From the IMG/VR virus record IMGVR_UViG_3300033182_001489, positions 1 through 61,851 of that record: a DNA stretch of 61,851 nucleotides. One strand, given 5' to 3'. This document shows positions 1 through 61,851 of the stretch, piece after piece. A model generated the notes under the pieces. That model worked only from the letters and a program-made list of their open reading frames with translations, had not been told where the DNA came from and did no database searches. Position numbers and translations under genes: made by a program. The DNA comes from a virus. Positions within the stretch are counted from its first letter, which is position 1. The number at the start of each line of letters is the position of its first letter.

Positions 1-1
1 A

Positions 2-748
2 GAAGGACCACAAGGGCCAGAAGGCCCACAAGGGCCAGCAGGACCTAGCGGCCCGCAAGGACCACAAGGACCAGAAGGCAACAAAGGGCCTGATGGAAAT
101 CAAGGACCTAGCGGCCCACAAGGAGGAGAAGGACCAGAAGGACCACAAGGACCTCCAGGAGGTGCTGGACCTCAAGGAGCAACTGGTCCCCAAGGACCTG
201 CAGGGCCTGAAGGACCTCAAGGGCCCGCGGGAGGATCTACTGGACCACAAGGACCAGAAGGACCCCCAGGCCCACAAGGAGATCCAGGCGCACAAGGAGA
301 TCAAGGTCCTCCAGGACCAAAATCATGCATAGTAAGTACTGAATCTTATGGATTTAGAGCGCTGGCTTGTGTTGAAGCTCCTGAAGTTTTATTTTTCGAT
401 GTTATATCTATTAATAATTTAAAATATTTAAAAAACTCACAAACAAGTGAAATTGAAATTGACCCAATATTTATTGAATCCTGCGAAAAAGATTCTATTA
501 AGCTAATATCACACACTGCCGACGTAGCAATAACACTTTGCGGCTTCATAAAAGAAAATAAAATAATCGTAAAAACAAATCTAGAAGGTGAAAAATTATT
601 CAGAAAAGCAAATATAAACCTAACAATATCAGGAGTTAGAAAAGGTTTTGCAAATTTCAGAATTCCAGAAAAATCACAAGATCAATTTGAAAAAAATGAA
701 AAATTCTGGCAAACAGTAGGTAAACAAAATTTCGTAACAGAAAAGTAG
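2..748 (+). CDS. Collagen-like phage fibre protein, 3' part (5' end outside window)
   Basis: An open frame enters from the left edge and ends at TAG 746-748. Its first ~108 codons are Gly-X-Y triplets rich in GPQ, GPE and GPA, with one single-residue interruption ([10 protein letters not shown], near base 240). The last ~140 residues (from about base 325) are a non-collagenous C-terminal domain with several cysteines and beta-type sequence. Collagen repeats of this kind form the rod of trimeric phage tail or head fibres, and the C-terminal domain usually serves for trimer registration or receptor contact. The gene converges on the tail operon, which fits a fibre role. The true start cannot be seen. 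Certainty is high for a collagen-like protein and moderate for a fibre. Confidence 0.85.
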
Positions 749-778
749 ATTTTTACTTCACAACATTTATTATAAACA

Positions 779-1120
779 ATGTTAGATTTAATAATTTATT
801 ATATAATTGGAGGATTAGTATCTTCTGGAATTATAATTATATGGAATTTTTCATATATTAGTATTCATTTACTTGGAGGGTTTTTTAAGGGTCGAGATAT
901 TGAAGATGTAGATCAATTAGCGAACTGCATTGCGGAAAAATACCCAACCCTTTCTGAATTTTTATTTTGCCCATTATGTCTAGGTTTTTGGGTATCTATC
1001 TTAATCGCCTGTCTAATGGTTGACGTAAATAATCTAAACCCTTGGTTTATACCCTCATGCGGGTTTAGCTGGCCGCTTATGATTTTTTTATTCTTTAAAC
1101 ATTTTGACGATGGACAATAA
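779..1120 (+). CDS. Small membrane protein with CPLC motif
   Basis: A 113-residue protein with three hydrophobic stretches: residues 1-20, about 25-38, and 65-108 with a Cys/Trp-rich part. A CxxC pair sits at the start of the last hydrophobic stretch (FCPLCLGFW). This recalls the short DUF1360-type phage membrane proteins that carry a CxxC next to a membrane helix, but the match is only by motif. It starts 30 bases after the fibre gene, and its 3' end overlaps the start of the next gene, so the three plus-strand genes probably form one transcript. No function is known. A holin accessory or superinfection-exclusion role would be speculation. Confidence 0.6.
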   Translation: MLDLIIYYIIGGLVSSGIIIIWNFSYISIHLLGGFFKGRDIEDVDQLANCIAEKYPTLSEFLFCPLCLGFWVSILIACLMVDVNNLNPWFIPSCGFSWPLMIFLFFKHFDDGQ

Positions 1121-1346
1121 CGACATATATAAAGTAACAAACCAATTTTTTGCAAATGGCTGCAAATATCTATCCTTCGATCAGTGCGAAAAATTACACG
1201 CCGACTTTCTGGAATCTCTAGGAGGGGGAGGCTGTAGCGCCTGCAAGAGAAGAAAAATGAAAAACAAATACTCTCGAATTCTTCATGATGTGATTAGAGA
1301 ATTAAAATATGAAGATGTTAGGAATGTTCCCGACACTAATCAATAA
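1110..1346 (+). CDS. Small hypothetical protein with CxxC
   Basis: A 78-residue protein, not recognised. The ATG at 1110 lies inside the 3' end of the preceding membrane-protein gene (an overlap of about 11 bases); an in-frame TTG at 1104 is an alternative start. The middle holds a Gly run followed by CSACKRRKMK, a CxxC with a basic tail that could bind a metal with upstream Cys residues (NGCKYLSFDQC). The gene ends at 1346, overlapping by seven bases the end of the convergent minus-strand tail operon, so the two transcription units meet here with no spacer. Confidence 0.55.
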   Translation: MDNNDIYKVTNQFFANGCKYLSFDQCEKLHADFLESLGGGGCSACKRRKMKNKYSRILHDVIRELKYEDVRNVPDTNQ

Positions 1347-2869
1347 TGAGTATTATTAGAGGCCATAGCTGAATGCAGGAATTCAAGAGGCCCACCCTTT
1401 AGACCACTTTCAAAAACTGCAGGATAACCCTTTTTAAAAGGGTGGTTAATCCAAAATCTTTCTGCTACATTCCATTTATGAGCTAAATAACCTTCGATAG
1501 TCTTAACTAAATCCAGTTGCCTGTCAATAGCATCTATATAAAATTCTCCTATATTTGCAATATTCGGAAGAATAATTAACTCAGCTATATAACCCGCTGC
1601 ATCAAAACCTCCGTTGTATCCTGCAGTTAATCTAAATGTAGAATTATCGGGCGGCAAGTCAGCAGCGTCAAAATCAAAAAACCAATCATTTAACTGGTTT
1701 GTTTTCTTACCATTTAAATATGATATAAAATCTTTTTTAGTTTCTGTTGATGCTCCCATACCTTCTACATTAAAAAGAAAAGTATATATATTTGTTAATC
1801 CTGCCTCCGCTTCGTTTGCTTCGTAAGAAAAAGAGCCCCCACTTGTTTTATTATACTCAACATTACCATCAAAATGCAAATTAAAAGAGCCTTTAACTCC
1901 ATTTGCTCCGTAGCTTAATAAAGTTCGGTTTTTACTGCCTTCGTCAAATGATGCAGCAGCAATTATAGCAAAATTCGAACTACCATTAAAATCTTCCAGA
2001 TCCATCTTAAGATAAGGAAAGCGGCTAAAATACAAAACATCTTTACATGCCAGACTATCTTGATTACCATTCAATAAAGGCAAGACGTCATAACCTGCTT
2101 CGATTGAACCTTCTAGGGCGCTAAGTGTCGAATCGCCACCTTCCCATTTTTCAAATTCATTTCCACCATTCACACTCTTCCATAAATTTACCCCTGGTTC
2201 TGAAAATTGATATGCATTATTTTCAGAGAATTCAAACGAAGAATAAATTGACGCATCAAACTGCATCAACTCTTGAGCAGAGCCAGTTAGGCTAGGTTCC
2301 CATTTTTTTGGATTAGTCGAATCTCTCACACTGACCTGATATTGAAGAGCCTCTTCTGTATAATAAAATCCACTTATATTATTCCCACAACCTCTTGATA
2401 CATTTGAGTTAACAGGCAAATTATTAACAGAATAGTTTTGATAGAATTCATGAATATTACCTTGCAATGCAAATGGATTCTGGAATAAATCGCCATAAGA
2501 ATAAAATAAATTATTATCTTGATCATACATTCTTGAATTAGATCCAGTAAAACTAGTAATAAAATCAACTTTATTTATATCGCCAGTAAGATAAAACACC
2601 CCTTTCATTGGGTCAACATCAGAGCCATCTTCAAAATCATCTCCAAAAACATGATCATAAGGGTCTCCTCTTAAGTAGTCATCAAAAGCTCCAGTTGCAA
2701 ACTCAGCAATACCCGTTTCCGTAATTCTGCCTAATTCTCCAGTAGGTATATTTGCAAAACCAAAACCAAGTTTTTCCAAATTACCCTCTCTATAAGGACC
2801 AAGATCTATATTATAGTTAACAAAGTCTCCAGAGGCAGGCTGGTTAAAAAATCGATAATATAATCCCAT
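1340..2869 (-). CDS. Tail fibre/tip protein with C-terminal LamG-like domain
   Basis: A 509-residue protein, the last gene of the tail operon. Its C-terminal ~250 residues look like a concanavalin/LamG beta-sandwich. A beta-rich stretch ends in the signature IEGYLAHKWN followed by NHPFKKGYP (residues ~463-485), a pattern common at the end of LamG-type domains in marine phage structural proteins. Such domains bind carbohydrates, which fits receptor binding on a cell surface. The N-terminal half is unrecognised. It follows the 1,027-residue tail protein by three bases. The LamG call rests on the signature and secondary-structure feel only; a virion-attached adsorption protein is the likely role. 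Confidence 0.7.
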   Translation of the reverse strand: MGLYYRFFNQPASGDFVNYNIDLGPYREGNLEKLGFGFANIPTGELGRITETGIAEFATGAFDDYLRGDPYDHVFGDDFEDGSDVDPMKGVFYLTGDINKVDFITSFTGSNSRMYDQDNNLFYSYGDLFQNPFALQGNIHEFYQNYSVNNLPVNSNVSRGCGNNISGFYYTEEALQYQVSVRDSTNPKKWEPSLTGSAQELMQFDASIYSSFEFSENNAYQFSEPGVNLWKSVNGGNEFEKWEGGDSTLSALEGSIEAGYDVLPLLNGNQDSLACKDVLYFSRFPYLKMDLEDFNGSSNFAIIAAASFDEGSKNRTLLSYGANGVKGSFNLHFDGNVEYNKTSGGSFSYEANEAEAGLTNIYTFLFNVEGMGASTETKKDFISYLNGKKTNQLNDWFFDFDAADLPPDNSTFRLTAGYNGGFDAAGYIAELIILPNIANIGEFYIDAIDRQLDLVKTIEGYLAHKWNVAERFWINHPFKKGYPAVFESGLKGGPLEFLHSAMASNNTHY

Positions 2870-2872
2870 TTA

Positions 2873-5800
2873 TCACTCCATTACTCCTTTACCTCTATAC
2901 CAAGTTCCTAAGTGAAAATTAGTTCCCATTTGAGAACTTTTTTGCGAAGCTATAAACGAATTATAGGTTTCTAAATTTTCTGAACTTGCAGAGGTCATTA
3001 CTCCATCTTGATTCATAAGTGTGCCTTGAATCAGTTCATGATTAACTGCAACATTAGCTAAATAATTTTGAGCACCCCTGATCGCTTCTCTACTTAATGA
3101 AAATGTAGTACCTACAGTACCATCTGCAGCAATAGAAAGAGTATAAGACTGCAGTCCGCCCTCCACTGTTGGAAGAACTGGAGAAGATTCCCCGCAAGTA
3201 GTAATAGTATACGAGCTATCTGGATCTAACTCCTCATTAACCATCTCTCTCACAGTATTGCCTAAAACTTGATTAACATAATTCGGATTATAACCATCAG
3301 TCCTAGATCTCCAGTCAACAATATTACCATAACAATCAAGTGTTCTCCATAAAATCCTACCACTCATATCGGTATGCGCAAACTGAAATTTATAAACCTG
3401 CGAGTCGCAATGAGGCATATCTTTATAATCCTGATAAAAAAACCTAGAAACTTTTGCTTCGAACTTAAGATTTTTAACCCTTCTTTCCCCAATCCATTCG
3501 AGATCTTGATTTAAAATTAAATTATCCAAAGAAAAATCAACTTGATCAGGGTCAGACTCTTGGGCGGGATCATGATTTTTTTCATGCAAGACTGGATTCA
3601 TAATAATTCCCAGTGTTGCTTGCTGCATAGAAAACCTAACTACGTCATTACCAGTTTTTTCTACTTTGCTTTCAACGCCTCCAGCCATAGAAGAAAGCCA
3701 TTTATTAGCCAAAGGTAATTCGTATTCTTTTTCATCAGAATCCCAAATAACTATACCCTTAGGTTCAAAACCCCTACAAAGCAGTTTATTATTTTCATTT
3801 TCTTCAGCTATTTCATCATTATCCATTCCATTTCCATTTTTAAAAGCTTCTTCTTCTTCGGCTTGTAATTCTGGAACATCATTCCCCTTATCTAATGCTA
3901 TAAATTTTAACTTAGACGCGAGGTGTAAAAATTGCGTCACACTTAAATCAAAAACTTGATCAAATTCATCTTCCCACTCTCCTCCTGCAGCTATTACTTC
4001 AGCCCTGTCAGCTTCTTCTTCTGGAGCACCAACTCTCCTTATACCTCCTGCCAACTCCCATTCTTTTAGTCGGTCTCCGTATATTTTTTCATAAATTGGA
4101 GCAAATACAGTATTTCTTACTGATAATCTTTTATCATACCAATACAACCTTCCATGGGGTAAAGAATAATCCCTGTGATTATGTTGACGTTCAGTCATTA
4201 ACGAAGCTCCTCCGCCACCACCTCCACCAGCCCCACTTAAGGCCCAAAATCTACCTATTGTTCTAGCTAAAGAACTTAACATTTCTGCCCTATCTGCTGC
4301 AGAACCAGAAGACCATTGGCCACCACCAACCTCACTTGCAAAATTAGGCCTCACTGCTTTGTCTGGCTGAGGCTTTGAACCTCCACCCTTTACATCTTTG
4401 CAGTTAACATTAAAACCTGCATCAAGAACCAATATTTGCCTACCACCTCCTGGAGGAACGGTAATTTCTTGGTTTTGATTTGAACCATCATTCATTAAAG
4501 CTTTAACAAACTGTCCTTCAGTAATATTACCAAATGCCCCAAAATTTAATACAGCTGGCCTAACACATGGAAAAAGTAAATTAACAGGAATATTTTGAGT
4601 TATTTTTTCCTTATCGCCAGCTTTAACAGGTAACGGAGCGCTCTCCTGACAATCCATTCTGATATTCTTTGCATTACCACCCTCCTGCATATGATCTTTC
4701 AAAGCTTGAGGGCTAAAAGTTTTAATTATGCCATTAGCCTTAGACTCTCTTAATCTTTTTATATGTATGTAAGTAGGTAGCCCATCCCAATTTTGCCAAA
4801 TTTCATCAAGTATCGCGATCTTTAATAATCTTTTTAATTGACTCACATATTCTTTTGTCATATTTGGCTGATACATCGACACAAATTGAGAATTCTGGGT
4901 GCCCTCGACAACCTCATCAGACCCATCTCCGTTTCCAGCATTACCTTTATCTTCAGCCTCTAAATCTTCAGCTTCTTTTCTGGTTTTAGGTTTTTCATTT
5001 TTTGGATTAAGTGGGTCACAAACAGGCAAAGGCAAACCTAATAGGTCTATAGCTAAAAATGTGCCTGTAAATTCTCCAAGGAAAAAATCGTCATGTTTCC
5101 ATGTCGCCCAAGCCCCCTGTTCAAATGTATTTCTTATATTAACAGTTTCTTTAATTGCTGTAACATTACATCTACTACCAACTTTTTTTGCGGCATCTTT
5201 TGGTATTCTAGGAAGCTCACTCAAGCCATCAAGCTGACCTGAGTTATTTGCAAATAAAAACCACCCACATTTACCAGCGATTGTAGTTATTACAGATAAG
5301 GCATTACCAGTCATTTCTAGAAATAAAAGTTTTGTATTATTCTGTTCTCTTAACAAACTTTTCAATCCAGCGCCTAATAAATGATTAATCTTACTATCAT
5401 TAGCAATACTGGATGCAGAATATGCAGTAAACTCGCTACCAAGTTTTTTATAATCGTTACCAGCATCTCCACCTTGATATACTACTGGAGCAGGACCAAG
5501 CCTTACTGTATCCAAATCCCTTCTATTTGGCGCACCAGGCGCAATGTGGTACAATGTGCCATAAACCGAAACGCAACTGCTTGACAAATGATCTCCAACC
5601 ATCCAAGTATATCTTTGACCTCTTTGAATTAATTGCCTATTAATAATTAAATGCCTTTGCAAATCAATAAAAGCTTTATCCTCAAAATGAGCAGTTAAAA
5701 CTTTACCACCAACAGTATTATTAATATCGAATTGAACTAAAACTTGATTTCTAGTAAAGCCCGTTATCCCGACCTCCATACCTTGATTTAGGTTGATATT

Positions 5801-5956
5801 ATTGATTGATGCATTATAATTGCCGTCTTTATTTACATAAGAAACGGTGTGAGTGCCAGGTCTTCCTCCAAAACCTCCTGTGAAATTTATTTCATAAGGG
5901 ATTGCGCCAAATAAAGATTCTGGATATATACAATTACTTTTGATGTTTGAGGCCAT
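2873..5956 (-). CDS. Large tail-tip / baseplate-hub-like protein
   Basis: A 1,027-residue protein. Residues ~1-100 are beta-rich (Gly-rich start, then a VGITGF stretch). The middle is mixed alpha/beta, with an acidic linker (residues ~310-345) and a seven-Gly run near residue 595. Low-complexity acidic segments occur again at ~665-715. The C-terminal ~250 residues are again beta-rich. No family is certain. Its size and its position after the tape measure gene and two beta-rich proteins match the hub or tail-associated (Tal-like) protein of siphoviruses. The ATG overlaps the TAA of the preceding gene (TAATG), so it is translationally coupled. Function is inferred from gene order. Confidence 0.55.
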   Translation of the reverse strand: MASNIKSNCIYPESLFGAIPYEINFTGGFGGRPGTHTVSYVNKDGNYNASINNINLNQGMEVGITGFTRNQVLVQFDINNTVGGKVLTAHFEDKAFIDLQRHLIINRQLIQRGQRYTWMVGDHLSSSCVSVYGTLYHIAPGAPNRRDLDTVRLGPAPVVYQGGDAGNDYKKLGSEFTAYSASSIANDSKINHLLGAGLKSLLREQNNTKLLFLEMTGNALSVITTIAGKCGWFLFANNSGQLDGLSELPRIPKDAAKKVGSRCNVTAIKETVNIRNTFEQGAWATWKHDDFFLGEFTGTFLAIDLLGLPLPVCDPLNPKNEKPKTRKEAEDLEAEDKGNAGNGDGSDEVVEGTQNSQFVSMYQPNMTKEYVSQLKRLLKIAILDEIWQNWDGLPTYIHIKRLRESKANGIIKTFSPQALKDHMQEGGNAKNIRMDCQESAPLPVKAGDKEKITQNIPVNLLFPCVRPAVLNFGAFGNITEGQFVKALMNDGSNQNQEITVPPGGGRQILVLDAGFNVNCKDVKGGGSKPQPDKAVRPNFASEVGGGQWSSGSAADRAEMLSSLARTIGRFWALSGAGGGGGGGASLMTERQHNHRDYSLPHGRLYWYDKRLSVRNTVFAPIYEKIYGDRLKEWELAGGIRRVGAPEEEADRAEVIAAGGEWEDEFDQVFDLSVTQFLHLASKLKFIALDKGNDVPELQAEEEEAFKNGNGMDNDEIAEENENNKLLCRGFEPKGIVIWDSDEKEYELPLANKWLSSMAGGVESKVEKTGNDVVRFSMQQATLGIIMNPVLHEKNHDPAQESDPDQVDFSLDNLILNQDLEWIGERRVKNLKFEAKVSRFFYQDYKDMPHCDSQVYKFQFAHTDMSGRILWRTLDCYGNIVDWRSRTDGYNPNYVNQVLGNTVREMVNEELDPDSSYTITTCGESSPVLPTVEGGLQSYTLSIAADGTVGTTFSLSREAIRGAQNYLANVAVNHELIQGTLMNQDGVMTSASSENLETYNSFIASQKSSQMGTNFHLGTWYRGKGVME

Positions 5957-8373
5957 TATAAATCATCATAAGTTATTTCAGTTATTTGCTGAGGAGGCTT
6001 CCTTCTATCTTGACTCCAGCCTCCAGCACTCCTACGCTGCTTGGGCTCATAAGGAGATTGCTCTCTAGTAGATCCATCAGAATTCATCAACAAGCCCGCT
6101 TCAGTTAAAGCGTCCTGAATGCTCCAATTATCCCCGTAATTAGGTATTTCAAAAAGTTCCACAGTTTGTTGGTTAGTATTAGGTGAAGAGTCTGTATTAT
6201 TATACACTATTTTAGTAGGTCTTTCTAGTATGAAAGCTTTACCCTGTTCGATTAAATCCACGCCAGCAGCATGATAGACGAAAGATTTAGGGTCCATCCT
6301 TATTCCATTCAAATAGGATACAAAAGAAGCGTAAACAAATGGTTGCGCAGAATTGTAATCAAAATAGTTATCTGACTCGCTGGCATTTTCATTATACCTA
6401 ATTGAATAATCATTCGCATCATCGTCTAAATAAAACTCAGGCTCAATATGGTAATACCCAGAAGAATTATAAATCTGAGAAGACAGTATATCTATATAAT
6501 GTTTACCTTCGCCATAATCAAACCTAACTTCGTAGTCATGCATAGATCCTGATATAAGTTTTTTTCCATTAAAAAATAATTTAAAATTACCAGTAGGAAA
6601 GGATTTAATGTTTTTTGTTGTGGCATCATCAGACCAAGTATTGAATTTATAAATTCCAGGGGTAGAATAAAAATTATTAAAATCTTTATTTTTTACAATA
6701 TCTATCATAGGATGAGACGTAATTAAGCTAAGATCATAATCATCATAATAAATTTTTGATAAGCCTGGAGTAGATCTTTCATCATGAGAATAAACAGCAT
6801 AATCTCCATTTACAATAGATTGAGTCTGAGGGTCGTTACACTTAACATTATCTAAAACCATGTCTCCTTTAGCTTGAGCAACACCATTAATATATAAGGC
6901 AATCTTTTCCTCATCATAGTCTAAATCTAAAGAGGTCGAGATTGCATCATGCCCATCAAATGGAGAAAAAACATCAATATCTCCAAAATTTGATACTGAG
7001 AATAAATTAACCCCCATGTGTGTCTCCATAATATCGTCAGCGTCATCTCTTGCTCCAAGATAAGTATACGAAGTAGGGCCATATCCTATATTTCCGTCAG
7101 GCATTACAATAGGTAGTACTCCAGACATTTCATAATAACCAAAATCAGAAAAATAATTTTTAGTCTCACCAACTAAAGGGGTAACTCTATATACATCATA
7201 AAGTTTACCACTAACTCCAGAATGATAATATATTGGTTCGGGAGCAAAGCCCTCATCAGACCATGAAACAGAATCACTATTTAATCCAGTAACAAAACCA
7301 GTAATAGCATCATAAATCGTAGATTCAGCAAGCACCTCCTTATATATTCCCGTAGTTTCTATTTTTCCATAAACATTATTACTTGAATAATCTGAATCAT
7401 ACTGATAATAATAATCTCCAGAATTAACGATGCCAGTTAATGTATCTCCAGTAATATATTGATAAGTTGAAGACCTCTGTTCGTACCCAGTTATAACGTC
7501 AACATAACCAGTAATCCCAGAAACAGTATAATCAACAACCTTTTCAAACTCATTCGACGGCCTTTGATCAACATACGATCCAGAAGTTTCGGGAATATAA
7601 TTTATAACCTCATAAGTTGATTTAATTATATTTTCTATATCTTCATCAATCATCTTACCATCAAAGTACATAAATCTATCAATATTCCCAAGATACTTAT
7701 ATGCAGAATCCTGAAGATTTATACCCTCATCTCCTTTATAATCCCCAGAACCTATGTACCACTTAGACCCTGATGACGAAAAACATTCACAAGAATCATA
7801 ATTAAAAATTTTAGACTCAAATTCCTCAAGAGCAAGATTCCACCTCCTCATATGTACTTGAGAAATTTCTTCATCTATTGTTATGGCATAAATATTCTTT
7901 TTGTCAGGAATGTTATTAAACGTCACCATTTGCGGGCCATGAGACTCCTTGTATTGCATAAATAGTTTATTTGCCGAATTAATGCCTATTTCAAAACCTT
8001 TATCGGCACCATTAAAACTACTAAATAATATCTCTGGACCTCTTTGATGTTTACATTGAGAAAAAATTATAGTCGAGTTACCGTGCTCAAAACTTAATGA
8101 ATTTTCTATCTCTACTGCGCAGGTCTCAAAATTTGCACCAAGACTATTATATGTTTCAACAAAATGCCCAGTAACATTCGAGCTATCCCCAATAAATTGA
8201 CCACTATTAATCCTCGCAGGAGTCGAATCAAAGCCAAGTTCTTTTATAATTTCTAAACATTGCGAAAAATTTTCATCAGTTTTAATAAACCCAGAGTCAT
8301 AATTACTCATTTTAGAAAAATCATAATACACCCTAAGGTTAATATCTTCTTTAGTCTCTGGATTAGTATACAT
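5956..8373 (-). CDS. Tail structural protein with N-terminal LamG-like domain
   Basis: An 805-residue protein, acidic and Tyr/Ser/Asp-rich. Residues ~10-240 read like a LamG/concanavalin sandwich: it opens with LRVYYDFSKM and closes with GNIDRFMYFDGKMIDEDIENI, the usual pattern of a final strand plus a short helix. The rest holds repeated Tyr-Ser-Gly-rich beta strands (about residues 260-420) and ends in a charged, probably disordered tail. It starts with a one-base TAATG overlap with the upstream gene and ends with the same overlap into the next. The context, between beta-rich tip proteins and the hub-like protein, makes it a virion protein, likely at the tail tip. Confidence 0.6.
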   Translation of the reverse strand: MYTNPETKEDINLRVYYDFSKMSNYDSGFIKTDENFSQCLEIIKELGFDSTPARINSGQFIGDSSNVTGHFVETYNSLGANFETCAVEIENSLSFEHGNSTIIFSQCKHQRGPEILFSSFNGADKGFEIGINSANKLFMQYKESHGPQMVTFNNIPDKKNIYAITIDEEISQVHMRRWNLALEEFESKIFNYDSCECFSSSGSKWYIGSGDYKGDEGINLQDSAYKYLGNIDRFMYFDGKMIDEDIENIIKSTYEVINYIPETSGSYVDQRPSNEFEKVVDYTVSGITGYVDVITGYEQRSSTYQYITGDTLTGIVNSGDYYYQYDSDYSSNNVYGKIETTGIYKEVLAESTIYDAITGFVTGLNSDSVSWSDEGFAPEPIYYHSGVSGKLYDVYRVTPLVGETKNYFSDFGYYEMSGVLPIVMPDGNIGYGPTSYTYLGARDDADDIMETHMGVNLFSVSNFGDIDVFSPFDGHDAISTSLDLDYDEEKIALYINGVAQAKGDMVLDNVKCNDPQTQSIVNGDYAVYSHDERSTPGLSKIYYDDYDLSLITSHPMIDIVKNKDFNNFYSTPGIYKFNTWSDDATTKNIKSFPTGNFKLFFNGKKLISGSMHDYEVRFDYGEGKHYIDILSSQIYNSSGYYHIEPEFYLDDDANDYSIRYNENASESDNYFDYNSAQPFVYASFVSYLNGIRMDPKSFVYHAAGVDLIEQGKAFILERPTKIVYNNTDSSPNTNQQTVELFEIPNYGDNWSIQDALTEAGLLMNSDGSTREQSPYEPKQRRSAGGWSQDRRKPPQQITEITYDDL

Positions 8374-10253
8374 TAATCAAGGCTCCTTTTCTTTTTAGCG
8401 TGACTGGTTTGATCAATTTTAGTCGAACCAAGGTTTTGATTCCTTGAAACAGTTGCGTCACTACCCTCTCTATCCTTAGCATTACTAACTCTTCCATCAA
8501 CACAGCTAAGCTCATGCTCAAATCTATAATTTTTAGAAAATTGACTTGGGTGCTTTTTACCAACTTCATGACTCGTTTCAGTAGTACATCTCTGATCAAG
8601 CTCAATCAATGTAACTCCTGGAAGTATATTTTCAGCTAAAGTTCGAGCGACAGAATCAACATCCCACTCTGGATCATCAGGACAATCTTGGGACTTTTGC
8701 CCACTAATACTTAACCTTCCATCATTAAAGTTATTACTTTTAATAACGCAAAACTTAGGCTCTCCGCTTTGGTCAAGGTTTAGCATAGGCTCAATAGAAA
8801 CATTCTCAATTGGGTCAGTAATATTTACAGTGTAATCCCATTCACGATCAAGCTCTTTTTTATCAGACCAGGTAAAACTATAATTTTTAGAACAATCTTC
8901 TTTTCCCTCTCGCAAGTTTTCTTGTTCTGTATTAGGGTTAAGAGAACCTCTTTCAAAACATGGGCCTAATAAAATTTTAATCATGTCTTCAGAAAAGTAA
9001 GTTCTAAATCTTGAATAAAACTCATTAGCCAGAGGAAAATATTTTTCTGGATCCCAAGCTTCTTCCACAGCTTCGCACTTACAATTTCTCGAAACTGTTG
9101 TAAATGGATAATTTTCATTAGCCCTTAATGTCCCATTAATAGTTATTGATATTATGCCGTCACCACTAATGCTTGAAGATAAACAATATTCATCAATAGT
9201 CTTACCTCTCTTATCTTCTACTGGGTCAGGTAAAAAAGTTATAGACCACTGTATTGAAGGAGGGTTTTCAGATTTAGTTATAGATCTTTCATCAACATCT
9301 GCGCCATAACCTTCATATTTATTTAATCTTTTTTCTAAAAGAGCTTCAAGAACCTTCATAAACTTAGGGTCATGAGGGTCTTCACAAGATGGTGACATAT
9401 TATATGTAAAAGTCCCAGAATGGGTAATTGTTTGTCTTTGATCTCTATCCTCAGAGATGGTTTTACAGTAAGTACTCGTTACATTTTTATTATCATCTCC
9501 ATCGTCAGGCTCGACAACATTTTTATATATAAACCACGTCTTCGTCATTGAGTGTGTGCAATTTGCAAGATCGACAGATTCTTCAATATTAGGACAATTC
9601 AAAGTATCCGACATTGGGTTTTTAGGAAAATTGATTGTTGCAGGCTTAGGGCATTCTTCTGATATATTATCCAAAACCCATTTTGTCGCCTCAGTTATAT
9701 CGCAAGTACAATCTGGACATTCGCCAAAATTTGACACGGAGGCAGAAACATTATGGGAGACTGTTATCTTTTCATCATCCTCATCTGCAGAAATAATACT
9801 AGATGGGTTTTCAATTTTAAACGCCGTTCCATATTCAGGATCAACCCATTCAAGAGTGATACTATAAGATACATTGGTTATGTAGGAAGAAGAAGAAACT
9901 GAGACCCCTTTAACTCGAACATGTTCAAAAGTATTACCATCAACTTCAAGAGTTCCGCAGTCTTCAGAAAATAATTCCAATAAAGCCTCTCTTGCGTTTA
10001 CTTTTTCCTGAGAATCACAACAAGCAAGAATTCCATCTATACTTAAAGTTCCATATTTTCCTGCGTCTTGCCCAGAGCAACTTCCTTTATTAATTAACTG
10101 TTTAACCGTAATTGTAGGAGGAACCATGTCAGGAGCAATGACATTACCATTCCATTGAGCTTGTTTAGCGCTAGGAAATAATTCTAAGTCAACGCAGGGA
10201 GGATACTGAAACGCATCATCCCCACTTATACTTCCGTATGATTCTCCAGTCAT
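8373..10253 (-). CDS. Cys-rich beta-structured tail protein (paralogue of 10525-12204)
   Basis: A 626-residue protein with many cysteines (CPDCTC, CKCE, CC). The N-terminal ~150 residues resemble the beta-rich fold of tail-tip proteins, with a pattern like LEVDGNTFEHVRVKGVSV then strands ending YSITLEW. The remainder consists of repeated units in which Cys-containing linkers alternate with strands such as GIISITINGTL followed by ENYPF. The same unit occurs in the 559-residue protein upstream (GMVTISINGSI then CENF), so the two look paralogous. It lies directly downstream of the tape measure region, the place of distal-tail proteins in siphoviruses. The exact role is unknown. Confidence 0.55.
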   Translation of the reverse strand: MTGESYGSISGDDAFQYPPCVDLELFPSAKQAQWNGNVIAPDMVPPTITVKQLINKGSCSGQDAGKYGTLSIDGILACCDSQEKVNAREALLELFSEDCGTLEVDGNTFEHVRVKGVSVSSSSYITNVSYSITLEWVDPEYGTAFKIENPSSIISADEDDEKITVSHNVSASVSNFGECPDCTCDITEATKWVLDNISEECPKPATINFPKNPMSDTLNCPNIEESVDLANCTHSMTKTWFIYKNVVEPDDGDDNKNVTSTYCKTISEDRDQRQTITHSGTFTYNMSPSCEDPHDPKFMKVLEALLEKRLNKYEGYGADVDERSITKSENPPSIQWSITFLPDPVEDKRGKTIDEYCLSSSISGDGIISITINGTLRANENYPFTTVSRNCKCEAVEEAWDPEKYFPLANEFYSRFRTYFSEDMIKILLGPCFERGSLNPNTEQENLREGKEDCSKNYSFTWSDKKELDREWDYTVNITDPIENVSIEPMLNLDQSGEPKFCVIKSNNFNDGRLSISGQKSQDCPDDPEWDVDSVARTLAENILPGVTLIELDQRCTTETSHEVGKKHPSQFSKNYRFEHELSCVDGRVSNAKDREGSDATVSRNQNLGSTKIDQTSHAKKKRSLD

Positions 10254-10255
10254 AA

Positions 10256-10528
10256 TTAAAGTCTAGACCCTGGAATTCCTTGAGGCCTATGTTTCCAATA
10301 CATATTTGAAATATAACTCGCTGTTAAGAATTCTATTTCTTCTGGGTTGCCTAAGTCTGTAGGTAAGAAAAAGCCCATCTTAGGGTGATAGTTTATTACT
10401 CCTGCCATTTTTTTCGAAAAATCTACATAATAATCTTCTGTACCAAGAATGTGCCCATCAAAAGAAGGGGTTTGTTCAGTTATCCATTTTTTTTCGTTTG
10501 ACTTTCCTCGTATTTTATTATTTCTCAT
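10256..10528 (-). CDS. Small tail-operon protein
   Basis: A 90-residue protein, not recognised. It is basic at the N-terminus and contains aromatic-rich stretches (EDYYVDFSKKM, YWKHRPQGIPGSRL at the end). The ATG overlaps the TGA of the 559-residue protein gene by four bases (ATGA), and its stop is two bases before the next ATG, so it is translated as part of the tail-tip block. A small structural or assembly protein of the tail tip is the likely class. Confidence 0.55.
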   Translation of the reverse strand: MRNNKIRGKSNEKKWITEQTPSFDGHILGTEDYYVDFSKKMAGVINYHPKMGFFLPTDLGNPEEIEFLTASYISNMYWKHRPQGIPGSRL

Positions 10529-12204
10529 TTATCACATTGGTTTAATTGTTCTTGAGTATGGTATGAAACACAACTGTTTGCACTGAGCGCGCCAGAATTA
10601 ACCGTAAAACTGGTTGTAGATTCTACGACTACAGCTTTATCTGGAATACTTATATCTATTGATTCCTTTAATTCTTTTAATGAAGCGCATGGATACGCCT
10701 CCACTTCTAAGCATTCCTGTATTGATCCTGGGCGCATAACTTGTTTTTGTATAACTGGGCAAGCGCACGGAGAAGTATATCTATTATCCCTGATTTCCGT
10801 TGCGCAAGTAACAGTCTCTCTAACTTTTTTCTTAATAACTGTTTCAGCAGGTAATACATCAAATTTTGGATCATTTGAAAAAGAAACTGTTCCAGTTATA
10901 GTTCCCTGAGAAGGGCATTCATTTATACTTAAATTAAGCGGGCCAAAAAAACCTTCATCTGGTTCAAGCTTTTTATCAATCGCCACTTGTCTCAGCGCTG
11001 CCCTCGCCAGAGCAATCGCTTCTTCAGCCGTATTAGTTGGTTCGACGTGAGAACAATCTCCCACAAGATAATCAGGATTTTTTTCTATAAAAGAATTATT
11101 AACAGGTGCAGAAATATCAAACTCCCTCGAAATGTTAGTTATGCATCCATTTTTTGATAGATTATCATTAATGTATACCCTTGCAGAATTATCCCTCTCA
11201 AGAACCTCTTCCTCTTGAGCTGTAAAATTATAATTTATAGTCCCTTCTTGATAACAATGAGTTATACTTGTATTATTAATTCTTAAAGCAAGACAAACAT
11301 CAACCTCTTCGCAATTTTCTAAAGCGTGTTTTTCATACTCATCAATTATCTGTTGTCGAATAGCTGCCTCATCATAACATTCTAAAGCATAGTCATATTT
11401 AGTTTTAGTAACCTCTCTATTTTCCCCGCATCCTGTAAAATTCTCACAGTCACCTTTAATGCTTCCATTTATGGAAATAGTAACCATACCTGTTTCGCTC
11501 CAGCTTAAAGTAATTGTTTGAGATTCAATACAGCAATCATTTTCATTAATGTTTTTAGTTACCGTCTCAGAAATTTCTACAGAACATTTAACTCGATCGA
11601 TTTTTTCAGACCTTACCTTAGTGTATCTGCCCTCACTATCATTTTCGCAAGGCATTGCGGCATTTGCAATAACATCATTAATATCTTCATCAACCGAAGT
11701 GAATCCTTCAGGAGCTGTTTTAAATGCCTCATTTATTTCGCTGATGGCTTTATCTATTAAGCCAGTGCCAGAGGGAGATCCATCGATAGCGACATAATTA
11801 TCATAATCAACGATTTGCAGAGAAAAAGTTCTTGTGTATGAAACTGACTCTTCATCCCTGCTTGTAGTTATAGTATGCGAAAAAGATTCTGCCTCAGCGT
11901 TTAATATATTACCAAGAATTTTACAATCTAGCGGTTCAATTCTTTGCTCGATCTCATAAAGATAAAAAAGTTGACCATCCCTAAATTCTGTTTCATGGCT
12001 GACAATCTTAGCGTTTTCGTAAGTTTTTCCTTCTAATTTTATATCCTTGTAACCGCCTTCTTCATCAGGAAGATAAACCAAATTTGTATCTTCTGCATCT
12101 CCAACCCATACAGATACATTGGTCCTCTTTAAACTTTTAACTAACCTACCAGCGCTATGCTCGTGGTTAATAGAAAATCCTAATTCAGTGATTACATTTG
12201 GCAT
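10525..12204 (-). CDS. Cys-rich tail protein following the tape measure (distal-tail candidate)
   Basis: A 559-residue protein, the first gene after the tape measure protein, starting one base beyond its stop with an AGGT-like ribosome site inside the tape measure 3' end. Residues ~1-115 form a domain with LEGKTYENAKIVSHETEF followed by strands, reminiscent of distal tail (Dit-type) N-terminal domains. The rest has Cys-containing beta units related to those of the 626-residue neighbour (shared pattern [IV][ST]I[ST]ING[ST]). Distal-tail proteins form the ring joining tube and tip; gene order fits, but sequence alone does not prove it. Confidence 0.5.
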   Translation of the reverse strand: MPNVITELGFSINHEHSAGRLVKSLKRTNVSVWVGDAEDTNLVYLPDEEGGYKDIKLEGKTYENAKIVSHETEFRDGQLFYLYEIEQRIEPLDCKILGNILNAEAESFSHTITTSRDEESVSYTRTFSLQIVDYDNYVAIDGSPSGTGLIDKAISEINEAFKTAPEGFTSVDEDINDVIANAAMPCENDSEGRYTKVRSEKIDRVKCSVEISETVTKNINENDCCIESQTITLSWSETGMVTISINGSIKGDCENFTGCGENREVTKTKYDYALECYDEAAIRQQIIDEYEKHALENCEEVDVCLALRINNTSITHCYQEGTINYNFTAQEEEVLERDNSARVYINDNLSKNGCITNISREFDISAPVNNSFIEKNPDYLVGDCSHVEPTNTAEEAIALARAALRQVAIDKKLEPDEGFFGPLNLSINECPSQGTITGTVSFSNDPKFDVLPAETVIKKKVRETVTCATEIRDNRYTSPCACPVIQKQVMRPGSIQECLEVEAYPCASLKELKESIDISIPDKAVVVESTTSFTVNSGALSANSCVSYHTQEQLNQCDK

Positions 12205-12205
12205 A

Positions 12206-15200
12206 TTACCTCGCTCCGCCAGTTAATAAATTTATCACATCATTCATTGCTGCAGAGATCCTGTAGCCAAGCGTTGTCTCCAAACTTGACTCCATAGCTT
12301 TTTTGAAATCTGCCAAAGGAGTCTCAACACCTTTTCTTAACTGTTCGTTATCGGCAACAACTTGAACTATTCCAGAAGTATCTAAGTTAAGATCAAACTT
12401 GTGAGTTACGGAAGTTGCATTTTGAACAGCTTCATTTAGCGCCTTTACTGCTGCATCAAGTTTTTCTACATCAATATTAACAGTTGGCATATCCTCAGGA
12501 GCTTGCAATTGCAAAGAGAAGTCATCTGGCATAGCAAGCCTTAATTCTTCCGAAGTAGGAGGTGACAATCTTATCTCAGACAAAGATGCCATACTAGTCT
12601 CCAACCTACTTATAGCGGTATTAAAATTGTCTACATTAAATTCTACTGCAGGCATTTCTTCAGGAGCTTTTAAGGTAAGCATCTCTTCCAATCCTTCTGG
12701 AATTTGCAACCTTGGTTGGTTTACTTCTTGAGTTTGAATTTCGGCAGAAGAATTATCATTATTTGTTTCAAATACATTTTCAGTATTATTAAATAATGCC
12801 CCTTGCTCATTGAGACCCTGCTCCATCATCATGGGGCCAATTGGGGTTTGCAGAATATCGCTTAAATCTCCAATTTTTCCTATAAAAGAGGTGAACCCTT
12901 CCATTAAAGGAGCTAAGGCAGAAGGTATTGCATCTAAAAATGTTGTATCTACACCCATTGAAGTGGAAGATGGATTTAAGGAATCCATTGCAGCGCTTTG
13001 ATTTCTGAACGTGTCGCTTTCATACCTGTAAAGCTTTTGTTCTGGTTTTCGAGTTAAGAAATCAACTGGAGGACTCTCAAAACTATTATTGAACCTTCGT
13101 ACCTGAGGCTCCAAATCATCTTCATCAACCTTGTATCTTAATTGATCCATATCTGGAATAGAGTCAGGAATTGTATGACCCTCAGGAGGAACAAATTGTT
13201 GTTGGCTAGAAAGGTCTGGGGTTTGAGTTTGAGACCTTAAAAAGTCCTCTATTGCATCACAGCAGTTACCCCTTAATGCAAGCGCCTCTTCTCTTGGAGC
13301 AGTTGCATCTGGTTGATTTATAGCAGTTATTCCATCCTTAATAACTTCAGCTTCTTGCTTAAGTGGGTCTGCTGAAGGAATTTTTGCAGGGTCAAATTCA
13401 AAGTTTTGTAATTGCTTTTGAATAGCTTGGTCCATAAACGTCCCCTCGGGAGCTTTGCCGAGCAATTCGTCAACATTACCTCGATTTACTTGAATTCCCC
13501 TATCCTGAAAATGCTCAAATTTATCTTTAGCCCATGCGTCCCAATCTATTTGTTTGTTAGCCTGCCTAAAATTATCATCTTCCAGAAACCTCTTTTTAGC
13601 TGCAATAATATCTGGATCACCTTGATCATCAATTTTCTGAACATCAAGATCGGTAACACTTCTAGCAAGATTGGTTCTAGCAAAAGAATTTAAATCTATA
13701 CCTCCCATTTCTTTCTGCCGTTCAAATCTTGCATTTGCTACATCCTGAACAAGTTTCTGTCCAGGAGTCATACTAGACTTACTTTGTTCTACAATATCTC
13801 TTTTGACTTCAGGAGAAGAGCTTCTTTGATCAGCTTGTTGGAGCCTCTTCTCTTCAGCAGATCCCTTCCTGCAGCAGTCGAGAAGCTGTTTTAATATATC
13901 AACTGCTGGAGACATTGGATTAGCCTGCTTTAAATCTACCTTCTTTAACAAGTTTTCAAATCCTTCCTCGGGCGAATTAGCCTCCTGTTGCAAATCAAAA
14001 ATCTGCTTAAAACCATCTACAAATTGCTTTTGCCCTTCATTAAAACTTTGTTTTACATTTTTACTAATCTCTTTCCACACTTGAAAGGAATCAATAAATG
14101 GTTTTGTTATATCATCAAAATTTACTCTCTCTGAATCTTCAGTTCTTGAAGCCTTAGTGTCAACAAAATTTCTGACCATTTTATTTAAAGCGCGATCATT
14201 GCTAGGTTGCATCACATCCTTCTTAGGATCATATCTATATTGTATGTCTTCAAAAGCAGAACTAGATTGACTTTGCTGGGATGATGATTTTTGCTGATTA
14301 AAAACTTTCTGAAGAGCCATTATAAGAGGACCAGTTATCAAATTAGTTTGAAGAGCTGTACTCGCAGCATTGGCTGCTCTAGGTATAAAACCTTCGGCAG
14401 CAGTTGAATCATCATAAGGGTCAAACCCGAACTCAGATTTTACGCTTGAAGCATATTTTCTTGCAGTAGCTCCTGAGTCTCTTGGAGGTGCAACAAAATC
14501 CATACCACCCCTACTAAATATTTTCTCCCTTGAATTTACAGTTCTTTTTTCAACCCTTCCAGTAGAAGTTCTTAATTTGGCCATACTAACTTCATTAGGT
14601 CTCAAAGGTGATTTATAGCCAGCCCTATGAGCGGCAAACATCTCATTCATTATTCCCTTCGCACCGCTTTTAGCAGACATTCCTGCAGATTTTTGCGTCG
14701 GCTTAAAACCAGAAGCGCTAGCGCTTCTTTTATTTTTCTCTAAGAATTCTTTTAGCTTTTTAATTCTCAATTCGTCATCACTTAATTTACCATCGCCATC
14801 GGTATCATACTTATCTATATCTTGCTGCTTTTGCTCTTTTTCAATTTTTTCTCTATTTTGATTAAATTGTGAAAAAGCTTGGTTTGCAGCAGTCTGAATT
14901 TCATTGAGTGTAGTTTCAGTCATTATAGCTCCTCCTGCGCCAGCGCCTTCCATAATTTGAGTTTTTCTTGTTATATCAAAAGGACCAGTTCCCTCAAGCC
15001 TTCTTTCGTTAGTTAATTGCTCTTGACTCAAAATAGGATTACCTTGTTCATCTACTTTCATAACATTATCCTGCAGAGTAATTCCCAACCTTGCTGCCGC
15101 AGCTTTTTCTTCTGCAGACAAAGTTTCGATGGTTGGTCGACCAATCATATTAGTCTTTATATTGCAAAGATCAGGATTTTCCCTAAAGCCTCTAGGATCA

Positions 15201-18200
15201 ACATGATCAAATATTATTCTATTTTTTGAATTATGATCTCTTTGCACTGCAGCTTTAAATTGATTAAAATAAGTTGCCCGAGCGCGTGCAAAACCTTCTC
15301 TCAGCTTATTCTTATCACCTTCGTTTTTAATCATTCTTCCCTCAAACTTTCTAGGTCCATATTCAAGGTTCAAGTTATCCAAGTCTTTCATTCTTTTATC
15401 AAAACCTATAAGAGATCTATGTGCTCCAGCTCCAGGAGAAGCATCAATAAATCTCGCTAAACATTCATTATAATCTGCCCTATCAATCAAAGCTGCTGCG
15501 CCTCTTGATATACCAGAAGCTCTTCTTTTTGCTTGTACGATTTTTCTAGCTTCATATTCATCTCTCTTCGCTTGAGCAAGCACGGATTTCTCCTGAGGAG
15601 TAAGTCTTTTGTTATGCTTCATTTTTAACTTAATATAGTTAGGAACTCTACCCTGCGCGGCTCCATAAAGCTCTTCTTTATCGATTTCAGATATAAAAGT
15701 ATTTAACTGTTTTATTATGCCTGGAGGAACTTTATTTTCTATATCGTCAGCATATTTTGATTTAAACATCTCCCTTTCATGTAGTGACATTCCTTTATAT
15801 ATACTCCTGAAATCTGTCGTACTCGCAGACCCTTTAAAACCTACCTGAGCACTTTCTGCAATAGCATGCATAAGTTTATCTATAGGACTTAAAGTGTCAA
15901 ACTGTCCAAGCACTTCAGGCTCTTCACCTTCTTTACTAGCAGTTCTTTGAACAACAAAACTATTGCTCAAGTCGCCAGAAAATGTAGACTTATTTAAATC
16001 TCCAGCAGGAGTACTGCTAGTTAAGGTCAGCAAAGACCCTTCATTTTTAAATAAATTCATTGCCCCTGGAGTAAACTCTCCACCGTATTTACTTGCCCAG
16101 ATTTGTTTCATACGTTGAAACTTAGAATCATTCTTATAAACATATTTACTTCCAGGAGTAGTCGTAGCAATCAATTCATAAATTTTTTGAGGAGTGATTA
16201 CATTCTCTCCCACCTTAGAAACAAACTTTCCATCCTGAGTCATTAAGCCTCTTTTCTTTAAAACGGGAATGATCTCATCTCCCCTGTTTTTAAACAACTG
16301 CTCTCCAGCCTCTTGAGCGTTCTTAACAGGAATGTCTCCAGCAGGCATCTGAACCTTAATATCAGATTCATTGTAATTTTCAAAAAAGTCTTTATAAGTT
16401 GAACCTAAAGACCAATCTGAATTAGATAATTCGTGATAATTTTTTCTATTTACTACTTCTGCAGTCGTGGCATTAGGATTTAATATTTTTCTATGTTTAA
16501 GTTCCGCCAAAACCGCCTGCTTGTATTGGTTAAATGCAACGGACCTGGCTTCTACTCCAGTTTGTGGATTATTACCAATGCCAGCATTCAACCTCAAATC
16601 GTCATATACCTTTTTCTTTTCGTCAACGTCTCTCCATAATTGCCCTTTTTTAAGATTATAATCTTGAGTATATTTTTGAATAAACTTTAAAGGATCGTAT
16701 ATATTTGTTAAAGTTGGCTTTTCTGGAGAAGACTCTCCGTCAAGAAGATTAAAGTCTCCATGAGGACCATCTCCCCTTAATTCTCGCTCAAATGCTTGCC
16801 TAGAACGCTCATTCATATTTTCTTTTATGAATTTATTTCTTTCTGCGTGTTGCTGCTGAAGTCTGGCCTCATCTAGTTCAAAATTTAAATCTTGACTTCC
16901 TACCTCCGCCTCTTCTCCACCAAACATTGCAGTGTCAATTTTAGCAGCTTCCAGCGAATCTAATGAAGTTGCCGCTGTTCTAATTCCATTAAAATAATCC
17001 TTATCATAAGTTTGCCATCTAGTACCTATATTATCAGGCGCCCATGATGGGTCCGAAAGTCCACTATATTGAGCCTCTGGGCTGCTTAAATGCATCTGCA
17101 AGAAATCTGTCAGAGAAAAAGGTCCACCTTCATTAAACAAGCCCGTGCGAATACTGTCCTTAATCATTCCATCGATTTGTTTAAATTTTTCCTGCTTGGC
17201 ATATAGTGCGTTCAAATGTTTCATTGTAGACTTATACTCTGCGCTATCTACGCCACCTTCTTTTTGCTTCAACATATCCCTTTTTGCTTCTAATTCTCTT
17301 CCAGTGAGCTCATCTTCACCGCTTAACCTAAACATTTCTCGAGTTTCAAACAAGTCTTTATACTGAGCTTTGGTTCTTTCTTCTAACGCAGAACCTCTTT
17401 TAATTACAGTTTGATGATACGGGACAGATTGAATTAAAGCAGCTGCAACACTCTGCGCTTCGGAAATTTCTTTTTGTTTTCCTGGTTCAAGCCCTTTTAT
17501 TTTACTTGCTGGAATATTTAAAACATTTGACCAGCTAGATATTGCACCCAAACCTCCTCCAGAAAAATAATCCAACATTCCAGACTCTAAGGAAGCGGTA
17601 TATGGAGACACTCTATGCACCATGTTTTCTTTTAGCATTTTATTAACGTTCTCCTGAATCTTTGGTGCATAAAAATCCTCCCTTTCTCTAAAATCTTTTG
17701 AACCAACCCCTTTAAAAATTTCACTTCTATCTAAAAATCCATCATCATTAAGATCTTGAGTCTGTAAAAGTTGACTAAACATTTCGGGAACGAATGTTCC
17801 TGCATCCGCACCAACTTTTTTGCGCCGAGCAATACTATAACCTTCTTTATCGCTACCCAATAATTTACCCAAATGATTATCTAAACTGAAGTCTGCCCCC
17901 ATATCTCCAATTTCCCTAGCGCTCAACCTGTTATCTTCATTAATGTCATAAAAATTAAATTTATCTCTTAGATTTTTCTTCAAAAAGTCCATGGCGTGAT
18001 CCTCGGCAGATCTTCCAGGCACTGTAATTGGACCAATTTTATAATCTTGATAGGTTTTGAAAATTTCAGAAGTGCCCTCTACCCTAGCACCCTCTGCGCT
18101 TAAATTTTCTCTAGCGAATTTGTCCAACATTTCCTTTCGGCTAGATTGTCTTTGTATTTGATTTAATTTTGCATTTCTGCTTTTAAGAGGTTGGTCGCGC

Positions 18201-21200
18201 CACCACTCCATAGTTTTACCTGATCGAGATAATAAGTTAGTCAGTCGCCCATGAGCTTTATCAATTTCATTTACTGGTATTGACCCCATTGCTAAATTAG
18301 CCCCAACATCTGTTCCAGCCAATTCCATTTGAGCTGTATATTGAAGCATTTCAGGCATACCTGCAACGTCTTTCCATTGATCTCTCGCCTTAGCAATTTT
18401 TTCAGCAACGCTTGTTTCTGCACCCTGCTCTTTTTGCTCTTTAGTAAACCTTGATTTACTAAAATCTTCCCATTTTTCTTCTGTACCCGCTTTTACCGAA
18501 GATCTATTTTTTAACTCAAAAGAGTATTGCTTCATAAAATCTTCCTTGGCTTTTAAAATTTCGCTATGCTGCTCGGGAAGCAACATTTCTTTTGGTACAT
18601 TTGGAATAGTTAGGTATTTAGATTTTAGATCTAGCCACTTCTGATGTTTATCCTTGAGTTCGGGACTCCACTGATCGTCTTCAAACATTATTCCCCTTTG
18701 TAGGTTTAGTTTATTTCGATCAGGAGTTTCTCCAGGATAAAGGTCAGGCATTTGTTGTTTTCTAGACTCTTCAAGAAGTTCGTTTTCAAAAACTCGCTGT
18801 ATTGCAATTTCTTTACCTTCAATTGTATCACTTCCGAAACGTCTACCAACATCATTAAATACTGACTTTTGACCAGAGCTTAAATCATTACTCATGCTAG
18901 AATATAAACCATCTACCTTAGCTTTATACTCCGACTCTGCCTTAGCTCTCACAGCTAAAGCTTTTTTAATTCTTGCTGGTGCAGATAAACCTTTTTTAAT
19001 ATCCGCCCTTTTGACAGAAATTTTTTCTAATTTTTGTTGCAAGCTTTGTTTCTTTAAGTTAAGGTTTTTTCTTTCTTCTGGAGTAACGCCTTGAGATATT
19101 TTTTTATCAATAACCCCAATTTCAGCCTGCGTATTATCAAATTCTTTCATCAAGGGACCAACGTCTTGCTGCTGCACAAAGTCATACATCCGATCTACAT
19201 AAGCATTAATTTCTGCCTCAGACATGTTCAATGATCCAAGCTTTTTATTGTTTAAAAAGTCGTGCCCTAAATGCTCTTTGTTAACTCCTTGTACGATTTT
19301 ATTTAATGAAAAATCAGATATAGCTTTATTTAAATCAAATCCAGCAGAGCTTATTTCTTGGTTCGCGGACTTGACCTTCGTATTTCTTTCGGCTATAAAT
19401 TTACTAAAATCTCCATACCTTTTCGCATCTCTTTCAAACTTTTTTGATTTTTTGTCTTGAGTACGAATCTTTTCTACAGATTCCCTTGAAAGTTCTTGAT
19501 TATCAATTGATTCTTTTCTTTGCATTAAAACCGAAAGGGCGCCAAGCATTCGCCTTCGGTCTTCAGGAATATGCTTGCTTATTTCATCATAATTTTTGTA
19601 TTTAGATTTTCCAAGCTCAGATCTTGACGTTTTTTGGTCATAACCGCTTCTGTACCTATCGGTATCACTAAAACCCTGTAACGTGGGATCCATGTTTTTA
19701 TTATCTTCGTAACCGCTCCTCATAATATCTGCTTCATATTTCTCTATGAGTTTTTCAAGACTTGCCTCGCTATCATAATTTCCAAGGCCTGGTAATGATA
19801 CTGCTCCAAATTCTGGATGAAACATATTTACGCCTTTTGTGTCTGGGTCGTGCTCTACCGTCCAACCATCTTTTTGCTTGCCCCACATTAAACTATTAAC
19901 ACCATCTGTATATCTGATCATTTTCATGGTGTCCCTAGCGTCGCTCACAAAATCCCCATCAAACAAAGGTCTTTTTACGGGCAACTTCCCGCTAGCAAAA
20001 TAATCTTCATAAGCCTTATCTACATCCGCTTCAATTGCAGCTTGCCTCCTTGGCTTCCCATCTGCCTTTAGAGGAATGCCTAATATTTTAGCCATTTCAA
20101 GGGGGTATCCTACTTTTCCGTAATCCAAGGTACCTCTCGACGCAGCGTCTTTCCATTCCTTTTTTGATTGTAAAATCTTATGCTCTTTGCTAAATAGCTT
20201 ACCACGTCGATCTTTAATTAAGCTTGCAACCTTACTTTCGTATTCAATTTGATCTGGCTTTAACTGCCCAAGTCTGACTACATCGTCCACGCTATGACCC
20301 GTAGTTGCCACAAAATCTGTAGAAGAAGCTGTATGCCCTCTTCTTTTATTAACTAAATTAACATTCTCAAGCCCTTTCAAATAATCTTTAGCTTTTTTCG
20401 CTCTTAGATCTTTTATGTCTTTAGTGTTAGGCTTAATGGTTTTAGGTTGGCCAGTCTTGGGGTCAATCCTTGAAATTTCAAAGTTAGGATCTGAAAATGT
20501 ATCCATTATTTGTTTTTGAGTATAGCCCTCTTTACTCATTTTTCTTAAAGTGGCCATATCAAAATGAGTATTTCCTGAGGCATCATATAATGAAACAACA
20601 TCGCTAATCATTCTATTTGCTTCATCAAATGTATAATTTTGCTTAAACACTGGATCATCATCACTAAACCAATTGTCATTTACCTCTCCCAATTGTCTTA
20701 ACTTTTTATTTTCTAAAATCTTAGCATCCATATCTTCTGCAATATCAAGCAGTCCAAGTATATGCTTCATTTGCTCTTCCATGCGTCTTTTATTTTCTTC
20801 TTCAATTGATGCATCGAATAAATCTTTCCCCGCTACATTTATTCTTTTCTTATTACCTTTTTCGTCAATAGTATCGTAACTAAAACCTTTTTGCAACGGC
20901 TCCCCACTTATTAAATCTGCGCCAATTCTGGATTCTTTTTGCTTTTGAGCCATGTAGCTTAGATCCATTATATCCCTCAACTCATCAGCTCTGGTTTTGA
21001 TAAGTTCAAGAATTTGCTTCTGCTGTTCTTTTAATTCTTCGGGACTCTTAGCCCAAGAAACATTACCGCTTGAGTCAAAATCCACATAATCCCCAAGTAC
21101 AGTTCTTGCACCATAAGCTGTTGCACCAATACCTGCGCCGACAAGAGCTCCTACTGGACCACCTATAAGTGCTCCCGCAATTGCCCCTCCAGCCGCATAT

Positions 21201-24200
21201 GAACCCAATCCCAATAGATGTCCTTCTCCGCCAGAATGAGTATCCCTGAAATATTCTCCAGCTATAATGCCTACAGCAGGTGCAGCAGCAATTGCGCCAG
21301 CGGTAGCCCCAGACGCCAAAGAAGCGCCTATTGTAGCTCCTCCAGTTTTTGCAATAGCGGCGGCTAATAAACCTTCTGCCGCCACACCCGTTCCCAAACC
21401 TGTCCATTCTGCACCAGTTGCGCCAAGAAAACCTTTTTCTTGTGAAAAACCTTTGCCATACATTCTCAATAATTCTCTTCCTACTGGATCTTGCGCTGCA
21501 TTAAAAACATTATATTCATTCGAATCAATACCGTTTGAGTTCATCCACTGCAGAGCTTCTTCTTGCGTATCAAATATTTTTGGCTCCCTAATGGATAAGA
21601 CATCTTGATTCTTCATTTCACCAGTTTGCGAATCAAACTCATCTTTTTTAAACGTTGTTGATTGTCCTCCAAGAGCATTTGGGTTATTGAATTTTAAAGT
21701 ATCTGCTGAGACCTCTAATGGATTAAAAGCTGCTCCAGATTCTGATAAAAACATTCTAGGATTATCTTTTTTTTGTATCGCAAATTTGCTTCTACCTGCA
21801 AGGCTTGCGGCATAATCTGCAACTTTCATACCTTTTTCGGTTTGAGCAAAATAAGCTGCGCCAACATTTAGACCTACAGTAGTGCCCATACCTATTCCAG
21901 TTCTTGCTGCAGAGCCTAGCTTTTGCGGCCCCATTTTTAAATTCACTGCGTCATCTAAAACTTGCTGAGCTCGCTTCGTTCTACTTAATGTGGCGTTATC
22001 AATTAAAGCCTTAGCCCTGGTTCTCGCTTCTTCAGTTGTAATTTTTGAAGAAACCTTTTCGGTACTTAATATTCTTTGTCGTTTTTGATCAACCATATCA
22101 TCAATTTGATCAACAGAAGCGTTAGGATTTGCAGCGATCTGCGAAGTTCTAAAATCGTCAAGATATTTGTCTACATCTGTAATTTGTTTGCCAGGAGCTT
22201 CTATAAAAGGTTTTTCGGGCTCAGGCAGAGTCTTCCGAGATCTTGTATGTAATATATCATCCTGGTGCTTATCAAGAATCGGAGTAAGATTAGATTTCGG
22301 CTTAATGTCTTCTGGTTCTACATATGTGCCATCAAGCACCGCGGAGACATTAGATTTTGGCTGAGTCTGAACAAGCTTTCCATCTACGTCCTCAGCATAA
22401 TTATCAGGATCATAAAATGTTGGCTTGTTAACATTTAATTTAATCTCTTCGGCAAGACCCGCAATCCTTTCTTCTTCAGTCGCGTCTGAAAATGAAACTG
22501 AGCTATCTCCTTTTTGAATTGACCGATCCCCCCAATTTAAATTATTCATCATTCTCTGATACGGTCTAGTATCTTTTGCATCAATTCTTTTTGCCCACAT
22601 TAGCTTCTCTCCCTTATTAAGTGGAGCTAGGGGGTCATCTACAGCAGCTATAGAAGCTTTATTTTTCCTTGTTATTTGGGTGCCAGGACCTTCAAAAGCA
22701 AAATAATCCTTAAGTCCAACTTTTGGCATGCCTCCTTTTTTTGTGAACTTATATTCATCTCCAAGTTTTTCTTTACCAGCGAGAGATTGTTCTAAATCTT
22801 TCTCAAATGCAGATTTTGGATTCCTTCTATAGCTATCTGCTAGACTTTCATTTCTTGTAGGAACTAAATTAGCAACTGCGCTTTTCGCGTTATTTACATC
22901 CTGCAATTTAGCATTCTCCATCTGTTCTTTATTTCTACGTTTTAATCTACTTACAAGCTTATCGCTTAAATTAACCACGCCATCTTTCATGGAAAGTAGT
23001 CCAAAACCAGACTTCATTGCTTTGGTAGTTCCTTTAAATAATCCAGTATCAACAACCCAATCGCTTAGAGCTCTTAATCTTTCAGTTAAACTTCTTGACT
23101 GCTTTGCTGGAGAGTCTTCTTCTGGACCATCTATTCCAGGAGGATAATCTGGAGTATCTTCGACAGCCTGCTTGAATACTGGGTCAGTTTCTTCCTTGAT
23201 ATCAGTAGCTTGCTTTACAGCACTCTGCCCATCTCCAGTCGCTTCTCCTTCAGCCACTTCAGTCACAGTACCTTGAGCTTCTCTTAGGGCATCACCAACA
23301 GCATTTGCATCCTCAACAGGATCTGGGGCAGGAGGCCTGCTTGTATTTGCTAAATCGCTACCCAACCGCTCAGTACCCTTAAGTCTTCGATCGGTGAAAC
23401 CTTTTTTCACAACTACATTTCCAGCTTTTGCAGTATCTGGGTCTATAATTCCGCCAGGAGTATTATTATGAACATCTAGCATGTTTGCCATTTGAGTTAA
23501 CTCTTCATCGGTCAATGTTCCTGATAAACCTTTTGCAAGTAAATGTTTAAATAAATCGTTATAAGCCCCTCTTTTAATGCCCATTGATTCCATAAGTAAA
23601 TCCATAGCCCTGGTTTGAGCATCAATATTATCCACGTTTTCTAGAGCGCTTGTAGGATCTAGAGCGTCGGCTAAAACATTTCCAGATGTCTTTAAGTCGC
23701 CACTACTACCGCTTTGCTGGACCTGATCCATAATGTTTCTAATTTTTTCAATAGTTTCATCGGGCGCTTGAATATTCGATAAATCCAACGATCCATCTTT
23801 GAACAATACAGCATTAATATCATTTGCATCTGGAAGAACATTACCCTTCTCAAGAGCGAGTTGTTGAGCCTGAGTATATAATTCATCCGCGGCTGTTATT
23901 TGCCCAATTCTCTTGGCAACATCTGCAGCATTATGTCCCGAACCCAAAAGATTTAGAATCTTTTTAGCTGCATCAGGCTTCTCCATTGGTATTAAACTAT
24001 TTTTAATTGCAAATCCTGAAAATATTTTACCTTCCTGTATTTCACTAAGTAATTGCTCTAATCCAAATTTTTTCTTCACAGGGCTCCCATCAGGATAAAT
24101 CGGATTTAAGTATTTTATAAAATCTCCAATTTTAAAAGACTTTCCATTATCAGCAAGACTATCCAAATAAGGGCCAACAATATTCATACCGACATGCTTT

Positions 24201-27200
24201 TCTACATCAACTAATTTGCTAATCAAATCTGGGCTCAATGTTTGCCCAGCAAGCTTTCCACTAAAACTCTTTTGCAACATTTCTCTCTCGAGATTAACCT
24301 GAAGCATTTGCTTCCAAGCTTCAAGCTGGTCTTCATTGTAGTACTTAAATGAATCGATAATACTCTTCAAGCTATTGTCATGCGCAACCAAAGTTTTCCA
24401 TTGGTCTGGATCCTTCATTACTTGATTAACCACATCTAAAGAGGAGAGGCCTTCCATTCCTCCAGCAGTAACAAGCGATTTAGCTAAATCTTTAAAATGC
24501 GTGCCTAGCAATTTTTGATTGGTCATTTTGAATTTGTAAAACTTATCAGTGTCATTTAGATCTTGATAATACTGATAATTTGCCTTTAAGTTATCAAACA
24601 GGACCTTGGCTCGCTCAGACTCATACTTAGAAGAATTTGGATTAGTCATGATATTTTCATACATAGCTAATTGCTCTTTAAGTCTTTGTTGTAGTAGTTT
24701 TGGATCCGATAAGTCTTCTAAACCCAAGTTTTTCTTTAAAAATTCTGGAGAATCTTCTCGCATATGTTGAAGCAAAAGCCTGCTAGCAAGGTCCTCGCCT
24801 TCATCTTGTAATAATCCAGGAGACTTTATAGAATCAATAAGAAGTTCTTTTGGTGGCAAGGGGTACGATTTTTTGGAATCATATTTAGAAATCATTGCTT
24901 GAGTTTCTTTCCACCGAATCTGCTCATCTAAAGTCATTCCCTCGAGCGCGCTACTCTTAAACTCTGGATTCTCAATCAGTTGATCTAACTTTTGTAAACC
25001 TTCTCCGCTTCTGGAAATTCTAGAAGATATATCTGGGGACTTAACGTCTGAATTCTCCAAGGCTAATACTTCGTCAGAAGTTTTAATATCTAATCGCTTT
25101 GCAAGGTCAGGATCTTCTTTCATTACGCCATACAACCTTCTATCAGCTTCGGACTTATCAATTTCTCCATCCTTAAAAGCTCTAAATATTTCTTTTAATT
25201 CCGCCTGAGATTTAATTTGTTTAGTGACAGTTAATTCATTTGCTGCAGAAGCATTTTTCGAATCCTCAAGGCTTAATGGACCAACTTCTCTAGCATAAGT
25301 TTCAATAATATTATCTGCGTCTATTTTATTTCCCCTCGCATCATATAAAACCATTTCATTAGGCTGCTTGATTTCAGTTTTGTTACCAAACTCATCTACC
25401 TCTAAAATAGGTTTCCCAGTGGCAGCATCAATCACTTCATAAGCTCCCAGTTTTTTAGGAGATGGTTTCATGAAAGCTTTTTGCCCTTTTTGCTTAAGGG
25501 AGTCTAGGTAACCTGAGATTTTTTGCCCTAAAGTCTTGGGTACAGTTTCCGCCCTAGCAGAACCAATTCTATCAAGAGCTGAAGCAGGAGTTACTCCAAT
25601 ATTAACTTTGGCAGGCTCCTCAAAATCAACAGGTTCGACTGATTTTGGCTGACTTACCTGTGCTTGTTGTTTTGCAAGTTTTGCCATTTTTTGCAGTGGA
25701 TGTTCATCTGCTTGCAAGCCCTTTCCTTGAGCAACGTCAGCAAGAGCTCGAGCATTATATTGCCTATTCATTTCCATCTGTACCTGAGCTTCAGTATCCG
25801 TAAATCCAGCAAAATTTGCAGCCCTAGCTTTAATTGTATCCATTAAACCCATTTCTCTGTAAACTGGGTCGTTATAAACAATTCGCTCAGTACCATCTAT
25901 AATTGATCGAGTTCTATTAAGACCCCTATCGATTTCTTCTTGCTGTATTTTGCGAACTCTCTCTGCCTCAATTTGTTTCTGAATTTTTTCCTGCTCTGCT
26001 TTGTATTTCTTTTCTGCAGCTTCCTTCTCTTTCCTAAATTGTTTTTCAGCCTTCTCCTTGGCTTTTTGAGATTTTTGTTCTTCCTTTGCTTTTTGAGCTC
26101 GCTCTCTTGCCTCAGCAATTTCCCGATCTCTTTCAGCTTGCAATCTTTCAAGCTCAGCCTGCTCGGTTTCCCGCCTTTTATTTCGAAGATAAGCGGCGGC
26201 CTGCTGTTTCCTTCTTTGTCTTTCTATAAAATCTCTTGCTTTTTCAGTAGTCCTTTCGAATAAACTTTTTGCTGGAACACTATCATCTTTTGCAGAAGAT
26301 AAAAATTCATCATTTGAAAAAGCATCTACAGCTTTCTGCTGCTCAGCAACATCATCACTATCAAACATTCTTGCAACATTTATTCTCTCCCTGATTCCAG
26401 TACCATACTCCCTAGCTCTTTCACCCATATTTCCAATCAACTCCTTAGCTCCAGAAACTGAAGCCCAGCTTGGTACCCAATTTTCCAAACCTCGCAAATT
26501 CAACATATCTGAAATTTTAAATTTAGGCATTTTTATTTTGAAGCCCCTGCCTTTTTTCTTTTGTTTTGCATCAAACGCGGCATCAGACTCGGCTTTAGCT
26601 TTTGCCTGCGCTTCAAGCTGGAGGTCTTTTTCGGTCATAATTTCTTTTGGTCCGAAAGTATCAAGATGCATCAGTCCCTTATTGCCCTGATTATAATCAA
26701 GCGTGCGGATTTTTTCTGTAGCTACTAAACCTTCTTCGGTCATTTCGGCAGGCAAAAGTGCATCGAAACCAAATTGTACTCGACTACCTAATCCCCCCTG
26801 CAATTGAGCCCTTGCAGCAGCGCCAGTATCCAGAAGCCTAGGTGCAACATCTTCCATTATGCGTTCACCACCATCACCAACAACATCACTAAAATGAAGA
26901 CCATAAATTCTGAATCTATCAGTCAGAATTTTATTCATCTCTAAGGCAGCAGTATCGTCTCTTGATAAAAATGCCCTTAACTTATCTCCCTTCTTGGTTC
27001 CTACTTCATTAAGCCTGTCGATAATTTGTTGTTTATATGAATTAATTTTTTCAACCCTTCTATTGGTCTGCCCACCAGAACCCTCTTTTAAAGGATTTTT
27101 TTCAATTTCATCCATTGCAAACGTTAGGTCGTCCACTATTTTTCTAAAACTTGAAACCGCAGAATCTCCTTTAGCAAAATTTGGTACAAAAGCTGCCGCG

Positions 27201-30200
27201 CGACCAACAGAATCCATTCCAAAATTTAAAGAAGATTTTTTTGCTATAGTCTCAATACCCTTTGTGCCAAAAGCTTTATCTTTTGGAGTCACTCCGTGAA
27301 TCGATCTAATTTTTGAAATATAACTTTGAGGCGATACAGCACCTTCATCTAATTTATTTGTTACAACAGCTCCTTGATACTTTACTCCATTAAAACTATC
27401 GTTTTGTTTTGGAATAGTTAATTGAATTTCATTCAAAGGATTAGCAATCCCTTTACCTTCTAAAGCCTTTACCTCTCTAAATATTGCAGAGGTTGCTCCA
27501 GGATAAAATCCAGCAACTCTTAGAGCTGCGCCGCCAGTAAAAGTCTTACCTTCGTATTGAGAAAAACCTCTGCTTTGCAGATAGCCGTCGCCAGCAGTTG
27601 CCTGCAATATGCCTCCAACTGATTGCCTTGCAGATTGAATAGTACTGATTTGTGTAGAAGGATTTAGAAGCTGATTCCTCAAACGGTCTTCGGAAGCAAA
27701 ATTAGGAACAAATCCGCCAGCAGCAGTAGACCCTGCGCGACTACCATTTGTGTTTATTGCAACAGATCCAGCATTAACATTTGTAGAGCCTGAAGCGCTC
27801 ACCGTTAAACCTTTGGTTACAATACTTTGAGCTTTTTCTTTATTGTCTTTTGTTTTGGCTTCGCTTTTCTTCCGCTCTTCTTTTTTGACCTCATCTTTGC
27901 CTTTAAGCGCGCTTAATTGATCTAGTATTGCTGGAAGAGATTCAAATTTAGACAAACTAATTTTCATGTCTGAAATATTTTGATCAATAGAAATCAAGTG
28001 TTTTAATTCTACAGGTTCTTTACTTAATTCATCTGCAATCGCATTTAAAGAATCAAATCCTAAAGTGTCAAGATTTATACCCAAATCTTCTAGATCAATT
28101 CCCAATTCTTTAGCAGTACTCTCAATTGTATCCCTTTGAAGTAGTTCGGGATCCATAGAGGTCTTTAGCATTTCGGCTTCTTGCCTCTGCAAACCTTTAA
28201 TCATATAAGCCATCATATCCTTTTGGCCCTTAGAGTAGTCTTCTTGCACTAGAGCATTCTGCATAACTGCGATTAAGTCCTGCAAGTTGGGACCTCCTTG
28301 ACCATTTTGAACACTAGCGAGAAAGCTCTTATCGACCCCATCCTTGTCCTCCATTTTTACCCCCATGCCCATCAAAATTCTTTGCACATTACCTATTGCC
28401 TGAGCGGTGCCAGCCTCTTGCCGCATTTGCCTGGAAATCTGATCTTCACCAAAAAGAGGTTGCAAAATATTTAACATATCAGTAGTAGTTCTTGCTTGAA
28501 TATCCTTATCTAGGGAAGTTCGTGGCTCAAACTTACTTGCAAACCCAAAGTCTTGAAATATCTTCCCCTCTCTATCCATGTTCAATTGACTATTTCTTAA
28601 TGCAATCCTAGAGGCCATAGTTTCCTGGCGTTGAGCAATTTTATTCTGCATCTTTAATAACTCTATCTGATTACTTGACTTTTGATTTAATTGTACTACG
28701 CTATCCAGCAACTCCTGCTCTTCTTTTGTCCTATTCTCGGGAGCGTTATTAGCAATTGAATCAATAATTTGATCTGCAAAAAATCTAGGGTCAGAATCAT
28801 CAAACTTACTACCAGAGTTATACATATTTGACAAAATCTCTCCCATCGCTCCAGAGAAAACAGAACCATCCTTACCCTCAACCTCATCAATATTCATACT
28901 CTTAGCAAACTCTCTAACAAATTCAGTCACCTCAAATTCGGTTGCCGCAGCAGTTTGGGAGTTGATTCGAGCAATATCAAAATTCATTTTTTCATTATCT
29001 GCCTCTGCAGCGGTAATAACATTCAAGCCTTTAAGTATGCTTAATTCTGATTCAAGTTGTTTTTCTGCTATATTAAATGCTCGATCAATATTTTTATTGA
29101 GCTCTGCAACGCTTCTTGAGGTTGCTCTTGCAAGATTGACAATCGCTGATTTTAAATTGCCTAGAGATTTTGTAGTTTCCCCAACGGCCTCTGCGGCCTC
29201 TAGAGATTGTTTCCTTAACCTTGCCTGCTCCAATATTCCTTGCGTATAATCAACAACTACGTCATCAGGAACATTTTCTATAATACTTTGAAAACCTTTT
29301 CGAGATTCTTCATCTAAAGTTGCTGCATATTTTCTTAATGTATCTTTAATATCTCTAGGGGAATCCTTTAAATAATCAATTTCATTTGTAATTGTATTTA
29401 CTAAGTTATCAACTTGATCTTCTGCCAAATCTAAAGAACGAACAGTATCATTGCCAGCAATTTTAGCTTTTCTCTTGCCCTCTTCACCCATTTCTCCCTT
29501 AAAATCTTCTCCAAAAGGGTTCGGAATTCTAGAAGGTCCAAAAGGAATACTACCAACACTACCTCTATCTTCTTCTAACTTTGTAAGATCAAGCTGCACC
29601 TTATCTAGAGAGTTTAATTTTTGAGCTCTTTCTGAGAATCTCTCAAGCGAGTCAGACATTTTTTCAATATCTCCATTTGCCGCAACTAAATCATCTCTTA
29701 ATTCTTGAGCCGCGGAAGAGCCTTGGGGAAAATCTTCTATTTGCTTTTGCAGCAGTTCTATTGATTTTTGCACAGCGCTAACATTGCCGTTTTCCAGTGC
29801 ATTGTTTAATCTTGTTTGAGCTTGGATAACTCCAGAAGCACTATCAATAACCTTTTGATTATAATTAATGTTTTCTTCTAAAATTTTACCATGAGCTTGC
29901 AAGCTTTTTGAGTAATGATCTAAAGTACCATTTGTTGCACCAACTGCAGCAGCAAGAGCGATCCACCTTTTCTTATTAGTAATCATTGAGGTAATCGCAG
30001 CGATCTGCGTAGCGTCTTGCAGTCCATCTGCAAGGTAACCACTAGCTTCTCCAGTTGACCCCTCGAAGCCGCCTAAAAGCATAGGAGCAAACATAATGCT
30101 ATTTTGAAACATTCCTCCTCCACTGCTTGGAACATCAATGCCCTTACCAGCCTTCGAACCCCCTCTTCCAAAAACTTTACTTATACCCCTACCAATTGCG

Positions 30201-33200
30201 CCGCCGACAAAATTGGGAACATAGCCATTAGCCATTAACCCGTGAAATTCTGGATTTTTGCCCTGAGCAACTGCTCTATTTATTCCTTGATCTATACCAG
30301 CGGGTTCATCATAAGTATTAATTACGCCCAAACCTGCTGGATTATGCTCATTAATTAAGCGATTGCTTTGGGCAACTCTAATTTTTGAAAATGGTATTCC
30401 CGCCTGATGTTCTCTTTGTATAGCCTTACCTAATGCGTCAGTAGTTTTTTTAGATGCTGCTTTTTTATTTATTTCATAATTTGGAACAAAGCCTCCGTAC
30501 ATATTCTCATCGAAATACTGCTTTTCTTGCGCGCCCGAACGAACTCCAGGATAAACAGGAATGCTTTGATGCTCCTGAGTGCTTATATTTTTTTCCTGAT
30601 CTTTGCCTGCTTTTTTTGTAATTTTTCCCCTAATAGAATTAGCGGCAGCAGCTCCAGCAAATCTTTGCAAAGTTGCATCCTTATTCTTTTTTGCTAAATC
30701 TTTATCATATCTATTAAAATCATCTTTATCCTTTGCCACTTGGCCAGACAGCATTCCTTGGTAATCTAATTCTTTTAAAATTTTATCAGCCATGCTAATT
30801 TTAATATCACCAGATTCAGCATTAGCTTTAAAATCCCCCACAAATCCATGGGCAGGAGGCCATGCAAAAAACTTTCTTAATTGCTCAGAAGGTCCTCGTA
30901 CATCAAAATCCCCACCGCCTGCGTTCACAGGAACATTGCCAAAAGCTGTATTTGCTGCAGCCTCAAAAGCATTTCCAGCCATTGCAGTAATAGAGCCCTT
31001 ATTGAAACTTTTTTCAACTTGTCGATTAATTACAGAGGGTGAAGACATGCGAATCTCTGATTCTCCAAAAGCTTTAATAAAATTTTCGGCATGTCCGAAT
31101 ACCACAGTTTTAACATCTCGCTCTACAGAATCAGCAATTTTTGCAATATCATCTACAGTTCCAGGTAAACCAGGATTTATACCTTTTGTATTCCAACCAA
31201 CCTTAAATTGGCTTTGATATTTTTTAGCATACGGTCCAGAACCCCTTACTGTTGCATCGGTTTTGCTGCCACTATTTCTCTGAGGAAATAAAAGTGAATA
31301 AGCAAAAGTCGTAAAAGGAGTCAGGTCAATAATATTATCTTTATCTTTTTGATAAGGTTTATCTTTCTGCCTACCAGCCTTCCCGCCCGCTCCAGCAAAA
31401 TTAGGAATAAATCCATCATTAAAAATTTGCATAACCTCATGTTCGCGAGAGCTGATTTGTTGTGTTTTGTTTTGATTCCATCCAATATCAGACTGAGGAA
31501 CAATTGACTGCATAGATTTGTCGTAAAAATCATACTCTTTTCTGCCATACTTTATTCTATTAAACTGCATAAGGGCAGGATCATTCCTTCTTCCACTGAC
31601 ATTTAAAAACAATCCTCCGACTTGCTCAGCCCATTTTTGTATTTGGCCTGAAGCCATGGCTTTTTTAAATTTTTCTACCTCAGGATATATACCTTTTTTT
31701 GGATTAGCTCCTCGATTTAATAACTTAAGAATCTTCTTTTTATTAAATACGTTTTTCTCTGGAACCTGAGTAGAAAGTATGTTATCTTTTGCAGGTTTAT
31801 TTAATCCTCCTCCAGCAAATTCTTTAGCTATTGTTTGTGAGGTACTGAATGATGTAGCTCCAGAAGGCGCAACGTTGTCTAGCTCTCCAATGTCTCTGCG
31901 TCCAGAAAGCGGTCCACTAACATGAGACTTTACAAAATTTTGAATAATATTAATTACATCTTGAGGAGTTTTAGCTCCTTTAAAGCTTGGCATGTTTCTG
32001 CCAATATTAGGCCTATCTATAGTTGGATTCTTTTGTCCCCTATACAGAGTTAAATTTGCATAATTTGGTACAATACCTTCGCTTATATTTTCAAGCTGTC
32101 GAACCTCAAATGGATTTATATCATATCCATAACCCTTTGACAAATCAGGGAAATCTGCCTTGAGTTTTTCTTGTACGTATTTACTTAAAGATCTAAATTC
32201 CCTTGAATTAAAAAACTGCCTAAAGTCTTCTTTTTGTTGTTTTGTTGTTGCTCTAAACAAACCATCTGCCCTAGATGCAGACTTCAATCGTGTATTTATT
32301 ACCCCACCCCTAGCTCCCATAGACATAAGGTTAAACTCTGAAAGAGCTCTGCTAATTTCGGCAAATTCTTCGTTGGAATAATTTTTTATTTTTGATTTTC
32401 TTAATGTATTAGGAGAATACTTTCTAAAAATTGCGAAATTAGGAAGTGCTCCATATGCCATCTGAGGAGGAGAAGGTTCCGCCATTGGAGTGGTTCCACT
32501 CGCAAATGAATTAATCATACTTGCAAATTCTCTAGCCCTTTCCTTTCCAACTGTCGTATCCCTTGGGGGTAGAACCATGCCCCCATCAGGAGCGGATGGC
32601 AAATTAAAAGCTCTCTGAACATCTTTGCCAGTTTCAAAAAACTTTTCTTTATTGTTTACAACAACTTTTCTTTTTTGCCCTTTAATTTCTAAATTTTTAA
32701 CAGAAGTATCTTCGTAACCCACGGGCTCGTTATATAAACTTGAAGCATTGGAAGCTTCAGCCATTCTTTCATTTAAAAAATTGTAATTAGGAACATATCC
32801 TCCATATAAAATCTTAACGCTTTGAGGGGATTGCTTATGAAGCTTTCGTAATGATTTTAACTCTTCTGCATTATAACCTTTTTTAATTAACAAATCTAAA
32901 TCTGATTTATATTCAATAGGGTTTTTAATATAGCTTTCAAGAAACATTTTATCATAAATTGTTTTTGATTTTATTGTTTTTATTTTTGATTTTTGTTTCT
33001 TAAGTATGTTTTGCGCGGCAGCCCTCTCACCTCGAGTTCCGCCTCTTTTTGCCAACTCTTGTATAGCTCGGACGTTTACAAAATTAGGAATAAATCCTTC
33101 TGAAAAACCCATGGCGCCCTGAGACCTTTTCCACTCATTCACCAAATCATTCATTTTATCTTGCTTGATAAACAACTTACTTTCAGCATCCGTTATATTA

Positions 33201-36200
33201 ATACTCATTCTTTCATCCCCAGGCATAGGTCTTGGACTTGTTATTCCAGTTCCATAAAAACCTCTTATTGTACTCTTGCTCGCGTTACCAGATTTTATTT
33301 TGTCGTAATCATCCCAATAGCTTTTCTTGTAAGAACCAGCGTCTTTATTAACTACATCTCTTAACTTATTTAGTTGGTACGGCGGCAACTTTTTATTTGC
33401 CTCAATCCATTTAATGAAGGCTTGCATTTCTGAAGATTTTCCAGAAAATTTCGTATACCAATCCTTGCCACCTTCAGGTTTATACCTAAAATCTCTCTTT
33501 GCATTAAGACCTCGCTGAAATTTTCCATAGTTAGGGATCATCCCTGCGGCCATTTTGTCAATCATATTAAAAATTTTGCCATCAGATTTTGCAGAAGTTA
33601 CTCGAGTTGTAAGATCGGTAATTAAAAATCTATTTCCCAATTCGTTTGAACCTAAGATTTGTCGAAATTCTTTTCTGTCCATTTGGTTTACGTGATTTCT
33701 TAAATCACTCAAATCCTTAAATTTATATTGCTGCATTGATGACTCATTTATTAACCTACCCGAAGTTATCATATCTTCTTGCATTCTGTATTTTAATTGA
33801 GGGTAAGCATAAACTAAATCTTGAAAATTTGTTTGAGAACCCTGCATAAAAGCTCTTTGTTGCTTTATAGTGTCTGAAGTATACTCGCCGCCTTGTTTCA
33901 TAAACTTCGATTGTCTGGCTGCTGAAAATATTTTAAACGCATCACCTTTTGAAAAAGATTGCATCCATTCGATATTCCTAGTATTCGGACCTGTCTTAGC
34001 GTAAGTCATGGACGAAAAACCTTCAGAATCTTCAAGCCTTCTAGTTTTTAAGCCATTCATTATTCCATTATTAACGTCTCTTATTTTAAAATTCGGAATA
34101 AAACCATCGGCAAAACCTCTTTTTCTTCCTGGAGTTGCTTTTGTTTTTTGATCTGATAGTTTCTTATCTATAAATTTTTGCCCACCTCGATCCTTAATTA
34201 ATTTTGAAGCAAAACTTCCTATATTCTTATTATTTGTAGAATTTTTTGCATCGAATTTTTTACCGACAGAACCTTCCAGCCCAAACACATCCCCAGCTAA
34301 TCTTTGACTAATTGACGGAAAGTCCCATCTATCAGTTCCACCTTTTTGTTTTTGTACGGCGCCTTGTATGTAATTTAAAGTAGCCTCAAATAGTCTTCCT
34401 GAAACTTGGGGAGCGGCAGATTTATCAAGATAATCGCTAAGCGGGCCTGCTGGAGATATTTTCTTTTTTCCTCCAAGAACTCTTTGTCCAATATTTTTAA
34501 GTGCTACTCGAGTTTCCTGATCAACAATTTCATCAAAAGATCCAGATTTACCTTCAATTTTACCAACTGCAACTCCTGACAATGAAATTTTCTTACCCTT
34601 CATGCCCTTGGGAATACCCGAAGGAAAAACATACCTTGCAGGTACATCAAATTTTTCAGAACTTGAAGAGCTTCCTTTTTGAGGCAAAAGAACTCCAGCT
34701 CCGCCAGCCCGAAGGTTAATAGAGCCTTTTGCATAATTTGGAAGATAACCCATTCCAGCAACCCCCTCTATTCCTGTTTGCGCAGCAGAGCCAACTCTTT
34801 CAGCGCCGATTGGAGCGCCAAATCGACTCACCATATCTCTATTCAAAATTGCAGAAGCGCCAGTTCCCATGAAATTTTTAACCATTAATTCGTCAGTATT
34901 CGCAACGACATTTTGCTTTTTAGTTTTTGAAGATTGAAAATTCTCAATTAATACTGGTTCTGCGCTTTTTCGGGCACCACCTACTCCACGCTTAATACTC
35001 TTTTCCTCTTTATTAAAAGCGGGAATGTATCCTTTTGCAAGACCAAGGTCAGCTTTCCCCTTCGCACTTCTTGCACCTCTTCCCGCGGGCACAAAAGCGC
35101 CCATAGGACTAACGGCAATATTCGCTAACGCAGACGACGCAGCGATTTTTTTTAAGAGCGCGTCTTGCGCGATTCGTTCCGTCGTTTGCCTTTTCATGAC
35201 AGCGAGTATTTCTTTTTCTTTTTGCGTTTGCGACATGGAGCCGCTTAAAATTTTCTTACGAACGCCTTCTTCGCTCATTAAAATTTGCAGAATTGCTGCT
35301 TGTAGGCCTTCCTGCCTTTTTGTTTCGCTATTGATTGCAAAAATAGATTTTAATGCTCCTACGCCTTGCTTAGCTATAAATGCAAATAATTTAATAAATG
35401 CTCCACCTATTAATATCATTCCTGGCCCACTAATGAATGAACCAATACCTTTTAGTAATGTCTTTCCGATATTAAATCCTTCGCTCTCTCCAAGTAAATT
35501 ATTAATTCCATCAGTAAAGCCTTTTAAAACCCCTAGTATTTTTTCAATTCCAGGCCCAAGAGTTAGCTCGCCTATTGAAGAAGCCATCTCTTTAATTGAA
35601 AGCCCCGTCTGAACAAGCAGGGCAGACATTGTTTTATTTAATTCTTCATTCCTTCGAATAGCTTCATCAGTTGTATTATTAGCCGTACTTAGAGCCTGGC
35701 CATATATACTATATTCATTATTTAAATCTTTAATTAAAGCTTTTAAATTATTAACTTGAAAAACTCCAGCGATCATTTCATCAGTACTCGCTCTTTGGGC
35801 ATCACTTAATTTATCATATACTGCCGCATAGTCTTGCAAAACTGCCATGGAGGATCGAAATGCTCCTGATACGTCCGTAGTGGCAACACCCACTCCTTCT
35901 AAAGCTTCCCTCACACTAGATCGCTGAAGCCTCGTAAATATACTTTTAAATGAGTTTCCTATAACTGCTCCGCCACGAGCCGTTTGCTGTTGAACGCTAG
36001 TTACTGCCGCAAGCAATTCATTAAAACTGACTTTTGCGCCTTGCGCAGTTGCGCCTGCTCGCGCCAAACCGTCAGCAAGATCCTTTGATGATACAGCGAA
36101 GGCAGCGTCAACATTTGCAAGACGATTAACAATATCGGTGGATGTCAATGCGGCATCACTAAAACCATTGATTGCTGCGGTCAGCGAGGCGACAGAATCT

Positions 36201-36706
36201 ACAGCATCAAGTCCTGATAATCTAGTTAGAATCATTGCATCCTCAATTCTTCTTAATGTTTCTTCTGCAGACAAACCTTGTCTAGCAAATTCTGTAGCGG
36301 CTGCAGAAATATCCTTGAAAGAAGTTGCTGTATTCTGTGCTACGTCAAACAGGCTTGATCCAAAATCTTGCAGTTGAGAAGTCGTCATCCCCATAATTAC
36401 GTTAATATCTTTTAAAGCCTTTTCAACTTCTATAGCCGATTGAGCCATATGCTTTAGTGCGTCTGAAACGCCATTAATAACACCTACAGCTGCGCCAAAT
36501 GCAAATACACGAGCAACAGCAGCGTCCATAGATTTTTCAAACTCACCCATTTGCCCAGTAATTCTACCCAACGGCTGAGCAAGACCTTTTTCATTTAACG
36601 AAATAGATATTGGTTTAATTTTCTTTTCGCCTGCGCGAGCTTGATTAGCGATATCCTGATCAAGACCGACTGCTTTAACTCTGACTTTGATATTATCTTG
36701 AGGCAT
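12206..36706 (-). CDS. Giant tape measure protein, 8,166 residues, with embedded enzyme-like modules
   Basis: Sets tail length and is ejected with the DNA. Residues ~90-330 match the TP901-type tape measure core (SLTAAINGFSDAAL, a QQQTARGGAVIGNSFKSIF stretch). Hydrophobic segments follow at ~400-455. From residue 559 a G[FY][IV]PN[FY]-like motif recurs at 559, 653, 868, 1055, 1204, 1303, 1419, 1544, 1765, 2072, 2161, 2998, 3172 and, diverged, 7439. Between copies: a PD-(D/E)XK-like module (E774, D795, D819-A-K821), a possible GNAT-like stretch (~880-960), an ADP-ribosyltransferase-like module (R1556, STS 1621-1623, E1755-H-E1757), and a second PD-(D/E)XK-like module (E1915, D1935, D1958-F-K1960). 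A charged coiled coil lies at ~3500-3600 and a Gly-zipper membrane segment at ~5100-5200. EF-hand loops are at 6254-6265, 6318-6329 and 7301-7312. The tape measure call is firm; the module functions are motif-level inferences. Confidence 0.93.
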   Translation of the reverse strand: MPQDNIKVRVKAVGLDQDIANQARAGEKKIKPISISLNEKGLAQPLGRITGQMGEFEKSMDAAVARVFAFGAAVGVINGVSDALKHMAQSAIEVEKALKDINVIMGMTTSQLQDFGSSLFDVAQNTATSFKDISAAATEFARQGLSAEETLRRIEDAMILTRLSGLDAVDSVASLTAAINGFSDAALTSTDIVNRLANVDAAFAVSSKDLADGLARAGATAQGAKVSFNELLAAVTSVQQQTARGGAVIGNSFKSIFTRLQRSSVREALEGVGVATTDVSGAFRSSMAVLQDYAAVYDKLSDAQRASTDEMIAGVFQVNNLKALIKDLNNEYSIYGQALSTANNTTDEAIRRNEELNKTMSALLVQTGLSIKEMASSIGELTLGPGIEKILGVLKGFTDGINNLLGESEGFNIGKTLLKGIGSFISGPGMILIGGAFIKLFAFIAKQGVGALKSIFAINSETKRQEGLQAAILQILMSEEGVRKKILSGSMSQTQKEKEILAVMKRQTTERIAQDALLKKIAASSALANIAVSPMGAFVPAGRGARSAKGKADLGLAKGYIPAFNKEEKSIKRGVGGARKSAEPVLIENFQSSKTKKQNVVANTDELMVKNFMGTGASAILNRDMVSRFGAPIGAERVGSAAQTGIEGVAGMGYLPNYAKGSINLRAGGAGVLLPQKGSSSSSEKFDVPARYVFPSGIPKGMKGKKISLSGVAVGKIEGKSGSFDEIVDQETRVALKNIGQRVLGGKKKISPAGPLSDYLDKSAAPQVSGRLFEATLNYIQGAVQKQKGGTDRWDFPSISQRLAGDVFGLEGSVGKKFDAKNSTNNKNIGSFASKLIKDRGGQKFIDKKLSDQKTKATPGRKRGFADGFIPNFKIRDVNNGIMNGLKTRRLEDSEGFSSMTYAKTGPNTRNIEWMQSFSKGDAFKIFSAARQSKFMKQGGEYTSDTIKQQRAFMQGSQTNFQDLVYAYPQLKYRMQEDMITSGRLINESSMQQYKFKDLSDLRNHVNQMDRKEFRQILGSNELGNRFLITDLTTRVTSAKSDGKIFNMIDKMAAGMIPNYGKFQRGLNAKRDFRYKPEGGKDWYTKFSGKSSEMQAFIKWIEANKKLPPYQLNKLRDVVNKDAGSYKKSYWDDYDKIKSGNASKSTIRGFYGTGITSPRPMPGDERMSINITDAESKLFIKQDKMNDLVNEWKRSQGAMGFSEGFIPNFVNVRAIQELAKRGGTRGERAAAQNILKKQKSKIKTIKSKTIYDKMFLESYIKNPIEYKSDLDLLIKKGYNAEELKSLRKLHKQSPQSVKILYGGYVPNYNFLNERMAEASNASSLYNEPVGYEDTSVKNLEIKGQKRKVVVNNKEKFFETGKDVQRAFNLPSAPDGGMVLPPRDTTVGKERAREFASMINSFASGTTPMAEPSPPQMAYGALPNFAIFRKYSPNTLRKSKIKNYSNEEFAEISRALSEFNLMSMGARGGVINTRLKSASRADGLFRATTKQQKEDFRQFFNSREFRSLSKYVQEKLKADFPDLSKGYGYDINPFEVRQLENISEGIVPNYANLTLYRGQKNPTIDRPNIGRNMPSFKGAKTPQDVINIIQNFVKSHVSGPLSGRRDIGELDNVAPSGATSFSTSQTIAKEFAGGGLNKPAKDNILSTQVPEKNVFNKKKILKLLNRGANPKKGIYPEVEKFKKAMASGQIQKWAEQVGGLFLNVSGRRNDPALMQFNRIKYGRKEYDFYDKSMQSIVPQSDIGWNQNKTQQISSREHEVMQIFNDGFIPNFAGAGGKAGRQKDKPYQKDKDNIIDLTPFTTFAYSLLFPQRNSGSKTDATVRGSGPYAKKYQSQFKVGWNTKGINPGLPGTVDDIAKIADSVERDVKTVVFGHAENFIKAFGESEIRMSSPSVINRQVEKSFNKGSITAMAGNAFEAAANTAFGNVPVNAGGGDFDVRGPSEQLRKFFAWPPAHGFVGDFKANAESGDIKISMADKILKELDYQGMLSGQVAKDKDDFNRYDKDLAKKNKDATLQRFAGAAAANSIRGKITKKAGKDQEKNISTQEHQSIPVYPGVRSGAQEKQYFDENMYGGFVPNYEINKKAASKKTTDALGKAIQREHQAGIPFSKIRVAQSNRLINEHNPAGLGVINTYDEPAGIDQGINRAVAQGKNPEFHGLMANGYVPNFVGGAIGRGISKVFGRGGSKAGKGIDVPSSGGGMFQNSIMFAPMLLGGFEGSTGEASGYLADGLQDATQIAAITSMITNKKRWIALAAAVGATNGTLDHYSKSLQAHGKILEENINYNQKVIDSASGVIQAQTRLNNALENGNVSAVQKSIELLQKQIEDFPQGSSAAQELRDDLVAANGDIEKMSDSLERFSERAQKLNSLDKVQLDLTKLEEDRGSVGSIPFGPSRIPNPFGEDFKGEMGEEGKRKAKIAGNDTVRSLDLAEDQVDNLVNTITNEIDYLKDSPRDIKDTLRKYAATLDEESRKGFQSIIENVPDDVVVDYTQGILEQARLRKQSLEAAEAVGETTKSLGNLKSAIVNLARATSRSVAELNKNIDRAFNIAEKQLESELSILKGLNVITAAEADNEKMNFDIARINSQTAAATEFEVTEFVREFAKSMNIDEVEGKDGSVFSGAMGEILSNMYNSGSKFDDSDPRFFADQIIDSIANNAPENRTKEEQELLDSVVQLNQKSSNQIELLKMQNKIAQRQETMASRIALRNSQLNMDREGKIFQDFGFASKFEPRTSLDKDIQARTTTDMLNILQPLFGEDQISRQMRQEAGTAQAIGNVQRILMGMGVKMEDKDGVDKSFLASVQNGQGGPNLQDLIAVMQNALVQEDYSKGQKDMMAYMIKGLQRQEAEMLKTSMDPELLQRDTIESTAKELGIDLEDLGINLDTLGFDSLNAIADELSKEPVELKHLISIDQNISDMKISLSKFESLPAILDQLSALKGKDEVKKEERKKSEAKTKDNKEKAQSIVTKGLTVSASGSTNVNAGSVAINTNGSRAGSTAAGGFVPNFASEDRLRNQLLNPSTQISTIQSARQSVGGILQATAGDGYLQSRGFSQYEGKTFTGGAALRVAGFYPGATSAIFREVKALEGKGIANPLNEIQLTIPKQNDSFNGVKYQGAVVTNKLDEGAVSPQSYISKIRSIHGVTPKDKAFGTKGIETIAKKSSLNFGMDSVGRAAAFVPNFAKGDSAVSSFRKIVDDLTFAMDEIEKNPLKEGSGGQTNRRVEKINSYKQQIIDRLNEVGTKKGDKLRAFLSRDDTAALEMNKILTDRFRIYGLHFSDVVGDGGERIMEDVAPRLLDTGAAARAQLQGGLGSRVQFGFDALLPAEMTEEGLVATEKIRTLDYNQGNKGLMHLDTFGPKEIMTEKDLQLEAQAKAKAESDAAFDAKQKKKGRGFKIKMPKFKISDMLNLRGLENWVPSWASVSGAKELIGNMGERAREYGTGIRERINVARMFDSDDVAEQQKAVDAFSNDEFLSSAKDDSVPAKSLFERTTEKARDFIERQRRKQQAAAYLRNKRRETEQAELERLQAERDREIAEARERAQKAKEEQKSQKAKEKAEKQFRKEKEAAEKKYKAEQEKIQKQIEAERVRKIQQEEIDRGLNRTRSIIDGTERIVYNDPVYREMGLMDTIKARAANFAGFTDTEAQVQMEMNRQYNARALADVAQGKGLQADEHPLQKMAKLAKQQAQVSQPKSVEPVDFEEPAKVNIGVTPASALDRIGSARAETVPKTLGQKISGYLDSLKQKGQKAFMKPSPKKLGAYEVIDAATGKPILEVDEFGNKTEIKQPNEMVLYDARGNKIDADNIIETYAREVGPLSLEDSKNASAANELTVTKQIKSQAELKEIFRAFKDGEIDKSEADRRLYGVMKEDPDLAKRLDIKTSDEVLALENSDVKSPDISSRISRSGEGLQKLDQLIENPEFKSSALEGMTLDEQIRWKETQAMISKYDSKKSYPLPPKELLIDSIKSPGLLQDEGEDLASRLLLQHMREDSPEFLKKNLGLEDLSDPKLLQQRLKEQLAMYENIMTNPNSSKYESERAKVLFDNLKANYQYYQDLNDTDKFYKFKMTNQKLLGTHFKDLAKSLVTAGGMEGLSSLDVVNQVMKDPDQWKTLVAHDNSLKSIIDSFKYYNEDQLEAWKQMLQVNLEREMLQKSFSGKLAGQTLSPDLISKLVDVEKHVGMNIVGPYLDSLADNGKSFKIGDFIKYLNPIYPDGSPVKKKFGLEQLLSEIQEGKIFSGFAIKNSLIPMEKPDAAKKILNLLGSGHNAADVAKRIGQITAADELYTQAQQLALEKGNVLPDANDINAVLFKDGSLDLSNIQAPDETIEKIRNIMDQVQQSGSSGDLKTSGNVLADALDPTSALENVDNIDAQTRAMDLLMESMGIKRGAYNDLFKHLLAKGLSGTLTDEELTQMANMLDVHNNTPGGIIDPDTAKAGNVVVKKGFTDRRLKGTERLGSDLANTSRPPAPDPVEDANAVGDALREAQGTVTEVAEGEATGDGQSAVKQATDIKEETDPVFKQAVEDTPDYPPGIDGPEEDSPAKQSRSLTERLRALSDWVVDTGLFKGTTKAMKSGFGLLSMKDGVVNLSDKLVSRLKRRNKEQMENAKLQDVNNAKSAVANLVPTRNESLADSYRRNPKSAFEKDLEQSLAGKEKLGDEYKFTKKGGMPKVGLKDYFAFEGPGTQITRKNKASIAAVDDPLAPLNKGEKLMWAKRIDAKDTRPYQRMMNNLNWGDRSIQKGDSSVSFSDATEEERIAGLAEEIKLNVNKPTFYDPDNYAEDVDGKLVQTQPKSNVSAVLDGTYVEPEDIKPKSNLTPILDKHQDDILHTRSRKTLPEPEKPFIEAPGKQITDVDKYLDDFRTSQIAANPNASVDQIDDMVDQKRQRILSTEKVSSKITTEEARTRAKALIDNATLSRTKRAQQVLDDAVNLKMGPQKLGSAARTGIGMGTTVGLNVGAAYFAQTEKGMKVADYAASLAGRSKFAIQKKDNPRMFLSESGAAFNPLEVSADTLKFNNPNALGGQSTTFKKDEFDSQTGEMKNQDVLSIREPKIFDTQEEALQWMNSNGIDSNEYNVFNAAQDPVGRELLRMYGKGFSQEKGFLGATGAEWTGLGTGVAAEGLLAAAIAKTGGATIGASLASGATAGAIAAAPAVGIIAGEYFRDTHSGGEGHLLGLGSYAAGGAIAGALIGGPVGALVGAGIGATAYGARTVLGDYVDFDSSGNVSWAKSPEELKEQQKQILELIKTRADELRDIMDLSYMAQKQKESRIGADLISGEPLQKGFSYDTIDEKGNKKRINVAGKDLFDASIEEENKRRMEEQMKHILGLLDIAEDMDAKILENKKLRQLGEVNDNWFSDDDPVFKQNYTFDEANRMISDVVSLYDASGNTHFDMATLRKMSKEGYTQKQIMDTFSDPNFEISRIDPKTGQPKTIKPNTKDIKDLRAKKAKDYLKGLENVNLVNKRRGHTASSTDFVATTGHSVDDVVRLGQLKPDQIEYESKVASLIKDRRGKLFSKEHKILQSKKEWKDAASRGTLDYGKVGYPLEMAKILGIPLKADGKPRRQAAIEADVDKAYEDYFASGKLPVKRPLFDGDFVSDARDTMKMIRYTDGVNSLMWGKQKDGWTVEHDPDTKGVNMFHPEFGAVSLPGLGNYDSEASLEKLIEKYEADIMRSGYEDNKNMDPTLQGFSDTDRYRSGYDQKTSRSELGKSKYKNYDEISKHIPEDRRRMLGALSVLMQRKESIDNQELSRESVEKIRTQDKKSKKFERDAKRYGDFSKFIAERNTKVKSANQEISSAGFDLNKAISDFSLNKIVQGVNKEHLGHDFLNNKKLGSLNMSEAEINAYVDRMYDFVQQQDVGPLMKEFDNTQAEIGVIDKKISQGVTPEERKNLNLKKQSLQQKLEKISVKRADIKKGLSAPARIKKALAVRAKAESEYKAKVDGLYSSMSNDLSSGQKSVFNDVGRRFGSDTIEGKEIAIQRVFENELLEESRKQQMPDLYPGETPDRNKLNLQRGIMFEDDQWSPELKDKHQKWLDLKSKYLTIPNVPKEMLLPEQHSEILKAKEDFMKQYSFELKNRSSVKAGTEEKWEDFSKSRFTKEQKEQGAETSVAEKIAKARDQWKDVAGMPEMLQYTAQMELAGTDVGANLAMGSIPVNEIDKAHGRLTNLLSRSGKTMEWWRDQPLKSRNAKLNQIQRQSSRKEMLDKFARENLSAEGARVEGTSEIFKTYQDYKIGPITVPGRSAEDHAMDFLKKNLRDKFNFYDINEDNRLSAREIGDMGADFSLDNHLGKLLGSDKEGYSIARRKKVGADAGTFVPEMFSQLLQTQDLNDDGFLDRSEIFKGVGSKDFREREDFYAPKIQENVNKMLKENMVHRVSPYTASLESGMLDYFSGGGLGAISSWSNVLNIPASKIKGLEPGKQKEISEAQSVAAALIQSVPYHQTVIKRGSALEERTKAQYKDLFETREMFRLSGEDELTGRELEAKRDMLKQKEGGVDSAEYKSTMKHLNALYAKQEKFKQIDGMIKDSIRTGLFNEGGPFSLTDFLQMHLSSPEAQYSGLSDPSWAPDNIGTRWQTYDKDYFNGIRTAATSLDSLEAAKIDTAMFGGEEAEVGSQDLNFELDEARLQQQHAERNKFIKENMNERSRQAFERELRGDGPHGDFNLLDGESSPEKPTLTNIYDPLKFIQKYTQDYNLKKGQLWRDVDEKKKVYDDLRLNAGIGNNPQTGVEARSVAFNQYKQAVLAELKHRKILNPNATTAEVVNRKNYHELSNSDWSLGSTYKDFFENYNESDIKVQMPAGDIPVKNAQEAGEQLFKNRGDEIIPVLKKRGLMTQDGKFVSKVGENVITPQKIYELIATTTPGSKYVYKNDSKFQRMKQIWASKYGGEFTPGAMNLFKNEGSLLTLTSSTPAGDLNKSTFSGDLSNSFVVQRTASKEGEEPEVLGQFDTLSPIDKLMHAIAESAQVGFKGSASTTDFRSIYKGMSLHEREMFKSKYADDIENKVPPGIIKQLNTFISEIDKEELYGAAQGRVPNYIKLKMKHNKRLTPQEKSVLAQAKRDEYEARKIVQAKRRASGISRGAAALIDRADYNECLARFIDASPGAGAHRSLIGFDKRMKDLDNLNLEYGPRKFEGRMIKNEGDKNKLREGFARARATYFNQFKAAVQRDHNSKNRIIFDHVDPRGFRENPDLCNIKTNMIGRPTIETLSAEEKAAAARLGITLQDNVMKVDEQGNPILSQEQLTNERRLEGTGPFDITRKTQIMEGAGAGGAIMTETTLNEIQTAANQAFSQFNQNREKIEKEQKQQDIDKYDTDGDGKLSDDELRIKKLKEFLEKNKRSASASGFKPTQKSAGMSAKSGAKGIMNEMFAAHRAGYKSPLRPNEVSMAKLRTSTGRVEKRTVNSREKIFSRGGMDFVAPPRDSGATARKYASSVKSEFGFDPYDDSTAAEGFIPRAANAASTALQTNLITGPLIMALQKVFNQQKSSSQQSQSSSAFEDIQYRYDPKKDVMQPSNDRALNKMVRNFVDTKASRTEDSERVNFDDITKPFIDSFQVWKEISKNVKQSFNEGQKQFVDGFKQIFDLQQEANSPEEGFENLLKKVDLKQANPMSPAVDILKQLLDCCRKGSAEEKRLQQADQRSSSPEVKRDIVEQSKSSMTPGQKLVQDVANARFERQKEMGGIDLNSFARTNLARSVTDLDVQKIDDQGDPDIIAAKKRFLEDDNFRQANKQIDWDAWAKDKFEHFQDRGIQVNRGNVDELLGKAPEGTFMDQAIQKQLQNFEFDPAKIPSADPLKQEAEVIKDGITAINQPDATAPREEALALRGNCCDAIEDFLRSQTQTPDLSSQQQFVPPEGHTIPDSIPDMDQLRYKVDEDDLEPQVRRFNNSFESPPVDFLTRKPEQKLYRYESDTFRNQSAAMDSLNPSSTSMGVDTTFLDAIPSALAPLMEGFTSFIGKIGDLSDILQTPIGPMMMEQGLNEQGALFNNTENVFETNNDNSSAEIQTQEVNQPRLQIPEGLEEMLTLKAPEEMPAVEFNVDNFNTAISRLETSMASLSEIRLSPPTSEELRLAMPDDFSLQLQAPEDMPTVNIDVEKLDAAVKALNEAVQNATSVTHKFDLNLDTSGIVQVVADNEQLRKGVETPLADFKKAMESSLETTLGYRISAAMNDVINLLTGGAR

Positions 36707-36738
36707 AATTACATAATATTTACACTAAAAAGTATGCA

Positions 36739-37791
36739 TCAGTCACTAATGAAATCCATTATTCCTAATTCTCCAGAAGGTTTTTTGGACTTAGCATTTT
36801 TTTCGACAGCTTGATCAAAAATACTTTTTCCTTTTCTAGAGACTCCCATCTCTTTATAATCATCACCTTTAGCCCCAACAACCGAAAAGTTATCTGAATT
36901 TTGCGCCTTCTCCATAAGCTTTCTGGCATTATCTCCTTTTTCTGCCCACTCAAAAAGCTTGTCTGGATCTCCGTGCAGATGCTTTGGCGGCGAGGTATTT
37001 TTAATAATTGATCGTAACACTTTTGCGTAACTCAATAAATTAAGCTGATAAAAGGTAAGGTCATAAACAGGTCTTTGAAAAAAACTCGCAGGATTTTCTT
37101 CGATTAAATTAAAGTAAGATATAAAAAAGCTAGATATAGATAAATATTTAATAGTTTCCAGAGAGAGCAATTTCATTCCAGTATTATAAGATGAAATTAT
37201 TGTTGCTATATCCGTGTGATCCAAGTATTCTTCGTCCTCTTGATCAAAAAGTTTTTCAGTGCATTCTTTATCTCTATACAAGCAATAAAGCATTGTATAA
37301 GAATTAAGTTGTAAATCTGCGTATTGCTCGCAGGTTGATCCAATTAACTGCCTACGCTTATTTTCTTTCTTAATAAGTTTCGACTGTATGGAATCAATAT
37401 TTTTTTGAACCTGATCGGCTTGACTCTTAATTGCAAGTTTTGCCTTAGTTTGCTTTAAATTATCAACAAAAATTCTTTGAGACTTAACCCACTTTTCTTC
37501 TTCCTCTGTCCACAAGCCTTCGTCATACATTCTCTGAATTGCTTCTTCTTTTGTAGGTAGACCAGTGTCTACAGCTTTCTGCAAATAATTATCGTAACTT
37601 TCATCAAGATGCAATTGATCATTTAAATTAAAATGTTTTGCATACCCTTCTATAAACTTTTTTGAAGGAGAATATAAAACGCTTGACGATTTAGGCTCAA
37701 TAATTACCTTTGAGCTAGATTGAATTATATCTCTTAAAGCTTTTCTAAGTTCAGGCTCTTTGACTTTGTCAGACTTTTCGTCTTCGCTCAT
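36739..37791 (-). CDS. Probable tail assembly chaperone (second of pair)
   Basis: A 350-residue, mostly helical acidic protein lying directly upstream of the tape measure gene. An N-terminal segment carries a WTEEEEKWVKSQ helix, a Lys-rich coiled coil spans ~115-150, and a compact helical domain spans ~150-265 (PASFFQRPVYDLTFYQ). The tail end is disordered. In siphoviruses the two genes before the tape measure encode chaperones that coat it during tube assembly. Position and helical character support this; no catalytic motif was seen. It starts 14 bases after the stop of the preceding gene in the -1 frame relative to it, but no slippery heptamer was found, so separate initiation at ATG 37791 is preferred. 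Confidence 0.55.
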   Translation of the reverse strand: MSEDEKSDKVKEPELRKALRDIIQSSSKVIIEPKSSSVLYSPSKKFIEGYAKHFNLNDQLHLDESYDNYLQKAVDTGLPTKEEAIQRMYDEGLWTEEEEKWVKSQRIFVDNLKQTKAKLAIKSQADQVQKNIDSIQSKLIKKENKRRQLIGSTCEQYADLQLNSYTMLYCLYRDKECTEKLFDQEDEEYLDHTDIATIISSYNTGMKLLSLETIKYLSISSFFISYFNLIEENPASFFQRPVYDLTFYQLNLLSYAKVLRSIIKNTSPPKHLHGDPDKLFEWAEKGDNARKLMEKAQNSDNFSVVGAKGDDYKEMGVSRKGKSIFDQAVEKNAKSKKPSGELGIMDFISD

Positions 37792-37805
37792 TCTGCATAA
37801 GCAAA

Positions 37806-38678
37806 TTAAGCACCAGCATCAATTTCTTCCAAAAGCCTATCGAAATCTTCAGAGTTTGAAACTCCACTCATGTACCAAATGGTCGTAAGAGAACTAAGCT
37901 TGTCAATGCATTTTAAATAGACTTCGTCATTTTTTTCATCAAGCTCTAAATAGTCTTGATATTTATCATCATAAGTTTCTCCTCTAAATAGCGGCATAAG
38001 CTCTGCATCATCAGAGTCTCCTTCAGATGTATGAGCAAGGTGAAGCAAATACCAAGTAATTGTTTTATTTCTGGCTTTAATATCTGCAGTATGATCAAAC
38101 ATGCTTGCTTGAACTGCTTCAAAATCTGTAAGCTCTTTACGAATTACACCTAGTTCTTCTATGGCAGTTTGAAGTCTTTCGGTCTCATCGTTACTTCTTT
38201 CATCCGCAGTCTTTAAGCTGAATCGCTGAACGGCTTGCTGTTTTTCATAAAGCCTAACATATAACTGGGCATATCTTTGCTTTTCTTGTTCGGTCAAAGA
38301 TCCTCCTACATCTAGATGCTGCTTTGCAAGCATGGCTCTAGTAAGTAGCCCCATTTTTATATATTTATTTAGCCATATGCTATAAAACATATCGCCGTCT
38401 TCAAGTTGTGTTCGAGTGGGTTTTTTTAAAACTATCCTAACAGGCTTTTCTTCAACAGATTCTCTAGTTTCTTTAACTATCTGTTTTTCTTTTACTTTGC
38501 GTTTTTCGGTAACAAGGACTTTTTCCATCTTGCCCGTCTCTTTATTCTTTTTTCTTTTTTCGACTTCGACGTCTTTTTCTACTTCAACTTCCTTTTCTAC
38601 CTCAACTTCTTTTTGCGTTGTAACGTCTAGATTAATTGAAAATGAATATAACTCTTTATTTAGTGTGGTTAGTGCCAT
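37806..38678 (-). CDS. Probable tail assembly chaperone (first of pair)
   Basis: A 290-residue protein. Residues ~20-80 are extremely charged, with a VEVEKEVEVEKDVEVEK repeat and further K/E-rich strands. Then comes a helical domain (~95-290) with a conserved-looking TRTQLEDGDMFYSIWLNKYI beginning. It lies between the tail-tube genes and the second chaperone candidate, the place of the gpG-type chaperone. The charged region may be a linker or tape-measure-binding arm. Just upstream is a perfect 23-base palindrome (38687-38709) whose centre contains a TATAAT-like box. Function is inferred from gene order. Confidence 0.5.
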   Translation of the reverse strand: MALTTLNKELYSFSINLDVTTQKEVEVEKEVEVEKDVEVEKRKKNKETGKMEKVLVTEKRKVKEKQIVKETRESVEEKPVRIVLKKPTRTQLEDGDMFYSIWLNKYIKMGLLTRAMLAKQHLDVGGSLTEQEKQRYAQLYVRLYEKQQAVQRFSLKTADERSNDETERLQTAIEELGVIRKELTDFEAVQASMFDHTADIKARNKTITWYLLHLAHTSEGDSDDAELMPLFRGETYDDKYQDYLELDEKNDEVYLKCIDKLSSLTTIWYMSGVSNSEDFDRLLEEIDAGA

Positions 38679-38686
38679 GATATGTT

Positions 38687-38709
38687 TTACTGAATATTAT
38701 ATTCAGTAA
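38687..38709. promoter_or_regulatory. Perfect 23-base palindrome before chaperone gene
   Basis: TTACTGAATAT-T-ATATTCAGTAA: 11-base arms around one base. On the minus strand the centre reads GAATATAATATTC, so a TATAAT-like box lies within it, and the ATG at 38678 is close by. There is no T-run after it in the reading direction, so an operator for a dimeric regulator fits better than a terminator. Confidence 0.5.
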
Positions 38710-38730
38710 TTTTTAATTTTAAACTTTTTT

Positions 38731-39504
38731 TTAACTAAAGTCTGTAATTGTCATGGTACCCGTAAGTACTCCTCCCTCACTCACTGTAACACCTTGCGAT
38801 GTCACAAAGCCCAAAACTTTTCTACTCCACTCATTTCCGCACAATCCTCCTATAGTCAGAGTTAATGAAGCAGTCTCAGGACACTTCACTCCGCAGTCCT
38901 TAATTGTTGCAGTTAAATTATCTCCCTCCATTGTTAATTCCTCAGTTCCATCAGTTCTGTATTTAAAAACAGGACACATTGATCCAATCTCAAAAATAGC
39001 ATCATAACTTTGACTCATACTGTAAGAAGCTCTAAATGCTGGACCTCCAATACCAGTTTCGTCACCAGCGCCATGCAATAAATCTCCACCAACAATAGCC
39101 TTATCCGCAACCTCTATATTTCCTCCTCGGGGAGTAATATTTGGATTTAAAGTTGGCGGGGTAAAAAATTGAAAACTAGCAGACGAGCTAACTACTTGAT
39201 TTGGCTCTACATCAACAGACATATCTGTCAATAAACCATTCTGACCACTAGAACCTCCGATGACGATATTCTCTCCATCAACTTCTGGATTTAACATTGC
39301 AAAAAATTGTGGGTCGAGCGCCGAACCAATAAACTCAAACGAGGCATCTCCACCTGGAGGGCCCGAAGGAACAACACCCATCGCACCCTTATATCCTACA
39401 GCCCTAACGGCCTCATAACCTTTTTGAGCATTCATGCTCGCACTCGAAGCGAAGAAATCAAAGTCCCCTATTGCTACTACTACGTCTGAATAAAATACTG
39501 CCAT
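38731..39504 (-). CDS. Tail-tube-like protein 3
   Basis: A 257-residue beta-rich protein of the tail-tube type. It has a pattern in common with the two genes upstream: a Gly/Asn-rich first half, then a strand pair (RASYSMSQSYDAIFEIG) followed by PVFKYRTDG, and a Cys-containing end (CGNEWSRKVLGF). A start at ATG 39504 is preceded by T-run + GTGTATAAT + 5 bases, a candidate phage late promoter, so the gene may also have its own transcript. Possible roles are a minor tube protein, a tube-initiation ring or a tail-terminator-proximal ring. Paralogy is argued from pattern and neighbours, not alignment scores. Confidence 0.5.
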   Translation of the reverse strand: MAVFYSDVVVAIGDFDFFASSASMNAQKGYEAVRAVGYKGAMGVVPSGPPGGDASFEFIGSALDPQFFAMLNPEVDGENIVIGGSSGQNGLLTDMSVDVEPNQVVSSSASFQFFTPPTLNPNITPRGGNIEVADKAIVGGDLLHGAGDETGIGGPAFRASYSMSQSYDAIFEIGSMCPVFKYRTDGTEELTMEGDNLTATIKDCGVKCPETASLTLTIGGLCGNEWSRKVLGFVTSQGVTVSEGGVLTGTMTITDFS

Positions 39505-39509
39505 GCACT

Positions 39510-39523
39510 ATTATACACTAAAA
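39510..39523 (-). promoter_or_regulatory. Candidate late promoter (TTTTA-GTGTATAAT)
   Basis: GTGTATAAT on the minus strand at 39518-39510, preceded by TTTTA and followed by five bases (AGTGC) before ATG 39504. It is nearly identical over 14 bases to the site before 40378. Confidence 0.45.
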
Positions 39524-40378
39524 TTAATAAGAAATCCCATTTAAAAGTTTTTCTAGATAATATATATTAGTAATATAAGACTTATAGGTAAAGGTTGCTT
39601 CCAATTCTTCATGTATTGATCCAGTCTGATTATAATCTACAAGCTTAGCCTTTCTTACAAAAAATGTTCTAATCGCATCTCCTGTTGCGCAATCTATAAA
39701 ATTAAAAAGCAGGTCCTGCTCAGTAGGGTTGCAGACAAAATCAAACAGATTTTTAGATTCATAATCGTCAACATGTATCGTAAATTGGCAATCTACTTGT
39801 ATAGGAAACTGAACAATATAATCGTGTGGTTGCAATTTTCCTAAAATGTTAACAACCTCCCTATCTATATTTATTGAAACCTCAAAAGATTGAATCCGAT
39901 TGCTCTCATGCCCCTCAACATTTAATATTATACTGCCAGGGCTTGCGATGATAATAGTGTCATCTCTTTCTTTTTTTCGCGCAGGAGTTGATCCTATATT
40001 GCCTCCTGCATTTCCAAAAGCGAGAATTGAAAAATCTAATGTTGGAATAGTGCCAACTGAGCACGCGCAGCGATAGTTAGTAAGCATTCCATCTGTAAAT
40101 TTAAAATGTTCACCATTATCATAATAGACTTCTCCTAAAATTTTCGTGCTATGAAATAATGAAATTATTGGGTCAGTCGGGGATACCATTAATCTCTCAA
40201 TGTCAAAAGTTGACTGCAGAGATTGCTCAACCACTCCCCCTAGAAATCCGCCGTCAAGCCCTACTGAATTGACATAAGTTTCAGGAGCCTCCCATCCAGC
40301 CGCGCAAGATTGCACACCCCTCAGTCTTTCTCCGTTAATATATACATTTTGAGTATCGTGCAGATGTCTTCCATACAT
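39524..40378 (-). CDS. Tail-tube-like protein 2
   Basis: A 284-residue beta-rich protein. Its C-terminal half aligns by eye with the 426-residue tube protein: IQSFEVSINIDREVVNILG here against IQNFTLDVPLARTALNRIG there, then FVCN against LLCN about 45 residues later. It also shares a final Cys motif. The gene follows a strong terminator (40393-40424) and has a T-run + GTGTATAAT box five bases before the ATG, so it is probably transcribed from its own late promoter. Likely a minor tail-tube or tube-end ring protein. Confidence 0.55.
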   Translation of the reverse strand: MYGRHLHDTQNVYINGERLRGVQSCAAGWEAPETYVNSVGLDGGFLGGVVEQSLQSTFDIERLMVSPTDPIISLFHSTKILGEVYYDNGEHFKFTDGMLTNYRCACSVGTIPTLDFSILAFGNAGGNIGSTPARKKERDDTIIIASPGSIILNVEGHESNRIQSFEVSINIDREVVNILGKLQPHDYIVQFPIQVDCQFTIHVDDYESKNLFDFVCNPTEQDLLFNFIDCATGDAIRTFFVRKAKLVDYNQTGSIHEELEATFTYKSYITNIYYLEKLLNGISY

Positions 40379-40383
40379 GCATT

Positions 40384-40399
40384 ATTATACACAAAAAAA
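40384..40399 (-). promoter_or_regulatory. Candidate late promoter (TTTTTTT-GTGTATAAT)
   Basis: On the minus strand a run of seven T is followed directly by GTGTATAAT, then five bases (AATGC), then the ATG of the gene at 40378. No -35 TTGACA-like box is present at the usual distance; that position is filled by the terminator stem. The same arrangement precedes 39504, 48415, 50478, 56288 and 57660. A T4-style late promoter used by the phage sigma factor is the inference. Confidence 0.45.
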
Positions 40400-40424
40400 C
40401 CCCCGCTTTCCAGCGGGGGTTTTT
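40393..40424 (-). terminator. Strong intrinsic terminator after major tail-tube gene (bidirectional)
   Basis: A 13-bp stem with a four-base loop: AAAAACCCCCGCT at 40395-40407, loop 40408-40411, AGCGGGGGTTTTT at 40412-40424, with A/T runs on both sides so it can act in either direction. On the minus strand it ends transcription of the tube gene that stops at 40447. Placing a terminator here suits a very abundant protein whose mRNA should be uncoupled from the genes after it. Confidence 0.9.
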
Positions 40425-40446
40425 AATTGAATCCTTAACGCGTTTC

Positions 40447-41727
40447 TCAGCCTGCTCCTTCAACGGTTTGTGGATAGTCAGTATCCTGACCGTATACTTT
40501 TGGATTACTTCCAATAGCGTAGTCACTAGTACTCGTGCCCCACATATAGAGACCGTTTCCAGTTCCGTTTGCTCCACTTTGCTGACAAGTAAAGACCAGA
40601 TCCACAGTCTTATTGTCTCCAATTGAAGCCGCGAAGTTTTGACTATCAAGCTGACAACCCTTGAGCAAGTATTCTTGCACAATTTCAGTGCCGCCATTAG
40701 CGTCATCTCCAGCACATGGCTCACGAAGAGTGATACGGATGTTTCTCAACAGATCATTATTACAAAGAAGATCATTGAGTGTACCATCAGCAATATCAGC
40801 CATTAATGCACTAACACTTAGCGTAATATTTACTGGAGTATCCATTTCTCTTGCATATGGATAAACACTACCAATACGATTCAACGCAGTTCTTGCCAAA
40901 GGCACGTCAAGCGTAAAGTTTTGGATATGCGACGCAGCATTTCCTTCAAGATACGCACCACCCATTTGAGAAACTTCTCCACTTGGGTTTGCTGCATCTG
41001 AAGGACCAGGATTACCTGCATCATTAAAGTTGATTGTGATATCTCCAGGACGCACACAAGCTACATCATAGTTACCAGATTTAGTTCCAGTATCAGAAGC
41101 CTGAGGAAAACTTGCTAGATTTGAAACGTTAGTTCCGACTGTATTATGAGGAACTAACAACTGTCCAGTTTTATTATTAACTGCGGGATTCTTAATATTT
41201 CGCCCAGATCCCTGGAATATAATATTTGAAGCTTCAACAGAAACAGAACAACTTGGAATATCTCCTACTGCAGCTTCAAGACTATAACTAGTAACAGTAC
41301 CGTTACCTATGCCAATAACACCTTCTTGAGTTCCTGCAGACCCTGCAGCTAAATCGTCTCCAGCTTCACTAACAGCAATATAGTAGTTCTTTTCATCTTC
41401 TGTTCCAGTCATGAAACCAGAAATTGCTTGCTTAAGGTTAGATACATTACTTGAACGATCTGTAGTCAAGGTGAATCCAAGCAAGTCTTCATTTCTTCCG
41501 CCGTGAGCATAGTAACTAAAGTCTAGACTTACTGTGGGAGGTTCGATAATTTTTCTTTCGATAGCAGACAATTGTCCGAACTCATTTACGTCTGTTCGAT
41601 TTAACTCGACTCCATGAGAAATGTCTTGTACGCGGAGAAGCTGATCAGTGTTAGACAATTGGTGGTGACCACTAGGTTCTTTAACAAATAAAGCTTCTGA
41701 TTGATATATTACTCTGTTTCTTGCCAT
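40447..41727 (-). CDS. Major tail-tube protein
   Basis: A 426-residue beta-rich protein with Gly/Asn/Ser-rich loops, fitting a tail-tube subunit with inserted domains. It is the largest and first of three related genes. The conserved stretch QNFTLDVPLARTALNRIG (residues ~270-290) is matched in the second gene. The gene is followed by a strong terminator and precedes the chaperones and tape measure gene as expected. There is no clear Shine-Dalgarno sequence; the ATG is preceded by an A/T-rich stretch. Being larger than usual (150-250 residues) suggests decoration domains on the tube surface. The C-terminus ends VEGAG. Confidence 0.7.
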   Translation of the reverse strand: MARNRVIYQSEALFVKEPSGHHQLSNTDQLLRVQDISHGVELNRTDVNEFGQLSAIERKIIEPPTVSLDFSYYAHGGRNEDLLGFTLTTDRSSNVSNLKQAISGFMTGTEDEKNYYIAVSEAGDDLAAGSAGTQEGVIGIGNGTVTSYSLEAAVGDIPSCSVSVEASNIIFQGSGRNIKNPAVNNKTGQLLVPHNTVGTNVSNLASFPQASDTGTKSGNYDVACVRPGDITINFNDAGNPGPSDAANPSGEVSQMGGAYLEGNAASHIQNFTLDVPLARTALNRIGSVYPYAREMDTPVNITLSVSALMADIADGTLNDLLCNNDLLRNIRITLREPCAGDDANGGTEIVQEYLLKGCQLDSQNFAASIGDNKTVDLVFTCQQSGANGTGNGLYMWGTSTSDYAIGSNPKVYGQDTDYPQTVEGAG

Positions 41728-41810
41728 AATTTTAAAATTTAAATAAGGTTAAGGTTACCTTATATTACATAGGTAATTACAAAATGAGAACTTTTTTTTT
41801 ACTAATATAA

Positions 41811-42722
41811 TCAATAGCTATCCATTCGAGGCTTTCGGATAGATGATATCTCAAAATCCATAAAGCCAATCCTCAGTCCCTGAGGGATCTGGGTACCAGA
41901 TCTATCAAACAATTTTGAGACAATTACACGATCAATAAAAGCAGGAAATCGTGGGCCTTTCTTGGATTTAACAAATTCAGGATAACTATATGGAAAATTC
42001 TTAACATGGTAAAATTCTCCAAATGGAAAATCTTCAAACTCAATCAATTCAAATTGCGTTTTTTGTCTATCTCGAAATAAAGATAGTACTGCATCCAGGC
42101 TATAGTTACTGTCAGTAATTAGGACTACTCTAATTACTGTCCTAGTATCATCAACACCTCCCATTGCCCATGCTTCATTTGATGAAGAATTTAAACTAAT
42201 AAAAGCTGCAGGTAATGTATATTTTCTATCGCCAAGTTCAGCCTGCTGCTTTAAATAAGTAGGCTCTCCAGCAACATCACTCAATATAAAATCATTTTGA
42301 AGAAGTAATTGCTCTTCTGTTTCATTTGTAATGTATACATTAACCTCTTTTCTTTTAAAATGCCCGCTTATATGCTTGTCAATTAAATCCTGGCCTCCAG
42401 AATCTTTACCCTTAACCAAAACTCGACCTTCGTTATGATCAATCAATAAATTATGAACAGCATCTCCCTGCTCCACAAAAACATTATTAATATAAACACC
42501 AGACGGTTCAGAAATTCCGTTTGAAACGAGCTGTCTGTCAGAACAATAATATGCGTCATAATTTGTAGGAACATCTAGTCCTGCTCCATCTGGACCCCTA
42601 ACAACAACATCAAAATCTTGGCCATCAACAGGTTGAGAATAAGCTTCTGCTCTTCTGGTTAAAATGTCATCAAACCATAAATAAAAACTAGATTGCAATA
42701 GATGATCAAATTGCTCTTTCAT
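41811..42722 (-). CDS. Tail terminator/completion candidate
   Basis: A 303-residue mixed protein, not recognised by motif. The N-terminus (FDHLLQSSFYLWFDDILT) is helical, the rest is beta-rich, and the end has a RIGFMDFEISSIRKP stretch. It sits between the gp10-like neck protein and the major tail-tube gene, where tail terminators lie in siphoviruses. Its ATG overlaps the stop of the neck gene (four bases, ATGA). An 83-base AT-rich gap separates it from the tube gene upstream of which... on the minus strand it is read before the tube gene. Role inferred from order only. Confidence 0.4.
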   Translation of the reverse strand: MKEQFDHLLQSSFYLWFDDILTRRAEAYSQPVDGQDFDVVVRGPDGAGLDVPTNYDAYYCSDRQLVSNGISEPSGVYINNVFVEQGDAVHNLLIDHNEGRVLVKGKDSGGQDLIDKHISGHFKRKEVNVYITNETEEQLLLQNDFILSDVAGEPTYLKQQAELGDRKYTLPAAFISLNSSSNEAWAMGGVDDTRTVIRVVLITDSNYSLDAVLSLFRDRQKTQFELIEFEDFPFGEFYHVKNFPYSYPEFVKSKKGPRFPAFIDRVIVSKLFDRSGTQIPQGLRIGFMDFEISSIRKPRMDSY

Positions 42723-43303
42723 TTAATATCTAATGTTGACGTTAAATTTTTAATTAAATTTCCAATTATTTGGGTCATATATGGAGTGCCAGACATATCT
42801 GAACTCCTAACCGTTCCTTTAACTTGGATAGCTTTTCCAGAGCGACTTGCTTGGGAATCTTTTACAAGGTATTGTCCCAGGCCAGATATCCCTGTTTCGA
42901 TTTCTTTTGCCCAGCTCCTACCAGGCGCCCAAGGCATTGGGGTCAATGCTTCAATTTCAGACATAGAGGGAATATCTATATTAAAAACAATCTCAATCAA
43001 GGACTGGGACGACTTAACGAACTTAACCTTAAGAGAAGATATTAATAAAGCCCTGAGCGCATTAGTTGGCTTATCTCCCGAATCAAAACCAATGAATGAA
43101 AATAGGCTTCCTCCTCCAGGAAAAGACGATCCAGAATTACTTTTTAAATCACGAGTTACAGAATGTGAGTCAAATTCAGAAAGCATTTTTTGTTTTACTT
43201 TTTTAACATCGCTGCGAATTTTTTGCTCAATCCTTTTTCTAAACTTTAATGAATATTGTTGAGCAATCTCCCTCCTCAAGCCTTTCATATTAATTTGCGC
43301 CAT
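42719..43303 (-). CDS. Neck / tail-completion protein (HK97 gp10-like position)
   Basis: A 194-residue protein. A basic helical N-terminus is followed by a domain with the stretch PMPWAPGRSWAKEIETGISG and a GLGQYLV stretch, resembling the tail-completion proteins of the HK97 gp10 group in size, charge and place. A good ribosome site (AAGGAAGG, 43311-43318) precedes ATG 43303. It follows the 150-residue neck gene by two bases. Likely bridges head and tail; assignment is moderate. Confidence 0.45.
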   Translation of the reverse strand: MAQINMKGLRREIAQQYSLKFRKRIEQKIRSDVKKVKQKMLSEFDSHSVTRDLKSNSGSSFPGGGSLFSFIGFDSGDKPTNALRALLISSLKVKFVKSSQSLIEIVFNIDIPSMSEIEALTPMPWAPGRSWAKEIETGISGLGQYLVKDSQASRSGKAIQVKGTVRSSDMSGTPYMTQIIGNLIKNLTSTLDIK

Positions 43304-43305
43304 TC

Positions 43306-43758
43306 TTAATCCTTCCTTCTTAAATATAGAACGTGATAGTGAGGAGCAAATGGTCCAGTTTTGCCCGAATCACTCATTAGCTCATACAATTGATTGTCAA
43401 TTTCTAATTTAGATGAAGACTTGATATGTAAGTAACCATCGTTATCAATTTTCAACCTAACAGATCCATCGGGTAAAGATAAATTAACTTGAGCACTTGT
43501 GCCAGATAATCTATTATGCTCAGTTGTTGTAATATAATTTATTCTTGCCTTAGCTGTTATTTCTGTAAATTTCCCAAGGGTCTTTTGCTGACTTTTTAAT
43601 CTATTATACAATGCGTTATAAGTGCTTGTAGTGGTAGCTATAAATGTTTCAGTCTTTCTTTTAAATATTTTTATTTCCCTCGCGAACGTCTCATGAACAT
43701 CCTCAATGGCGCTTCGAATTTGTGTGCGCATTTCTTCTGGAACAAGATTTGTAGCCAT
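43306..43758 (-). CDS. Head-closure / neck candidate
   Basis: A 150-residue protein. An N-terminal helical half (to ~70) is followed by a beta half ending FAPHYHVLYLRRKD. The helix plus small beta-barrel layout and the place between connector and gp10-like genes fit a head-closure or neck ring protein. An AAGG ribosome site lies just before ATG 43758, which is one base from the stop of the upstream gene. Not recognised by family. Confidence 0.4.
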   Translation of the reverse strand: MATNLVPEEMRTQIRSAIEDVHETFAREIKIFKRKTETFIATTTSTYNALYNRLKSQQKTLGKFTEITAKARINYITTTEHNRLSGTSAQVNLSLPDGSVRLKIDNDGYLHIKSSSKLEIDNQLYELMSDSGKTGPFAPHYHVLYLRRKD

Positions 43759-43759
43759 T

Positions 43760-44344
43760 TTACCTTATTTGGCTAGGTTTTGCACCATGCATATTATATG
43801 CAGCAATCAAATCCTCCATTTGAGACCTGGAGTCGTTCATTAATTCTCTATACTGCTTAGCAAAATCATCAAGATCAATACGGGTGGTTGTTGCAGACGT
43901 AGTTGTTCCTCCTGTAGACGTTTTATATAAAGGCTCTCTTTTGATTGTGGTATCACCCTCTTGAATTTCAGTCCACTCACTCATTCCCACAAAATCAGAT
44001 GCAGAACTCGTTGAACTTGATCCAGAACTTCCTGTTGGAATTGTTATAGATTGGCCAGTGAGTATTTTTCTAGTCGACTTAGAATAATAATTCACCATAT
44101 GCATTTGAGTATATATTGCAGCCTCTTCATGGCCAAAAGAATATAAAGCGGTGTCGGGCACAGCAAAATATCCCGATACTGGGCAAAACTCAGTATGAAT
44201 TCTACTATTAAGCTTTCCTATATTTGCATCAAGCCATCCAGATATTCTAGTCTGATTTGACAGTGTAGGATCACCGTCATATTCGTTTTGATAAATTTCG
44301 TTCGCTAAGTCGCCAACTTTATAAGCTCCATCGATATTGTACAT
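43760..44344 (-). CDS. Head-tail connector (adaptor) candidate
   Basis: A 194-residue helical protein with N-terminal VGDLANEIYQNEY and SNQTRISGWLDANIGKLNSRI, a pattern typical of DNA-packaging adaptor proteins (helical bundles of the gp6/Ad1 kind). A Ser/Thr/Gly-rich linker (~100-118) follows, then a C-terminal helix. It is the second gene after the capsid, the usual place of the adaptor that sits under the portal. Confidence 0.5.
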   Translation of the reverse strand: MYNIDGAYKVGDLANEIYQNEYDGDPTLSNQTRISGWLDANIGKLNSRIHTEFCPVSGYFAVPDTALYSFGHEEAAIYTQMHMVNYYSKSTRKILTGQSITIPTGSSGSSSTSSASDFVGMSEWTEIQEGDTTIKREPLYKTSTGGTTTSATTTRIDLDDFAKQYRELMNDSRSQMEDLIAAYNMHGAKPSQIR

Positions 44345-44353
44345 TTTTTCGCA

Positions 44354-44749
44354 TTATTTTTTATTCCATATGGAATCAATTTGTTTTTGCAAGTTTGAAT
44401 CGGGAGTTTTTGCTTCATTTACTGGAATAGCTGCAACCCCCTTATCTTTACCTTTAGTATGTGCAGTAAAACCCTTTATTATTTTTTTCTTTAATAATGT
44501 CTTATTGCCGCTTGGAAATATTCCTGCCCCAACAGCAAGTTCTCGTAAATCAGTAAGATTCATTCCTTGAAGTTTTTGATCTAGCTCCTCTGCAGAGCTA
44601 ACTCCAAAAGGATTTTTTTTATTTAAACCCATTATCTCATTTATGTCATGAGCCAGCTTCACTTTAGCAGCTGCTTCAGATTCCTGAGATTCGTCTTTTC
44701 CGTGAATTTCTTCGATTTGTTTTGTTTTTCTTTTTTTTGAATTTGCCAT
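44354..44749 (-). CDS. SAP-domain protein next to capsid gene
   Basis: A 131-residue basic protein. Residues ~57-94 form a SAP/HeH-type helix-extension-helix: LDQKLQGMNLTDLRELAVGAG then PSGNKTLLKKKII. This fold binds DNA or, in phages, often appears in small head-associated proteins next to the capsid gene. The ends are charged and probably disordered. It has its own promoter (TTGACT-N16-TATAAT, 44767-44794) after the capsid terminator and a ribosome site AAAGGGG before ATG. Possible roles are a head-bound DNA-binding protein or a regulator of late genes. Confidence 0.6.
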   Translation of the reverse strand: MANSKKRKTKQIEEIHGKDESQESEAAAKVKLAHDINEIMGLNKKNPFGVSSAEELDQKLQGMNLTDLRELAVGAGIFPSGNKTLLKKKIIKGFTAHTKGKDKGVAAIPVNEAKTPDSNLQKQIDSIWNKK

Positions 44750-44766
44750 ATTACCCCTTTATATAT

Positions 44767-44794
44767 ATTATACTATGGTATACACAAAAGTCAA
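44767..44794 (-). promoter_or_regulatory. Sigma-70-like promoter before SAP gene
   Basis: On the minus strand TTGACT (44794-44789), 16 bases, then TATAAT (44772-44767), followed by a short leader with AAAGGGG and ATG at 44749. It lies just downstream of the capsid terminator and restarts transcription for the connector and tail genes. The spacer contains GTGTATACC, a partial match to the late motif. Confidence 0.7.
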
Positions 44795-44803
44795 TTCCTT
44801 GTG

Positions 44804-44839
44804 AAAAACAAAAGGGCCTGTCTTTCGACAGACCCTTTT
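44804..44839 (-). terminator. Intrinsic terminator after major capsid gene (GAAA tetraloop)
   Basis: On the minus strand: stem AAAAGGGTCTGTC, loop GAAA, stem GACAGGCCCTTTT, then a T-rich run (44808-44804). One stem position is a G-U pair in this direction but a C-A mismatch in the other, so the terminator is directed at minus-strand transcription. It sits 26 bases after the capsid stop codon. A pair of G runs (44842-44854, plus strand) lies between. Confidence 0.92.
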
Positions 44840-44865
44840 GCGGGGGGAGGGGGGAACAAAGAAAC

Positions 44866-45999
44866 CTAGATCTTGATTCCGTACAATGCACGGTTATCAA
44901 GAATTACTCGGCCTTCCTCCAAAGAACCGTAGTAACCAATCTTTCCTTGGCGAACGCTATACTGATCATCAACAGCAAGATTCATTTCAGAACCTGTTTC
45001 TGAATCAGTTGCAACAGCTCTCCAGAGAGAACTTACGGAAGCGTCAAGGCCAATCACTAACTGATCGGAAGAAGAGGTAAAGGAACTTACTGCCTTTTTA
45101 CTTCCTGCAGCAATAACCATTTGTTCGAACACATCATTAAACCTTTGGTCTTTTCCGAGCTCACTGAATTCTTGAAGGCGAATTCCAAAAAATTCTCCGA
45201 TGCCAGAGTTTCTCCAAAGGCTTTCGCGCATTGAATCAGTAGCAGCAATCGTAGAATCAGCTACGCCATTTCCACTACCTTTTTCAACCTTAACACCAGC
45301 AGAGGTGTTAACAGGATTGTAGGCGAGAGAGCGAAGGTCTTCTACAATTTCAGGAGAAACCAGCAAATCAGTTACTCCACGGCTACTTCCTCCATCTGGA
45401 GTTCCGCCGTACCAAGATTTATGAATTCTCTTGGAAAGAGTAATAAGCTTATTGAAATCTTCAAGCATGATTCTGCTATTGGCTGACTCATGAATATGAG
45501 AAACGCCATCAGTTTTTGCTTCAGACAAAGCGCCGAGAACAAGATTTGCTGAAGTAGCTTCTTGCTTGATCATGATTTCCTGAGCAAGACGAGTCATGCT
45601 TTTTCCGATAACATCCATTCGGGATTTAGAAGCATACCTCTTATCGAAGCTAATAGCACTATCAAGACGATAAGTTGTAAACTTCATTTCCGAATGAGTA
45701 GGTTGAACTTGGTTGGTAGGAAGACCACCTGCAAGAGATTGACTCCAGGTGTAAATGTAATCTTCGTCGGTCACATCATAGTAAAGATCCAAAGGAAAAC
45801 TAGGATTATCCTCAGAATTAAAGCTAAAGCTTTGAAACTTATTAGCAAGCGTAGGTGCTTGATTAACTACTTGAGCGAGTACGGGAGCAATAAATCTTGC
45901 TAAGGCTGCTTGAGCTTCATACGCAACATCTCTGTTGGAAGAAGCCATGGCTTTAACAAGTTCTACTTGTTCGTCTGTATGTTTAAGTGTAATTTCCAT
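44866..45999 (-). CDS. Major capsid protein (HK97 fold)
   Basis: A 377-residue protein of the length and feel of HK97-type capsid proteins. There is a short helical N-arm (residues 1-40), an E-loop-like beta region with FTTYRLDSAISFDKRYASKSRMDV (~105-130), a spine helix (MTRLAQEIMIKQEATSANLVLGAL, ~135-160), a TDLLVSPEIVEDLRSL stretch (P-domain to A-domain) and a final LDNRALYGIKI strand. It lies downstream of protease-scaffold and decoration genes. It has the best ribosome site in the window (AAGGAG at 46010-46015, ten bases from ATG) and a dedicated terminator, both expected for the most abundant protein. Confidence 0.85.
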   Translation of the reverse strand: MEITLKHTDEQVELVKAMASSNRDVAYEAQAALARFIAPVLAQVVNQAPTLANKFQSFSFNSEDNPSFPLDLYYDVTDEDYIYTWSQSLAGGLPTNQVQPTHSEMKFTTYRLDSAISFDKRYASKSRMDVIGKSMTRLAQEIMIKQEATSANLVLGALSEAKTDGVSHIHESANSRIMLEDFNKLITLSKRIHKSWYGGTPDGGSSRGVTDLLVSPEIVEDLRSLAYNPVNTSAGVKVEKGSGNGVADSTIAATDSMRESLWRNSGIGEFFGIRLQEFSELGKDQRFNDVFEQMVIAAGSKKAVSSFTSSSDQLVIGLDASVSSLWRAVATDSETGSEMNLAVDDQYSVRQGKIGYYGSLEEGRVILDNRALYGIKI

Positions 46000-46009
46000 T
46001 TTTTTAAAT

Positions 46010-46015
46010 CTCCTT
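46010..46015 (-). promoter_or_regulatory. Strong ribosome binding site of capsid gene
   Basis: AAGGAG on the minus strand, ten bases before ATG 45999 and overlapping the stop codon of the decoration gene. Most other genes here have weak or no such site, so it probably drives high capsid yield and shows that the host ribosome does use Shine-Dalgarno pairing. Confidence 0.75.
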
Positions 46016-46652
46016 ATGTGGCCGTGTTGGCTCCAAATTCAAATTTTATGACTGCGTAATCTCCAACAAATTGATCGGGATTTCCGTTTTGCGAAGCGCG
46101 AGTTCCAGTAGCAAGAATCTTGCCCACAGAAGCTGCCGAAGTTGTCGCTTCACTCTCCAGCTTTCCAGCTACAGTGGTAGAAACTTTAACAGATTTATGC
46201 GCAGTGTTCAAAGAACTAAATGCGCTAGCGCCAAGAGTAAAAATTCCTCTTGTTGCGATTGGTACTGCTTCACCAGAAGTTACAGCAAAAAGCTCAGCTT
46301 TCTTTTGTGGATAACGCAGAAGATTTTCTCCGTTTTCGTCGTGAGTTAATGTTTGAGCCAGGGTAATTCCAAGCGCTTCAACACTACTAGTAGAAGCAGC
46401 TTCAACTTTCATTGGAGCTTCTGGATAGTAGTTTCTGGCGACATTTGGGTAATCCGAAGGTCCAAGCAAATCAGAGTTTGCAGAAAGACCGATCGGCTCA
46501 CCAATCTTGGGATTACCTGCTTTCACCTGAACGACCATGCCAGCATCACTATGTGTTTCCGAAGGCTTCGCGTTAACTTGTCCGTCGAAAGCAAACATAT
46601 TGATTACTTCATTTTCGTCGTATTGTCTGAATGGTAATATTCTAATAGCCAT
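46014..46652 (-). CDS. Capsid decoration/stabilisation protein candidate
   Basis: A 212-residue Ala/Thr/Ser-rich protein between the scaffold and the capsid genes. The N-terminus has a NVINMFAFDGQV-like strand, and the middle reads as a small beta-barrel (ITLAQTLTHDENGENL, GEAVPIATRGIFTLG), a pattern common to lambda gpD-like or other decoration proteins. The position fits. No clear Shine-Dalgarno site; the ATG is preceded by A-rich sequence. Confidence 0.5.
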   Translation of the reverse strand: MAIRILPFRQYDENEVINMFAFDGQVNAKPSETHSDAGMVVQVKAGNPKIGEPIGLSANSDLLGPSDYPNVARNYYPEAPMKVEAASTSSVEALGITLAQTLTHDENGENLLRYPQKKAELFAVTSGEAVPIATRGIFTLGASAFSSLNTAHKSVKVSTTVAGKLESEATTSAASVGKILATGTRASQNGNPDQFVGDYAVIKFEFGANTAT

Positions 46653-46676
46653 AGTAGTTTTCTTTGTTTATATAAA

Positions 46677-48221
46677 TTAGTATTTAATTGATACATTTTC
46701 TGCCGAAAATGCTTTTTCAAATTTTTCAGTTAGAGATTCTTCTTCAACCGATTCAGAATTATTATTCGGAATAGCTTCTTCAGATTCTTCTACGTTTTCA
46801 AGAGCGGCATCAACAACTTCTGCAGAATCTTCAGGTTGATTTTCTCCCAAGCGCCTTTGAACTTCTTCGGCAATTTTTGCCTCAAGCTCTTCAGCCTGCT
46901 TTTGAATGAACTCTTTATTTTTATGCGCCCAAATTTTTGCGAACTTTTCTTTATATTCTGCAAAAGCTTCATCAGCGATGTCTACAGAATTTAACTCGGA
47001 AGCAATTATTTTAAGATCATCTTCACTCAAATCATACTCATTAGAGAGTGATTCCATACGAGCATTAAATGCATCTTGAAAATCCCTTTCGGCATTTTCT
47101 TTTTGAATTTGTTCCAGTTGTTCTTGAGCATTTTTAAATTCAACATTCAATGCATCATATTTTTCAGCAATTTCAGCTTGAGCACTCTCAAGTTCTTTAG
47201 CCTTTGATTCGGCTTCTTCAACTTGCGACTTCCATTCTGAAGACTTTTCAATGATTACATCGTTGACGAGTTTAGTAATGCTTGCCACAGCTTCCTCCGA
47301 AAAGTCGTTTGCACGACGTTTTTCTTCAAGAAGGGATTCCAAGCCAGTTATTAATTTTTCAGTGTCCATATTATCTAAAATATTTTCTTTGTTTTGAATT
47401 ACATTGTTTTTATCTGTATGAGAACTTTTATTTTTAATTTTGTTCAAAAATGCGTCATTTGATAGTGTATTTGTTTTTTCTGCATCGTCTTGCTCGACAA
47501 CGACAACGCCCTTAACATCAGCTGCGGGCTTGGTTGTAAATGCAACGCCAAGAGGGAAAACTTCACCTATTACAAGTCGATGAACAGGTCTACCATCTTC
47601 CAGTTTTCCAGTACCTCCAAAAGAGACTAAATTATCTTTTAGCTCTTCAGCTTCTTGTCCGTAAACAACTTCACATTCTTTTAAATCTTTAGACCCAATT
47701 GCAACTGCGAATTCATTGAATCCAAGTTCCCAGCTCGTAGACACAACAGTCGAAAGTTCGCCGTCTTCAGTTTCTGAAGATTCCAGCATGTTTGAGAACT
47801 CTGGGCTTGCATTCTTATATACTACCGCAGCTAATGATATATTATAGGGGTCTTTAGTAGAAAGAGCTTGTTCGTCGGACATTATCTGACTATCTCCAAA
47901 AGATGAAAATCCAGAAGATACAATATGACCAACAACTTGATCTCTTTTATGCTCAATATTAGTAGGCTTGTGTATAAAAAAGTCTTTAATGGAAACAGCG
48001 GTATTAGAATCTATACCATCTCCATTTTTATTAAATTTATTAACTACCGCTGCATTAAAAGCAACACCAAGCAAATCTATATTTCTATTTAAATTAATAT
48101 CAGAAGGAATTAAAGGCTTTAAATTATCCAACGAAGCTTGGGAGATTTGCTCTGGAGCAACAGGTGCTGCAGAAGCTACAACTTCTATTTCAAAAGAAGC
48201 CTTATATTTATATTCATTCAT
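46677..48221 (-). CDS. Prohead protease-scaffold fusion
   Basis: A 514-residue two-part protein. Residues ~40-235 look like a prohead maturation protease: TNIEHKRDQVVGHI gives a candidate catalytic His91, and the VVSTSWELGF strand supplies candidate serines 161/163. Residues ~285-455 are a long Glu/Lys/Ala coiled coil, then an acidic tail, typical of scaffold. The fused arrangement is like lambda gpC/Nu3. An in-frame ATG at 47369 (MDTEKLITGLESLLEEKRR) preceded by TAGATAAT could yield scaffold alone. It starts with an ATGA overlap on the 65-residue gene upstream. Protease residues are assigned by eye. Confidence 0.7.
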   Translation of the reverse strand: MNEYKYKASFEIEVVASAAPVAPEQISQASLDNLKPLIPSDINLNRNIDLLGVAFNAAVVNKFNKNGDGIDSNTAVSIKDFFIHKPTNIEHKRDQVVGHIVSSGFSSFGDSQIMSDEQALSTKDPYNISLAAVVYKNASPEFSNMLESSETEDGELSTVVSTSWELGFNEFAVAIGSKDLKECEVVYGQEAEELKDNLVSFGGTGKLEDGRPVHRLVIGEVFPLGVAFTTKPAADVKGVVVVEQDDAEKTNTLSNDAFLNKIKNKSSHTDKNNVIQNKENILDNMDTEKLITGLESLLEEKRRANDFSEEAVASITKLVNDVIIEKSSEWKSQVEEAESKAKELESAQAEIAEKYDALNVEFKNAQEQLEQIQKENAERDFQDAFNARMESLSNEYDLSEDDLKIIASELNSVDIADEAFAEYKEKFAKIWAHKNKEFIQKQAEELEAKIAEEVQRRLGENQPEDSAEVVDAALENVEESEEAIPNNNSESVEEESLTEKFEKAFSAENVSIKY

Positions 48222-48415
48222 TTATTTCCCAAATTATCGAAATCCGCCTTACTGCAAAATTTAGCCAGCTTGGTTCCGTCATCATCGACTGCGGCAAAGC
48301 CATATCGCTCAGAAATTTTACCGCTTTTTAATTTGCGCTTGTATACCTTTTTCTCGACTTTATCTTCGGGAATTTGTACTTTTGATTTTTTTCTTACGTT
48401 ATAAAATTCGATCAT
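48218..48415 (-). CDS. Small basic protein between portal and protease genes
   Basis: A 65-residue basic protein with a KVYKRKLKSGKISERYGF stretch and an acidic DDDGTKLAKFCSKADF second half; not recognised. Start ATG 48415 lies eight bases after a T-run + GTGTATCAT box (late-promoter candidate), and the stop overlaps the protease ATG. Small genes here sometimes encode portal-assembly or protease-inhibitor proteins, but there is no direct evidence for either. Confidence 0.5.
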   Translation of the reverse strand: MIEFYNVRKKSKVQIPEDKVEKKVYKRKLKSGKISERYGFAAVDDDGTKLAKFCSKADFDNLGNK

Positions 48416-48423
48416 ATCAACAT

Positions 48424-48440
48424 ATGATACACAAAAAAAA
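48424..48440 (-). promoter_or_regulatory. Candidate late promoter (T8-GTGTATCAT)
   Basis: Minus strand: a run of eight T directly followed by GTGTATCAT (48432-48424), eight bases before ATG 48415. No -35 box is evident. Same motif as before 40378 and 50478. Confidence 0.4.
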
Positions 48441-48447
48441 CTAATTT

Positions 48448-50478
48448 TTAAATTTTACTATGATATAAAATTGCAGCAGCGTAATCGGTCAATTCATGAT
48501 TAGCTGCGACATCACTAATTTGATCTAAAGTCTTCAGAGTCTCTATCTTATTAAAATTGTCTATACACTCAGATCCAACAGATTCCCACTCCGACTTATT
48601 TGCAGAGACTACGATTGATTCTACTAATTTATCAATTGATTCGGACTGATTTTTATTTAATCTTTTGGTCTTTATCTTTTGCTTCATCTGTTTCCCTAAA
48701 TCTGTTCTCAAGGATTCTATAGCATATATAGTTTCTTGAATTTCTTTTCTTGAGTAAGATGCGTTCGCTCCAGTGGGCCGACCGACTTCCTTGGGCGGGG
48801 TTTTTAGAGCTTGATTAGGTTGCTGAGCCTGCTGCTTAATTTCCTCATTTTTATTTTTTGCATCTTGTTTGATTTTTTCTTTTGAAAGTTTTTCATCAAC
48901 TTTTCTTTGCTCTTGAGCTCCAGGAGGTTCAATAAAAGGCACTCCACCTATTAATGGATTGTATAAACCTTTTTCTCTTTGCTTTGTATATTCTTCTTGA
49001 TTTTTGACCAATTCTTCGGGAGTTGGATATACTCCAGTTTGAATTGTCTTTAATCCATCTTCTGCAGACAATACGCCTAACTCAATTAATCTTGTCGCAA
49101 TTCTTTGTAACTGCACTTCATCCTTAATATCAATATCTTCAAATTTAGCCTGTGGAAATTTTCGAAAACCCATGGTTCTACATACCATTTTAATTTGAGG
49201 TTGAAGAAAATCATTAATGAAGGCATTGCGTGCCTCTTTTAACCTTTCAAGAAATATCTGAGCTTTTACTTGCGTATTTGCGTACTTTTCTTGGCCAACA
49301 ATTACGTTCTGCAGGGCATCTCTAATATCTTCGTTGACGACTTTATATTTTTCTGGACCAAGTACTTTATTAATTTCAGGAATGACAAAATTTGCTTTTG
49401 TCGTATAATCGCTAACTAAAACCCGACCAACACTTTCATTTGCAAAGAGCTGTTGCATTGCCCCAAGATTAGTAGGGTTTATCCCTCCTTTATCAGGCTC
49501 TGCCCCCATTGTTATTAAAAGAATAACATTCTCAACTGTACGACTAATGGCCTGATCAATTTTCTTAAGCTCTAGTTTCCAATTTATATCTTCCAGGACT
49601 GGAAAACCAAATGGCACAGCAAAAGGTTCATAATCTTGTTTTTTATAAAAAGAATAGCTTAATTTTTCTGAATCAAGTTGTACATATATCCCTTCTCGGG
49701 AAAAGCGTTTTTCTTTAATTTCTTTTTTAGTTTTTTGAGGTAGGCTATCAAAAAATTCTTTATCCTCTTTGGTTTTTGGCGTACGCAATCTATCTAGTTC
49801 ATATTCTGATAGAATCTTTTTATAATCTCCATCTTCAAATGCCGTTGTTCTCGTAGCAACAATATCATACGGGTTTAATAAAATATATCTTACAGGAATT
49901 TCGCCCAGTTTTAACGAAGATCCATATATGGACGTTATCTTCTTAAAATCTTCTCGATTAAATTTCCCATCAACTCTGTATAAAAAAACATTCCCCGATC
50001 GATAGTATTCTCTAAAATATTGATCTTTAAGATTCCATATCTTAGCTTTGTCTAACCATTTATCAATAAACTCTCTTGCTGGCGCAGTACCACCCTCAAG
50101 ATGTATTTTTGAATTGGCAAATTCTGCCATAATGTCAATTGCGTTTCTAAAAATTGCCACATTTGCATATGCTTTCTGGCAAAGCTCTATAGATTCTCTG
50201 ACTGATATGCCTGAAGACATTGCCTCAAAGGGTAGTATGCCTTCATGTATGTTTACATATTTTTGACTCTTTTTGGCGGAATGAGAGGTTTTTGATAAAC
50301 TCAAATTATCCTTGCCAGATCTGGGCTGAGATCTTATATAAGAAGACTCGCTATAATAACTAGATCCACAAAGCCTTGGCTCCACCGCTTCGGATTGATT
50401 GAATAATTGATCAAGGCTATGATTGTTTTTTTCAAACTTGTTCCAATAGTCAGACCTTTTTGTATATTTTCTTGCCAT
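48448..50478 (-). CDS. Portal protein
   Basis: A 676-residue protein, the dodecameric channel for DNA packaging at the capsid vertex. The sequence has the usual portal layout: a helical entry region (AYANVAIFRNAIDIMAEFANSK, ~105-130), a wing with REYYRSGNVFLYRVDGKF (~155-175), a stem/crown region with long helices (DIRDALQNVIVGQEKYANTQVKAQIFLERL, split here by motif), and a Gln/Lys-rich C-terminal extension (~535-600) that looks disordered. It is placed between terminase and protease genes. A T-run + GTGTATGAT box lies five bases before the ATG. Portal identity is by pattern and context. Confidence 0.8.
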   Translation of the reverse strand: MARKYTKRSDYWNKFEKNNHSLDQLFNQSEAVEPRLCGSSYYSESSYIRSQPRSGKDNLSLSKTSHSAKKSQKYVNIHEGILPFEAMSSGISVRESIELCQKAYANVAIFRNAIDIMAEFANSKIHLEGGTAPAREFIDKWLDKAKIWNLKDQYFREYYRSGNVFLYRVDGKFNREDFKKITSIYGSSLKLGEIPVRYILLNPYDIVATRTTAFEDGDYKKILSEYELDRLRTPKTKEDKEFFDSLPQKTKKEIKEKRFSREGIYVQLDSEKLSYSFYKKQDYEPFAVPFGFPVLEDINWKLELKKIDQAISRTVENVILLITMGAEPDKGGINPTNLGAMQQLFANESVGRVLVSDYTTKANFVIPEINKVLGPEKYKVVNEDIRDALQNVIVGQEKYANTQVKAQIFLERLKEARNAFINDFLQPQIKMVCRTMGFRKFPQAKFEDIDIKDEVQLQRIATRLIELGVLSAEDGLKTIQTGVYPTPEELVKNQEEYTKQREKGLYNPLIGGVPFIEPPGAQEQRKVDEKLSKEKIKQDAKNKNEEIKQQAQQPNQALKTPPKEVGRPTGANASYSRKEIQETIYAIESLRTDLGKQMKQKIKTKRLNKNQSESIDKLVESIVVSANKSEWESVGSECIDNFNKIETLKTLDQISDVAANHELTDYAAAILYHSKI

Positions 50479-50483
50479 GTTAT

Positions 50484-50497
50484 ATCATACACATAAA
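50484..50497 (-). promoter_or_regulatory. Candidate late promoter (TTTTA-T-GTGTATGAT)
   Basis: Minus strand TTTTAT then GTGTATGAT (50492-50484), five bases (ATAAC), then ATG 50478. No -35 box. Confidence 0.4.
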
Positions 50498-50504
50498 AGT
50501 CCAA

Positions 50505-50525
50505 AAGTTAACTTAAAGTTAACTT
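50505..50525. repeat. Directly repeated 10-bp palindrome (hairpin-forming)
   Basis: AAGTTAACTT occurs at 50505-50514 and again at 50516-50525, one base apart. Each copy is its own reverse complement, so the two can pair as a 10-bp hairpin. It overlaps the end of the DUF115-like gene and precedes the portal promoter. On the minus strand it is followed by TTTT, so it may be a weak terminator or a protein-binding double site. Confidence 0.5.
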
Positions 50526-51325
50526 TTAACTTTATCATTCAATCTCTTAATTGATGCTTCTACAGCGATATCAGGAGAAATGAATTCGGTAAATTCATTA
50601 AGTGGAGAATCTTTTGTGCAGGAGATGATATCTATACCCCTTGCTTTACATAAAGGTATTAATTCTTGCAAAAATGCTAATTGCTGCTTATATAACCTTC
50701 TATTAACTTTCCTTTGTTCTTCGGATATCCCCCCGCTTGGAGAATCTTTATCTATTTTTTCATCTTTGAATGCAAAATTTTTAGGGCGAGCAGATTCGGA
50801 TTCATCAAAATAATCGTTCTTTCCCCCAAAATCTGAACCAAGCATATGTATTTTTTTAAAACCCATAAGTATACCCATATGCAAAGCTGCCACTAAGGTA
50901 TTTTTACTCCATAATAACCTTGCTTCTTTTCGAGTATTATCAAACAATAATTTACATGAATCATAATGAGTTTTACCACTTTTAATAAAATCAGCAAAAA
51001 TAACATTACAATAGTTTCTTAATTTAATTTTTCCAATCTTTGTATCGCTGTAGTTTCCGTTTAAAATTTTAGGGAACCTTTCTAGCCAGAGATTTTCGTT
51101 AAAACATTCAGGTCGATCTAAGCCTATCCATAGATCAGGCTTTATTTTTGGGTAAGTAGTATTAATACCCATTTTGTATACTGGGGCATCGTCAAACATT
51201 TTCATGTTAACCTCTGATAAAGACGGGCCAGAGCTAAATATATACAGATCTAAAACTTGATCCGTATTACATAAATTTACTTCACTGTCCCACTTTAATC
51301 CTCCTCTATGAATCCAAAAAGCCAT
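50519..51325 (-). CDS. DUF115-like (glycosyltransferase-fold) protein
   Basis: A 268-residue protein with the pattern of DUF115 / MptE-like and related sialyltransferase-like proteins: FSSGPSLSEVN near residue 31 (nucleotide-binding GPSL loop), GINTTYPKIKPDLWIGLDRPECF (~52-75), and ALHMGILMGFKKIHMLGSDFG (~145-165). These families act on sugars or pterins with nucleotide donors. It lies between TerL and the portal, an odd place for an enzyme, which suggests modification of a virion component or of the host surface. The family call is by motif; the substrate is unknown. Confidence 0.55.
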   Translation of the reverse strand: MAFWIHRGGLKWDSEVNLCNTDQVLDLYIFSSGPSLSEVNMKMFDDAPVYKMGINTTYPKIKPDLWIGLDRPECFNENLWLERFPKILNGNYSDTKIGKIKLRNYCNVIFADFIKSGKTHYDSCKLLFDNTRKEARLLWSKNTLVAALHMGILMGFKKIHMLGSDFGGKNDYFDESESARPKNFAFKDEKIDKDSPSGGISEEQRKVNRRLYKQQLAFLQELIPLCKARGIDIISCTKDSPLNEFTEFISPDIAVEASIKRLNDKVKS

Positions 51326-51350
51326 AAAGATATTATGGCTAAATTTTTAT

Positions 51351-53216
51351 TTATCTAATAAACATTGGGGTAAAAGTATGAACAATATTTTCCTTACTAT
51401 TAATTATATCGTAATAAGTTTTAATCATCCAATTTCCAAGCACTAAAGCAGAATAACTATCTTTTCTTGTTTTCTCGGGCCCTGTTTGTCTTTTTAATGC
51501 GGGAGGCAAATCAAATGTTTGAGTCCCCTGAGGGGAAGTAGTGATTTGTATTAAAGAGCACTCCACTTTTGTTAAATGAATCATTGCTTCTTGATGCTCA
51601 ACAAAATCAATCATTTTGGCGGCATTTGACGCCTTTTCTTTGTCTATTATATTTGAAAACTTTAATGAATCTATAGGTATTTTTTTACCTCTTTGCTGTT
51701 CATAAAAATCATCTATAGCAGGAGAAGCGAAAAATATTCTTCGGTGGTCAAAATTTGCTTGTAATAGTTCGTTTGCCCTTCGAATCCATGCGCTCGAAGG
51801 CTTTCTAAGTACGCATATTCTTTTATCTTTAAGGTTGTATTGCTTTTTTGCAGAACTTAAAGCCTTTTGATAATCTTCTATATTGTCAAAATCCGCTTCT
51901 ATTGTTTTAATATGGATATTATCTTTCTTAAATTTTGCGCTTTCATTTGCTGCGCTTAAAAATTGCACACCACCATTATAGTCTCCAACCATAGCGACAA
52001 TATTGAAATGAGTTAACAAGTAATGCATATAATTAATATGCTCTTTCATGGGTGTCCCTGGCAAGGCATAACTATGAACAAGGGTTCCAACTTTTTTTTC
52101 ATCACTTAGTTTAAATATTTGTATAGCAAAGTCGTCACTGCTTTCGCTTTCCGCCCAACTTGGATCAAATGCAAGAAGGTATTTAGCGCCAGCTTCTCCC
52201 GCGACTTCGATGCTTGGAGACATGCCTTCTGGCAATGTGCATTCAGCCATTTTAGAAGTCTTAAAATATCCAGAGCTGTCATCTGTAAAAACTGCACCAA
52301 ACTCTCTATCAAATTGAGATTGGCTCATCGAACTTTTAGCTTGATCAATAAGATTTTGATCATAAAGCTGCTTTGGCGCACAGTCGTAACTAAAGTGCAT
52401 AATTACACGATTGGCATCGGTAACATGCTTATTTCCATTAAGTATTAAATCATCAAAAGTTTCATAAACTTTATACATATATTCAAATTTGTAACTTGCT
52501 GAAGAAAGCATTATTAATTTATTGTTTGGCCATACATATCTATCCTCCTCTTTCATTTCTCCAGCATCAATCATCTTTGTTTCCAATTTGTATAAATCAT
52601 CTCTTTGCGTAGGGTTTTCAACTACAGACAAGAATGGAATAATAACTTCATTGTAGATTCTTTCAGGCATTAATAAAAACTCATCAATAATTATTCGATG
52701 AAATCTAAAACCTCTTAATTTTTCTCCGTCGCCCAAGGGTAATGCGTGAATTTGACTTTCTCCAATTTGTAAAGTCCATTGGTCATTTGTTTTTGAGGTC
52801 TTAGTTATACATTGAGACAAAAGTTCTGCCTCAGGCTTATTAGCAATATCTTCAATCTTTTTAAAAATCATTTTTGACTGCCTAAAGGATTTTGAAATAA
52901 TTCCTATTTGAACGCCTTGATTTAAAATTGCATCCATAAATGCAAACACTCCTGTTGTCCATGATTTTGACATTCCTCGACTCCATACTCCTAAAAAGTA
53001 ATCTGTTTGAAACATCGCCTTAATAGCCATATGCTGAAAAGGAAACAGCTTTACTCCAGATAATAAATCAGCAGCAAATGTAATATTATTTTTTAAAAAT
53101 TTATACAAAAGCAGTTTTGATTCTTTTTCATTAATATAACCTTTTTTTGCCAAAATTTCTTGGTTAATTCCGCTCAAAGAAGGCCTGTCGAATTGATTGC
53201 CTGTTTCCCAACTCAT
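51351..53216 (-). CDS. Terminase large subunit (TerL)
   Basis: A 621-residue packaging motor. ATPase part: Walker A-like WSRGMSKSW at ~78-86, Walker B RIIIDEFLLM with D178-E179, and a coupling motif LSSASYKFEY. Nuclease part (RNase H fold): LLAFDPSWAESESSDDF (first Asp), VAMVGDYNGGVQF (second Asp), and RKDSYSALVLGNW near the end (third Asp). The frame is open to 53267, but ATG 53216 is preferred because it overlaps the TGA of the upstream nuclease gene (ATGA), as at many junctions here. The Walker A departs from the classical GKT form, which is common among phage terminases. Confidence 0.92.
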   Translation of the reverse strand: MSWETGNQFDRPSLSGINQEILAKKGYINEKESKLLLYKFLKNNITFAADLLSGVKLFPFQHMAIKAMFQTDYFLGVWSRGMSKSWTTGVFAFMDAILNQGVQIGIISKSFRQSKMIFKKIEDIANKPEAELLSQCITKTSKTNDQWTLQIGESQIHALPLGDGEKLRGFRFHRIIIDEFLLMPERIYNEVIIPFLSVVENPTQRDDLYKLETKMIDAGEMKEEDRYVWPNNKLIMLSSASYKFEYMYKVYETFDDLILNGNKHVTDANRVIMHFSYDCAPKQLYDQNLIDQAKSSMSQSQFDREFGAVFTDDSSGYFKTSKMAECTLPEGMSPSIEVAGEAGAKYLLAFDPSWAESESSDDFAIQIFKLSDEKKVGTLVHSYALPGTPMKEHINYMHYLLTHFNIVAMVGDYNGGVQFLSAANESAKFKKDNIHIKTIEADFDNIEDYQKALSSAKKQYNLKDKRICVLRKPSSAWIRRANELLQANFDHRRIFFASPAIDDFYEQQRGKKIPIDSLKFSNIIDKEKASNAAKMIDFVEHQEAMIHLTKVECSLIQITTSPQGTQTFDLPPALKRQTGPEKTRKDSYSALVLGNWMIKTYYDIINSKENIVHTFTPMFIR

Positions 53217-54178
53217 GCTTTTTGTTGAATCCTTTCGTCTATAAAATATTGAATATCGCAAGACCATAATTTTTTACCAATTTTAAGTAGTCTTGGCACT
53301 AAGAATTCAGAAGCTTTTCTGCTGCCTGAAAATATAAATTGACAATTATCGGGATACAATCTAAGCAGTTTTCTAACGTTGTGCCAAATGTAAGACAGGT
53401 TTGACTTGTGGGGAGAAAAAGAATTATTGTTTTTAATTTTTTCTATACTCGAGTCAACTAGAATATACAAAAAGCTATCAAATTGTTTAGCCCTTTCAAT
53501 CTCCCTAACGAACCTCTCAAACCCCACAGACATAGTTGATTTAAAATCTGCCTCGCTTTTTCGATCAATGAAGGTATACGAGTAATCTTTTCCACCAATT
53601 GTATAATCCCCAAAATCTAATTTCAAAACTTTAGATTTAGCAAACACCAAAGGTTGCTGTTCTCGAGTGTCTATTAAAATTTCTAAATTTTCATAAGAAC
53701 GATCTTTTTCAAAAAAATTTTCGACGATATTTTTGTCATAAACCAATCGTATGTTTTCTAAATTAAAATTTGACTTTAGCTGGTTTAGCGTTTCTGTATA
53801 ACTTCCAAAGCATTTTTTATAAAAAGACAGCGGGGGCATTTGGCACAGCTCAAGCTCTATGTGTCCAGGCATTAGATATGATTGCTTCGAAGACATTCTT
53901 TCGTAAATTTTTCTGAGTAAATATTGCTTCAGTTTAGGATCTTCGGCGTTTTGCAGCTTAATCCACTCGAGCATTTGTTTTCGATTACTAAAATCCTTAG
54001 TAAAATAATCTTGCTTATTTTTAAATGGCAAAGGCTCCTTCGTAAGCATGTTAAATCTTGGAAAATGCTTGGTATAATATTCCGCAACAGTTAAACCATG
54101 TTTTTTAAAATGTGCATGAAGAGATCTTTCAGATTTAAATATCTGACCGCATTCTTCGCATTTAAATTCAGATTGCAT
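53213..54178 (-). CDS. C2H2 zinc finger + ERCC4-type nuclease
   Basis: A 321-residue protein. Residues 7-27 form a classical C2H2 finger (C7, C10, H23, H27), with GLTVAEYYTKHFP following. Residues ~165-300 are an ERCC4/XPF nuclease: LIDTREQQP (D170, R172, E173), then LDFGDYTIGG (GDY 190-192), then IDRKSEADF (D205-R-K207, D211). This matches the GDYxnERKx3D motif with Asp for Glu. XPF-family enzymes cut branched DNA; a phage copy could resolve replication or packaging intermediates. It sits between probable TerS and TerL, overlapping both, so it is probably made with the packaging motor. Confidence 0.8.
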   Translation of the reverse strand: MQSEFKCEECGQIFKSERSLHAHFKKHGLTVAEYYTKHFPRFNMLTKEPLPFKNKQDYFTKDFSNRKQMLEWIKLQNAEDPKLKQYLLRKIYERMSSKQSYLMPGHIELELCQMPPLSFYKKCFGSYTETLNQLKSNFNLENIRLVYDKNIVENFFEKDRSYENLEILIDTREQQPLVFAKSKVLKLDFGDYTIGGKDYSYTFIDRKSEADFKSTMSVGFERFVREIERAKQFDSFLYILVDSSIEKIKNNNSFSPHKSNLSYIWHNVRKLLRLYPDNCQFIFSGSRKASEFLVPRLLKIGKKLWSCDIQYFIDERIQQKA

Positions 54179-55229
54179 CAGACTTACTAATTCCTAATAT
54201 TCTAGCCTTCCAGGCTGGCATATCTTCCATTCTATCAGCTTCGTCTTTGATTAGGCTTTTTTGCATTTCTGCCATTTTTATCATAATCTCTCGCTCTTCC
54301 TCCTCCTGAAATAATTTCACCAAAGAAAGCATACTAGCCGTACTCTGATTTTTTTTATCTAAACGTTTTGATCTATCTCCCTGCAGCTTAGTAATTGCCC
54401 TATCGATCCTATTAATACATTGATTATATTCCTCACTTTTTGTTTTTAAAATTTCCGTAAGCCGCATAGTTAAATCAGTTTCCTCTTCGGCAGAATTAAA
54501 CATATCATTTAACTTTAACTTCTGTTTTTCAATTTGTTTTAAATTTATATAATCCATGCAAATATTAATATACATATTTATTTCATCAGGGGTTAAATCT
54601 GGCTTATCCCAACAAGCCCTTACAAACTCTGCCTCAAAAAGTTTGCGGTCATTTATATCAGTATAACTTGTAATTTGTGAAATAAATCTGGGTGAAGCCA
54701 AATTTTTCATTATAACTTCTATGCATAAATTTTCTTGTCTAGTAATTTTATCTATATTAAGCTGAACCCCAGCGCACGCGTTAACTTTTTTTATTGCAGA
54801 TAATGTAGTGCAAGGAGGGTTATACTCAAGCCCTCTAGCGCTATCCTCACTTGATACGCCTTGAGGAATGTGTTCGCGAATATAGTCAGCGATAACAATT
54901 GTCTCTTTGCTTAGAGGAGTTACATTGGACTCAGGAAAAATTAGTTTAGCTATTTGGTAAGCATTTGTTCCATTGCTGGAATATTCGCTTATAAATTCTT
55001 TATCTTCATTTGATAAAATAATTTCTTTTGCTGGCGCAGCTTTTGTTGTATCAAATTTTTGACCTATTTCTATTAGATACTCCCTAACAGATCTACCCTG
55101 CTGACTGCGACCATCTATATTTTCATTCATAAATACCGCTCGGGTCATTTCTCCTAAGTCAGTAATTTTATTTTTATTCTGCTGGATAAACTTTTTTTGA
55201 TCCTCGGTTAATGAATAGGCATCTTTCAT
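54168..55229 (-). CDS. Probable terminase small subunit
   Basis: A 353-residue helical protein. The N-terminal part has two helix-turn-helix-like units (LTEDQKKFIQQNKNKITDLG... to ~50, and NEDKEFISEYSSNGTNAYQIA at ~75-100), then a helical body (DEINMYINICMDYINLK) and a Lys/Glu coiled coil near the C-terminus (~245-330). Small terminases bind pac/cos DNA through such N-terminal domains. Position just before the nuclease and TerL genes, plus ATGA coupling to the sigma gene, supports the call. It is longer than usual TerS (120-200 residues). Confidence 0.55.
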   Translation of the reverse strand: MKDAYSLTEDQKKFIQQNKNKITDLGEMTRAVFMNENIDGRSQQGRSVREYLIEIGQKFDTTKAAPAKEIILSNEDKEFISEYSSNGTNAYQIAKLIFPESNVTPLSKETIVIADYIREHIPQGVSSEDSARGLEYNPPCTTLSAIKKVNACAGVQLNIDKITRQENLCIEVIMKNLASPRFISQITSYTDINDRKLFEAEFVRACWDKPDLTPDEINMYINICMDYINLKQIEKQKLKLNDMFNSAEEETDLTMRLTEILKTKSEEYNQCINRIDRAITKLQGDRSKRLDKKNQSTASMLSLVKLFQEEEEREIMIKMAEMQKSLIKDEADRMEDMPAWKARILGISKSDAI

Positions 55230-55933
55230 TTTAGAAATATATCTTTAGTTGAAATTATTTTTTTAGCTTTATCCTTAAACTGTTTTTTTAAATTTTTAAT
55301 TTGTTTATAACCAGCCTTTCTTCCAGTCTCAGAGGTTTTGTAACCCATTTTTTTTGCAACTTCTTCTTCTGACAAATAGTCAATGAATAACATTTTATAA
55401 ATTTTAAATTGCCTTTCTGGCAACTGTTTTTCCATTTCCAGATGTAACCTTGTTTCAGCTTCAATAATTTCGCAATTACCATCAGGAATTTCTTTATGCT
55501 CTACACCCTCACTATCTATAGAAACTGGAAGCTTGATATCATACGCTGCCTTTTTAGTTTTCTCCCATTTCTTAAATAATGGGCAGGAAGAGTCCTGAGC
55601 GCCGCTTTTAGTAAAAGAGCAACTGCTATCCTGAACGCCGTCTCCAGAAAGATTAAACGGGCAATTTAAGCACGGCCTAACGAAATTAGAATAATTATTT
55701 CTTAGTATATTTTTTAATTGATTGGTTATTATCTTATTTAACCAAGGTCTTAGAGGTTTTTCTGGGTCATATTTATCCCACTTAACATAAATGTGAAATG
55801 ATATTATTTGAATAACGTCATCAAAATCCATCCATGTAAGGGAAGTAAGGTACCACTTAGGCCGCCTTTTTGAAATTTCTTCAATAACGACAGCGTGATA
55901 ATCTTCATACTTTAAATTATTTTGATTCTTCAA
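55226..55933 (-). CDS. Phage sigma factor (sigma-70 family, Cys-rich insert)
   Basis: A 235-residue protein. Residues ~35-82 resemble sigma region 2 (MDFDDVIQIISFHIYVKWDKYD, then PWLNKIITNQLKNILRNN). Residues ~170-222 resemble region 4, a helix-turn-helix (LPERQFKIYKMLFIDYLSEEEVAKKMG). Between them are cysteines 88, 91, 105 and 117, the last two inside a repeated QDSSC, so the linker may bind zinc. It lacks regions 1 and 3, like ECF or T4 gp55-type late sigma factors. It lies in the late operon and is the natural candidate to read the GTGTATNAT late promoters. The call is strong for the fold and inferred for the regulon. Confidence 0.75.
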   Translation of the reverse strand: MKNQNNLKYEDYHAVVIEEISKRRPKWYLTSLTWMDFDDVIQIISFHIYVKWDKYDPEKPLRPWLNKIITNQLKNILRNNYSNFVRPCLNCPFNLSGDGVQDSSCSFTKSGAQDSSCPLFKKWEKTKKAAYDIKLPVSIDSEGVEHKEIPDGNCEIIEAETRLHLEMEKQLPERQFKIYKMLFIDYLSEEEVAKKMGYKTSETGRKAGYKQIKNLKKQFKDKAKKIISTKDIFLK

Positions 55934-56288
55934 TATCTATGGAGTCTTTAGCAGGTTTACAAAGATCCATAATTTCTTTTACGCTATCCTCTGGATTGCG
56001 CCTTTTCGCCGTTCTAGGAGGTAACCCTAATTTTTGCTCTTGCATAACAGAACCTAAGGTGACCTCACTGTGATTATTATTAATAATCTCAAAGTCTAGC
56101 TTTTGAATATTTAAAAAATTTGTCTCAACAGGTGTGGGCGGATCTTCAGCTTTTTGCGCTCTAAATTCTTGCTTTTGTACGCTGGCACTTGCAGAACCAA
56201 AAGGGTTTCCACAATTTGTGCAGAAATTTGGCTTTGAACTTTCATAGTTGTGCTTTGTTCCGCACTGCTGACAGAATATAGATGGCAT
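55917..56288 (-). CDS. Zinc-ribbon protein
   Basis: A 123-residue protein. Residues 6-30 are a zinc ribbon (FCQQCGTKH ... FCTNCGNPF, two CxxC pairs 13 residues apart). The rest is charged and probably disordered, with a basic patch PPRTAKRR (~90-97). Its 3' end overlaps the sigma gene by 17 bases, so the two are co-translated; it could be a sigma partner, a co-activator or a DNA-binding protein. A TTTACT-GGGTATAAT-like box precedes the ATG. Confidence 0.6.
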   Translation of the reverse strand: MPSIFCQQCGTKHNYESSKPNFCTNCGNPFGSASASVQKQEFRAQKAEDPPTPVETNFLNIQKLDFEIINNNHSEVTLGSVMQEQKLGLPPRTAKRRNPEDSVKEIMDLCKPAKDSIDIEESK

Positions 56289-56294
56289 ATGATT

Positions 56295-56308
56295 ATTATA
56301 CCCAGTAA
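56295..56308 (-). promoter_or_regulatory. Candidate late promoter (variant GGGTATAAT)
   Basis: Minus strand TTTACT then GGGTATAAT (56303-56295), six bases, then ATG 56288. It differs from the other sites at one base of the GTG part. It would place the sigma factor gene itself under the late promoter. Confidence 0.35.
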
Positions 56309-56318
56309 ATTAAAAGTT

Positions 56319-56939
56319 TCAATCGTCCTTTAAATAACCTGCCAGCTTCAAAGCTCGGTTTTTTAAAATTTCTAAATGCGGTCCTTCTAAAGATCGAGGT
56401 CTTTTTACATAATCTACTCCAAAAAAACCAACAACTTTTCCCTGTAGATTTTTAATTGGGAAATTATATAAGCTCTTAACTCCTTTTTTGTATAACAATT
56501 CTTTAAGCAAGGGAATTTTGCAATCATCTATTTTTTCAATACATATTTCTTTGCCCTGAACTATATTCTTAATATAACTATTATAGTTAGATACCCTATA
56601 TTCTCCTGGGTTTTGGCACTCAGAACTTATTCCTGAACCAACAAACTCATAAGAACATGTAAACTTTTGCGCAGGCATGCCTGAGGAAAAATGAATACCG
56701 TTGCTAAATTCAAAAATATAACATCTATCTGCACCCAGTTCATTAAGAGTGTGCTCTAGACAATTTATAATTTCTGCATTTTTTTCGGTCAGCTCCTCCA
56801 TTTTTCTCTGTTCTTTTTTTTCTGGACATTCTTTTGGCCGATCCATTCTTCCCTTCAACCAATAGGCGGATATTGTTGCGATTAAAGTTATAATTGCGGC
56901 TATCAGGCTTTCGATTTGTACTATTTTTTCAAATATCAT
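56319..56939 (-). CDS. Membrane-anchored GAF-domain protein
   Basis: A 206-residue protein. One membrane helix at ~8-29 (SLIAAIITLIATISAYWL), a charged linker, then a GAF-like domain (~50-200): LGADRCYIFEFSNG, FVGSGISSECQNP, KSLYNFPIKNLQGKVVGFFGVDYVKRP. GAF domains bind small ligands such as cyclic nucleotides, tetrapyrroles or nitrate/formate. In an operon with holin- and spanin-like genes it could sense a small molecule or the cell state and so affect lysis timing. It starts with ATGA overlap on the spanin-like gene. Confidence 0.65.
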   Translation of the reverse strand: MIFEKIVQIESLIAAIITLIATISAYWLKGRMDRPKECPEKKEQRKMEELTEKNAEIINCLEHTLNELGADRCYIFEFSNGIHFSSGMPAQKFTCSYEFVGSGISSECQNPGEYRVSNYNSYIKNIVQGKEICIEKIDDCKIPLLKELLYKKGVKSLYNFPIKNLQGKVVGFFGVDYVKRPRSLEGPHLEILKNRALKLAGYLKDD

Positions 56940-57235
56940 TCTGTTTTTCTACATTTAAATATGGAACTTATTACACAACAAAGCATGGTTATTATAAAAA
57001 TTATTGATACAACAATTATGGGACTCATTATAGAATAATTAATAATTTCTGATGATTCACTTATATTGTCAAACTCAGCTTTAGATATCTCTCCGTCATT
57101 GTTTATATCAGCTTTCTCAAACTCAGGCAGTTCGACTTTAGACGCATGAGGAGGATTTTTAGCCGAACTATGATTTTTAATTATTGAACTACAGCTAGAT
57201 CCAAAAAAAATAAAAAAAATTAACAAAATCTTCAT
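56936..57235 (-). CDS. u-spanin-like lipoprotein with an EF-hand
   Basis: A 99-residue protein. A signal ending IFFGSSC15 is a lipobox, so Cys15 should be lipidated and sorted to the outer membrane. A C-terminal helix (~69-90, SIMSPIIVVSIIFIITMLCCVI) would sit in the inner membrane. One chain linking both membranes is the plan of unimolecular spanins, which fuse the membranes in the last step of lysis. The ~45-residue periplasmic part contains a canonical EF-hand loop, D43-I-N45-N-D47-G-E-I50-S-K-A-E54. It is coupled by ATGA to the holin-like gene before it and the GAF gene after it. Confidence 0.65.
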   Translation of the reverse strand: MKILLIFFIFFGSSCSSIIKNHSSAKNPPHASKVELPEFEKADINNDGEISKAEFDNISESSEIINYSIMSPIIVVSIIFIITMLCCVISSIFKCRKTE

Positions 57236-57660
57236 CTGGCTCTACTGGGTATAGCGTAAAATCCAACAACCATAAAACATAGGTCCATGAATGATGTAAG
57301 CATTAACCCTCCTGTTAATTGAACTTGGTGCCAACTAGGAGAACCCCAAAACCATGAAAGAATTCCTCCGCCTGAAGGCTTATCAAGAATAACATCATAT
57401 GTAATATTGGGATTCATCGCATAATAAATCATTAAAAAACACATCGTAAATGTAATTGCCAAAAATAAAATTCTCCTTGTAACTTTCACAAATGGGTCGA
57501 GGGCAGTCTTAGATTGACTTTCTATCAAAGCTTTAAGCATCTCAGAATCTCTTGCGGATAAAATCATCTGGTCTTGACGTTTTTGCTCGAGCCAATAATT
57601 TAATAAATTTGCTCCAACTTTTATGACTGCGCCGATAATTGTATTTAAAACTGGTCCCAT
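57232..57660 (-). CDS. Holin-like membrane protein (GTA_holin_3TM type)
   Basis: A 142-residue protein from ATG 57660 (MGPVLNTIIGAVIKVGANLL); an upstream in-frame TTG at 57684 is less likely. Three hydrophobic segments: ~1-20, ~65-86 (TRRILFLAITFTMCFLMIYY) and ~115-137 (QLTGGLMLTSFMDLCFMVVGF), with a Trp-rich loop between the last two. The layout fits three-helix holins of gene transfer agents and siphoviruses. It is the first gene of the late minus-strand operon. TATAAT lies six bases before ATG, and a T-run + GTGTATCAT box overlaps it. No endolysin gene is visible in the window. Confidence 0.55.
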   Translation of the reverse strand: MGPVLNTIIGAVIKVGANLLNYWLEQKRQDQMILSARDSEMLKALIESQSKTALDPFVKVTRRILFLAITFTMCFLMIYYAMNPNITYDVILDKPSGGGILSWFWGSPSWHQVQLTGGLMLTSFMDLCFMVVGFYAIPSRAR

Positions 57661-57671
57661 ATTTATATTAT

Positions 57672-57686
57672 ATGATACACTCAAAA
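57672..57686 (-). promoter_or_regulatory. Candidate late promoter (TTTTGA-GTGTATCAT-ATAAT)
   Basis: Minus strand TTTTGA then GTGTATCAT (57680-57672). A second -10-like TATAAT overlaps its end and is followed by exactly six bases before ATG 57660. It stands at the head of the whole 56-kb late operon. No -35 box was found at 16-18 bases. Confidence 0.45.
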
Positions 57687-57695
57687 CTTAACATT

Positions 57696-57911
57696 ATGGT
57701 AAAATTTAATAAATCCAATCTTGAAGTCATGGAGCTATTGGCAAAACATATGAACTCCTATCAGTCAGTAACTTGGCTAGCAACCCCTCGCGAGGAGCTT
57801 GGCAATAAAAATCCATACGAAATGATAAAGCAATCAAGAGTAAACAAGGTGCTTGCTTTACTCAGAAAGGACTTATCTTCCATAAAGAAGAAAAAGAACG
57901 CAAGGAGCTGA
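57696..57911 (+). CDS. DUF2384-like (Xre/MbcA/ParS C-terminal) small protein
   Basis: A 71-residue protein from ATG 57696. The core AVTWLATPREELGNKNPYEM-like stretch (~residues 22-45; QSVTWLATP, then LGNKNPYEM) followed by VNKVLALLRKDL resembles the toxin-binding domain of MbcA/ParS/Xre antitoxins (W-L-x-x-P...LG...P-x-E). The usual N-terminal helix-turn-helix is missing and no partner toxin gene of RES type is adjacent. It could block a host toxin-antitoxin system, or be a small regulator. It is divergent from the late operon with a 35-base gap. A hairpin (57902-57925) covers its stop codon. Confidence 0.45.
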   Translation: MVKFNKSNLEVMELLAKHMNSYQSVTWLATPREELGNKNPYEMIKQSRVNKVLALLRKDLSSIKKKKNARS

Positions 57912-57925
57912 ATAAACAGCTCCTT
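57902..57925 (+). terminator. Hairpin after DUF2384-like gene
   Basis: AAGGAGCTG (57902-57910), six-base loop, CAGCTCCTT (57917-57925), a perfect 9-bp stem, then ATAACTTTATAT. The T tract is interrupted, so it may be a weak intrinsic terminator. The stop codon TGA lies inside the 5' arm. Confidence 0.55.
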
Positions 57926-57956
57926 ATAACTTTATATATTATATTTTATATTACTA

Positions 57957-58139
57957 ATGAAAAACAATACAAAACAAGAACAAAGAATTGTACTTCAATG
58001 TGGTCGAGGACGCTGCTGCCCAGAAATTATTAAAAAAGAAAACAACTTTATTATTAAAGACGATTACAATGGAGAAGTAAAATTAAATCAAGAACAAATA
58101 AAACTTCTACAAAAAGCTATATCAGATCTCACGGATTAA
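57957..58139 (+). CDS. Small CGRGRCCPEI protein
   Basis: A 60-residue protein. VLQCGRGRCCPEI (three Cys in nine residues) is followed by IIKDDYNGEVKLNQEQIKLL and a short helix. This pattern is familiar from small conserved phage proteins of unknown function; the Cys cluster could bind metal. Its 3' end overlaps the convergent sialyltransferase gene by 18 bases. Confidence 0.55.
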   Translation: MKNNTKQEQRIVLQCGRGRCCPEIIKKENNFIIKDDYNGEVKLNQEQIKLLQKAISDLTD

Positions 58140-59078
58140 ACCCTGATCAATCCAGTCTTTGTATACTTTTGCTTCGCCATCAAATTCGTGAAGGTGTCCG
58201 TGCCAAGTAGACAATGCTTTCTCGTCATAGTAATGGCGTGAGCCATTCTGAAAAAAACTAAAACCAGTCGTATATACATTCATATTAAGTATAAATTTAA
58301 AATAAGCAATTGCTGCAATACCCGTTGACGGGTAATCGACAGTATTTGCCGCGATTTCCCTAGATACATATTCTGGAACAAATGTTACATTATCTCTTGT
58401 ATCATATAAATCATTAGAATATACATCATTCCATACTTTTTGTGTTTTAACATCGTATCCTAGTCTTTCTAGACAACTTAATTTTATATATGGAACTGCA
58501 TTAAACATGGATGGATTAATATTACAATAGTACATGGCCCAAGCTCTCATTCTGGCAAAAGCATCTACAGGCAATAAAAAGATGGTCTTCTTGCCTCCCA
58601 AGGGTCGATTTTTGCTCCAGGGGGGAATTTGAGAACCTATGCCTGAAACCCAATGCGTAATTTTGGAGCCAGTGTATTCATGAATTTTGGGAACATGCTT
58701 AACGCCTCGAACAAGCCAATCGTTAAGTCTGCAAACATTAGGGAATGAGTCTATTATTCTACCTTTTTTTTCATTTAATAAAGTATTTGAATTGCCAACT
58801 ATAATAACATCTCTACCAATTGGCCTATTTTCATATATATTTCTTAATTCTTTACCAGCTCTTCTGAAGAAATCATGACTTTCCCCAAACTTAAGCCTGG
58901 CTTCATTTTCTAATTCTATTGGTATGTCATCCATTTCCGTAATATTAATAAAAAAAGCAATAAAAATCAAGCATAAAAAGTAATTTGAGAAAAAAAACCA
59001 CAGTATGTGCCGCGATTGTGACAATATGTCTCTAAAATAATATCTAAATAGCGTTTTTACAGTATAAAAAGTTGGCAT
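58122..59078 (-). CDS. GT29-type sialyltransferase-like glycosyltransferase
   Basis: A 318-residue protein with one membrane helix at ~26-45. It has the sialylmotif order of family GT29: motif L (VIIVGNSNTLLNEKKGRIID, 91-110, then VCRLND), motif S with YPSTG (249-253), motif III HYYD (282-285), and motif VS H297-x4-E302. These place CMP-sialic acid and the catalytic His in animal-type enzymes. GT29 is mainly eukaryotic but occurs in some phages and viruses. The type II topology (N-terminal helix, catalytic part after it) is also that of GT29 enzymes. A likely role is altering host surface glycans or a virion sugar. Donor identity is not proven. Confidence 0.75.
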   Translation of the reverse strand: MPTFYTVKTLFRYYFRDILSQSRHILWFFFSNYFLCLIFIAFFINITEMDDIPIELENEARLKFGESHDFFRRAGKELRNIYENRPIGRDVIIVGNSNTLLNEKKGRIIDSFPNVCRLNDWLVRGVKHVPKIHEYTGSKITHWVSGIGSQIPPWSKNRPLGGKKTIFLLPVDAFARMRAWAMYYCNINPSMFNAVPYIKLSCLERLGYDVKTQKVWNDVYSNDLYDTRDNVTFVPEYVSREIAANTVDYPSTGIAAIAYFKFILNMNVYTTGFSFFQNGSRHYYDEKALSTWHGHLHEFDGEAKVYKDWIDQGLIREI

Positions 59079-59099
59079 GAAGCTTGCAAATATATATTT

Positions 59100-59480
59100 A
59101 TGAAATATTCACTTATTAATAATGGTATCGGAAGCTCTTTGCTATCTGATTTTTTTAATGTTAACGCTGATCTTGAATTAAATTCTAGATTTCCTACTTT
59201 TAAAGAAGGTTGTATTCAAGAATCTAAAGATGGCCATGTTATTACCTTGCAAGTTCCAGGAATGACCAAAAAAGATATTGAAATTACATGCGAAAATAAT
59301 TCAATCAAGGTTCGTGGTTCAAAAAAGATAAATGACCAAATGACCACAGTAATCCGAAAAGATTTTGCCGCGAATATAAATATTGACCCGCAATCTTGCA
59401 CAGCCAAGGTTGAAAATGGAATATTGACAATTAATCTAGTTAAAAATAAGAGTATTAACAATACTATTAAAATTACATAG
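59100..59480 (+). CDS. Hsp20 / alpha-crystallin small heat-shock protein
   Basis: A 126-residue protein. The alpha-crystallin domain runs from ~41 to 126: GHVITLQVPGMTKKDIEI (beta 2-3 region with the typical P-G), NNSIKVRGSKK, then the conserved A-x-n-G-[IV]-L signature as AKVENGILTINL, and a short C-terminal IxI-like NTIKIT. Small HSPs hold unfolding proteins; phage copies probably aid virion assembly or cell stress survival. Divergent from the sialyltransferase gene with a 21-base gap, so the promoters must lie inside the opposite gene or overlap. An A/T-rich stretch precedes the ATG; no clear ribosome site. Confidence 0.85.
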   Translation: MKYSLINNGIGSSLLSDFFNVNADLELNSRFPTFKEGCIQESKDGHVITLQVPGMTKKDIEITCENNSIKVRGSKKINDQMTTVIRKDFAANINIDPQSCTAKVENGILTINLVKNKSINNTIKIT

Positions 59481-59546
59481 TGTTCCGATTTTTTTAGTTC
59501 AAGCATTTATAAATAATTAAGTGTCGTTTTTATATTGAGAAAAACC

Positions 59547-59604
59547 ACCCCCCCCAAAAAAATTTCAAAAAGTCAAGCGTTTTTTTTGAAAAAAACGGGG
59601 GGGT
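59547..59604. terminator. Homopolymer-rich bidirectional terminator between Hsp20 and 59607-59915
   Basis: The convergent gap holds C8, A7, TTTCAAAAA, then TTTTTTTTGAAA, A-run, G7. Outer arms ACCCCCCC / GGGGGGGT and inner arms TTTCAAAAA / TTTTTGAAA can pair, leaving an A-rich internal loop. The T-rich arms flank it in both directions. A lone AGTCAAGC (TTGACT on minus) sits in the loop without a -10 box. Confidence 0.6.
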
Positions 59605-59606
59605 CT

Positions 59607-59915
59607 TTAGAAGACTTCGAGGTTAGGTTGCGAGCCAGGAGCGGCGAACCAGTCGGATGAGTCAATTACTTGACCATTTAGAACAGGCTCGAATTTGAAT
59701 TGGAAAACGCCCGCGTTTGTTATGCCGTTGACGCGTTCTCGTGTAGTCGGCGTATTCCAACCCGCAAGAGACCAACGCACCAACCCGTCAGGATCACGCT
59801 TAACAATGGCATTGCCATGAAGCCAAACGGTTTTGCCGTCTGTCTCAGTGTTGCCGACTTTTAAGGATTTTCCTTGCTCGAAAGCTTGCTTAATTCTTTG
59901 CGTTACTTTTCTCAT
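59607..59915 (-). CDS. Small phage protein (LAGWNTPTTRER family), full-length copy
   Basis: A 102-residue protein. Core VWLHGNAIVKRD and VRWSLAGWNTPTTRERVNGI is followed by a FEPVLNGQVID / DWFAAPG tail. Small phage proteins with SLAGWNTPTTR are common in tailed phages, but no function is known to me. A second, C-terminally diverged copy is encoded on the other strand at 61456-61686, with nearly identical residues 1-60. It starts with TAATG overlap on the 55-residue gene upstream and shares its promoter (60089-60117). Confidence 0.65.
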   Translation of the reverse strand: MRKVTQRIKQAFEQGKSLKVGNTETDGKTVWLHGNAIVKRDPDGLVRWSLAGWNTPTTRERVNGITNAGVFQFKFEPVLNGQVIDSSDWFAAPGSQPNLEVF

Positions 59916-60082
59916 TATCTTGAAACAATTGGAAGTTTGTTGCCGACTTTTTTTTGCTCGGCTTGGATTTGGCTAGCAATTCTGAGAGCCATCGTGTGAG
60001 TTTTTGCGTTGTCAATTAGTTTTCCGAAAAGCGTAATGTTTAGCCATTCAGAAAAATTTTTGTTTCTTTCAATCTTAATCAT
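59915..60082 (-). CDS. 55-residue small protein (paralogue of 60475-60657)
   Basis: MIKIERNKNFSEWLNITLFG, then a helix AKTHTMALRIASQIQAEQKK and a short end. The first ~40 residues align with the 60-residue protein at 60475-60657 (MIKI..NF..W.N...FG.[IL]ID). It has an excellent promoter: TTGACT-N17-TATATT-N6-ATG. Its stop overlaps the ATG of the next gene (TAATG). Function unknown. Confidence 0.6.
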   Translation of the reverse strand: MIKIERNKNFSEWLNITLFGKLIDNAKTHTMALRIASQIQAEQKKVGNKLPIVSR

Positions 60083-60088
60083 ATGTAA

Positions 60089-60117
60089 AATATAGTTCAG
60101 TTAGCTTAAAAAGTCAA
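60089..60117 (-). promoter_or_regulatory. Leaderless-type promoter of 60082 operon
   Basis: Minus strand TTGACT (60117-60112), 17 bases, TATATT (60094-60089), then six bases and ATG 60082. With the usual distance from -10 to +1, transcription would begin at the A of the start codon. Confidence 0.75.
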
Positions 60118-60138
60118 GTCTAAAATTCAACTAAGTTT

Positions 60139-60177
60139 TTGCACAATCCTGCAATCGCCCCGCGATTTTTGTGCCAA
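60139..60177. repeat. 39-base stem-loop element, copy 1
   Basis: TTGCAC ... AATCGC-CCC-GCGATT ... GTGCCAA. The core is a 6-bp stem with a CCC loop (60153-60167); the outer arms GCACAA and TTGTGC also pair. It matches copy 2 (61046-61084) at 35 of 39 bases. It lies between the 29-residue gene and the 55-residue gene promoter and could act as a terminator or protein site. Confidence 0.75.
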
Positions 60178-60204
60178 TCGCGTAAGATGTTGATTTGTAA
60201 TCGT

Positions 60205-60294
60205 TTACCAATTAGAATTGCAATCCTTAAGATCAGCGAACATGATCCAGAAGACTGCAACCCATGGCAAGAAAAGTAATATATCCCAAGTCAT
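60205..60294 (-). CDS. 29-residue hydrophobic peptide
   Basis: MTWDILLFLPWVAVFWIMFADLK-like peptide with one membrane helix (residues ~4-20). Its ATG overlaps the TGA of the 68-residue gene (ATGA), the coupling seen across this phage, and it ends before the stem-loop element. It may be a membrane mini-protein. Short open frames arise by chance, so confidence is limited; coupling and hydrophobicity are the support. Confidence 0.4.
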   Translation of the reverse strand: MTWDILLFLPWVAVFWIMFADLKDCNSNW

Positions 60295-60497
60295 GCGTTT
60301 AGTTCAAAAATTCCTTGCTCTATCTCTGTAAGCCTGTCAGAATTAGCAAGCACGCAATCAATAGAGAGAATTCTATCATTCTTTTTAGGTTGATAATATG
60401 GAGAATCTTTACGAAGAATTATCACTCTTGAGTCTACCGAAGTAAGCACAAAAGGATTATCTGCTTGCATTTCTTCAAGCGTCTTCAATGTGAACAA
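60291..60497 (-). CDS. 68-residue small protein
   Basis: MFTLKTLEEMQADNPFVLTS start, then VDSRVIILRKDSPYYQPKKND and a C-terminal ILSIDCVLANSDRLTEIEQ. Not recognised. Its ATG lies 23 bases inside the end of the 60-residue gene, and the pair belongs to the operon from promoter 60782-60810. The short beta-alpha feel suggests a small soluble protein. Confidence 0.55.
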   Translation of the reverse strand: MFTLKTLEEMQADNPFVLTSVDSRVIILRKDSPYYQPKKNDRILSIDCVLANSDRLTEIEQGIFELNA

Positions 60498-60657
60498 GTT
60501 CTCCGAGGTTTACAATATGGCTTTGCTTCTCTTTGCGTGCGATCTTCTTAGCGATCTCTAACGCTTGAGCGTCACAAGTAACTTGGTCAATGATGCGACC
60601 AAATACGCTGACATTGAACCAATTCTTAAAGTTAGGATGTATGGTAATCTTAATCAT
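60475..60657 (-). CDS. 60-residue small protein (paralogue of 59915-60082)
   Basis: MIKITIHPNFKNWFNVSVFG, then a helix with ALEIAKKIARKEKQ and a final VNLGELVHIEDA. The first ~45 residues are clearly related to the 55-residue protein in the next operon. It follows the 38-residue membrane peptide by one base. Function unknown; the pair of paralogues at the same relative place in two mini-operons suggests duplication of a cassette. Confidence 0.6.
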   Translation of the reverse strand: MIKITIHPNFKNWFNVSVFGRIIDQVTCDAQALEIAKKIARKEKQSHIVNLGELVHIEDA

Positions 60658-60658
60658 G

Positions 60659-60775
60659 TTATGATACTATCAGTTCTGCGATAAATGCACAAGCAAAAAG
60701 CAAGCAAGATCCGAAAATTCCTACGCATAGGAATGGCATGAATATCTCAATGAAGTTAGCAATATGTTTTTTCAT
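60659..60775 (-). CDS. 38-residue membrane peptide
   Basis: MKKHIANFIEIFMPFLCVGI, then FGSCLLFACAFIAELIVS: a short basic start followed by one or two hydrophobic spans with three Cys. It is first in a mini-operon with a textbook promoter ending six bases before ATG (60782-60810). Likely a small inner-membrane protein acting on a host membrane target, but nothing is known. Confidence 0.6.
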   Translation of the reverse strand: MKKHIANFIEIFMPFLCVGIFGSCLLFACAFIAELIVS

Positions 60776-60781
60776 AATAAT

Positions 60782-60810
60782 AAACTAATCTAGTAATTAG
60801 CAAAAGTCAA
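60782..60810 (-). promoter_or_regulatory. Leaderless-type promoter of 60775 operon
   Basis: Minus strand TTGACT (60810-60805), 17 bases, TAGTTT (60787-60782), six bases, ATG 60775. The -35 box overlaps the stop codon of the gene at 60807-60989. Confidence 0.78.
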
Positions 60811-60989
60811 GCAATAACTGCTTTTCTTTGTTGTTTTTCCGACAGCTCCACAAGCTTGTTTTCTATATCTGCACGAACAGATTCTAATTGCCTTACTGAG
60901 GACATCTTTCCTTCCTTAATGGCAATTATACGCTGAGAGTTTATGGCTCGTAGAGTTGAGGCAAGTTGATGGATTTTTTGTTCTAACAT
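60807..60989 (-). CDS. 60-residue coiled-coil protein
   Basis: From ATG 60989 (MLEQKIHQLASTLRAINSQR), all helix with heptad spacing through VRQLESVRADIENKLVELSE, ending KAVIA. The frame is open further upstream, but this ATG is exactly six bases after a -10 box. A small dimeric coiled-coil protein; function unknown. Confidence 0.6.
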   Translation of the reverse strand: MLEQKIHQLASTLRAINSQRIIAIKEGKMSSVRQLESVRADIENKLVELSEKQQRKAVIA

Positions 60990-60995
60990 AAGGTC

Positions 60996-61024
60996 ATAGT
61001 AGCTGAATAAATAAAAAAAGTCAA
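60996..61024 (-). promoter_or_regulatory. Leaderless-type promoter of 60989 gene
   Basis: Minus strand TTGACT (61024-61019), 17 bases, TACTAT (61001-60996), GACCTT, ATG 60989. The spacing is identical to the other accessory promoters. Confidence 0.78.
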
Positions 61025-61045
61025 GCCTAATATACAACTTTTTTC

Positions 61046-61084
61046 TTGCACGATTCTCTAATCGCCCCGCGATTTTTGTGCCAA
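61046..61084. repeat. 39-base stem-loop element, copy 2
   Basis: TTGCAC ... AATCGC-CCC-GCGATT ... GTGCCAA, 35 of 39 bases identical to copy 1 and in the same orientation. It lies in the divergent gap between the coiled-coil gene (minus) and the 63-residue gene (plus), so a terminator role alone is unlikely here. Confidence 0.75.
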
Positions 61085-61092
61085 AAAAAAAT

Positions 61093-61112
61093 CACTAAAA
61101 ATGCGTTTAGTG
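61093..61112. promoter_or_regulatory. Inverted repeat before promoter (operator candidate)
   Basis: CACTAAA (61093-61099), six bases, TTTAGTG (61106-61112), immediately before the -35 box of the next promoter (61114). A regulator site is plausible; it could also be a short hairpin. Confidence 0.45.
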
Positions 61113-61113
61113 C

Positions 61114-61142
61114 TTGCAATTTTACGAAAATTTGTTTACATT
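61114..61142 (+). promoter_or_regulatory. Leaderless-type promoter of 61151 gene
   Basis: TTGCAA (61114-61119), 17 bases, TACATT (61137-61142), eight bases, ATG 61151. Confidence 0.6.
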
Positions 61143-61150
61143 TATGTTAT

Positions 61151-61342
61151 ATGAATAAGATAATAGAAATACTAATGAAAAGAGACCAACTTTCCGAAGA
61201 GGAAGCAACCGATCAAGTGATCGCATTTCAATCTGAGATGTGGCTCGATGTTGGACTTGGTGGCGACATCTTCGAATGGGAACATATGTTCACTTCCGAA
61301 TTCGGACTCGAGCCCGATTTCTTCGAAGCGTTAATGCTCTAA
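61151..61342 (+). CDS. 63-residue acidic phage protein
   Basis: From ATG 61151: MNKIIEILMKRDQLSEEEAT, a helical start, then EMWLDVGLGGDIFEWEHMF and LGLEPDF-type end (SEFGLEPDFFEALML). Small acidic proteins with LEPDFFE-type ends are common in tailed phages; function unknown. Start chosen by the promoter just before it. Confidence 0.6.
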   Translation: MNKIIEILMKRDQLSEEEATDQVIAFQSEMWLDVGLGGDIFEWEHMFTSEFGLEPDFFEALML

Positions 61343-61368
61343 TAATAGAAAGGTTACGATTTCTAAAG

Positions 61369-61395
61369 TTGGCACGAAATCGGCCCGCGATTTTT
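61369..61395. repeat. Short inverted relative of the stem-loop element / terminator
   Basis: TTGGCAC-G-AAATCG-GCCCG-CGATTT followed by eight T. Read on the minus strand it ends in GTGCCAA like copies 1 and 2, but the loop differs and the outer arm is missing. On the plus strand it has the form of an intrinsic terminator for the 63-residue gene. Confidence 0.6.
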
Positions 61396-61418
61396 TTTAA
61401 AAAAAATTATCTTTTTGC

Positions 61419-61447
61419 TTGCAATTTAGTTTTATCTAGTTTAGTTT
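61419..61447 (+). promoter_or_regulatory. Leaderless-type promoter of 61456 gene
   Basis: TTGCAA (61419-61424), 17 bases, TAGTTT (61442-61447), eight bases, ATG 61456. A TATAAT (61447-61452) overlaps but has a poorer spacing. Confidence 0.6.
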
Positions 61448-61455
61448 ATAATTAT

Positions 61456-61686
61456 ATGAGAAAAGTTACAGAACAAATCAAACAAGCATTTGAACGCGGC
61501 GAAGCCAAGACAGTTGGCAACACCACCACAGACGGCAAGACCGTTTGGCTACATGGCAACGCGATTGTCAAACGCGATCCCGACGGGCTCGTGCGTTGGT
61601 CACTCGCAGGTTGGAACACACCGACCACACGCGAACGCGTCAACGGCATAGCTAACGCAAGGCGATTCAGTAGGATTGTGCAATAA
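61456..61686 (+). CDS. Diverged, shortened copy of the LAGWNTPTTRER protein
   Basis: A 76-residue protein from ATG 61456. Residues 1-62 match the 102-residue protein at 59607-59915 closely (MRKVTEQIKQAFERG, VWLHGNAIVKRD, LAGWNTPTTRERVNGI); after NGIANA the sequence departs (RRFSRIVQ) and stops, losing the ~35-residue tail. The copy is on the opposite strand, so the pair forms an inverted duplication about 1.5 kb apart. The shortened end may be a frameshift or recombination remnant; the promoter is intact. Confidence 0.65.
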   Translation: MRKVTEQIKQAFERGEAKTVGNTTTDGKTVWLHGNAIVKRDPDGLVRWSLAGWNTPTTRERVNGIANARRFSRIVQ

Positions 61687-61714
61687 AATAGTTGCAAGAT
61701 AATTGAAAAAAAAT

Positions 61715-61743
61715 TTGACTTTAGTTAATGCTTTTGCTAGTTT
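61715..61743 (+). promoter_or_regulatory. Leaderless-type promoter of 61750 gene
   Basis: TTGACT (61715-61720), 17 bases, TAGTTT (61738-61743), six bases, ATG 61750. Confidence 0.75.
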
Positions 61744-61749
61744 ATATAT

Positions 61750-61851
61750 ATGAAAGAAAAATTACTTATAGCAACCTTAATTATCGTTTCCGTTCTTGTA
61801 TTCATAGGAGAATACAAAAGGCTAAAGTTAGAAACGGAAGCCAATCAAGCA
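61750..61851 (+). CDS. Small membrane protein, 5' part (runs off window)
   Basis: 34 codons are visible: MKEKLLIATLIIVSVLVFIG forms one membrane helix, followed by a charged EYKRLKLETEANQA start of a soluble or coiled-coil part. The short basic N-terminus suggests a helix with the C-terminus outside or an uncleaved signal anchor. A promoter stands directly before the ATG. Confidence 0.6.
   Translation, partial: MKEKLLIATLIIVSVLVFIGEYKRLKLETEANQA

What the first reader, a model, noticed from the sequence alone, without database searches (positions are those of the whole stretch)
14374..35043. Fourteen G-aromatic-[IV]-P-N-aromatic motifs punctuate the tape measure protein
The motif (GFIPNF, GYVPNY, GMIPNY and so on, usually followed by A or K) occurs at residues 559, 653, 868, 1055, 1204, 1303, 1419, 1544, 1765, 2072, 2161, 2998, 3172 and, as GFIPRA, 7439. 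I saw it in no other protein in the window. Spacing is irregular (89-307 residues in the dense part), and the intervals have unrelated sequences, each resembling a separate small domain. This looks like a linker or processing site between cargo modules rather than a structural repeat. If cleaved, the tape measure would be a polyprotein releasing effectors at infection.
Basis: partly seen in the sequence, partly recalled or inferred. Interest (0 to 1): 0.9.

Follow-up and report, generated by a model that had tools for sequence, protein, structure and literature searches.

The report
Phage tape measure carrying swappable enzymes
The giant protein that sets this virus's tail length also carries a row of exchangeable enzyme-like modules (nucleases and others), separated by a short motif shared by well over a hundred uncultured phage sequences, so the tail probably delivers a changeable set of proteins into the bacterium along with the DNA.

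Summary
The window encodes an 8,166-aa tape measure protein (TMP), minus strand, N-terminus PF10145 (E 6e-27). The motif sits at the listed residues, though only 9 of 14 copies match strictly. The motif starts after about residue 530 and marks a cargo region, usually closed by small 'bookend' domains. Intervals form 107 families: PD-(D/E)XK-like, SNase, GNAT, ART-like, HAD-like, GHKL, P-loop and nucleotidyltransferase modules. Modules are gained, lost and reordered as motif-to-motif units: 70-75% of similarity breakpoints lie within 15 aa of a motif against 19% expected, and 9 family pairs occur in both orders. Codons at the motif vary, so it is kept as protein. Low model confidence at the motifs fits linkers. 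The cargo-module reading is strongly supported. Cleavage is plausible (TMP processing has precedents) but untested, and no dedicated protease was found. I found no description in the literature held, and no cultured phage carries the cargo pieces tested.

The parts
12206..36706 (-). tape measure protein, 8,166 aa
   Evidence: open frame; PF10145 N-terminus
35783..36343 (-). PF10145 domain, residues 122-308
   Evidence: E 5.9e-27
34733..35032 (-). first bookend domain, residues 559-658, between GYIPAF and GYLPNY
   Evidence: 53% identical to L067 interval
34085..34750 (-). module 653-868, PD-(D/E)XK-like
   Evidence: HMM E 2.8e-12, not in training set
33524..34105 (-). module 868-1055, unknown, family shared with L024 and L037
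33077..33544 (-). module 1055-1204, unknown; placed after the ART-like module in L126 and L127
32780..33097 (-). module 1204-1303, unknown
32432..32800 (-). module 1303-1419, unknown, ends in GALPNF
32057..32452 (-). module 1419-1544, unknown
31394..32077 (-). module 1544-1765, ADP-ribosyltransferase-like by motifs
   Evidence: 8 related loci, 56-94% identity; invariant R and STS
30473..31414 (-). module 1765-2072, PD-(D/E)XK-like, member of the commonest module family
   Evidence: invariant E161, D181, K206 in 25 sequences; family of 61 intervals
30206..30493 (-). last bookend domain, residues 2072-2161, both motifs included
   Evidence: conserved in 37 aligned TMPs; pLDDT about 90
27173..27715 (-). 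second cargo island, residues 2998-3178, between GFVPNF and AFVPNF
   Evidence: two related copies in relatives L124 and L129
14372..14392 (-). GFIPRAA at 7439, isolated degenerate copy, doubtful member
21107..21334 (-). hydrophobic glycine- and alanine-rich stretch, residues 5125-5200, possible membrane part
   Evidence: hydropathy
39524..40378 (-). tail tube protein gene, upstream of the TMP gene
   Evidence: Phage_tube_2 E 3.9e-4, below Pfam cut-off

Best explanation
The TMP is a composite: an N-terminal tail-assembly domain, then a cargo region of exchangeable, often enzyme-like modules with the motif at each border, then a long tail-lumen part. The motif is a protein-level junction: it closes each module, stays when modules are swapped, and appears to lie in flexible linkers. 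Most likely mechanism (inferred): the chain is threaded through the tail lumen with its N-terminal side towards the head; the C-terminal part leaves first and opens the envelope; the cargo follows just ahead of the DNA into the cytoplasm, where the modules refold and act on host DNA, nucleotides, proteins or defences. Cutting at or near the motif, in the tail or in the host, would free the modules; I rate cutting itself at about 0.4. Shown: motif, family, borders, module exchange, domain signatures. Inferred: injection, activity, cutting.
For: 397 of 407 motif copies lie in TMP-like ORFs, 42 of 42 N-termini are PF10145, reversed decoy 9 against 92. 70-75% of similarity breakpoints lie within 15 aa of a motif against 19% expected; 42% against 19% when each boundary is counted once. 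Motif-to-motif insertion between near relatives L084 and L098. Window modules reordered in L126 and L127, and about 1,500 aa of extra cargo in L122 and L123. 107 interval families, 9 pairs in both orders. Enzyme families: GNAT, SNase, nucleotidyltransferase-related, GHKL. Invariant nuclease residues. Motifs at pLDDT about 26-56 beside a domain at about 90. Codons vary while the peptide is kept. TMP orientation and release with DNA from phage 80-alpha (PMC11661146).
Against: No experiment. A folded module may not fit a tube about 4 nm wide (PMC9022992), so the cargo must be unfolded or lie elsewhere. Many modules have no recognised relative. No dedicated protease seen. Structure support is thin: one model of moderate quality, one poor.
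Confidence: 0.78

Rival explanations
1. The motif is a proteolytic site: a phage or host protease cuts at or near [AS]xGF[IV]PNFA and releases the modules as separate proteins. This is the stronger form of the best explanation.
For: Very sharp motif with small residues at -2 and +6; kept at protein level through module exchange; linker setting; TMP cutting is known in lambda and T5 (PMC10038345), called common (PMC1796659), and suspected in 80-alpha (PMC11661146).
Against: No S78 or S49 peptidase in 18 related records, none recognised among conserved neighbours; the host protease, if used, would have to be shared by hosts of many phages; no proteomics.
Confidence: 0.4
2. The motif is not cut. 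It is a docking site, for the tail tube wall, a tail-assembly chaperone or a translocation factor, that holds or spaces the unfolded cargo.
For: Hydrophobic and aromatic short motif in flexible stretches; chaperones coat the TMP during assembly (PMC9022992); slight likeness of copies within one TMP at -2, -1 and +2, as if tuned to a partner.
Against: Confined to the cargo region; none before residue 500 and usually none in the long C-terminal part, where a tube or chaperone must also bind. The within-TMP likeness is small and may be ancestry.
Confidence: 0.3
3. The motif is the structural end piece of each domain, a cap or turn that packs on the fold.
For: It closes the bookend domains, where it always occurs, with a short strand there in the model.
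Against: It borders modules of unrelated folds, and model confidence drops at it.
Confidence: 0.12
4. The modules are only spacers that fill or lengthen the tail and have no activity in the host.
For: Tail length follows TMP length in known phages (general knowledge of TMPs).
Against: Catalytic residues are invariant in the nuclease module across 25 diverse sequences; recognisable enzyme families; the cargo region has fewer helix-forming residues than the rest of the chain except the second island.
Confidence: 0.07
5. The motif is kept as a DNA site for recombination between modules, without a role in the protein.
For: Exchange happens at the motif.
Against: Third codon positions differ freely between copies; codon agreement is as expected from codon usage for G and N and slightly above for P.
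Confidence: 0.03

Closest known systems
Polyvalent proteins of phages and conjugative elements (Iyer et al. 2017, PMC5512222)
   Same: Giant multidomain phage proteins with 2-15 different enzyme domains (ARTs, nucleases, peptidases and others), thought to enter the host with DNA, some thought to be processed
   Different: The term 'tape measure' does not occur in that paper; processing there is assigned to zincin-like peptidase domains; no shared border motif was found by the terms searched
Tme, tape-measure-related effector of a Streptomyces contractile injection system (Nagakubo et al. 2024, PMC11126660)
   Same: A TMP relative with an effector nuclease domain, loaded in a tail-like particle
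   Different: One C-terminal endonuclease on a TMP relative in a non-phage particle; here many internal modules between motifs in phage contigs
TMPs with enzyme domains in T5, P1 and TM4 (PMC10038345, PMC9024508, PMC1796659)
   Same: Enzyme domains inside the TMP, cutting of the TMP in T5
   Different: Those are cell-wall hydrolases, one per protein, and not swapped in rows at a motif
MARTX toxins (general knowledge, named only as an analogy)
   Same: One giant delivered protein with several exchangeable effector modules between processing sites
   Different: Different carrier and target; no autoprotease domain was recognised here; no homology claimed

Membership tests
Phage tape measure protein (PF10145 type) | PF10145 N-terminal domain | tested here: met
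   window E 5.9e-27; 42 of 42 relatives
Phage tape measure protein (PF10145 type) | largest gene, near tail tube and tail-assembly genes | tested here: met
   largest ORF; Phage_tube_2 gene upstream, match below cut-off; conserved small genes just upstream in 45 and 39 related loci
Phage tape measure protein (PF10145 type) | sets tail length, present in the virion | not testable with these tools
   needs virions
Polyvalent proteins | several unrelated enzyme domains in one phage protein | tested here: met
   mostly in relatives; in the window itself two nuclease-like and one ART-like module
Polyvalent proteins | zincin-like peptidase or other processing domain | tested here: inconclusive
   HExxH-like stretch by eye in L002 and L060 only; no Pfam match for L002
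Polyvalent proteins | enters the host with DNA | not testable with these tools
   needs infection experiment
PD-(D/E)XK nuclease superfamily (modules 653-868, 1765-2072) | E ... D ... [DE]xK residues | tested here: met
   invariant E161, D181, K206 in 25 sequences
PD-(D/E)XK nuclease superfamily (modules 653-868, 1765-2072) | core fold | tested here: inconclusive
   moderate model; Foldseek and PDB profile search without significant match
ADP-ribosyltransferase, R-S-E type (module 1544-1765) | R, STS and [EQ]xE motifs | tested here: inconclusive
   R150 and S-T-S 215-217 invariant in 9 sequences; the candidate third motif RKEYDF is not invariant; no Pfam match; model too poor

The most novel reading that the evidence does not exclude
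A large group of uncultured phages uses the tail tape measure protein as a polyprotein of first-wave effectors. Modules are loaded in the tail, cut at a shared G[FY][IV]PN[FY]A site and exchanged between phages like cassettes, so tail proteins are a reservoir of unknown anti-host and counter-defence enzymes.
Probability: 0.35. Interest if true: 0.95.

Novelty: new variant of a known kind. Interest (0 to 1): 0.85.

Why it matters
If the modules are delivered and active, phage tails, not only heads, carry exchangeable effector sets, and a seven-residue motif becomes a search key for hundreds of unknown early phage effectors in metagenomes. It also makes the old question of what the tape measure protein does after leaving the tail directly testable.

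Tried and rejected
Window references out of frame failed. PHROGs gave nothing for 10 window proteins. tblastn of window cargo, of a bookend and of the ART-like module in 50,697 phage records: no match; only the N-terminus matches cultured phages, for example the SPbeta TMP at about 29%. PDB profile searches of nuclease, ART-like and bookend alignments gave nothing significant; Foldseek of the nuclease-bookend model gave nothing significant; the ART-like model was too poor to search. PADLOC gave only weak scattered matches. Rejected: DNA recombination site without protein role (codons vary). Contractile tail: no Phage_sheath_1 match in 18 records (sensitivity limited). Text search for the heptapeptide GFIPNFA in 5.39 million papers found none; most subscription papers and preprints are not held, so novelty is not certain.

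Full report
WHAT IS THERE. The finding lies on the minus strand. ORF 12206..36706 encodes 8,166 aa without a stop. Residues 122-308 match PF10145, a tape measure family (E 5.9e-27). Upstream lie a tail-tube-like gene (weak match) and the terminase large subunit. The record is a 61,851-base virus contig, with no host or taxonomy given. Nine strict copies against none in 300 shuffles, and none elsewhere in the window, exclude chance.

HOW WIDESPREAD. Of 407 motif copies in those loci, 397 lie in TMP-like ORFs of at least 300 aa, most of which hold 2-8 copies; the other ten are single copies in short frames. A second spelling, GFVPNYA, gave 92 stretches against 9 for the reversed decoy, and 67 of the 84 new ones lie in ORFs with two or more motifs. 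Among the orderings of the motif's residues, tested in 190,523 aa, the real one has 354 matches and the next 10. The logo is A-[AS]-x-G-[FY]-[IV]-P-N-F-A, with information falling off sharply on both sides. All 42 N-termini tested carry PF10145.

ANATOMY. In 46 N-terminally complete ORFs the first motif lies between residues 531 and 650 and none lies before 500; the last copy is usually followed by several hundred to about two thousand residues without a motif (some loci are truncated). The region often begins with a small conserved domain and ends with another of about 55-85 aa; I call them bookends. The window has both: 559-653 and 2072-2161. Between them lie modules, mostly of about 100-400 aa.

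MODULES ARE CASSETTES. In all-against-all comparison, 70% of alignment starts and 75% of ends in the cargo region fall within 15 aa of a motif, against 19% expected; counting each boundary once, 42% against 19%. L084 and L098 have 95% identical N-termini, yet L084 has an extra module of about 286 aa that begins and ends at motifs. For the window itself, L126 and L127 carry the ART-like module and the 1055-1204 module in the opposite order with the same motif borders, and the close relatives L122 and L123 hold about 1,500 more residues of cargo between otherwise matching stretches. Over the whole set, 344 intervals form 107 families (55 singletons), and 9 family pairs occur in both orders.

WHAT THE MODULES LOOK LIKE. 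Pfam scans of 132 non-redundant intervals, repeated on chosen ones, give GNAT (7e-8), HIGH_NTase1_ass, nucleotidyltransferase-related (6e-8), GHKL ATPase (4e-5), SNase (2e-9) and weak P-loop matches; an SNase-like module also matches thermonuclease chains in the PDB. HAD-like, protein-kinase-like, ParB-like and zincin-like signatures were seen by eye or weakly. The commonest module has invariant E, D and [DE]xK residues typical of PD-(D/E)XK nucleases in 25 sequences, and an HMM of it matches 67 of 305 intervals, in 63 of 105 ORFs (some of these, including window 1765-2072, were in its training set). Window module 653-868, not in training, matches at 2.8e-12. The window's module 1544-1765 has R and STS motifs and a RKEYDF stretch like R-S-E ADP-ribosyltransferases, in eight relatives; this remains a lead because neither Pfam nor structure confirmed it.

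STRUCTURE. A model of window residues 1755-2175 gives the last bookend with pLDDT about 90, the nuclease core at about 60-74, and the three motifs at about 26-56, in coil or at the edge of the domain. That fits linkers. The second model was of low confidence throughout, so low values at its motifs say nothing.

SELECTION LEVEL. Codons of the motif differ from copy to copy; agreement within a gene is as expected from codon usage for G and N and slightly above it for P. The amino acids are what is kept. Variants are a little more alike within one TMP than between TMPs at positions -2, -1 and +2, but not at +1, +5 or +6; ancestry could explain this.

MECHANISM. In phage 80-alpha the TMP N-terminus is at the head side and the C-terminus at the tip, and the TMP probably leaves with the DNA (PMC11661146); tail tubes are about 4 nm wide inside (PMC9022992). 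By analogy the cargo would leave after the C-terminal part and just before the DNA, unfolded, and refold in the host. TMP cutting is known for lambda and T5 (PMC10038345) and described as common (PMC1796659). I therefore think cutting at the motif is a live possibility (about 0.4), but no peptidase of the S78 or S49 families was found in 18 records, and I recognised none among conserved neighbours. A docking role without cutting is nearly as likely.

KNOWN OR NEW. The nearest concepts are polyvalent proteins (PMC5512222), the single-nuclease TMP-related effector Tme of a contractile injection system (PMC11126660), and TMPs with cell-wall hydrolase domains. None of these, as far as read here, describes a row of exchangeable enzyme modules in a TMP with one border motif, and a text search for the heptapeptide found nothing. 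I file it as a new variant of a known kind: injected multidomain phage proteins on a new carrier.

LIMITS. All evidence is sequence-based. Several loci are contig fragments, so counts of motifs per TMP are minima. Related contigs inflate some counts despite deduplication. Because GFIPNFA itself selected the first 120 loci, per-ORF motif counts are biased upwards; the GFVPNYA set with its decoy is the fairer test. The literature library lacks most subscription papers and preprints.

Noticed in passing
L122 and L123 records (G001, G002), loci L225 and L226: The close relatives have even longer open frames over the TMP, 10,441 and 10,566 aa, which would be among the longest phage proteins I know of; how tail length follows from this is unclear.
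   Followed up: partly
window 14764-17980, TMP residues about 6250-6340 and 7300-7315: Short EF-hand-like calcium loops (for example DTDGDGKLSDDEL), Pfam matches weak and below cut-off.
   Followed up: no
window 15065-15301, TMP residues about 7136-7215: An HNH-like stretch (IIFDHVDPRGFRENPDLCN) seen by eye near the C-terminal part of the TMP; no Pfam match.
   Followed up: no
window 55226-55933, 58122-59078, 59100-59480: The virus also encodes a sigma-70-like factor (1.4e-7), a sialyltransferase-family protein (GT29, 1.2e-8) and a small heat-shock protein (HSP20, 1.6e-12).
   Followed up: no
L061, L082, L107, TMPs after the last motif: L061 has a lysozyme-like stretch (KKREGFEARAYSDYGQMSIGYGT), and L082 and L107 have repeated GEYVIRKNAVKKYG-like units near the C-terminus (by eye).
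   Followed up: no
window 50519-51325: MptE-like (6-hydroxymethylpterin diphosphokinase-like) protein next to the terminase gene (E 3.1e-4, below cut-off).
   Followed up: no

What the first reader, a model, noticed from the sequence alone, without database searches (positions are those of the whole stretch)
34105..34750. First PD-(D/E)XK nuclease-like module in the tape measure protein
The interval 653-868 has GRLFEATLNYI (E774), WDFPS (D795), and KKFDAKNS (D819-A-K821): Glu on a helix, Asp, then D-x-K, the order of PD-(D/E)XK nucleases. It might cut host DNA at entry, or be a remnant used as a structural domain.
Basis: partly seen in the sequence, partly recalled or inferred. Interest (0 to 1): 0.72.

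Follow-up and report, generated by a model that had tools for sequence, protein, structure and literature searches.

The report
Nuclease-like module in tape measure protein
An uncultured phage carries, inside its giant tail ruler protein, a domain with the conserved active-site residues of a DNA-cutting enzyme; the same domain sits in the tail rulers of dozens of related phages, so it is probably injected into the host with the phage DNA, although its cutting activity is untested and its fold unconfirmed.

Summary
They lie in a module bounded by two copies of a repeated G[FY][IV]PNF motif. The module belongs to an unannotated family. Of 83 TMPs compared, 68 carry it, mostly in uncultured phages. 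Across 57 aligned modules at about 20% identity, G770, F773, E774, K821 and K835 are invariant. D795 is D in 55 and E in 2; position 819 is D in 49 and E in 8. dN/dS is 0.07-0.17 between close copies. This is the PD-(D/E)XK signature under strong constraint, so a decayed remnant is unlikely. A second, diverged copy lies at TMP 1771-2077. The canonical fold is not shown. Two AlphaFold models (pLDDT 84 and 79) agree with each other but put the beta meander before, not after, the Glu helix. Foldseek and VIA-align find no significant solved relative, and Pfam, PHROGs, NCBIfam and PADLOC give no hit. Sister TMPs carry a tRNA nucleotidyltransferase and an acetyltransferase between the same motifs. 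The best reading is therefore a TMP-borne, injected, metal-dependent nuclease of a new PD-(D/E)XK-like family.

The parts
12206..36706 (-). Tape measure protein ORF, 8166 aa, that holds the module
   Evidence: PhageMin_Tail PF10145 at residues 122-308, E 1.1e-25; PHROG tape measure families E 1e-48 to 1e-9
35354..36706 (-). Conserved TMP N-terminal region, residues 1-451
   Evidence: 79-81% identical in L003/L004, 46-62% in most other IMG/VR loci
34733..34750 (-). Opening boundary motif GYLPNY (653-658)
   Evidence: one of 412 [VILM]PN[FY] motifs in 83 TMPs, consensus A[SA]xGFIPNFA
34103..34750 (-). Nuclease-like module 1, residues 653-868
34478..34723 (-). N-terminal sheet (4 strands) and helix alpha-0 of the module, residues about 662-743
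   Evidence: AlphaFold model, strands 10-14, 19-25, 29-37, 54-65, helix 72-91
34367..34417 (-). Helix with G770-x-x-F773-E774 (764-780)
   Evidence: helix 112-128 in the model; G, F and E invariant 57/57
34322..34324 (-). D795 codon, WDF motif
   Evidence: 55 D + 2 E of 57
34244..34252 (-). D819-A-K821, the (D/E)xK motif, on a short strand
   Evidence: 49 D + 8 E at 819, K 57/57 at 821; strand 166-168
34190..34231 (-). Following helix with invariant K835
   Evidence: helix 174-187; K 57/57
34088..34105 (-). Closing boundary motif GFIPNF (868-873)
30476..31396 (-). Nuclease-like module 2, residues 1771-2077, with E1915, D1935, D1958-F-K1960 and K1975
   Evidence: 71% identical copies in L003/L004, phmmer E 1e-8 to 1e-9 to modules of other TMPs; aligned in A10; AlphaFold model with the same element order

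Best explanation
The module is one member of a so far undescribed family of metal-dependent, PD-(D/E)XK-like nuclease domains built into phage tape measure proteins. Shown: the residue constellation E, D, (D/E)xK, K; its near-invariance; strong purifying selection; its place between repeated GFIPNF motifs near the TMP's N-terminal end; and a second copy in the same protein. Inferred: E774, D795 and D819 bind the metal, with K821 (and perhaps K835) as catalytic lysine. Also inferred: the tape measure leaves the tail ahead of the DNA and carries the module into the host, where it cuts host or competing nucleic acid early in infection. DNA of the host or of resident plasmids is my preferred target.
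For: Residues confirmed. 41-42% identical relatives keep all four residues; the 21-28% relative L008 keeps E, D819 and K821 and has Glu for D795. 68 of 83 TMPs carry the module at E<1e-9, 64 of these bounded by PNF motifs on both sides. Conservation over 57 sequences. The family is also recovered without selecting on the motif: by an HMM of five module-1 sequences and by phmmer of module 2, and L023 by an HMM with the catalytic columns masked (E 1.9e-46). Confident AlphaFold model with Glu on a helix and DxK on a strand; same element order for module 2. dN/dS 0.07-0.17 between close copies. Sister TMPs carry recognisable enzymes as modules: tRNA nucleotidyltransferase in L003 (PF01743 E 7.5e-20) and L012, GNAT in L060. 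Precedent: Tme, a tapemeasure-related effector with a C-terminal endonuclease (PMC11126660).
Against: No significant fold match to any solved nuclease. The predicted strand order lacks the expected strand between the Glu helix and the Asp strand, and the two catalytic strands are very short. No Pfam, PHROG, NCBIfam, PADLOC or PDB sequence family recognises it. Delivery, activity and target are not shown.
Confidence: 0.55

Rival explanations
1. The module is an active enzyme with a metal site made of these residues, but of a fold other than PD-(D/E)XK (another phosphodiesterase or phosphotransferase fold), so the motif order is convergent.
For: The predicted order is beta4-alpha-alpha(E)-beta(D)-alpha-beta(DxK)-alpha(K) in two separate models; Foldseek and VIA-align give no PD-(D/E)XK hit above background, only SgrAI at Z 2.3 among Ras proteins at similar Z.
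Against: (D/E)xK with free D/E exchange at the acid and an invariant Lys, plus an upstream Asp and a helix Glu in a GxxFE context, is the usual PD-(D/E)XK pattern (established knowledge). That superfamily is known for inserted and missing elements, and fold searches often miss diverged members.
Confidence: 0.25
2. The module is a structural spacer of the tail lumen or a host-factor binding domain, and the residues are kept for folding or metal-structural reasons without catalysis.
For: It lies inside a structural protein; no activity is shown; no library names it an enzyme.
Against: The charged residues are among the very few invariant ones while most positions drift (A4 mean column identity 19%). 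Sister modules are recognisable enzymes. The module is absent from some TMPs of the family.
Confidence: 0.12
3. It is a nuclease that acts on the phage's own DNA at ejection or packaging (end trimming, release of the DNA from the tape), not on host nucleic acid.
For: The module usually follows the conserved N-terminal TMP region, two PNF motifs in, which in siphophages lies at the head-proximal end next to the DNA (established knowledge).
Against: Two diverged copies in one TMP and absence from some TMPs fit accessory effectors better than an essential ejection step.
Confidence: 0.08

Closest known systems
PD-(D/E)XK (restriction-endonuclease-like) nucleases
   Same: Glu on a helix, Asp, (D/E)xK in order, and a further conserved Lys in the next helix
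   Different: No profile or structure match to a known family; predicted strand order differs, with the meander before the Glu helix and a helix between the Asp and the DxK strands
Tme, the tapemeasure-related effector of the Streptomyces davawensis contractile injection system (PMC11126660)
   Same: A tape-measure-type protein that carries a nuclease domain
   Different: Tme has one C-terminal EndA-like domain with DRGH and H-N-N motifs in a contractile injection system; here the module is internal, of PD-(D/E)XK type, in phages, and set between GFIPNF motifs
Phage polyvalent proteins (PMC5512222)
   Same: Several unrelated enzyme domains in one virion polypeptide thought to enter with the DNA
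   Different: That paper's text does not mention tape measure proteins; polyvalent proteins are often separated by metallopeptidase domains, whereas no such Pfam hit was found here
TMPs with embedded enzymes such as SPbeta YomI (transglycosylase)
   Same: Best cultured match of the TMP N-terminal region, 26% identity
   Different: The match covers only TMP residues 79-491; no cultured phage record matched the nuclease-like modules

Membership tests
PD-(D/E)XK nuclease superfamily | Asp followed by (D/E)xK | tested here: met
   D795 55/57 (+2 Glu); 819 D 49 / E 8; K821 57/57
PD-(D/E)XK nuclease superfamily | Acidic residue on the preceding helix (present in many families) | tested here: met
   E774 57/57, in helix 112-128 of the model
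PD-(D/E)XK nuclease superfamily | Alpha-beta-beta-beta-alpha-beta core topology | tested here: inconclusive
   Two models give beta4-alpha-alpha-beta-alpha-beta-alpha; strand between the Glu helix and the Asp strand not predicted, catalytic strands short
PD-(D/E)XK nuclease superfamily | Structural similarity to solved members | tested here: inconclusive
   No Foldseek match with E<=0.001; SgrAI 3n78_B at Z 2.3 over 104 residues, rmsd 4.7, tied with Ras proteins; none listed for module 2
PD-(D/E)XK nuclease superfamily | Match to a curated profile of the superfamily | tested here: inconclusive
   No credible hit in Pfam, PHROGs, NCBIfam or PADLOC for any of 57 members; diverged families are often missed
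PD-(D/E)XK nuclease superfamily | Metal-dependent nuclease activity | not testable with these tools
   Needs a bench assay
Phage tape measure protein (host protein of the module) | PhageMin_Tail / TMP profile and very long ORF in the tail gene cluster | tested here: met
   PF10145 E 1.1e-25; PHROG TMP families
Polyvalent proteins | Several distinct effector enzyme domains in one virion protein | tested here: inconclusive
   Distinct enzymes found in sister TMPs; in the window only the two nuclease-like modules and an ART-like stretch seen by eye
Polyvalent proteins | Metallopeptidase domains that separate the effectors | tested here: inconclusive
   No metallopeptidase family in the Pfam scans of the window TMP; a diverged one could be missed

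The most novel reading that the evidence does not exclude
A clade of uncultured long-tailed phages uses the tape measure protein as a cargo train. Exchangeable enzymes (one or more PD-(D/E)XK-like nucleases, tRNA nucleotidyltransferase, acetyltransferase, perhaps ADP-ribosyltransferase) are strung between a repeated A[SA]xGFIPNFA motif that docks, spaces or releases them, and all enter the cell with the first DNA.
Probability: 0.45. Interest if true: 0.85.

Novelty: new variant of a known kind. Interest (0 to 1): 0.64.

Why it matters
Tape measure proteins are known as rulers and DNA-channel formers. A conserved nuclease-like family inside them, in dozens of uncultured phages and next to other enzyme modules, would make the tail tape itself a delivery vehicle for effectors. 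It would place a host-takeover or anti-defence nuclease in the cell at the same moment as the phage DNA. The family is unannotated in the libraries searched, so many phage genomes probably carry it unnoticed.

Tried and rejected
Module alone against Pfam, PHROGs, NCBIfam, PADLOC and PDB sequences: only chance hits. The PDB 'lectin' hits near E 0.001 rest on short GTVFE.. stretches. Module-only scans of IMG/VR and GTDB genome contigs with single patterns found nothing new; the family became visible only through the TMP N-terminal region. tblastn in 50,697 phage records: no module match. Foldseek in BFVD: best hit, F108 Q1I0Z4, E 0.03 with TM 0.15; the F108 gene of nearest length is annotated tail sheath, so it was rejected. 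Foldseek and VIA-align on a second family member (module 2) also gave no listed nuclease. Profile comparison with known PD-(D/E)XK families was not completed. Decayed remnant rejected: dN/dS well below 1 and near-invariant residues. Literature search found no description of such a TMP module or of the GFIPNFA motif; the library lacks most subscription papers.

Full report
Observation. The window is an IMG/VR virus record of 61,851 bases. ORF 12206..36706 (-) encodes 8166 aa. It is a tape measure protein: PF10145 E 1.1e-25 and several PHROG TMP families. The finding's residues are at the stated places, E774, D795, D819 and K821. The interval is residues 653-868, window 34103-34750, and it runs from one GYLPNY motif to a GFIPNF motif.

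Family. The module alone matches nothing in curated libraries or in 50,697 phage records. The TMP N-terminal region led to relatives. Three contigs (L002-L004) are 79-81% identical over residues 1-451. Their module is only 41-42% identical, yet E774, D795, D819 and K821 are all kept. L008 is at 21-28% identity and keeps E, D819 and K821, with Glu for D795. A wider scan gave 80 IMG/VR loci with this type of TMP. In 83 TMPs including the window, 68 carry the module at E<1e-9, and 64 of these 68 are bounded by PNF motifs on both sides; of the 15 without it, at least seven are contigs that end too early.

Is this circular? The large HMM was seeded with a regex on the motif, so its hits carry the motif partly by choice. 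Three controls do not depend on that. An HMM of the five module-1 sequences finds L023, L027, L035, L045, L040 and others, and phmmer of module 2 finds L071, L066, L033 and others at E 1e-8 to 1e-10; these regions show the same residues in alignment. An HMM with the catalytic columns masked finds L023 at E 1.9e-46, with the motif; its weak hits in L065, L068 and L080 fall on the N-terminal half, upstream of their motif. The regex itself occurs 73 times in the TMPs and 1.04 times on average in shuffled copies.

Conservation. In 57 non-redundant modules with a mean column identity of 19%: G770 57/57, F773 57/57, E774 57/57, D795 55 D and 2 E, position 819 49 D and 8 E, K821 57/57, K835 57/57, F808 56/57. 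The D/E exchange before an invariant x-Lys is the (D/E)xK signature. dN/dS between close copies is 0.07-0.17, against 0.04 for the TMP N-terminal region. The window-to-L004 value of 0.34 is near saturation and is not used.

Structure. AlphaFold2 on the 57-row alignment gives pLDDT 84.4 and pTM 0.79. The elements are strands 10-14, 19-25, 29-37, 54-65; helices 72-91 and 112-128 (E774 is model residue 122); a bridge residue at 144, next to D795 (143); helix 149-155; strand 166-168 with D819 (167), followed by K821 (169); helix 174-187 with K835 (183); helix 191-205. Module 2 of the window, modelled from a 66-row alignment, gives pLDDT 78.5 and the same order. The order differs from the textbook alpha-beta-beta-beta-alpha-beta core: no strand is predicted between the Glu helix and the Asp strand, and a small helix separates the Asp and DxK strands. 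Foldseek found no solved structure with E<=0.001 for either model. VIA-align listed SgrAI at Z 2.3 (104 residues, rmsd 4.7), tied with unrelated Ras proteins, and no listed restriction-type nuclease for module 2. So the fold test is inconclusive. I had no model coordinates and could not measure whether the four residues meet.

Context. The TMPs are modular. A motif with consensus A[SA]xG[FY][IV]PNF[AS] occurs 412 times in the 83 TMPs; the window TMP has 13 [VILM]PN[FY] motifs against 0.23 in shuffles, and eleven other window proteins have one between them. Modules between motifs differ between phages. L003 holds a tRNA nucleotidyltransferase (PF01743 E 7.5e-20 plus PF13735 and PF12627), L012 a PolyA_pol domain and L060 a GNAT acetyltransferase. 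Known enzymes in the same slots make a catalytic role for the nuclease-like module more likely.

Mechanism. Shown: sequence signature, constraint, modular position and sister enzyme modules. Inferred from knowledge of siphophage tails: the tape leaves the tail before the DNA and enters or spans the host membrane. Inferred: the module then folds or is released in the cytoplasm and cuts nucleic acid with E774, D795 and D819 holding the metal. The target could be host DNA, resident plasmids or prophages, or RNA. Nothing here decides it.

Relation to known systems. Tme of Streptomyces davawensis shows that a tape-measure-related protein can carry an endonuclease domain, C-terminal and of EndA type (PMC11126660). 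Polyvalent proteins (PMC5512222) are the nearest concept for many enzymes in one injected phage protein, but the paper's text does not mention tape measures. I found no paper on a PD-(D/E)XK-like module in a phage TMP or on the GFIPNFA motif, in an open-access library only.

Verdict. The nuclease reading is the most likely one (about 0.55 for an active PD-(D/E)XK-like nuclease; higher for an active enzyme of some kind). The canonical fold is not demonstrated, and membership in the superfamily should not be claimed as shown.

Noticed in passing
L003:14666-16192 (also L004 and L012 TMPs): A tRNA nucleotidyltransferase (CCA-adding/poly-A polymerase type, PF01743 E 7.5e-20, PF13735, PF12627) lies inside the tape measure protein between PNF motifs, which suggests injected tRNA repair. 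L012 has PF01743 at E 2.3e-13; the L004 copy was seen by eye only.
   Followed up: partly
L060:11276-19306: A GNAT acetyltransferase domain (PF00583 E 1.9e-6) lies inside the tape measure protein.
   Followed up: no
window 12206-36706: Repeated motif A[SA]xG[FY][IV]PNF[AS] at module borders, 13 [VILM]PN[FY] copies in the window TMP and 412 in 83 TMPs; possible docking, spacing or cleavage site; no paper found on it.
   Followed up: partly
window 31397-32059: TMP residues 1550-1770 (LTLYRGQK...GATSFSTSQTIAKEFAGG) look ADP-ribosyltransferase-like by eye; no Pfam hit; conserved in L003 and L004.
   Followed up: partly
window 17711-17977: EF-hand pair-like stretch in the C-terminal half of the TMP (PF13499 E 3.6e-6, just under the curated cut-off), with a further weak EF-hand motif near TMP residue 7300.
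   Followed up: no
L003:14075-14623: Module RKFYDFDETLGTYSK...LTARAK looks HAD-phosphatase-like by eye; no Pfam support.
   Followed up: no
window 12206-36706: 8166 aa is very long for a TMP; at the usual 0.15 nm per residue it would predict a tail of about 1.2 micrometres, unless the globular modules do not count for length.
   Followed up: no

What the first reader, a model, noticed from the sequence alone, without database searches (positions are those of the whole stretch)
60089..61743. Six accessory-gene promoters with identical 17-base spacing ending 6-8 bases before ATG
Sites for genes starting 60082, 60775, 60989, 61151, 61456 and 61750 read TTG(ACT or CAA)-N17-TAnnTT/TACTAT. Four have exactly six bases between the -10 box and ATG, two have eight. 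With standard -10 to +1 distance the mRNA would start at or within two bases of the start codon. Leaderless mRNAs are unusual as a rule for a set of phage early genes and suggest a host that translates them well, or a phage-specific way to escape regulation of normal initiation.
Basis: seen in the sequence. Interest (0 to 1): 0.75.

Follow-up and report, generated by a model that had tools for sequence, protein, structure and literature searches.

The report
Marine phage genes with leaderless messages
Small genes of an uncultured, widespread marine virus of bacteria sit so close behind their promoters that their messages should begin at the start codon itself, with no leader for the ribosome to grip; this holds across the virus family rather than only for the six genes first noticed.

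Summary
All six sites exist, with a 17-base spacer, and end 6 (four) or 8 (two) bases before ATG. An unbiased scan of 59501-61851 finds these six and no others; shuffles give 0.2 sites, and 0.01 followed by ATG. A seventh, weaker site precedes the gene at 60657.

The window belongs to an uncultivated phage family (largest contigs about 200 kb). Among 474 distinct TTGACW-N17-TANNNT sites in relatives, 269 have ATG exactly 6 bases on; wrong-spacer controls are flat. In ten control phages and bacteria, 2 of 74 sites do. At 6-base sites the base before ATG is a pyrimidine in 95%, and the start is ATG in 448 cases against 5 GTG/TTG. So the A of ATG most likely is +1. A second, apparently late class (GTGTATNAT) peaks at 5 bases before ATG. 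Two relatives of the 61151 gene instead have a leader with a Shine-Dalgarno-like sequence.

Transcript ends are unmeasured and the host is unknown. Leaderless genes, including a few in phages, are known; a family-wide rule is the new part.

The parts
60083..60117 (-). leaderless promoter of gene 59915-60082(-): TTGACT (60117-60112), 17-base spacer, TATATT (60094-60089), 6 bases, ATG at 60082
   Evidence: homologues L240-L248 keep the same lengths with diverged spacers
59915..60082 (-). small gene, 55 aa, paralogue of 60475-60657; relatives throughout the phage family
   Evidence: no Pfam match
60658..60692 (-). seventh, weaker promoter of the same geometry (not in the finding): TTGTGC-17-TAGTAT-6-ATG, overlapping the end of ORF 60659-60775
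60475..60657 (-). small gene, 60 aa, paralogue of 59915-60082
60776..60810 (-). leaderless promoter of ORF 60659-60775(-): TTGACT-17-TAGTTT-6-ATG
60659..60775 (-). 38-aa ORF, hydrophobic; too short for the homologue search
60990..61024 (-). leaderless promoter of gene 60807-60989(-): TTGACT-17-TACTAT-6-ATG
60807..60989 (-). 60-aa ORF; no relatives found, so gene status rests on its promoter and reading frame
61114..61150 (+). near-leaderless promoter of gene 61151-61342(+): TTGCAA-17-TACATT-8-ATG
   Evidence: most homologues have 6 bases here, L234 and L238 have a longer leader with AAGGA
61151..61342 (+). 63-aa gene conserved in the family (51-75% identity), N-terminus aligned at this ATG
61419..61455 (+). 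near-leaderless promoter of gene 61456-61686(+): TTGCAA-17-TAGTTT-8-ATG
   Evidence: L010 has the same site
61456..61686 (+). 76-aa gene, Kyano_Gp96 family (PF23790); inverted paralogue of 59607-59915(-)
61715..61749 (+). leaderless promoter of ORF 61750-61851 (runs off the window): TTGACT-17-TAGTTT-6-ATG
60153..60177 (.). intergenic hairpin element AATCGCCCCGCGATTTTTGTGCCAA; further copies at 61060-61084 and, diverged, 61378-61402; possible terminator between units
39505..39518 (-). second promoter class: GTGTATAAT then 5 bases, ATG at 39504
40379..40392 (-). second promoter class: GTGTATAAT then 5 bases, ATG at 40378
48416..48432 (-). second promoter class: GTGTATCAT then 8 bases, ATG at 48415
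50479..50492 (-). second promoter class: GTGTATGAT then 5 bases, ATG at 50478
56289..56303 (-). second promoter class: GGGTATAAT then 6 bases, ATG at 56288
55226..55933 (-). phage sigma-factor gene (sigma-70 region 2, weak region 4); candidate reader of the second class (inferred)

Best explanation
The window is part of the genome of an uncultivated marine phage. In its accessory block each small gene or short operon has its own sigma-70-type promoter placed so that RNA polymerase starts at the A of the start codon (6-base sites), or about two bases before it (8-base sites). The start codon thus doubles as the transcription initiator, and the mRNA has no leader and no Shine-Dalgarno sequence. 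Such messages would be translated by direct binding of a 70S ribosome and initiator tRNA to the 5'-terminal AUG. The promoter geometry, its conservation and its start-codon signature are shown here by sequence. That transcription really starts at the A, that translation follows the 70S route, and that host RNA polymerase reads these promoters early are inferred. A second class (GTGTATNAT, no clear -35 box), probably read with a phage sigma factor, follows the same rule with a 5-base gap in front of several structural genes.
For: Six of six sites in an unbiased scan of the block. In nine family genomes, including the window, 112 of 340 sites have ATG exactly 6 bases after the -10 box and 174 of 340 at 5-8; in ten control records the figures are 2 of 74 and 9 of 74. 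In 183 further loci (1.97 Mb), TTGACW sites: 269 of 474 at 6; TTGCAA sites: 74 of 164 at 6 and 28 at 8; spacers of 11, 13, 21 and 23 give no such peak. The base before ATG is T or C at 95% of 448 gap-6 sites with an ORF of at least 30 codons; start codons there are 448 ATG, 4 GTG, 1 TTG. For comparison, all genes have Y at -1 in 57%. Homologues of the 60082 gene: spacers diverged, lengths identical. Promoters of the 61456 family differ between relatives, yet where present mostly end 6-9 bases before ATG. L238 has a sigma-70-type promoter shifted upstream with AAGGA before ATG, and L234 has the same SD-like leader. Only 19 promoter sites were found with a Shine-Dalgarno leader instead. Second class: 28 of the 44 ATG-with-ORF at gaps 5-8 lie at gap 5, none at gap 5 in controls.
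Against: No transcript ends were measured. Start position after a -10 box varies by a few bases, so 8-base sites may give 0-3 nt leaders. The scan fixes TA...T in the -10 box, so weak promoters are not counted. Sites in relatives share descent and are not independent. The loci are enriched for accessory regions because many were fetched with accessory genes. Upstream promoters giving ordinary leaders cannot be excluded for individual genes. ORFs 60659-60775 and 60807-60989 have no known homologues.
Confidence: 0.87

Rival explanations
1. The mRNAs have a minimal leader of about 2-5 nt rather than none; spacing is constrained by RNA polymerase start-site choice, and the ribosome uses ordinary weak or Shine-Dalgarno-free initiation.
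For: 8-base sites at 61151 and 61456, and smaller counts at 7 and 8 in relatives. Shine-Dalgarno use is low overall in these genomes.
Against: The dominant peak is exactly 6, with Y at -1 and A at +1, and almost no GTG or TTG starts.
Confidence: 0.1
2. The geometry is inherited, not selected: accessory genes move as cassettes with a conserved promoter-plus-ATG piece that recombines.
For: The intergenic piece 60108-60177 is duplicated at 61015-61084 (84%), and paralogues exist (59915/61456, 60082/60657).
Against: Homologous sites have completely diverged spacers with unchanged lengths; different promoters before the same gene end at similar distances; the second promoter class follows the same rule.
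Confidence: 0.05
3. The real start codons lie further downstream behind ordinary leaders, and the ATG next to the -10 box is not used.
For: Some ORFs have a second in-frame ATG nearby (for example at 61175).
Against: N-termini of homologues align from this ATG; 448 of 478 ATGs at gap 6 open a frame of at least 30 codons.
Confidence: 0.02

Closest known systems
Cluster O mycobacteriophages (Corndog and relatives), PMC4351075
   [quoted passage not shown] PL2 similar).
   Different: A few promoters in phages of an actinobacterial host group known for leaderless genes; here 20-30 sites per large genome, a host not known, and no WhiB gene.
Leaderless genes of bacteria defined by TANNNT about 12 bp before the start (Zheng et al. 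2011, PMC3160421)
   Same: Same criterion: TANNNT placed so that +1 falls on the start codon.
   Different: Those are cellular genomes, above all Actinobacteria and Deinococcus-Thermus; here a phage family with TTGACW/TTGCAA -35 boxes and mostly TANNTT -10 boxes.
Lambda cI mRNA (PMC9031893; promoter PRM from own knowledge)
   Same: Phage mRNA starting at AUG.
   Different: A single regulatory gene in lambda; here a rule for many accessory and some structural genes.

Membership tests
Leaderless bacterial-type transcripts | -10 box (TANNNT) placed so that +1 falls at or within a few bases of the start codon | tested here: met
Leaderless bacterial-type transcripts | start-site sequence preference (pyrimidine at -1, purine at +1) at the start codon | tested here: met
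   95% pyrimidine before ATG
Leaderless bacterial-type transcripts | strong preference for AUG over GUG and UUG | tested here: met
   448 ATG, 4 GTG, 1 TTG
Leaderless bacterial-type transcripts | mapped 5' end at the start codon | not testable with these tools
   needs RNA from infected cells
Leaderless bacterial-type transcripts | translation by 70S ribosomes without a Shine-Dalgarno sequence | not testable with these tools
   needs toeprinting or reporter assays
Actinobacteriophages with leaderless promoters | actinobacterial host marker (WhiB) | tested here: not met
   0 of 17 records; the control search found it in Corynebacterium; not every actinophage carries it
Cyanophages (suggested by Kyano_Gp96 and Hsp20) | photosystem reaction-centre gene, a common though not universal marker | tested here: not met
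   no match over the cut-off in 17 records

The most novel reading that the evidence does not exclude
A widespread uncultivated marine phage family uses leaderless messages as its normal way to express operon-leading genes in two promoter classes, with the AUG itself serving as the transcription initiator, so that its output would be translated by a route (70S binding) that stays open when ordinary initiation is regulated or shut down.
Probability: 0.35. Interest if true: 0.75.

Novelty: new variant of a known kind. Interest (0 to 1): 0.58.

Why it matters
Leaderless phage genes have been noted singly. Here sequence alone shows a whole phage family with about 20-30 such promoters per large genome, so the start site of its small unknown genes can be called with near base precision and gene prediction improved. 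It also points to hosts that translate leaderless mRNA well, which may help to find the host, and offers a natural set for comparing led and leaderless versions of the same gene (61151 family).

Tried and rejected
Host search: TerL relatives occur in contigs binned with Halobacteriovorax, Flavobacteriaceae and Verrucomicrobiales MAGs and one unnamed bin, but these disagree, and sampled contigs of these bins and of other Verrucomicrobiota and Bacteroidota genomes lack the signal, so no host is claimed. tmRNA comparison with Verrucomicrobiota and Bacteroidota matched mostly the conserved tRNA-like end. WhiB and photosystem genes absent. Phage-encoded S21, IF3, S1 not found. Searches of cultured phages for TerL, a 676-aa and a 377-aa protein gave only distant or no relatives. 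Bacteroidetes promoters (TAnnTTTG, from own knowledge) considered because of TANNTT, and set aside as the TG is missing and TTGAC is strongly conserved. The first gene caller was too strict for small genes and was replaced; the main conclusion was then repeated without gene calls. No Rfam match in 57000-61851.

Full report
Check of the observation. The six sites are present exactly as described. A scan of both strands that makes no use of gene calls, for TTG(ACA/ACT/CAA)-N17-TANNNT, finds 11 sites in the 61.9-kb window. Six fall in the 2.35-kb block 59501-61851 and all six are followed by ATG at 6 bases (60082, 60775, 60989, 61750) or 8 bases (61151, 61456). The five other sites have no ATG within 14 bases. 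Shuffles of the block give on average 0.2 sites, and 0.01 with ATG at 5-8.

What the window is. It is a virus record of 61,851 bases. Its terminase gene has hundreds of relatives in IMG/VR, and contigs of about 200 kb carry the accessory genes. Cultured phages offer only distant terminase matches and no match to two other structural-region proteins. A 200-kb relative carries a DNA polymerase III alpha-type polymerase, a ribonucleotide reductase and a ClpA/B-like ATPase, and three of the four 200-kb genomes scanned carry a tmRNA. The window encodes an Hsp20 and a sigma factor. The host is unknown.

Is the geometry general? In nine genomes of the family, window included, 340 sites were found; 112 have ATG exactly 6 bases after the -10 box and 174 at 5-8. 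In ten control records (Pelagibacter phage HTVC008M, T4, P-SSM2, a Campylobacter phage, phiKZ, phiM9, SPbeta, Roseobacter phage CRP-810, and contigs of Halobacteriovorax and Flavobacteriaceae MAGs) the figures are 2 and 9 of 74. In 183 further loci (1.97 Mb), 269 of 474 distinct TTGACW sites have ATG at 6; TTGCAA gives 74 of 164 at 6 and 28 at 8; weaker -35 boxes peak at 6 as well; wrong spacers give no such peak. A gene-call-based analysis agrees: gaps of 5-8 occur before about 8-13% of genes in the family genomes and at most about 1% in controls. The sites concentrate in one accessory region of small genes in several genomes.

Is the start codon the transcription start? Three signs say so. 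At 448 sites with a 6-base gap and an ORF of at least 30 codons, the base before ATG is T (77%) or C (18%); over all gene starts it is a pyrimidine in 57%. The start codon at these sites is ATG in 448 cases, GTG in 4, TTG in 1, in line with the reported AUG preference of leaderless translation in E. coli and Caulobacter (PMC9031893). And the distance is the standard one from a -10 box to +1, the criterion used for bacterial genomes in PMC3160421.

Conservation and natural switches. Homologues of the 60082 gene keep TTGACW-17-TANNTT-6-ATG while the spacer diverges. The 61456 family has different promoters in different relatives, mostly ending 6-9 bases before ATG. In the 61151 family most members have the short gap, but L238 has its promoter further upstream and, like L234, the sequence AAAGAAAGGATTGCT before ATG, a Shine-Dalgarno-led version of the same gene. 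Only 19 sites with a Shine-Dalgarno leader were found by pattern, not all convincing.

Second class. GTGTATNAT boxes peak at 5 bases before ATG (28 sites with an ORF; none at that gap in controls), with a pyrimidine before ATG in 96%. In the window these precede genes at 39504, 40378 and 50478, with gaps of 8 and 6 at 48415 and 56288. The lack of a clear -35 box and the presence of a phage sigma factor suggest a late class; this is inference. The conserved upstream flank shows that many of the 28 sites come from homologous genes, so they are not independent.

How it likely works. Host RNA polymerase reads the TTGACW/TTGCAA promoters and starts on the A of AUG; the message is bound at its 5'-terminal AUG by 70S ribosomes. 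The low overall Shine-Dalgarno content (9-23%) and the absence of phage S21, IF3 and S1 favour a host that accepts such messages over a phage-made translation factor. None of the host candidates suggested by binned contigs shows the signal in the contigs sampled, so the host question stays open.

Comparison with the known. Leaderless genes are common in Actinobacteria and Deinococcus-Thermus and were first found in lambda (PMC3160421). Cluster O mycobacteriophages have a few predicted promoters with +1 on the first base of the start codon (PMC4351075). The AR9 paper remarks that phage transcripts are often leaderless, while AR9's own are not (PMC5312081). I found no description of a phage family in which this is the common arrangement; the library holds open-licence papers only.

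Verdict. Observation confirmed; interpretation supported and extended; mechanism inferred until 5' ends are mapped.

Noticed in passing
L164:10645-11043(-), L176:6699-7062(+), L191:9776-10138(+): tmRNA genes (RF00023, 125-140 bits) in three 200-kb relatives, with differing tag peptides; also tRNA-Thr(tgt) in several.
   Followed up: partly
window 12206-36706(-): A single open reading frame of 8166 codons, about 40% of the window.
   Followed up: no
window 58122-59078(-): Protein with a glycosyltransferase family 29 (sialyltransferase) match; a leaderless-type promoter (TTGATT-17-TAATAT-7-ATG) suggests its start may be 58934 rather than 59078.
   Followed up: partly
window 60153-60177, 61060-61084, 61378-61402; L211 (five copies), L205 (two copies): Repeated intergenic element AATCGCCCCGCGATT(TTTGTGCC), hairpin-forming, between accessory genes; possibly a terminator or a recombination site.
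   Followed up: partly
window 59545-59605: Long hairpin with a run of C paired to a run of G around a TTGACTTTTT sequence that resembles the -35 region of the accessory promoters; possibly a decayed promoter or a terminator.
   Followed up: no
window 59713-59915 and 61456-61658: Inverted paralogous copies (79%) of a Kyano_Gp96 gene, one behind its own promoter and one inside an operon.
   Followed up: partly
G001 C1 near 198548, G003 C1 near 132783, G006 C1 near 44896, G018 C1 near 40663: A promoter (CTTGACATAyCATGCAAATyAAyCTAGTTT) conserved even in its spacer across distant relatives, unlike the others; it may carry an operator.
   Followed up: no
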